Made by a program: the position numbers and the translations under genes. DNA of 22,530 nucleotides from a virus, in IMG/VR virus record IMGVR_UViG_3300024344_000137, positions 1-22,530 of that record; one strand, written 5' to 3'. Under the pieces are notes generated by a model, which made no database searches, was not told where the DNA came from, and saw only the letters and a list, made by a program, of their open reading frames with translations. Of the stretch, positions 1 through 22,530 are shown in pieces. The stretch's first letter is position 1, and the number at the start of each line of letters is the position of its first letter.

Positions 1-1
1 T

Positions 2-73
2 GGTCCTTTTGCTGAAAAAAATAGGTTTGACAAAAGGCCAATGTTAGGTATTCCACCAATAAGGAATATATAA
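2..73 (+). CDS. 3' end of an upstream phage virion gene (partial)
   Basis: An open frame enters from the left edge (codons start at base 2) and stops at TAA 71-73. The visible peptide of 23 residues ends in RPMLGIPPIRNI, and the reading frame is uninterrupted from the edge. The stop lies 14 bases before the next gene, matching the close packing of the virion module. The fragment is too short to assign a function; by position it should be a head-tail or tail component. The call rests on an open frame plus context. Confidence 0.5.
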   Translation, partial: GPFAEKNRFDKRPMLGIPPIRNI

Positions 74-87
74 TATAGTGAGGTTAT

Positions 88-2235
88 ATGTTACAAAAAG
101 TAAAATTTCAACCTGGGTTCAATAAACAAGTTACGTCAACGGGTGGCGAAAGCCAATGGGTTAATGGCGACAACGTTCGTTTTAGATATGGCTCACCTGA
201 AAAAATAGGTGGTTGGGCACAATTAGGTTCTGTTGATATGACAGGGCGTAACACAGCTATTCATCATTTTATAAATACGTCAGGTATTAAATACGCTGCA
301 TTAGGTACAAATAGAATTTTATATGTATATTCTGGAGGTATTTTTTATGACATACATCCAATTAAAGCGACAACAACTTTAACAAGTGCTTTTTCTACAA
401 CTAATGGATCTTCAACTGTAACTTTAACTTTTTCATCAGCGCACAATATAAACAAATTTGACATTATATTATTAGACAATTTTAGTTCTGCAACTAATTC
501 TAATTTTGCAGCAAGTAATTTTAACGACAATAAATTTATGGTAACTACCATTCCAACAGATACTACTTTAACTATTGATGTTGGATCTAACGAATCTGGT
601 TCAGGCGCATCTACATCAGGCGGCATTAGAGTTAAACACTACTATTCTGTTGGGCCAGCTGTAGAAGTTGCATCTACTGGTTGGGGACTTGGTCAATGGG
701 GTGGCACACAATCAGGACAATTTATTTCAACATTATCATCAAGCATTAATACATCAGTTACAAGTTTAACAATGGCAAGTTCTACATCTTTTGCATCATC
801 AGGAACTGTTATTATAGGATCTGAATTAATTACGTATACAGGAAATAGTGGTGGAACATTAACAGGATTAACAAGAGGTGCTAATGGTACAACTGCAGCA
901 TCACATTCGTCAGGTGCAACAGTTACAGATGCATCTAATTATTTTGCATGGAACGCTGCAGCATCAGGAGATATTATAACAGCACCAGGTTTATGGTCAT
1001 TAGATAATTTTGGTAATAAACTTATTGCAACAATTAATGGAGGAGAAACATTTGAATGGAATTCAAACCCAACAGGTGCGACAGATACAAGAGCAACTAT
1101 TGTAAGCAACGCACCAACTGCGTCAGCATTCAGTTTAGTATCTACACCAGATAGACACTTAATATTTTTTGGAACAGAAACAACGATTGGAACAAAATCT
1201 ACACAAGATCCAATGTTTGTTAGATTCTCGTCACAAGAAGATATTAACACGTACGCGCCTTCAGCAACTAACACTGCAGGTACACAAAGACTTGCAGATG
1301 GATCTAAAATTATGGGAGCAATTAGAGGTAGAGATGCAATTTACGTTTGGACAGATACAGCTCTATTTACTATGAGATTTGTTGGCCCACCTTTTACTTT
1401 TTCATTTCAACAAGTTGGTACTAACTGTGGATTGATAGGACAGAATGCTGCTGTCGAAGTAGATGGTACAGCTTATTGGATGTCAGAAAATGGTTTCTTT
1501 AGATATTCTGGTAGACTAGAATCATTACCATGTTTAGTTGAAGATCATGTCTTTGATGATATTAATACAATTCCTAAACAACATATTAATGCAGGACTAA
1601 ATAACTTGTTTGGTGAAGTTATGTGGTTTTACCCTAACTCAGGATCAGGCACAGTTAATAGAGTTGTAACTTTTAATTATTTAGATTCATCCCCAGATAG
1701 ACCTGTATGGACTGTTGGTACATTAGCAAGAAGCGCGTGGCAAGACTCAGCTGTGTTTGGTAAACCTCATGCAACAGCGTATGATTCATCCGGCACAACT
1801 GCTACAACAGATACAAATTATATTTTTGGTAATAGCGATGGTACGTCAACTTATTATGAACATGAAACAGGTTTAAATCAAGTTAAAGAAGGTGCAACAA
1901 CTGCAATTGCTGCATCAATTGAATCCGGAGATTTTGATATTGGCGCACAAGGATTAGGTGGTGATGGAGAATTTATGATGAAAATAAGAAGAGTTATACC
2001 AGATTTTTTAACACAAACAGGTGATGCAAGAGTTACATTAAACTTAAGAGATTTTCCAAATGATACTGCAGCTAGTTCTACGTTAGGGCCATTTACAATT
2101 AGTAGTGGCACACAAAAAATAGATACAAGAGCAAGAGCTAGATCAATATCATTGAAAATAGATAACACAAGCACTAGTCAATTTTGGAAACTAGGTACAT
2201 TTAGAATTGATTACCAACCAGACGGGAGAAGATAA
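88..2235 (+). CDS. Tail / packaged-DNA stabilisation protein, P22 gp10-like
   Basis: This 715-residue protein starts MLQKVKFQPG and continues with a QWVNGDNVRFRYG-type N-terminus and an EKIGGW motif. I recognise this pattern from podovirus tail proteins of the P22 gp10 kind, which close the portal channel and hold packaged DNA in the head. Two Ser/Thr/Gly-rich stretches look like inserted beta domains: about residues 94-181 (TTTL...HNINKFD...TLTIDVG) and about 213-285 (SSSINTSVTSLTM...LTGLTRGANGT...SSGATV). The second kind of module is widespread in phage fibres and tail proteins. The rest carries beta-propeller-like phrases such as GLWSLDNFGNKLIATINGG and GRDAIYVWTD. A GAGG Shine-Dalgarno at 80-83 precedes the ATG. 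The stop overlaps the next start by one base (TAATG). The family call rests on recognition by eye. Confidence 0.65.
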   Translation: MLQKVKFQPGFNKQVTSTGGESQWVNGDNVRFRYGSPEKIGGWAQLGSVDMTGRNTAIHHFINTSGIKYAALGTNRILYVYSGGIFYDIHPIKATTTLTSAFSTTNGSSTVTLTFSSAHNINKFDIILLDNFSSATNSNFAASNFNDNKFMVTTIPTDTTLTIDVGSNESGSGASTSGGIRVKHYYSVGPAVEVASTGWGLGQWGGTQSGQFISTLSSSINTSVTSLTMASSTSFASSGTVIIGSELITYTGNSGGTLTGLTRGANGTTAASHSSGATVTDASNYFAWNAAASGDIITAPGLWSLDNFGNKLIATINGGETFEWNSNPTGATDTRATIVSNAPTASAFSLVSTPDRHLIFFGTETTIGTKSTQDPMFVRFSSQEDINTYAPSATNTAGTQRLADGSKIMGAIRGRDAIYVWTDTALFTMRFVGPPFTFSFQQVGTNCGLIGQNAAVEVDGTAYWMSENGFFRYSGRLESLPCLVEDHVFDDINTIPKQHINAGLNNLFGEVMWFYPNSGSGTVNRVVTFNYLDSSPDRPVWTVGTLARSAWQDSAVFGKPHATAYDSSGTTATTDTNYIFGNSDGTSTYYEHETGLNQVKEGATTAIAASIESGDFDIGAQGLGGDGEFMMKIRRVIPDFLTQTGDARVTLNLRDFPNDTAASSTLGPFTISSGTQKIDTRARARSISLKIDNTSTSQFWKLGTFRIDYQPDGRR

Positions 2236-2402
2236 TGGCAAAAATTGTACAATCATTAACACAACCACCAAAAGAATACGATCAACTTTCATTTTTATCT
2301 TTAGTTAGAGATTTAAACGGTTTAATAGAAAAATTAAATACTACATTTCAAGAGGAGAAAACAGAAGATAATGATGCAGTTATTTTCTTTTTAGGATCAT
2401 AA
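2235..2402 (+). CDS. Small conserved-looking protein in virion operon (55 aa)
   Basis: A short gene fills the gap between two virion genes exactly: ATG at 2235 overlaps the upstream TAA by one base, and its TAA (2400-2402) overlaps the next ATG by one base. The 55-residue product starts MAKIVQSLTQPPKEYD. It has an amphipathic middle (LSLVRDLNGLIEKLNTTFQEE) that could form a helix or short coiled coil, and ends with hydrophobic VIFFLGS. A Shine-Dalgarno-like GGGAGAAG lies just upstream, inside the previous gene. The perfect double coupling is strong evidence that it is translated. The function is unknown; a small virion or assembly protein is the natural guess. Confidence 0.75.
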   Translation: MAKIVQSLTQPPKEYDQLSFLSLVRDLNGLIEKLNTTFQEEKTEDNDAVIFFLGS

Positions 2403-2758
2403 TGGCTAGTGTTTTTGTAAATAAAAAAGCAGATTTAACATCAGATGCAACAGTAACTTTATATACTGTGCCAACTGCTACAACGGCAATTATTAAATCT
2501 ATACTAGTAAATGATGATTCAGGTAGTGGAAGTCAAGTTACAATTACTTTAACAAATGCAAGCGACGCTGTTTTTAGCATAGGTTATAATATTTCAATAC
2601 CAGATCCAGATGACCAAACTAATGGCCCTGTAGAGATTTTAACAAACCCATTAGTGGCTGAAACTGGAGAAATAATAAAAGTATCAGCAGTTAATGGAAA
2701 CAGGCTCCATGTGATCCTGTCCGCTATGGAAGTAACGCCTAGAACCGTTACAACATAA
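2402..2758 (+). CDS. Small beta-rich virion-associated protein (118 aa)
   Basis: This 118-residue protein is dominated by alternating Val/Thr/Ile segments (DATVTLYTVP, TAIIKSILVNDD, QVTITLTNASD, NRLHVILSAME), the pattern of a compact beta-sandwich. I recall such proteins (starting MASVFVN..., with TLYTVP and ILTNPLVAE phrases) as common in marine phage contigs beside tail genes, where they are annotated as hypothetical or structural. No catalytic motif is visible. It starts with a one-base TAATG overlap and is followed by the only sizeable gap in the virion module. A decoration or minor tail role is inference from fold impression and position. Confidence 0.7.
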   Translation: MASVFVNKKADLTSDATVTLYTVPTATTAIIKSILVNDDSGSGSQVTITLTNASDAVFSIGYNISIPDPDDQTNGPVEILTNPLVAETGEIIKVSAVNGNRLHVILSAMEVTPRTVTT

Positions 2759-2843
2759 GCTTGATTTACTTGTTAAAAACGAGTAGTAATATAAATTCAG
2801 GTGAAATCCCTGCCTATATAATATAATAAATAACAACACATAT
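2759..2843 (+). promoter_or_regulatory. Intergenic leader with imperfect hairpin (2789-2819) and -10-like boxes
   Basis: This is the one real gap (85 bases) in an otherwise coupled virion operon. An inner stem CAGG (2798-2801) / CCTG (2809-2812) closes a TGAAATC loop. An outer stem ATATA (2789-2793) / TATAT (2815-2819) is separated from it by a 4/2 internal loop. A second small stem-loop is ACTTGTT-AAA-AACGAGT (2768-2784, one G-T pair). Downstream are two overlapping TATAAT matches (2817-2822 and 2822-2827), but no good -35 at the right spacing. There is no T-run, so it is not an obvious terminator. It could be a promoter, an RNA processing site or a leader for the next gene. Confidence 0.4.
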
Positions 2844-3878
2844 ATGATAACAAGAGCTCAAATTAGAAGACAATTACGTGCACAAGGCGGGATAACAAAC
2901 ACAGTTCCTAGAACAGGTTTTTTATTAGGTGGTATTAAAAAAAGAATTAGAAAACTTATACCAAATGAATTAGCAGATTTTGCAGTTAAGGCTGCACCGT
3001 TTGTTGCACCTTTTCAACCAGGTATTGCAGCAGCAATGAGAGGTATAGGTAGATTTGATCAAAGAGGTAGCGTCAGTGATGCACTTAAACAAGGATTAGG
3101 AACTTATGCTCTTGGAAGAGGAGCAAGATTTTTAACAGGCGCTGAAGGAACTAGAGGTGGGCCTAGCACATTTTCTATGGACAGATTTAGAGAAGGTCCT
3201 GTTGGTAGATTATTTAAAAAACCTTTAACAGAAGGTGATCCAAATTTTACTGGTGGTGATGCTAACAAAGGTGATTTACTTGGAACTAAACCAACACCTG
3301 CAACAACAGCAAAAGGCTTAAAATCAATAAGAGACGCAACAAGTTTATTTAAAGATGTTCCAATATTAGGAGAATTACCAAGCATGGTACAACAACAAAT
3401 ACTTGTTGGTGGTGCTACTGCTGCAGGAACATATCTTTATAATGCATTTTTAGCTGAAGAACCGCCTCAAGAAGAAGGCGAAACTATGAAAGAATACTTG
3501 GCTAGAAGAAAAGAAAATGTTGGTAATAAAATGAGAGCATATTTTGACAATTATTTTGCTTTTGATAAAGAATATTCTGCAATGACAGATGAAGAAAAAG
3601 ATGCATTTGTTGCAAGATATAATTTAAGAGGTGGAGGTATGCCAATGGGTATTATGAGAACTAATCAAGCTGGAGTTATGGAAAGAGACTATAGAGATAA
3701 AGGTGGTTTTGTACCAGTAGGTGTAAAAGAAAAGGCAGATGATGTACCAGCTATGTTATCTAAGAACGAATTTGTAATGACAGCTAACGCGGTTCGAGGA
3801 GCGGGCAACGGGAGCATTGAAAAAGGAGCACAAAGGATGTATGATACAATGAAAAAATTAGAAGGAAGGGTAAGATAA
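2844..3878 (+). CDS. Minor virion protein with C-terminal DDVPAMLS-type motif
   Basis: This 344-residue protein starts MITRAQIRRQLRAQGG, with a basic N-terminal region (GGIKKRIRKLI) and an Ala/Gly-rich stretch (FAVKAAPFVAPFQPGIAAAM). Residues about 180-205 are hydrophobic (MVQQQILVGGATAAGTYLYNAFLA) and could touch membrane. The C-terminus (about 287-344) contains GGFVPVG, KADDVPAMLSKNEFVM and TANAVRGAG, then ends MYDTMKKLEGRVR. I recall this 'DDVPA-LS-EFV' ending from marine and other podovirus proteins encoded next to DNA-ejection genes; its function is not known to me. The start follows the 85-base leader without a strong Shine-Dalgarno; the stop overlaps the next start (TAATG). Most likely a minor virion or ejection component. 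Confidence 0.65.
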   Translation: MITRAQIRRQLRAQGGITNTVPRTGFLLGGIKKRIRKLIPNELADFAVKAAPFVAPFQPGIAAAMRGIGRFDQRGSVSDALKQGLGTYALGRGARFLTGAEGTRGGPSTFSMDRFREGPVGRLFKKPLTEGDPNFTGGDANKGDLLGTKPTPATTAKGLKSIRDATSLFKDVPILGELPSMVQQQILVGGATAAGTYLYNAFLAEEPPQEEGETMKEYLARRKENVGNKMRAYFDNYFAFDKEYSAMTDEEKDAFVARYNLRGGGMPMGIMRTNQAGVMERDYRDKGGFVPVGVKEKADDVPAMLSKNEFVMTANAVRGAGNGSIEKGAQRMYDTMKKLEGRVR

Positions 3879-4837
3879 TGGCAATTACAGAATCAAGAAC
3901 ATTACCACCAGAATTTATAGAAGCAGCACAAAAAACATATTTAACTGATCTTTCAAGACAAGCAGGTATACCAAGTATTACCACGGCTACAACACAACAG
4001 CCTGGTGAAACAGCGCAACAGTTTGCACAAAGACAAGCACAAGCGCAACAGTTTCAAATTACAAAAGCAGGTATGGCAGGACTTGCGCCAAAAGTTGCAC
4101 AGCAAGATGCATTACAAACTGCAGCCTTAACTCAAGCAGTTGATCCAACAACAGGTCTTGGATCATTTCAACCATTCTTAACAAAAGCAGGAACAGCTGC
4201 AGATGCAGCAACAGGACTTACAGGGCCAATGACAGCGGCACAAAGAACTGCTTATATGTCACCATATCAACAACAGGTTATAGACACAACTCTTGCTGAG
4301 TTTGATAAACAGGCTCAGATGAGACAAAACCAATTAGCAGCACAAGCATTAGGTACACCTGGTGCATTTGGTGGAGGTAGAGAGGGTGTACAAAGAGCTG
4401 AATATCAAACAACGAGTGATGCAAATAGATCAAGAATATTAGCTGACTTACAACAGAGAGGATTTCAACAAGCATCAACTGCAAGACAACAAGATCTTGC
4501 AAATCAAATGGGTATAGCAAATTTACAACAAGGATTAGGTGGAGCTGCACAAGACTTCTCAAGAGCACAAATAGCTGGTCTTGGTACATTAGGTGCAGGT
4601 CAACAAACACAACAACAAGCAATATTTGATGCAGAAAGACAAGCGGCGCAAATGGCAGTCGATGATCCAAGAAGAAGACTTACTATGTTTGGCCAAGGTA
4701 TTACAGGGTTAACACCGGGAGCTGGAACAGTTTCTATTGGCGAATCACCAGCAGCGCAACAAGCTAGTCCATTAGCTACAGCTTTAGGTTTAGGTTTAGC
4801 TGGTGCTGATATCTATGGAAGGATATTTAAAAACTAA
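3878..4837 (+). CDS. Gln/Ala-rich putative internal virion (ejection) protein
   Basis: This 319-residue protein is unusually rich in Gln and Ala (for example QQPGETAQQFAQRQAQAQQF) and is predicted by eye to be almost wholly alpha-helical. The core from about residue 127 (MSPYQQQVIDTTLAEFDKQ, then LAAQALGTPGAFGGGREG) is a pattern I recall from many marine podovirus genomes. The C-terminus (about 298-317, ATALGLGLAGADIYGRIF) is hydrophobic. Composition and position resemble the small ejection proteins of T7 or P22, which leave the capsid with the DNA, but I see no sequence signature that proves it. AAGGAAGGG precedes the start; both ends are one-base TAATG junctions. Confidence 0.6.
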   Translation: MAITESRTLPPEFIEAAQKTYLTDLSRQAGIPSITTATTQQPGETAQQFAQRQAQAQQFQITKAGMAGLAPKVAQQDALQTAALTQAVDPTTGLGSFQPFLTKAGTAADAATGLTGPMTAAQRTAYMSPYQQQVIDTTLAEFDKQAQMRQNQLAAQALGTPGAFGGGREGVQRAEYQTTSDANRSRILADLQQRGFQQASTARQQDLANQMGIANLQQGLGGAAQDFSRAQIAGLGTLGAGQQTQQQAIFDAERQAAQMAVDDPRRRLTMFGQGITGLTPGAGTVSIGESPAAQQASPLATALGLGLAGADIYGRIFKN

Positions 4838-6033
4838 TGTCTAGAATATTAAAACGACCTATGTTTAGAAGAGGTGGTAAAGTTAATGAAGGTATTATGT
4901 CTGGGTTAACTGATAGAAGAAACTATAGCGATGGTATGTTTGGCAACATGTCTGAAGATCAAATAAGATCGAATATAGAAATGCTTATGGGTTTACAAGA
5001 TAAATTTGCACCAGTTGCTAAAACTAGATTACCTTTAGGTGAAGTAGGACTTGCTCTAGCATCGGGCGCACCTGTAGTCGATGCTTTAGGTGCAGGGTAT
5101 AAAAAATTTGTTAGTGATGACGATAGAAGAAGAGCCCTTATGGATAAAAGAAAACAAGCCGCTGTTTCTACAGTTTTAGGACAAGCGGTAAAAACTCCTA
5201 AAATACCTACTACTAAAAAAGCACTTAACAAAACTAATCAAACAATTAACGGCGTTGAACCTGGAAAAGTAGGGTTTTTTACTAACGCACAAATTGCAGC
5301 TTTTCCAGGAGGATTAGTTCCTCCACCTGCACAAAGTGAACAAATTACAATTGGTGCTGACGGAACAGTTAATATTACAAAAGGAGACGTTAAAGGGGAA
5401 ACTTCTGCTCAAAAAGAAGGTAGACAAATAAAAATAACTACTTTTCAAATGAACAATGCAGCTTCAAGTTTAGTTTCTGACTTAAATGCAAACGCTAAAG
5501 TGGGCCCAGTTGGTTCTTTTATAACGGCTTTAGATAGTGCTGGAGCACAACTAAAACAAGCAGCAGATGCATTTGGTTTTTCAACAACAGGTGAAAATAA
5601 AACTTTTGATGATACAGGAAGTGGAGCTATTGATAGATATATTGAAGATAAATTTGGCAGTTCAGTAGGAGGAGATGCGGCAAAACTTGGTAGAATTAAA
5701 TCAGTGTCTATTAACCTTGCATATCTAATGGCAAGAATAGATGAGCCTGGTGGAAGATTTACAGATAGAGATATTGCATTAAAAATGGAAGAGTTGGGTA
5801 TAGGAGCTAATCCACAAAGAACTATTAATGTTTTAACAAATGCAGTTAAATTAAGAAATAGTAATGCAGCTTTTGCGTATCAAGAGTTAACTGGTGATCC
5901 TTTAGACTTTTCTAATATGAATATTATTGGTTCAATTGATCCAAATAAAGAAAAATCTGATGGCCCAAGAGGCATGAAAAAAGAAAAGGTATTTAATCCT
6001 TTAGGTATAGATGAAAAACTATTGGCGGACTAA
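4837..6033 (+). CDS. Putative minor virion protein (RPMFRRGG family)
   Basis: This 398-residue protein begins MSRILKRPMFRRGGKVNEGIM and then SGLTDRRNYSDG, an N-terminal signature I recall as recurrent in uncultured marine phages. A helical middle (DDDRRRALMDKRKQAAVSTVLGQA) is followed by a Pro/Lys-rich linker. The C-terminal half (about 200-355) holds SLVSDLNANAKVGPVGSF and AYLMARIDEPGGRFTDRDI, the latter a motif seen in virion proteins of other podoviruses. There is no enzyme motif. It sits between a Gln-rich candidate ejection protein and a 992-residue one with TAATG at both ends, so a structural or ejection role is likely. The exact function is unknown. Confidence 0.6.
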   Translation: MSRILKRPMFRRGGKVNEGIMSGLTDRRNYSDGMFGNMSEDQIRSNIEMLMGLQDKFAPVAKTRLPLGEVGLALASGAPVVDALGAGYKKFVSDDDRRRALMDKRKQAAVSTVLGQAVKTPKIPTTKKALNKTNQTINGVEPGKVGFFTNAQIAAFPGGLVPPPAQSEQITIGADGTVNITKGDVKGETSAQKEGRQIKITTFQMNNAASSLVSDLNANAKVGPVGSFITALDSAGAQLKQAADAFGFSTTGENKTFDDTGSGAIDRYIEDKFGSSVGGDAAKLGRIKSVSINLAYLMARIDEPGGRFTDRDIALKMEELGIGANPQRTINVLTNAVKLRNSNAAFAYQELTGDPLDFSNMNIIGSIDPNKEKSDGPRGMKKEKVFNPLGIDEKLLAD

Positions 6034-9011
6034 TGGCTAGTATATCTGATTATAAAAAACAACATCCTGAATATCGTAATATTCCCGATCTTCAATTAGC
6101 TGAGATCATGTATGAAAAAGCATATAAAGGAAAAATAAGTGAAACAGAATTTTACAAATTAGCTTTTCCAAACATATCTGATGAAAGAGTAAAAGAAGAC
6201 ATTCCTCAAGAAGGACTTGATTATTTAGAAGGCAGAGGTATTTCACTTCCAAAAGATGATTTTTTTAAACCTACAACATCCGAAATAGCTAAATCAGCAG
6301 GAGTATCTGTAAATGATCCAGCAGATATAAAATCAAGGTTTGGTGGATCGTTAGGATACAATGAAGAACAGAAAAGACTTGCAATAAAAAACTCTTTGTC
6401 AAAAATATACAAACAAGACATAGATGTTAGGACAGGACCTCAAACAGGAGAATTAGAATATTTTAACCCTAAAACTCAATCATATGCTCTAGTAGATAAA
6501 CCAGGGATGGATTTTGGAGACTTTGGAGATATAGGTGGAGATGCTTTAGTTATAGGAGCAGACATAGCGGCTACAATAGCTGGTACAATTTTTACAACAC
6601 CAGTAGGTGGTTTAACAACAGGTGCTATTGCTGCTGGAGCTGCTGAGTATTATAGACTTAAGTGGGGTCAAGAGCACTATGGAGTTAATTTAGATTTAGC
6701 AGATAACGAATTACTTCATGAAGCTTTTAAAACAGCTGGTATATCTGCTGGAGCAGGTTTTCTTGGACTTGGAGGGATTAAATTAATTAAAAGTATAAAC
6801 AACGTAGTAAAAGGTAGAGCTTTTTCATCTGTAGATGAAGGCGTTGAATCTTTAAAAAGTGGTAAAGCTTTAGAAGCAGAAAAAGTTGCAAAAGATATAA
6901 ATATAAAATTAGAAGATGCTGGTATTAAAGCTAGAGTGAAATGGACATTAGCAGAAGCCACTGATGATAAAGATTTACTATCAATACAATCAGCTTTTGA
7001 AGAAAAAAGAGTGTTGGGTAAAGTAGGCGAGTTTAGAGAGTTTGGGGAAGCGCAAGCTGTAGGTTTAAATAAATACTTTGGATTAATGAAAGAAAAATTT
7101 GGAGTTAACGCTGGGTCAACTTACGACACAGGAAAACTTATAAGTGAAGTAACAGAAAATAGAAACAAAGATGCAGTTAAAAATCTTATAAAAAAACAAA
7201 AAGCATCTGATGAATTATTAACTAAAAAAGTATTTAATTTACCAGATGGCAGCTCTAAAGTAACAGGTGTTGAATTTAGATCAATTGTAAAAGATTTAGG
7301 TGATGCATATAAAAGTGACGCAAAACTTGCTGCAAAAGAATTAGATAAAGTATCAGGTCTTAAATTAATAGACACAGATGAAATAGCAAAAGCAGTTACT
7401 AAACTTTCTGCAAAAGAACAAAAAAGTTTAATAGAAGTTGCTAAAATAGAAGGTATTTTTAAACCTGGAATTTATGATGATTTATTATCAAAAAATTCAA
7501 AAATGCTTCTTAGTGACGCTAGAGAAACAATGTCAGTTTTAAGTAAAAGAATTAGAGAAAAACAAATAGGTTTAGCAGCAGGAGAAACTCCTGATGTAGG
7601 TAAATTAATGTTTTTAAAAAGTGCCTTTACAGATCAAATTAAAAAAAATGCAGGAAAAGAATATTTGGATGAATTAGAAAAATTTAACGATTTAGTTATT
7701 ACTAATAAAGAACTTTTAAATAATGATATTATATCTAAATTAACTAAAATAGAAATTGGTAGCATATTAAAAGTTGCTGATGAAGATATATTTGAAACAA
7801 CATTTAAAAAAGGTATAGGTTCAGGAAAAGCGGCTGCAGAAGTTTATGAAGTTATTAGTAGATCTCCAGAAGCATTAAATGCATATAAAAATTCTATTTT
7901 TAATAAATATAGATCAGAGGTGTTAGATCCTATAACAAATAAACCAAGTTTAGTAAAACATAATGCTTTCATAAAAAACTATGAAAGACCATTAAGGACA
8001 TTTTTTAACACAGAAGCTGAGTATAATAAAATATCTAGAATAGGTGGGCTACAAAGAAATATAGAAAAGACAAACAAACTTTTTACACAAACACAAAAAG
8101 AATTAAATAAATCATTTGAAGGAAAACTGTTTAGAACTTCACCTGAAGAAATATTTAAAAAAATATATGGACCAGGTAATATAGGTCAAGTAAGAACATT
8201 AAAAAATATTCTTCAAAAAAACCCAGAAGTTTTTAAAAAATTTCAAAGAGATGTTTTAACAGATTTAAATGAAAAAGTTTTTAAATTAGATAAAAAATTT
8301 ACTTTAGGTAGAGTCTTAGACGCAGATGCTTTTAACAGATATTTAAATGGCGGTGGGGGAGAAGCAGGACATAGAGCAGTTTTAAAAGAAATATTTGGAA
8401 ATGAATATGTTAAAAATTTAGATACTTTAAACCAAGGATTACAAATAGCTAGTAGATCAGCAGCAACTGCACAACAAGGCGTTGTTGCAAGTGCGTTTAC
8501 TGATATAATTAGAGCAAGAGTAGGTCAGTTTACAGTTGCAGGTAGATTACTAACAGCTTTTAGAAGAATTTTTACAGCTGCATCAAATAGAGTAATAGCA
8601 AGAGCCTTATTAAATCCAGACTCATTAAAAGATCTTATTGCATTAAAAACATTACCAAAAAGAAGTAAAGCTGCTGCAGTAATTCTTGCTAAATTAGGTG
8701 GTAGTGTTTTTATGGTACAAGATGATTTACCTACACAGCCTTCTAAAGAAACAGTTATTGAACAAGATATAGAAACAACAGATGATCAAGTAAGTAGTTT
8801 ATTAAACGAGGGCGAAGGTGCAGACGACGGAGGACAAATGGCTGCAATAGATACCCCTCCTTTACAAACACCAGGTATAAATCCAAGTTTATTAAGCCAG
8901 GTGCCTAAACAAGCAACGGGGATTAATGCAACTGGTTTAACACCAACAGAGCAGGCTTTATTATCACCTGAAGAACAATCAATAAGACTTAGATCAAGAG
9001 GAATGGCATAA
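6033..9011 (+). CDS. Large putative internal virion / DNA-ejection protein (992 aa)
   Basis: The N-terminus (about residues 5-45, YKKQHPEYRNIPDLQLAEIM followed by YEKAYKGKISETEFYKLAF) matches a short module I recall at the start of large podovirus internal proteins, where it often precedes transglycosylase or pore regions. A glycine/alanine-rich hydrophobic segment at about 168-205 (ALVIGADIAATIAGTIF, then LTTGAIAAGAAEYY) and another at about 235-252 (GISAGAGFLGLGGIKLI) could insert in a membrane. About 260-860 is a long Lys/Glu/Leu-rich helical region. The C-terminus is Pro/Gln/Glu-rich and probably disordered. I find no convincing catalytic Glu motif of a lytic transglycosylase. Size, helical content and place in the operon resemble T7 gp16 or P22 gp16-type ejection proteins; this is inference. 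Confidence 0.6.
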   Translation: MASISDYKKQHPEYRNIPDLQLAEIMYEKAYKGKISETEFYKLAFPNISDERVKEDIPQEGLDYLEGRGISLPKDDFFKPTTSEIAKSAGVSVNDPADIKSRFGGSLGYNEEQKRLAIKNSLSKIYKQDIDVRTGPQTGELEYFNPKTQSYALVDKPGMDFGDFGDIGGDALVIGADIAATIAGTIFTTPVGGLTTGAIAAGAAEYYRLKWGQEHYGVNLDLADNELLHEAFKTAGISAGAGFLGLGGIKLIKSINNVVKGRAFSSVDEGVESLKSGKALEAEKVAKDINIKLEDAGIKARVKWTLAEATDDKDLLSIQSAFEEKRVLGKVGEFREFGEAQAVGLNKYFGLMKEKFGVNAGSTYDTGKLISEVTENRNKDAVKNLIKKQKASDELLTKKVFNLPDGSSKVTGVEFRSIVKDLGDAYKSDAKLAAKELDKVSGLKLIDTDEIAKAVTKLSAKEQKSLIEVAKIEGIFKPGIYDDLLSKNSKMLLSDARETMSVLSKRIREKQIGLAAGETPDVGKLMFLKSAFTDQIKKNAGKEYLDELEKFNDLVITNKELLNNDIISKLTKIEIGSILKVADEDIFETTFKKGIGSGKAAAEVYEVISRSPEALNAYKNSIFNKYRSEVLDPITNKPSLVKHNAFIKNYERPLRTFFNTEAEYNKISRIGGLQRNIEKTNKLFTQTQKELNKSFEGKLFRTSPEEIFKKIYGPGNIGQVRTLKNILQKNPEVFKKFQRDVLTDLNEKVFKLDKKFTLGRVLDADAFNRYLNGGGGEAGHRAVLKEIFGNEYVKNLDTLNQGLQIASRSAATAQQGVVASAFTDIIRARVGQFTVAGRLLTAFRRIFTAASNRVIARALLNPDSLKDLIALKTLPKRSKAAAVILAKLGGSVFMVQDDLPTQPSKETVIEQDIETTDDQVSSLLNEGEGADDGGQMAAIDTPPLQTPGINPSLLSQVPKQATGINATGLTPTEQALLSPEEQSIRLRSRGMA

Positions 9012-11947
9012 TGTCTAGAGAAAATTTTGAATCGTTTGTAGTAACCGATCCAAATTTAGTTGATCAACAATTAGATGTATCTAAATTAGCAACTACAACG
9101 CCGACAAGAAAAGAATTGTTAGGTGGTATATCAACACTTCCAGGTGTAAAATATGATCCCACACTACAATCCTCTTTTACTGATTTATTAGCATATTTTT
9201 CTGGTGGATTGCCTAGATTACCGCAAACACCAACGGCATCAAATGTAAACGTGCCTTTACCAGGAGGATCAGGTGGAGGCGGTGGTGGAATTACAACTGC
9301 TTCTACTGTTCAGCCTACAACGACTGTAACAGGTGGTGGAGTCAATACTCCTTTTGAACAAAATTTAATTAATCAAGGTGCAGGTGTACAAATAGCGCCA
9401 GGTCAACCTGTTGTAGCTCCAGGTGAAATGCCAGTTACACAAGAAGAAATGGATGCTTTTAATCAAACACCAGCAAGTACAACAACTTTACCATCAGGAG
9501 ATGTGTTTGCAACTGATGATCCAATGTTGCAAGAAAAAATAGATTTTACTCCAGAAACAAAAAACATTTTTCAAAAAGCAGGACAAACAGTTTTAGGAGC
9601 AGCAGAAGATCTTAAGAATGCTGGATATAGTGTAGTGCAACAAGGTAAAGATTTAATTGCTAACATAGGTGGAAAATCAATTGACATAGGTAAAACTATA
9701 ACTAGTGGTGCTTTAAATTTAATTGGTTCTAAAGTTACCGGAATACCTTTATTAGGTACAGCAACGCAAATGTTAGGTGAAGTATTACCAAAACAAGATC
9801 CAAGACAAACAGCATTAAATGAACTGTATGATGTTAAAGATGGTACAATACAAAGCGGTCTTATGACAGGATACAATCCTGTATCAGGAGTAATTAATAA
9901 TCCTTCTGATATGATCTACGGATTACAAAAAGCTTATGATAAAAGAATTAATACAATAGAAGACACTTTGAAAGACAAATACAATATGACAGATGCTGAA
10001 ATAGCAGATGTAAGAGCAGGAAGTTATACAGGTGACGTAGATACTAATTTATTACAAACATTAACTGATCTTGATAAAGCAAAAGCAAAAGAAAAAAGTA
10101 TATTAGATTTATATTCTGGAGATATACAAGACACAGGAGATGCTGGTCTTGCAGAAAAAATAGCATTACAGGATAGATTAGGAATAGGGGGTGATATAGG
10201 GGTTGAGGGTGAAGATGAAGATAGATTTACTACACCAACTACAAAAATTACATCTAATCAAATTGATGAGTTTGACACTGCACCAGTAACAGATACAGCG
10301 GTAATACCTGGATTTAAGCCTGGGGAATCAATATATTCTAGTGCAAGACTTAATAATCCTAATTTAGATCCTTTTGAAAATATTTTAACTAAAGATACAA
10401 CACCAGTAACAGGCGTCACGCAACCAGGAACATTAGATCAAATAGATGCAGCCAATAATATAAATATTACAGGAGGAATACCTACTTACGAAACGTTACC
10501 AGAAGGAGCATCAAAAACAGGAACTCCTGTAGATGCTTTAAACCCTATTAATAGACAACAACATTTTGATAACACAGAAAAATTAAAAGATGCTGTACGA
10601 GAAGGAAAAATTACACCAGAGGAATACAATAGATTAAGTGCTTTTGATGCAAGAAAAACAATGGGACTAGGAGTGGTAACAGGAACACTAGCTTCAGGTG
10701 CTTATCAAGGAATACAATCATTAGCCGGCATGAGTGAAGCTGTAGCTGATCAACCTATTGGCGAAGCAATAGATGACACGGTTAGAAACATTCAAGGTGT
10801 ATCAGGAAACATAACACCAGAAGAACAAATTAAGTATCAAGAAATTGTTAGTGGTCAAGATATATACAGAGATCCAATTATGGGTATGGTTGATCAACCA
10901 ACAAGAGGAACTTTAGCAGGGGAACCGGGTCTTCCTAGTATTATGGGTGAAGCAGATTTATTTGATGATCAAATTTATGGAATGGGGCTTCTTGAACAAC
11001 CAACAACAGAACCCACACCTATGAGACAAAGATTAGATGAACTTAGACGTGAAAGAGATTTAGGTGTTGGACCTCAATTTATGGACATGGCTGAATCTGA
11101 GCCACTAACGAATACACAATTAGCAGAAATGCCTATGCAAGAATTTGAAAATCTTTTAAATAATACAGGAAATGATCTTGGTAAAGCTTTTGATTTAATT
11201 GAGGCTAGACAAGAAGGAAAAGAATATTTAGATGATTTAGAAGAAATAGGAAAAGATGCTGATTATATTGGTTACACAGAACAAGAAAAAGCAGATATTG
11301 CAGCCGGAAAAAAAGTTCCACAACTTGGAGAATTATTAGATTTTGGACTTGATCAAATTACGTCAGAAGAACCTGAACCAGACAGAGGTGGACCACCTTC
11401 AGTTATATCAAAACCAGATCCAAGTCCAGCACCTTCATTTACACCAAGAGGTGGCGGAGCAGATAGAGATCCTGCACCTGCACCTTCATTTACACCAAGA
11501 GGTGGCGGAGCAGATAGAGATCCTGCACCATCAAGAGCACCTGTATCAACTGCTGGACAAGCTGGACCACCAAGTCAACGAGGCGGTGGCGCGGATAGTG
11601 GAGGAGGCGGCGGAGGCGGCGGAGGCGGCGGCGGTAAGATCGTCTGTACCATGATGAACGACTCATATGGCTTTGGATCATTTAGAAATAAAATTTGGTT
11701 AAAACATTCAAAAGATTTAGCACCAGAATATCAAAAAGGATATCACAAGCTATTCTTACCATTAGTTAAGTATGCAAAACAAGGCGGGACAACTAATAGA
11801 GTAGTTAAAAAAGTTCTAGAGCATATCGCAGTTCACAGAACTATAGACATCAGACAGGAAGCGAGAGGCAAGAGACATCTATTAGGCAGAATCTATAGAA
11901 GAATTCTTGAGCCAATTTGTTATTGGGTAGGTAAATATGCCAAGTAA
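9011..11947 (+). CDS. Large low-complexity virion protein with poly-Gly-tethered C-terminal module (978 aa)
   Basis: Residues 1-150 are Pro/Thr/Gly-rich with a GGSGGGGGG patch near 90. About 180-400 is helical and acidic; about 551-572 is hydrophobic (MGLGVVTGTLASGAYQG). A Pro/Arg/Gly-rich tail holds two exact 17-residue repeats (807-823 and 824-840, APSFTPRGGGADRDPAP) and a run of 12 Gly (864-875). It ends in a distinct basic module of about 103 residues beginning KIVCTMMNDSYGFGS, with KGYHKLFLPLVKYAK and RIYRRILEPICYWVGKYAK. I recall similar CT...GYH...P modules at the ends of other alphaproteobacterial phage and prophage proteins. The flexible linker suggests a tethered domain on the virion. 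Its role is unknown; no enzyme motif is visible. It starts with TAATG and overlaps the next gene by 11 bases. Confidence 0.6.
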   Translation: MSRENFESFVVTDPNLVDQQLDVSKLATTTPTRKELLGGISTLPGVKYDPTLQSSFTDLLAYFSGGLPRLPQTPTASNVNVPLPGGSGGGGGGITTASTVQPTTTVTGGGVNTPFEQNLINQGAGVQIAPGQPVVAPGEMPVTQEEMDAFNQTPASTTTLPSGDVFATDDPMLQEKIDFTPETKNIFQKAGQTVLGAAEDLKNAGYSVVQQGKDLIANIGGKSIDIGKTITSGALNLIGSKVTGIPLLGTATQMLGEVLPKQDPRQTALNELYDVKDGTIQSGLMTGYNPVSGVINNPSDMIYGLQKAYDKRINTIEDTLKDKYNMTDAEIADVRAGSYTGDVDTNLLQTLTDLDKAKAKEKSILDLYSGDIQDTGDAGLAEKIALQDRLGIGGDIGVEGEDEDRFTTPTTKITSNQIDEFDTAPVTDTAVIPGFKPGESIYSSARLNNPNLDPFENILTKDTTPVTGVTQPGTLDQIDAANNINITGGIPTYETLPEGASKTGTPVDALNPINRQQHFDNTEKLKDAVREGKITPEEYNRLSAFDARKTMGLGVVTGTLASGAYQGIQSLAGMSEAVADQPIGEAIDDTVRNIQGVSGNITPEEQIKYQEIVSGQDIYRDPIMGMVDQPTRGTLAGEPGLPSIMGEADLFDDQIYGMGLLEQPTTEPTPMRQRLDELRRERDLGVGPQFMDMAESEPLTNTQLAEMPMQEFENLLNNTGNDLGKAFDLIEARQEGKEYLDDLEEIGKDADYIGYTEQEKADIAAGKKVPQLGELLDFGLDQITSEEPEPDRGGPPSVISKPDPSPAPSFTPRGGGADRDPAPAPSFTPRGGGADRDPAPSRAPVSTAGQAGPPSQRGGGADSGGGGGGGGGGGGKIVCTMMNDSYGFGSFRNKIWLKHSKDLAPEYQKGYHKLFLPLVKYAKQGGTTNRVVKKVLEHIAVHRTIDIRQEARGKRHLLGRIYRRILEPICYWVGKYAK
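11429..11529 (+). repeat. Two tandem 51-bp in-frame repeats
   Basis: Bases 11429-11478 and 11480-11529 are identical over 50 bases and repeat with a 51-base period, so each copy adds exactly 17 residues (APSFTPRGGGADRDPAP). A degenerate third unit (APSRAPVSTAGQAGPP...RGGGAD) follows. The perfect identity points to a recent duplication or active homogenisation in the linker of the 978-residue protein. Confidence 0.9.
11600..11635 (+). repeat. GGN triplet run encoding 12 glycines
   Basis: Twelve consecutive Gly codons (GGA, GGC and one GGT) form the most GC-rich stretch of the window, directly before the conserved C-terminal module. Triplet slippage here would change linker length without a frameshift. 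The mix of GGC and GGA is unlike the AT-rich codon choice around it. Confidence 0.9.
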
Positions 11948-12134
11948 ACAAAACGCTTTACAAAAAATAGATTCACACGAAAAGCTTTGCAGGATCATGC
12001 AAAAGCAAACTTACGATAGAATGAACCAACTACAAGCTCATATTACTAGAATAGAAAGAATACTTTTAGTATCTATGGGAGCCGTTATGACTGGCATGGG
12101 CGGCGTAATTGTAGTCTTAATACAAAAATTGTAG
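11937..12134 (+). CDS. Small membrane protein, holin/XhlA-like
   Basis: This 65-residue protein has an N-terminal heptad-like segment (LCRIMQKQTYDRMNQLQAHI, then TRIERI) and a C-terminal hydrophobic helix at about 42-63 (ILLVSMGAVMTGMGGVIVVLI). One short coiled coil plus one C-terminal transmembrane helix is the architecture of XhlA-type proteins, which act with holins in lysis. It is the last gene of the rightward virion operon and overlaps the 978-residue gene by 11 bases. No endolysin is visible in the window, so a lysis role is plausible but not shown; a membrane-anchored virion-assembly protein is an alternative. Confidence 0.6.
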   Translation: MPSKQNALQKIDSHEKLCRIMQKQTYDRMNQLQAHITRIERILLVSMGAVMTGMGGVIVVLIQKL

Positions 12135-12160
12135 CACCCATACGTAAGTCCTATAATTTC

Positions 12161-13594
12161 CTATATCCAAGCTTTAAGTTCTTCACCCATAACTTGACTA
12201 GCTATATTAATTTTTTTACGAAGAGCTTTTACAATTCTTTCATCAACAGTATCTTTACAAATTATGTCAATATAAGTCATAGGATACTTTTGTCCAATAC
12301 GATCTATTCTGGCTTGTGACTGTGTTCTTTTTTCAAGATCATAACCATTGGAATAATATATCATATTACTAGCAGCAGTTAATGTAATACCATAACCACC
12401 CGTTGCTGGCGTTCCTACAAAAAATCTACACTCAGGATCTGTTTGAAATTTATTTATATTACTTTGTCTATCTTCTTTAGGTGTTAAACCATAATAATCT
12501 ACAACAGATTTTTCTCCATACTCTTTAACTATTGCTTTTATTATCTGCGTCATATCTTTTTGCCAATGGCCCCATATAACAACTTTACCTTCAATCTCAT
12601 CTAGCACGTCTACTAGTTCGTCTATACGATTATTAGGTATCTCTTGAGTAGAACCATCATCAGCGGTAAAGTGCCCACATGTTATCTGTTGTAGTCTCAT
12701 AAGTTGAGTCATTACAGTTGTTGTACTAACCATTTTACCATTTAATACTGCAAGCGCTTTTTCTTTCATTTGTAAATATAGTTTAGATTGATCTGGACTT
12801 AGTTGCACTATGCGTTTGATAAATGTTTTTTCAGGTAAATCTAAGCAATCATCTTTTAATACTCTATATGAAAAAGGTTCTAATTTAGAAGATAATTCCG
12901 CTAAATTTCTATAGCCAACAACAATCTGTACAGTTCTACCACTAAAGTTTGCATTACGCATTACGGCGTATCTAGTTCTAAAACCATAATAAGAAGCATG
13001 TCCTAAAAGCCAAGAATCTAAAAATTGACATTGTGTATATAAGTCTAATGGTGATTTAGTTACAGGAGAACCTGTAAGTATTCTTCTATATTTAGATTGT
13101 TTAGATAAAGCTAAAATATTTTTCGTGCGTTTAGCACCGGGGTTTTTAATAGTGGTAGACTCATCAATTGCAATTAATGTATTGTGACAATTTAAAAATT
13201 TACTAGCAAACGCTACGCCTTTTTTAGTAGAAAAAGCCTCTACATTCATAATTAAAATATGTAATTCTTCTCCTGCTTCAAACAAAGTTTCTAATTTTTT
13301 TTCCTGTGTTCTTGTAATCATGGCTTGCCACAAAACCATTTTTTTATCTATGTGATCTACTAAGTGTGTAGGTATCTCAGAATCATGCCAATTTTGGTAT
13401 ACTCCTTTTGGAGCTATAATTAAGGCAGCATTAATCTTACCTTTGTCGTAAAGCATTGATATATTGTCAATTAATACCTTTGATTTACCTGTACCCATTT
13501 CCATAAAATAGGCGTAAACTTGTTTCTCCCATGACTTTTCTAAGGCAGTTAATTGATGCGCGTAAGGTTTAGTCTTAAATTTATAATTTATCAT
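12161..13594 (-). CDS. SNF2-type superfamily 2 DNA helicase/translocase
   Basis: A 477-residue ATPase with the full SNF2 motif set: Walker A MGTGKS (residues 33-38), Ia LIIAPKGVYQNW, Walker B variant AIDES (142-146), III LTGSPVTKSPLDLY, V FFVGTPATGGYGITLT and VI SQARIDRIGQ. SNF2 enzymes move along duplex DNA and remodel protein-DNA complexes; compact phage versions occur in marine and other phages, usually with replication genes. It is the only minus-strand gene, ends 26 bases from the convergent holin-like gene, and shares the symmetric promoter with the replication operon. The predicted leader is about 14 bases with only a weak purine-rich site (AGAAAGAAG). Probable roles are replication initiation or fork remodelling. 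Family assignment is firm; role is inferred. Confidence 0.92.
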   Translation of the reverse strand: MINYKFKTKPYAHQLTALEKSWEKQVYAYFMEMGTGKSKVLIDNISMLYDKGKINAALIIAPKGVYQNWHDSEIPTHLVDHIDKKMVLWQAMITRTQEKKLETLFEAGEELHILIMNVEAFSTKKGVAFASKFLNCHNTLIAIDESTTIKNPGAKRTKNILALSKQSKYRRILTGSPVTKSPLDLYTQCQFLDSWLLGHASYYGFRTRYAVMRNANFSGRTVQIVVGYRNLAELSSKLEPFSYRVLKDDCLDLPEKTFIKRIVQLSPDQSKLYLQMKEKALAVLNGKMVSTTTVMTQLMRLQQITCGHFTADDGSTQEIPNNRIDELVDVLDEIEGKVVIWGHWQKDMTQIIKAIVKEYGEKSVVDYYGLTPKEDRQSNINKFQTDPECRFFVGTPATGGYGITLTAASNMIYYSNGYDLEKRTQSQARIDRIGQKYPMTYIDIICKDTVDERIVKALRKKINIASQVMGEELKAWI

Positions 13595-13609
13595 TTTTCT
13601 TCTTTCTAG

Positions 13610-13638
13610 TTGACAATATAAATGTAAAAGATTATATT
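13610..13638 (+). promoter_or_regulatory. Rightward sigma70-type promoter for replication operon
   Basis: A consensus -35 TTGACA (13610-13615) is followed, after an optimal 17 bases, by TATATT (13633-13638, 5 of 6 to TATAAT). The expected start point is about 13644-13646, at or next to the ATG at 13646, so the transcript would be leaderless or nearly so. No Shine-Dalgarno lies before that ATG, which fits. Confidence 0.82.
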
Positions 13639-13643
13639 GTCAA
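13615..13643 (-). promoter_or_regulatory. Leftward sigma70-type promoter for SNF2 helicase
   Basis: On the minus strand TTGACA (13643-13638) and TATATT (13620-13615) are again 17 bases apart, identical to the rightward promoter because of the dyad. The start point should be near 13608, giving a leader of about 14 bases to the helicase ATG (13594-13592). The two promoters overlap fully, so two polymerases cannot occupy them together. Confidence 0.8.
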
Positions 13644-13645
13644 GC

Positions 13646-14032
13646 ATGAAAGAAAAAACATTAAACAGTGAGCCGATAGTTTATCTGCTACAAGAAGTTC
13701 CTGGTACAAAAATAGGTCGTCCAAAATATAATATTGTTGGTGCACAAAAATTTGGTCAGATAAAAGTTCTTCTTAGAGAAGATACACAAATCGTAAGAAG
13801 TCCGGGTCCCATAACTTATCAACTTAGACGTTTATTAAAAGATTTTTCTGATGAAGATTATTTACTCTTATCTGGAGATCCAAAAGTTATAGGTTTGGCA
13901 ATTGCTGTTGCGTGTGATATTAACAATGGAAAGTATAAAACGTTAACTTGGGACAGGCAGGAAAAAATGTACTACTCAACTGAGTTTAACATACATGAAA
14001 GAGGTGAAATCGATGAGTCAAATAGACTATGA
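13646..14032 (+). CDS. Conserved marine-phage protein, first gene of replication operon (128 aa)
   Basis: I place the start at ATG 13646; the longer frame would need a TTG inside the -10 box. The 128-residue product has YLLQEVPGTKIGRPKYNIVG near the N-terminus, then KVLLREDTQIVRSPGPITYQ, DYLLLSGDPKVIGLAIAVAC and LTWDRQEKMYYSTEF. I recall proteins with this QEVPGTK...LLLTGDP...WD layout as hypothetical neighbours of helicase and primase genes in marine podoviruses. No known catalytic motif is evident. As the first product of the operon, probably made from a leaderless mRNA, it could act early in takeover or replication. It overlaps the next gene by 20 bases. Function unknown. Confidence 0.78.
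   Translation: MKEKTLNSEPIVYLLQEVPGTKIGRPKYNIVGAQKFGQIKVLLREDTQIVRSPGPITYQLRRLLKDFSDEDYLLLSGDPKVIGLAIAVACDINNGKYKTLTWDRQEKMYYSTEFNIHERGEIDESNRL
14000..14006 (+). promoter_or_regulatory. Shine-Dalgarno site deciding the start at 14013
   Basis: AGAGGTG sits 6 bases before ATG 14013. The earlier in-frame ATG at 13995 has no such site and would place the Shine-Dalgarno inside its own coding sequence, so 14013 is preferred. Confidence 0.65.
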
Positions 14033-14564
14033 AAAAGATAGAGTACAATCTGTAACACAGGCAGACGCAGCTAAAAGTTTGTCTAGTAAAGTTATAGAAT
14101 TAAAAAATTTAGAGGACGAAATTGCAAATGCAGAAAAAAGCGTCTCTAAACTTAAAGAGCAAGCTAAAGTATTATCTCAGTTTGAAATACCTGAGATGAT
14201 GGAGAAGATGCATATTACAAAATTAAAGCTTAAAGACGGCGAGGCTGTAGAAATAAAAAAATTCTATAGTGCTGCTATCTTACCTGAACATCAGGAACAA
14301 GCTTTTCAATGGCTTCGAGACAACGACTTAGGTGATATTATTAAAAATGATATTACCGTTACCTTTGGTCGAGGCGAAGACAACAAGGCGAGCGTTTACG
14401 CAGACCTTGCAAAAGGTCAGGGATATGAACCAGTCCAGAAAATAGGGGTTCATGCTCAGACACTTAAAGCAGTAGTCAGGGAGCGTCTTGAAGCTGGACG
14501 TGAGATGCCCTCTGACTTATTTAAAACTTACGCGGGTAACAGTACAAAAATAACAAGGAGATAG
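14013..14564 (+). CDS. Conserved coiled-coil phage replication-module protein (183 aa)
   Basis: From the start supported by the AGAGGTG site, the product has an N-terminal coiled coil (about 20-55, KVIELKNLEDEIANAEKSVS, then KLKEQAKVL). A compact domain follows with MHITKLKLKDGEAVEIKKFY, PEHQEQAFQWLRDNDLGDII and the signature VTFGRGEDNKA, then QTLKAVVRERLEAGREMPSD. I recall this family as widespread in tailed phages, normally paired with the next gene in replication regions and annotated as hypothetical. Coiled coil plus charged domain suggests an oligomeric DNA- or protein-binding factor; no enzymatic motif is seen. It lies 2 bases from the next gene, so the two are co-translated. An alternative start is ATG 13995. 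Confidence 0.78.
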   Translation: MSQIDYEKDRVQSVTQADAAKSLSSKVIELKNLEDEIANAEKSVSKLKEQAKVLSQFEIPEMMEKMHITKLKLKDGEAVEIKKFYSAAILPEHQEQAFQWLRDNDLGDIIKNDITVTFGRGEDNKASVYADLAKGQGYEPVQKIGVHAQTLKAVVRERLEAGREMPSDLFKTYAGNSTKITRR

Positions 14565-14566
14565 AA

Positions 14567-15292
14567 ATGAGTGACGAGAAACAAGTAGCGATAAAGAAAG
14601 AGGCGGGCTTACCTTCATCTATATTATTTGAAGATGATGCTGCGTCAGGTTTTGAGAATGTGAAGACAACTAGTTTGGCTTTACCTATCTTAAAACTTTT
14701 ACAAAATGGCTCTGGGGAAGCACAGAAACGTAACCAAAATTACGTTGACGGTGCAGAACCTGGTATGCTTTTAAATACAGTTACTAAAAAATTGTATGAT
14801 GGAGCAAATGGGGTATCAGTTATTCCATGTCATTATAAGTTAGAGTACCAAGAATGGGCTGACTTTGGAACGGGTTCTGGTAGACCAGAAAACCTTTTTC
14901 CAGATGGATCAGACATTTTAGAATCAACAACTAAAGATGGCGGAGGTAAAGACAGATTAGAAAATGGTAATTATATTCTAACTGTTGGCCAACACTATGT
15001 ATTGGTTGTTGGAGATGATGGAGGAGCTGAACAGGCTTTAATATCTATGAGTTCATCTCAAGGTAAGATAAGCAGGAAATGGAATTCTATGATGATGTCC
15101 ATTTCACTTGATGGTAAAAATGGTTCTTACACACCACCATCATTTAGCCACTCTTATAAACTAACAACTGTTTTAAATTCTGGTAAAGGTAACCAATGGT
15201 ACGGTTACAATGTCGTTAAAGAAGGTCAAGTTAAAGACGCTGCTTTATACGAACGTGCTAAGAAATTTTACACTAGTTTATCCGGTAAATAG
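14567..15292 (+). CDS. Conserved phage protein, candidate ssDNA-binding/replication factor (241 aa)
   Basis: A strong Shine-Dalgarno (AAGGAGAT) precedes the ATG. The product shows LALPILKLLQNGSGEAQKRN, VDGAEPGMLLNTVTKKLYDG, a beta-rich core (VSVIPCHYKLEYQEWADFGT), KISRKWNSMMM and YTPPSFSHSYKLTT. I recognise this LALP-LK-L ... G-MLNTVT ... RKWNSMM pattern as a common tailed-phage family near recombination and replication genes. Some members have been labelled ssDNA-binding-like, but I cannot confirm that from sequence. It lacks an acidic C-terminal tail of SSB or T7 gp2.5 type (it ends YTSLSGK). It follows the coiled-coil protein by 2 bases and is separated from the primase by a hairpin-bearing gap. 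Confidence 0.75.
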   Translation: MSDEKQVAIKKEAGLPSSILFEDDAASGFENVKTTSLALPILKLLQNGSGEAQKRNQNYVDGAEPGMLLNTVTKKLYDGANGVSVIPCHYKLEYQEWADFGTGSGRPENLFPDGSDILESTTKDGGGKDRLENGNYILTVGQHYVLVVGDDGGAEQALISMSSSQGKISRKWNSMMMSISLDGKNGSYTPPSFSHSYKLTTVLNSGKGNQWYGYNVVKEGQVKDAALYERAKKFYTSLSGK

Positions 15293-15300
15293 TGTGAATA

Positions 15301-15332
15301 GTAGGCGGCCTAGGGAGACTGAAGCCGCCTAC
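15301..15332 (+). promoter_or_regulatory. GC-rich 9-bp stem-loop before the primase gene
   Basis: GTAGGCGGC (15301-15309) pairs perfectly with GCCGCCTAC (15324-15332) around a 14-base loop (CTAGGGAGACTGAA). It fills most of the 54 bases between the preceding stop (15292) and the primase ATG (15347). It stands out in AT-rich DNA. No T-run follows, so it is not a typical intrinsic terminator. The loop contains an AGGGAG Shine-Dalgarno-like sequence, and the stem ends 14 bases before the start codon, so attenuation, translational control or mRNA-end protection are the likely roles. Confidence 0.8.
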
Positions 15333-15346
15333 GCTACTGAGTGGAA

Positions 15347-16885
15347 ATGACTGAATTAGATAAATTTATAAATATATTTGAAGGCTTAAACAGTGCCTAC
15401 GGTCAAACCGTAAAGACAGATCAATTCAGTGAAAAAGGTAAACATAAAACTAAATCATTTACAATATCAAATCCTGTAACTAAAAAATTATGGAGAGAAC
15501 ATCTAGAGGGTAAGGACCCTGCATTAGGTATTGTACCAATCAATAAAGAAAACAAATGTAAGTGGGGATGTATTGATATTGATACTTATCCATTTGATCA
15601 TAAAAAATTTATATTAAAATTAAAAGAAAAAAACATACCTATAATTGTTTGTAGATCTAAGTCAGGCGGAGCGCACGCATTTTTATTTACAAAAGAATTT
15701 GTTCCTGCAACAGTAATGAGAGTAAAACTAAAACTTATTGCATCTGCAATGGGGTTTGCAGGTGCAGAAATATTTCCTAAACAAGATTATATAAGAGTAG
15801 ATCGTGGAGATACAGGTAGTTTTTTAAACTTACCTTATCATGCAAATGAAAGAACAGTTAGATATGCATATAATTTAGATGGTAATGTTTTAAAAATAGA
15901 TGAATTTTTTAAACTACATGAAGATATAGCTTTAACAGGAGAGCAATTAAATAATTTAAAAATAGAAAACAAAAAAGAAGAAACAGATCTTTTCAAAGGA
16001 ATGCCTCCTTGTTTAATTACATTGTTAAGTGATGGTGTGCCAGATGGTCAAAGAAACAACTGCATGTATAATGTTGGAGTTTATTTAAAGAAAAGATATC
16101 CAGATAAAGAAGAATGGCAAAGTTATATGTTTACTTACAACAAACAATTTATGACTCCTCCGTTAGATGCAACAGAAATAAATACTTTAATAGGTTCTTT
16201 AGATAGTAAAGAGTATAATTATAAATGTAAGGATGAGCCTATACATAGTTTTTGTGATGCTAAAAAGTGTGCACTACAACAATTTGGCGTAGGTGATAAT
16301 GCTCCTACACCAGAGATTACAGAGATTAGAAAGTATGATTCTGATCCACCAATATACTTTGCATCTATTGATGGCGAAAGTGTTGAAGTGGATGATGCAA
16401 CACTGCACGATCCAGAAAAGTTTTCTTTGGCGTGTATGAATCAAATAGGTAAACCAATGATGCCTGTACCAAAACATATGTGGCGAAGGCTACTTATAAA
16501 ATTATTTGCTAATTTAGAAACTATTCCTGCGCCAGCATCATCTAAACTAGATGTGCAGCTAAAAGAAATACTAGCAGACTATATAAATAAAACTCCAGGT
16601 AAAGAATTAAAAGATGTTATGAGGGGTATTGCTTTTACTGATACCGATGGTTTTACTTATTTTAAATTTAAAGATTTTTGGAAGTATTTATTAAAAACTA
16701 AATCGTGGGCAGAAAGAACTTACCCTAAACAAAAAACAGTAAGATTATTACAATCTTTATTTGAAGCAGAAGAAACATCACCTAAAGTTGGCACAAAAAC
16801 AATTAGATTATTAAAAATGCCTACTATTAAATTAGAAAGACCAAATCCAAGAACAACTAAAATAGAAAAATCACCATGGCTATAG
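15347..16885 (+). CDS. Archaeo-eukaryotic-type (AEP) primase with PriCT-like region
   Basis: This 512-residue protein carries AEP catalytic motifs: IDID with Asp77 and Asp79 (metal binding), SGGAH with Ser106 and His110, then AEIFPKQ and GSFLNLPYH, the pattern of phage and TOTE-type AEP primases. A PriCT-like helical region follows (about 213-285, DGVPDGQRNNCMYNVGVYLK). Next comes a Cys cluster CKDEPIHSFCDAKKC that may bind metal, and a C-terminal domain of about 190 residues (HMWRRLLIKLFANLETIP...) that I do not recognise. AEP enzymes make primers and may also polymerise DNA. I chose ATG 15347 over GTG 15341 because ATG is the commoner start; GAGTGG at 15339-15344 is close to both. It overlaps the helicase gene by 10 bases. 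Confidence 0.87.
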   Translation: MTELDKFINIFEGLNSAYGQTVKTDQFSEKGKHKTKSFTISNPVTKKLWREHLEGKDPALGIVPINKENKCKWGCIDIDTYPFDHKKFILKLKEKNIPIIVCRSKSGGAHAFLFTKEFVPATVMRVKLKLIASAMGFAGAEIFPKQDYIRVDRGDTGSFLNLPYHANERTVRYAYNLDGNVLKIDEFFKLHEDIALTGEQLNNLKIENKKEETDLFKGMPPCLITLLSDGVPDGQRNNCMYNVGVYLKKRYPDKEEWQSYMFTYNKQFMTPPLDATEINTLIGSLDSKEYNYKCKDEPIHSFCDAKKCALQQFGVGDNAPTPEITEIRKYDSDPPIYFASIDGESVEVDDATLHDPEKFSLACMNQIGKPMMPVPKHMWRRLLIKLFANLETIPAPASSKLDVQLKEILADYINKTPGKELKDVMRGIAFTDTDGFTYFKFKDFWKYLLKTKSWAERTYPKQKTVRLLQSLFEAEETSPKVGTKTIRLLKMPTIKLERPNPRTTKIEKSPWL

Positions 16886-18414
16886 TAAAAAAAATAATGG
16901 GACCACCCGGAACAGGCAAAACATACAGACTAGTAAACCACTATTTAAAAAAAGAATTAAATGAGTATAATACTAACCCACAAAAAATAGTATATATTAC
17001 ATTTAGTAAAGCTGCAGCAGAAGAAGCAGAAGAAAGAATTTCAGAACTATTTCCTGACAAAAAATTAAAACATATATCTACCATGCATAAAATGGGTAAA
17101 GACGAATGCGGTATAGATACAAACATTTATTTACTTAAAAATAAAAAATGGAATAGATTTAAACAAGAGTATCCAGAATGGACAAACATATCGTTTGAAA
17201 CAAAACCTGATGCGGTGGGTAATCCAATGTATAAAAACAAGCATTTAGAAATAATACAATATGCAAGATCTAAATTAATTTCTATAGAAAGTGCAACTGT
17301 TGAATTACAGAAACATCATGATGTAGATGTAGATACTACAATACAATTAGAAACAGATTTAAGATTATACAAAGAAGGATCTAAGATGATTGAATTCTAT
17401 GATATGATCAACAAGTTTGTCGAGGAAGAAAGATGTCCTCCACTCGATGTCATCTTCCTCGATGAAGCCCAGGACCTTAGTCCACATCAGTGGAAGTGTT
17501 TTGATTATATAAAATCTAATTGCAAGAGAGCTTACATAGCAGGCGATGATGATCAAACTATTTATGGGTTTCAAGGAGCAGATCCTAATTGCTTTATGTT
17601 GCAAGAAGGAGAAAGAGACGATCAAGAAATATCACGAAGAGTTCCAAGAACTGTGCACAAAGAAGCTGTTAAGATATTAGATAGACTTGGTGTTAGAATA
17701 AAGAAAAAATGGGTACCAAGAGATGCAGAAGGTATGGTTCACTATAATCAAATACTAGAAGAGATTGATTTTTCTAAAGGTGAGTGGATGATATTAGCTA
17801 GAACGAACAAATTATTACTAAATATTTCAGAGCATTTTTATTCTTTAGGTATGAGATTTAGTGGTAAAACAAATAAACATTTACCCAACTCTATATTAGA
17901 AGTCTATCGAATCTGGACAAGATTAAATCAAGGAGCATCTGTTTCTGCCGAAGAAGCTGAAAAACTTTATGCACATTTAGTGGTTAAGAAAGGACATGTA
18001 GCAAGAGGTTATTCTGATGGAAGAACCGTGCAGCGAGAGACGAGTGTAGACTTACAAAAATTAAAAAAAGACCATGGTTTATTAATAGAGGGTGATTGGA
18101 AACAATTACATATTCCAGAAGAAACAAAAGAATATATGCAAACGTTATTAGAAAGAGGAGATACTTTAATGGATAAATCAAATATACAACTACTTACTTT
18201 ACATGGTTCAAAAGGTAAAGAGTGTGAAAACATATGTTTGTTCACAGACTATGGTGTTGAAGGACAAGATGAATTTATTTATCGAGCAGCATATGATGAC
18301 CCAGATCCTGAACATAGATTATTTTATGTAGGCACAACAAGAGCAAAAGAAAATTTACATATAATGCAACCATCATCAGATTATCATTACACAATAGGAG
18401 AACCAATAGTATGA
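16876..18414 (+). CDS. UvrD/Rep-like superfamily 1 DNA helicase
   Basis: This 512-residue SF1 helicase shows Walker A GPPGTGKT (residues 9-16), Ia VYITFSKAAAEEAEERI, Walker B FLDEAQD (DEAQD 196-200), III GDDDQTIYGFQGAD (from 223), V LTLHGSKGKECENICLF and VI RLFYVGTTRAKENLHIM. These are the UvrD/PcrA/Rep signatures, enzymes that unwind DNA 3' to 5'. At 512 residues it is shorter than bacterial UvrD or Rep (about 670-720), so the accessory 1B/2B subdomains are probably reduced. It overlaps the primase by 10 bases and the DUF3310 gene by ATGA. With no DnaB or gp4-type helicase visible, it is the best candidate for fork unwinding; that role is inferred. Confidence 0.93.
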   Translation: MAIVKKIMGPPGTGKTYRLVNHYLKKELNEYNTNPQKIVYITFSKAAAEEAEERISELFPDKKLKHISTMHKMGKDECGIDTNIYLLKNKKWNRFKQEYPEWTNISFETKPDAVGNPMYKNKHLEIIQYARSKLISIESATVELQKHHDVDVDTTIQLETDLRLYKEGSKMIEFYDMINKFVEEERCPPLDVIFLDEAQDLSPHQWKCFDYIKSNCKRAYIAGDDDQTIYGFQGADPNCFMLQEGERDDQEISRRVPRTVHKEAVKILDRLGVRIKKKWVPRDAEGMVHYNQILEEIDFSKGEWMILARTNKLLLNISEHFYSLGMRFSGKTNKHLPNSILEVYRIWTRLNQGASVSAEEAEKLYAHLVVKKGHVARGYSDGRTVQRETSVDLQKLKKDHGLLIEGDWKQLHIPEETKEYMQTLLERGDTLMDKSNIQLLTLHGSKGKECENICLFTDYGVEGQDEFIYRAAYDDPDPEHRLFYVGTTRAKENLHIMQPSSDYHYTIGEPIV

Positions 18415-18665
18415 GCGACATATATAAAAAACAAGTAGGAGGAACTCACTATAGATCTATGGTGATACAGCCATCAGAGTTCATAAACAAAAACAACTTG
18501 CCCTTTGCAGAAGGAAACGCTATAAAATATTTGTGCAGGCACAAGCAGAAAAATCAGAAAGAAGACTTACTAAAAGCTAAACATTACATTGATATGGCAA
18601 TTGATAGAGATTATCCAGAAAAACCGAAAGAAGAAAAAACAAATTCATGGGGAATAACTAAGTGA
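18411..18665 (+). CDS. DUF3310 / T7 gp1.7-like nucleotide kinase-type protein
   Basis: This 84-residue protein matches the DUF3310 pattern: VGGTHYRSMVIQPSEFI, then NLPFAEGNAIKYLCRHKQK and EDLLKAKHYIDMAID. The family includes T7 gp1.7, described as an unusual dTMP/dGMP kinase that lacks a Walker A loop. It is common beside family A polymerases, where it could raise dNTP supply. Activity here is inferred from the family only. It starts in an ATGA overlap with the helicase gene, with AGGAG 10 bases upstream, and its stop overlaps the polymerase ATG (TGATG), so it is coupled to both. Confidence 0.85.
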   Translation: MSDIYKKQVGGTHYRSMVIQPSEFINKNNLPFAEGNAIKYLCRHKQKNQKEDLLKAKHYIDMAIDRDYPEKPKEEKTNSWGITK

Positions 18666-20560
18666 TGTTTGAAGCTCAAACGGAATGGATAAGTCCAGAG
18701 TCTTTTCCGGATCTTAAAGAGCACAAATACATAGCAATAGATTTAGAAACAAGAGATCCAGGTCTAAAGTCTAAGGGATCTGGTGCATTAGTTGGCGAAG
18801 GAGAAATTGTAGGAATAGCTGTAGCTGTAGAGGGATGGTCAGGTTATTATTCTTTTGGACATAAAGAAGGAAACTTTTTTGATGAAGCTGTAGTAATGCG
18901 ATGGATAAAAGAAGTATGTGCATTGCCATGTGTTAAATTATTTCATAACGCAATGTATGATGTATGTTGGTTAAGAGCATACGGAGTGCAAATAAATGGC
19001 CATATTGTTGATACGATGGTTATGGCATCACTTATAGATGAAAATAGATTTTGGTATTCATTAAACAGTTTATCTCTAGATTATCTTAATCAAGTAAAAG
19101 ATGAAACAGCACTAAGAGCTGCAGCAGATAAAGCAGGCATAGATGCTAAAGCTGAAATGTGGAAACTACCTGCAATGTATGTGGGGTCTTATGCAGAAAA
19201 AGATGCAGAGCTAACTTTAAGTTTGTTTAAAAGATTATCTAAAGAAATTAAAGCACAAGATCTTACAAAAGTATTTGATCTTGAAACACAATTGTTTCCG
19301 TGTTTAATTGATATGAAATTTAAGGGAGTACGCGTAGACGTTGAAGCTGCTCATAAATTAAAGAAACAATTAGCATCACAAGAAGAAACGTTACTCCTAG
19401 AAGTAAAAAAAGAAACAGGAATAGAGCCTCAAATATGGGCAGCAAGAAGCATTGCCAAAGTTTTTGATAAATTGAAATTAGACTATGAAATAACCGCAAA
19501 AACAAAAGCTCCCTCCTTTACTAAAAATTTTTTACAAGAACATACAAATCCTGTCGTGCAGAGAATAGCAAAAGCTAGAGAAATAAACAAGGCACATACT
19601 ACATTTATAGACACTATAATTAAGTATCAGTATAAAGGTAGAATACATGCGGATATTAATCCTATTAGAGGCGATAGTGGGGGCACGGTAACTGGTAGAT
19701 TTTCATATTCTAATCCTAACCTTCAGCAAATTCCAGCGAGGAACAAGCAGCTAGGGCCAATGATTAGATCATTATTTATACCAGAACACAATCACAAGTG
19801 GGGATGTTTTGATTACAGTCAGCAAGAACCAAGACTAGTTGTACACTATGCAGCTACAAAATTTAAAGGTGATGAAGAAGTAGTTGAAATTGTAGAAAGG
19901 TTTCAAAACAATACAGTAGACTTCCATCAAACTGTTGCAAACATGGCTAACATATCAAGAACACAAGCTAAAACAATTAACCTTGGATTATTTTATGGTA
20001 TGGGTAAAGCTAAACTACAAGCAGAGTTAGGTTTGTCTACAAAAGAAGAAGCAGTAAAATTATTTAACAAATATCATGATAGTGTGCCTTTTGTAAAAGA
20101 TCTTATGGATGCAATATCAAGAGATGGTGCTGCATTTGGATACATAAAAACATTTGGTGGTAGAAAATGTAGGTTTGATAAATGGGAGATAGCGGAATGG
20201 AACAACGGTAAATTTGTTGCACCAATGAGTAAAGCAGATGCAGAGGCAGCATACTTTAAAAAATATCCTAAAGCTACAAAAGCAAATATAAGAAGAGCTA
20301 TGACTTACAAAGCATTAAATAAATTAATACAAGGTAGTGCAGCCGACATGACAAAACAATCTATGTTAAATTTATATAGAGAAGGTATTGTGCCACACAT
20401 ACAAATACATGATGAATTAGATATTTCTGTTGAATCAGATAATCAAGCTAAAAAAATTATTGAGATTATGGAAAATGCTGTTAAGTTAAAGATCCCTAAT
20501 AAAGTAGATTATGAATCTGGAAATAGTTGGGGAGATATATATAATAAACCAGGAGGTTAG
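18665..20560 (+). CDS. polA: Family A DNA polymerase with 3'-5' exonuclease, Leu762 type
   Basis: This 631-residue replicative polymerase has proofreading motifs Exo I IDLET (Asp26, Glu28), Exo II HNAMYD (Asp99) and Exo III YAEKD (Tyr176, Asp180). Polymerase motif A is FDYSQQEPR (Asp383, Glu388), motif B RTQAKTINLGLFYG (Arg432, Lys436) and motif C HDE (582-584). All catalytic residues are present and there is no 5' nuclease domain. Leu440 occupies the position of E. coli Phe762; marine phages carry Phe, Tyr or Leu there, and Leu has been linked to a temperate or slower replication style. I use ATG 18665, giving a TGATG overlap; GTG 18662 would add one residue. The last bases include the ribosome site of the next gene. 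Confidence 0.96.
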   Translation: MFEAQTEWISPESFPDLKEHKYIAIDLETRDPGLKSKGSGALVGEGEIVGIAVAVEGWSGYYSFGHKEGNFFDEAVVMRWIKEVCALPCVKLFHNAMYDVCWLRAYGVQINGHIVDTMVMASLIDENRFWYSLNSLSLDYLNQVKDETALRAAADKAGIDAKAEMWKLPAMYVGSYAEKDAELTLSLFKRLSKEIKAQDLTKVFDLETQLFPCLIDMKFKGVRVDVEAAHKLKKQLASQEETLLLEVKKETGIEPQIWAARSIAKVFDKLKLDYEITAKTKAPSFTKNFLQEHTNPVVQRIAKAREINKAHTTFIDTIIKYQYKGRIHADINPIRGDSGGTVTGRFSYSNPNLQQIPARNKQLGPMIRSLFIPEHNHKWGCFDYSQQEPRLVVHYAATKFKGDEEVVEIVERFQNNTVDFHQTVANMANISRTQAKTINLGLFYGMGKAKLQAELGLSTKEEAVKLFNKYHDSVPFVKDLMDAISRDGAAFGYIKTFGGRKCRFDKWEIAEWNNGKFVAPMSKADAEAAYFKKYPKATKANIRRAMTYKALNKLIQGSAADMTKQSMLNLYREGIVPHIQIHDELDISVESDNQAKKIIEIMENAVKLKIPNKVDYESGNSWGDIYNKPGG

Positions 20561-20562
20561 TT

Positions 20563-20667
20563 ATGGAAATGATAAACAAAATAGTAGCAAAAGTTAAATC
20601 TGATAGAAAAGTACAAATCGGAGTAGCTGTTGTTGCAATAATTATAATATATAATTTAATTAAATAA
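20563..20667 (+). CDS. 34-residue single-pass membrane peptide
   Basis: A strong AGGAGG (20551-20556), inside the end of the polymerase gene, lies 6 bases before ATG 20563. The peptide has a basic N-terminal half (MEMINKIVAKVKSDRK) and one hydrophobic helix (VQIGVAVVAIIIIYNLI), ending in Lys. An N-in, single-helix topology is expected from the positive residues before the helix. The strong ribosome site and fit between neighbours argue that it is real. I recall similar tiny peptides behind polymerase genes in marine phage contigs. Role unknown: membrane anchoring, a holin-like function or superinfection exclusion are all possible. Confidence 0.75.
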   Translation: MEMINKIVAKVKSDRKVQIGVAVVAIIIIYNLIK

Positions 20668-20676
20668 TTATGACAC

Positions 20677-21327
20677 ATGGCCTATTTAAATGCAAACATA
20701 CCTGTGACTTATGCACAGATCAGAAGAGAATATCTTTACGATCTTAAAAAGCATCACGGCGAAACTGAAGATTGCATTGTATTTGGCCTTACATCAATTA
20801 CAGGGCGCCCTATACTCTTTCATGCGATTATGGAAAATGGTGCAATCTTTTATAGATTGCCTATCTCTGCGTTTATACAAAGAGGTTTTGATCCAAAAGA
20901 AGTACCTGGGCGTCGACTTGATGAATTGCAGCTATGGAATTGTTTTAGTTATTATCCTGCTGTTACTTCTTACGATATCTTAGATGGACAATCAGGAAAA
21001 TATATTGGTAAAGATAAAAAATGGCATTATGGTGCATACCTTTTCACAGTTGACTTTGCACATCCAGAGAGTAATATAGTAGATACAGATCATTCTGAAA
21101 TACCGCACGAACATAAGTGCGCACATATACTTGCCTTAGATGACGGCAACTATGCGGCACAGCCAAACAATAGATTAATTTGGGACATCCCATCATTTAC
21201 AGTTAAGGACGAAATTCCTGACTGGAAAGTACAGACAAGTGAATGGAATGTTGAAGATACTCGTAAATGGAGAACAGAAGACACTGATAAATTTTTTTAC
21301 GAAATTGAGGAGAAAAAAAATGACTAA
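20677..21327 (+). CDS. Conserved marine-phage protein of unknown function (216 aa)
   Basis: This 216-residue protein starts MAYLNANIPVTYAQIRREYL, then YDLKKHHGETEDCIVFGLTS, GRPILFHAIMENGAIFYRLP and, later, LWNCFSYYPAVTSYDILDGQ and YGAYLFTVDFAH. It is rich in Tyr, Trp and His, with an acidic Trp-containing tail (WNVEDTRKWRTEDTDKFFYE). I recall the family as a frequent hypothetical in marine podoviruses; it looks like a soluble cytoplasmic protein and I cannot assign a fold. No Shine-Dalgarno precedes the ATG. A TATAAT (20650-20655) lies at a distance that would give a short leader, but the matching -35 is poor. It overlaps the next gene by 8 bases. Confidence 0.78.
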   Translation: MAYLNANIPVTYAQIRREYLYDLKKHHGETEDCIVFGLTSITGRPILFHAIMENGAIFYRLPISAFIQRGFDPKEVPGRRLDELQLWNCFSYYPAVTSYDILDGQSGKYIGKDKKWHYGAYLFTVDFAHPESNIVDTDHSEIPHEHKCAHILALDDGNYAAQPNNRLIWDIPSFTVKDEIPDWKVQTSEWNVEDTRKWRTEDTDKFFYEIEEKKND

Positions 21328-21487
21328 ATGTAAAAATTGCCAACACGATTGTCATTGTGATGGGGATCTTCATGCAGATGAATATGGTACTTGTGCTTGC
21401 GATAATTGTGCATGTAAAAGAACATATAAGAAAAAGCAAGATCATGGGACTGATATGTCATACGAAAACGAGGTCAAACAAAAATAA
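21320..21487 (+). CDS. Metallothionein-like cysteine-rich miniprotein (55 aa)
   Basis: GAGGAG stands just before ATG 21320; the longer upstream frame is a shadow of the preceding gene. The product has eight Cys within residues 4-32, arranged C-x2-C-x3-C-x-C (4, 7, 11, 13) and C-x-C-x2-C-x-C (25, 27, 30, 32), with His at 9, 12 and 18. Dense CxC/CxxC pairs plus His and few hydrophobic residues are typical of metallothioneins or small zinc-cluster proteins. The two Cys quartets could each hold a metal or form one shared cluster. The tail (RTYKKKQDHGTDMSYENE) is charged. It overlaps the previous gene by 8 bases. Metal storage, zinc supply to phage enzymes or redox protection are candidate roles; an alternative is a zinc-finger adaptor. 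Confidence 0.72.
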   Translation: MTKCKNCQHDCHCDGDLHADEYGTCACDNCACKRTYKKKQDHGTDMSYENEVKQK

Positions 21488-21488
21488 T

Positions 21489-21493
21489 GGAGG
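21489..21493 (+). promoter_or_regulatory. Shine-Dalgarno site deciding the start at 21502
   Basis: GGAGG lies 8 bases before ATG 21502. The in-frame ATG at 21487 has only a GAGG 13 bases upstream and would add five residues (MEVSR) ahead of the signal peptide. The 21502 start gives a cleaner secretion signal. Confidence 0.65.
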
Positions 21494-21501
21494 TTAGCAG
21501 G

Positions 21502-22224
21502 ATGAACTATTATTTTACAGGTATGTTAATTATTTTAATGACCTTATTGGCTTTTTGCGTAAAACCAGCTTATGGTGGTTCTACACAAACAAACACATCC
21601 GGATCTAATACAGCAATTGAAGGAGGATACACTTCAACTGCTACAACTACATATCAATCCGGTTCTGAATCTACATCTACAACTAACAATACTACAAACT
21701 CAGATATAAAATCTGCACCACCATCAGCTGCAGCGCCTTCTTATAATTCTATGACACAAGATGTTTGCGCTGTTGGAGTTTCAATGGGTGTTCAAACATT
21801 TGGTATAGGTGTATCTGGTGGAAAACATGTAATCGATGAAAATTGTGAAAGATTAAAATTAGCAAGAATACTTAATGATTTTGGTATGAAGGTAGCAGCA
21901 GTTGCTATCCTTTGCCAAGATGAGCGTGTGTTTGAGTCAATGATACAAGCAGGCACTCCATGTCCTATTGATGGTAGAATTGGAAAAGAAGCTCAAGCAT
22001 TATGGTCTAAGTATGATCATGAAAGACCAGACTATGATTTATATGTAAAACGTATGAAAGCTAGAGAAAAAAAAGAAGAAAAAATAGCTAAAGAAGCGGC
22101 AATAGCTGAAAAAAAAAGAATTGAAGAAGAAGCTAAGATGACAAAAGAATTTGAAAAAGCAGATAGAGAAGCTGCTAAAGATAAAATTAAAGAAGAACTT
22201 AAAAATTTAAAAAACGTTAGATGA
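21502..22224 (+). CDS. Exported phage protein with signal peptide and charged C-terminal helix (240 aa)
   Basis: The product starts MNYYFTGMLIILMTLLAFCV and reaches a probable signal peptidase site after KPAYG or near it. FC at this place is not a lipobox, so it is probably not a lipoprotein. A Ser/Thr/Asn-rich, likely disordered stretch follows (about 27-75). Next is a conserved-looking domain (VCAVGVSMGVQTFGIGVSGG, then DENCERLKLARILNDFGMKV, AILCQDERVF and CPIDGRIG) whose Cys residues could form disulfides in the periplasm. The end is a Lys/Glu-rich helix (about 180-240). I recall this domain in many marine phage genomes, always unannotated. Periplasmic or virion-surface action is inferred. 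The stop overlaps the next start by ATGA. Confidence 0.75.
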   Translation: MNYYFTGMLIILMTLLAFCVKPAYGGSTQTNTSGSNTAIEGGYTSTATTTYQSGSESTSTTNNTTNSDIKSAPPSAAAPSYNSMTQDVCAVGVSMGVQTFGIGVSGGKHVIDENCERLKLARILNDFGMKVAAVAILCQDERVFESMIQAGTPCPIDGRIGKEAQALWSKYDHERPDYDLYVKRMKAREKKEEKIAKEAAIAEKKRIEEEAKMTKEFEKADREAAKDKIKEELKNLKNVR

Positions 22225-22334
22225 TTTGGTTAACAATAATGATAATAGGAGCGGGATATGCGTTTTATCGTATTAATAAATTTGCTGATGATGTTAACCC
22301 TTACAACTTCAGCAGAAGAAATAACAACAAATAA
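22221..22334 (+). CDS. Small membrane peptide, overlaps next gene (37 aa)
   Basis: ATG 22221 overlaps the upstream TGA (ATGA), a coupling arrangement, but there is no good Shine-Dalgarno. The peptide starts MIWLTIMIIGAGYAFYRINK with a short hydrophobic helix, then a polar tail (FADDVNPYNFSRRNNNK). Its last 77 bases overlap the exported-protein gene at 22258 in another frame. Hydrophobic N-terminus plus basic tail looks like a genuine small membrane protein, but the weak initiation signal leaves doubt. Confidence 0.5.
   Translation: MIWLTIMIIGAGYAFYRINKFADDVNPYNFSRRNNNK
22247..22251 (+). promoter_or_regulatory. Shine-Dalgarno site for gene at 22258
   Basis: AGGAG is 6 bases before ATG 22258 and lies within the 37-residue membrane-peptide gene. 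It is the stronger initiation signal of the two overlapping genes. Confidence 0.65.
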
Positions 22335-22530
22335 TTTACTTCCTAACTCAGGAGATGGTGTAGACTGGAACTCTAGTTCTACGGATCAAATTAATCCTGG
22401 AAGTTCTGGATATGTTTCTAATAACTCTGATTTAAACGGTTTTACTGTTACCTGTCCTACTTCTCAATCTAATTGTGGTTATAAACATAACGTAGGTGGA
22501 GATTTTGAAGTTACTGGTACGGCTACACTA
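22258..22530 (+). CDS. Exported phage protein, 5' part (runs off the window)
   Basis: The open frame continues to the window edge (91 codons). It starts MRFIVLINLLMMLTLTTSAE, a clear signal peptide with a likely cut after TSA. The mature part begins EEITTNNLLPNSGDGVDWNS and is rich in Ser, Asn, Gly and Thr, with a Cys pair (TCPTSQSNC) that could form a disulfide. Marine phage genomes often carry long secreted proteins starting LLL...NLLPNSGDGVNW-like; I recall this family as unannotated beta-rich proteins. It follows another exported protein, so the two may act together at the cell envelope or on the virion. Confidence 0.7.
   Translation, partial: MRFIVLINLLMMLTLTTSAEEITTNNLLPNSGDGVDWNSSSTDQINPGSSGYVSNNSDLNGFTVTCPTSQSNCGYKHNVGGDFEVTGTATL

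Follow-up and report, generated by a model that had tools for sequence, protein, structure and literature searches.

A palindrome between the SNF2 helicase gene and the replication operon of a pelagiphage relative very probably holds two overlaid, opposing sigma70-type promoters

Results

Two probable promoters in one palindrome

The window, by which we mean the whole 22,530-nucleotide stretch of viral DNA analyzed, contains a palindrome that very probably consists of two near-consensus promoters for host sigma70 RNA polymerase, overlaid in opposite directions within a single 34-bp footprint (Table 1). The palindrome reads TTGACAATATAA-ATGTAAAAGA-TTATATTGTCAA (13610-13643; in pattern form, TTGACAATATAA-N10-TTATATTGTCAA), and each arm is a fusion of the -35 of one promoter with the -10 of the other (TTGACAATATA). 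The initial annotation had described the 12-base arms as exact reverse complements that supply a -35 and a -10 each, with 17-base spacing both ways, and direct reading and promoter scans confirm this. The dyad extends outwards as far as the -35 hexamers and inwards one base beyond the -10 hexamers, which are 12 bp apart; the predicted starts are about 37 to 39 bp apart.

A scan of the whole window, like one of positions 5000-22530, found only two sigma70-type matches of at least 11/12 (TTGACA-17-TATATT), namely, these two, one per strand and each 11/12, TATATT departing from the exact -10 consensus. Each scored 14.52 of 16.45, near the maximum, on a simple sigma70 matrix whose -10 and -35 weights are E. 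coli values from general knowledge, the window's own host and sigma specificity being taken from its relatives. The palindrome is also the sole perfect inverted repeat in the window with arms of at least 10 and a loop of at most 20. Dinucleotide shuffles gave 0.075 repeats with arms of at least 12 per window (3 in 40 shuffles), and the palindrome pattern, with up to three mismatches allowed, had no chance match across 100 shuffles. Single promoters of at least 11/12 were common in shuffled windows (1.48 each); a pair on opposite strands within 60 bp arose in 1 of 150.

Table 1. Coordinates of the features in and around the palindrome
Feature	Position	Strand	Basis
Perfect inverted repeat, 12-bp arms and 10-nt loop (whole symmetric double promoter)	13610..13643		Direct reading; pattern and repeat scans
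-35 TTGACA, rightward promoter	13610..13615	+	Promoter scans; alignment of relatives
-10 TATATT, rightward promoter, spacer 17 bp	13633..13638	+	Promoter scans; TATA-to-own--35 distance kept in classes A and B
-35 TTGACA, leftward promoter; base 13638 common to rightward -10	13638..13643	-	Promoter scans
-10 TATATT, leftward promoter, spacer 17 bp; base 13615 common to rightward -35	13615..13620	-	Promoter scans
Loop, sequence differs among relatives	13622..13631		Alignments of relatives
Predicted rightward transcript start (A13646 preferred), equal to the start codon	13645..13646	+	Inference from -10 position
Predicted leftward transcript start (A at 13607), 5'-AGAAAGAAGAAAAAUG	13607..13608	-	Inference from -10 position
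AGAAAG (CTTTCT on + strand), start of leftward mRNA, Shine-Dalgarno-like	13602..13607	-	Near-invariant in 60 distinct symmetric elements
GAAAG just past rightward start, 1 bp out of dyad register with AGAAAG	13648..13652	+	Flank alignment
SNF2-family helicase gene, first leftward gene	12161..13594	-	ORF list, Pfam/PHROG
First gene of rightward operon: phrog_5888/Pfam Pam3_gp32-like, predicted protein	13646..14032	+	Pfam/PHROG, AlphaFold2 model
DUF7307 (Pam3 gp33-like) gene	13995..14564	+	ORF list, Pfam
Pam3 Gp34-like gene	14567..15292	+	ORF list, Pfam
Primase (AEP-TOTE and PriCT_1)	15341..16885	+	Pfam/PHROG
UvrD-like helicase	16876..18414	+	Pfam/PHROG
Family A DNA polymerase	18662..20560	+	Pfam/PHROG

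Gene setting and phage kinship

With its SNF2/DEAD helicase and adjoining replication genes, the contig can be assigned, on sequence, to the relatives of the HTVC023P-type pelagiphages. The SNF2 protein is 67% identical over its full length to gp87 of Pelagibacter phage HTVC027P, and the gene order resembles gp01-gp10 of that phage, in which the SNF2 gene (minus strand, at the genome end) stands beside the same replication genes. HTVC027P has no RNA polymerase of its own and is stated to depend on that of its host (PMC12753301); start sites are not given in the main text of the RNA-seq study of that phage. It is because of this kinship with HTVC027P-type phages that we infer the host of the window and its use of sigma70.

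No regulator, and no TetR, was found among the neighboring proteins tested in Pfam/PHROG. The AlphaFold2 model of the first operon protein (pLDDT 84) is an alpha/beta fold with no clear helix-turn-helix (HTH). Its best PDB matches were weak (TM 0.4-0.58) and of CARF/SAVED type: the ring nuclease Sso2081 (E 0.0019), Csa3, Cap5, Cap4, and a viral SAVED ring nuclease. A PDB sequence search with the phrog_5888 profile returned only weak matches (E 0.07-0.12), which we took as chance. The resemblance could be a generic Rossmann-like one, or the Pam3_gp32-like protein could be a cyclic-nucleotide-related counter-defence protein.

Predicted starts, leaders, and flanks

The likelier initiating nucleotides are the purines A13607 on the minus strand and A13646 on the plus strand, predicted at 8 nt from each -10 and 1 nt away from the positions first proposed (13608 and 13645). 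Because the rightward gene begins with an ATG 8 nt downstream of the -10, as in 61 of 63 distinct span-34 elements, the rightward mRNA is predicted to be leaderless, or nearly so, and probably is. Reading of the sequence from 13646 up to the conserved region of the plus-strand gene found no other in-frame ATG, GTG, or TTG. A literature search for leaderless mRNA in SAR11 returned nothing relevant.

Beyond the palindrome, the flanks CTTTCTAG (left) and GCATGAAAG (right) are near-invariant in 60 distinct elements in which the loop is variable. Such conservation exceeds the needs of a core promoter, and we counted it against a pure-promoter reading. Since AGAAAGGAG or GGAGAAAG stands a short way upstream of the ATG in distant relatives, we read AGAAAG as the 5' part of a putative extended Shine-Dalgarno sequence; the 3' terminus of alphaproteobacterial 16S rRNA is CCUCCUUUCU. 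A single extended dyad that takes in AGAAAG was rejected, the same motif being found at one-way SNF2 promoters (L074 group) and beside GGAG before the ATG in distant relatives. On the right, GAAAG keeps its place close to the start although the reading frame it falls in differs, and in one relative (L046) it is part of a noncoding leader, which suggests a nucleic-acid signal.

Some relatives carry inserts at the leftward leader. In L042 (around 3835-4001) and L030, SNF2 is set apart from the double promoter by an insert of about 165 nt that lies between copies of AGAAAG and makes for a long leader; it has no Rfam match, and a structured leader in L042 was rejected because the RNA fold is not unusual (z = -0.48). 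In L029 (around 140-220), an insert of about 75 nt between AGAAAG copies contains a stable hairpin (GAGCGGTGA...) and differs from that of L042 at the same insertion point.

Distribution among viral relatives

The exact 12-bp-arm pattern was found in 19 viral contigs, with spans of 33 or 34 only in a search that allowed loops of 4 to 16, and the form TTGACAWTATA-N11-13-TATAWTGTCAA was found in at least 119. Of the 72 newly fetched elements among the matches listed, 71 had span 34 (17/17 spacers), and most listed matches lay between open reading frames of about 1430 nt (leftward) and about 370 to 410 nt (rightward). Nearly all viral contigs examined had the double promoter in the same gene context. 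The site assigned by the initial annotation, between SNF2 and the replication operon, is conserved in relatives together with the geometry of overlapping divergent promoters; the full symmetry that it had called unusual is common in this phage group and occurs in bacterial genomes as well.

The symmetric form sits on several deep, well-supported branches of an SNF2 tree with 126 rows, and asymmetric and 36- to 38-bp forms appear in several places; this is a single tree made by a quick method, and its symmetric rows are enriched through the pattern search.

Promoter spacing is conserved, arm pairing is not

Pattern-fetched loci are preselected for intact arms and are unusable for judging arm conservation, and the co-variation set was therefore drawn from homology-fetched relatives: 44 distinct TTGAC...GTCAA elements, 24 of span 33/34 and 20 of span 36-38. 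Both TTGAC ends were required at extraction, and the informative positions are those between. At arm positions 6, 8, and 11, for example, the complementary fractions were 0.67, 0.33, and 0.79, against 0.67, 0.31, and 0.79 expected from independent columns. The arms, which the initial annotation had proposed to check for co-variation that keeps symmetry, thus do not co-vary; at variable positions they pair about as often as independent columns would.

What is constant among the same 44 elements is the spacing of each promoter, TATA lying 17 bp from its own -35 at a total span of 34 or 38 alike. In the 38-bp group the opposing -35 is shifted 4 bp outwards, and the distance between half-sites ranges from 33 to 38 bp among relatives. 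A dimeric-regulator operator needs a fixed half-site distance and symmetric base changes, and the sequences point to neither. The initial suggestion of a dyad suited to a dimeric regulator fares poorly on these grounds, given also that the symmetry ends at the sigma70 elements and that the outer repeats are off register. Because each promoter keeps its own spacing and the dyad ends with the sigma70 elements, we favor two independent overlapping sigma70 promoters over a dimer operator.

Most homology-fetched relatives carry both TTGAC boxes, and the expectation that related genomes would keep both promoters held for these; it did not hold for minority lineages in which the leftward -10 is degraded or the promoters are separated. 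The L039 sub-lineage retains the rightward TATATT and has TATCTT as its leftward -10, and the class B -10s (TATATG/TATATA) score lower. In the L074 group a gene is inserted between SNF2 and the operon, and there a separate one-way promoter, TTGACA-17-TATTTT, precedes SNF2, its predicted start falling at AGAAAG. The inserted gene (L074:3145-3942; also in L068, L080, L084, L087, and L091) is about 800 nt long, stands between SNF2 and the phrog_5888 gene, and has no Pfam match. Distant relatives (L164-L168 and L171-L174) have overlapping divergent promoters in another register, with the -35s inside and the -10s outside, as in L164 (TTGCTA-17-TATAAT and TTGATT-17-TATATT).

The same pattern in bacterial genomes

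A search of bacterial and archaeal genomes from 84,980 species gave 37 pattern matches, of which 29 had span 34, 3 had span 33, and 5 had span 35 (for the span-34 excess, P = 2.5e-8 against equal thirds, the matches not all being independent). Clostridial divergent pairs with TAGAAC/GTTCTA-like boxes make up many of these, and those tested encode TetR-family and DsbA-like proteins. The sequences suggest that the mirror-image sigma70 design recurs in bacteria, there with an operator added. The loci L186-L220, mainly from Clostridia, have mirror-image TTGACATTATA...TATAATGTCAA double promoters between divergent genes, some of these TetR/DsbA-like, with TetR-type operator-like boxes.

Discussion

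Relation to known divergent promoters

Overlapping divergent promoters of phages and plasmids lie on opposite strands with overlapping footprints and are usually unequal rather than mirror images. By its sequence the phage element is best classed with these overlapping divergent sigma70 promoters, in an unusually symmetric form: both hexamers are present on both strands at a spacing of 17 bp, within the 16 to 18 bp of the class, with overlapping footprints, and are conserved in relatives, and, in contrast to the class in general, the pair is identical over all core elements.

The bidirectional promoters of Warman, Grainger, and colleagues, described in E. coli and Salmonella, share a near-symmetric -10 and have starts 7 to 25 bp apart, commonly 18 (PMC10268837, PMC12825309). 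The likeness to the phage element is that symmetry allows two opposed, mutually exclusive orientations of sigma70 polymerase, which in the phage are predicted; those promoters, too, often lie between divergent genes. In the phage, however, each -10 belongs to one promoter and is joined to the -35 of the other, and both promoters are near consensus. Because the -10s are separate and the predicted starts so far apart, the element falls outside the Warman and Grainger definition while resting on the same principle. The SNF2/gp01 junction of HTVC027P (MN698241; L102 5487-5596) has the same divergent genes and CTTTCT...GAAAG flanks but no TTGAC pair; it has instead GGTATATAATAC, which resembles a shared symmetric -10.

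Divergent TetR-regulated pairs of the tetR/tetA type, such as the clostridial TetR/DsbA-like loci L190 and L203, share the TTGACAWTATA-N12-TATAWTGTCAA form and its 17/17 spacing. They differ in having TATAAT where the phage has TATATT, operator-like repeats in and around the promoter, and an adjacent TetR gene. Neither TAGAAC/GTTCTA boxes nor a TetR gene was found in the phage sequence or among the tested neighbors, and the element does not qualify as a TetR-type locus.

Proposed mechanism and competing readings

The mechanism that we infer involves promoter activity in both directions, use of the host sigma factor, initiation at the predicted start sites, steric exclusion, and leaderless translation. 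Host sigma70 RNA polymerase would bind the element in one of two orientations. Leftward firing would yield the SNF2 helicase mRNA, with a leader of about 13 nt starting AGAAAG, and rightward firing the replication operon mRNA, leaderless or nearly so, starting AUGAAAG. Since the promoter elements overlap, mutual occlusion of polymerases at the shared footprint would follow from the geometry, and both products are probably made during infection through alternate firing at the single site. The palindrome itself would have come about because both promoters were selected towards the same consensus in a very short intergenic region, with no dimer reading the dyad. The near-maximal matrix score in both directions makes it plausible that polymerases compete at the two predicted promoters, and such competition might alter output. 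A tentative proposal, which we consider unlikely, is that selection maintains the element as a polymerase "orientation splitter" in an abundant group of ocean phages: competition at the one site would set how many helicase transcripts each phage genome makes relative to those of the replication operon, whose first gene would be leaderless.

The initial annotation went further in calling the site a switch or coin-flip design, and this is unproven. A true orientation switch, with strong, equal promoters competing so that the SNF2/replication ratio is regulated or stochastic per phage genome, is in our judgment unlikely. The equal, near-consensus scores, at which occlusion should matter more, speak for it, as do the spread of the symmetric form over deep branches of the SNF2 tree and the competition seen in E. 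coli once one side is activated; against it, polymerases at basal activity competed little at five E. coli bidirectional promoters, which differ from the phage pair and are generally weaker (PMC12825309). Lineages with a weakened leftward -10 or with separated promoters also count against a switch. Moreover, nothing in the sequence supplies the feedback that a bistable switch needs, and with no regulator or feedback element found the word "switch" is unsupported.

It is quite improbable that the dyad is an operator through which a dimeric regulator, from phage or host, controls the two promoters jointly, whether by repression or by activation. Its length and perfection, the strongly conserved flanks, and the TetR-family genes and TAGAAC/GTTCTA boxes at bacterial loci with the same double promoter would fit such a role. 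Yet we rejected it as the main reading on the drift in half-site distance, the independent changes in the arms, and the register of the outer repeats, with the symmetry coinciding with the sigma70 elements and going no further; the extra operator boxes of Clostridia are absent, the Pfam-tested neighbors include no regulator, and the model of the first gene's product lacks a clear HTH. That a single direction is used and the resemblance of the other arm is incidental seems less probable still: TATA-like strings are common in AT-rich DNA and the L039 sub-lineage has let its leftward -10 decay, but an equally good opposite-strand pair is as rare in shuffles as reported above, most homology-fetched relatives keep both TTGAC boxes, and SNF2 gains a dedicated promoter when the genes are separated. 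Least credible of all is a DNA or RNA structure, such as a replication origin hairpin, a cruciform, or a terminator. A perfect stem is possible, but it would be an AT-rich stem between divergent genes with no terminator-like match there and no Rfam match, and compensatory changes preserve pairing no more than independence would; Rfam and tRNA searches found no RNA element or tRNA.

Implications

Overlapping and bidirectional promoters were already known, and the phage element is a variant of them with full mirror symmetry, a form also present at clostridial TetR loci. Two overlaid sigma70 promoters of this kind, near consensus and fully symmetric, would offer a naturally occurring system in which to test how polymerases compete at one site; the tests that we found in the literature used shared--10 E. 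coli promoters of low basal activity. The natural variants, with spans of 33, 34, and 38 bp, one-sided -10 decay, or promoters split by an inserted gene, offer a ready-made set for comparison. For the phages themselves, the arrangement predicts that the first replication gene of abundant SAR11-type phages would undergo leaderless translation.
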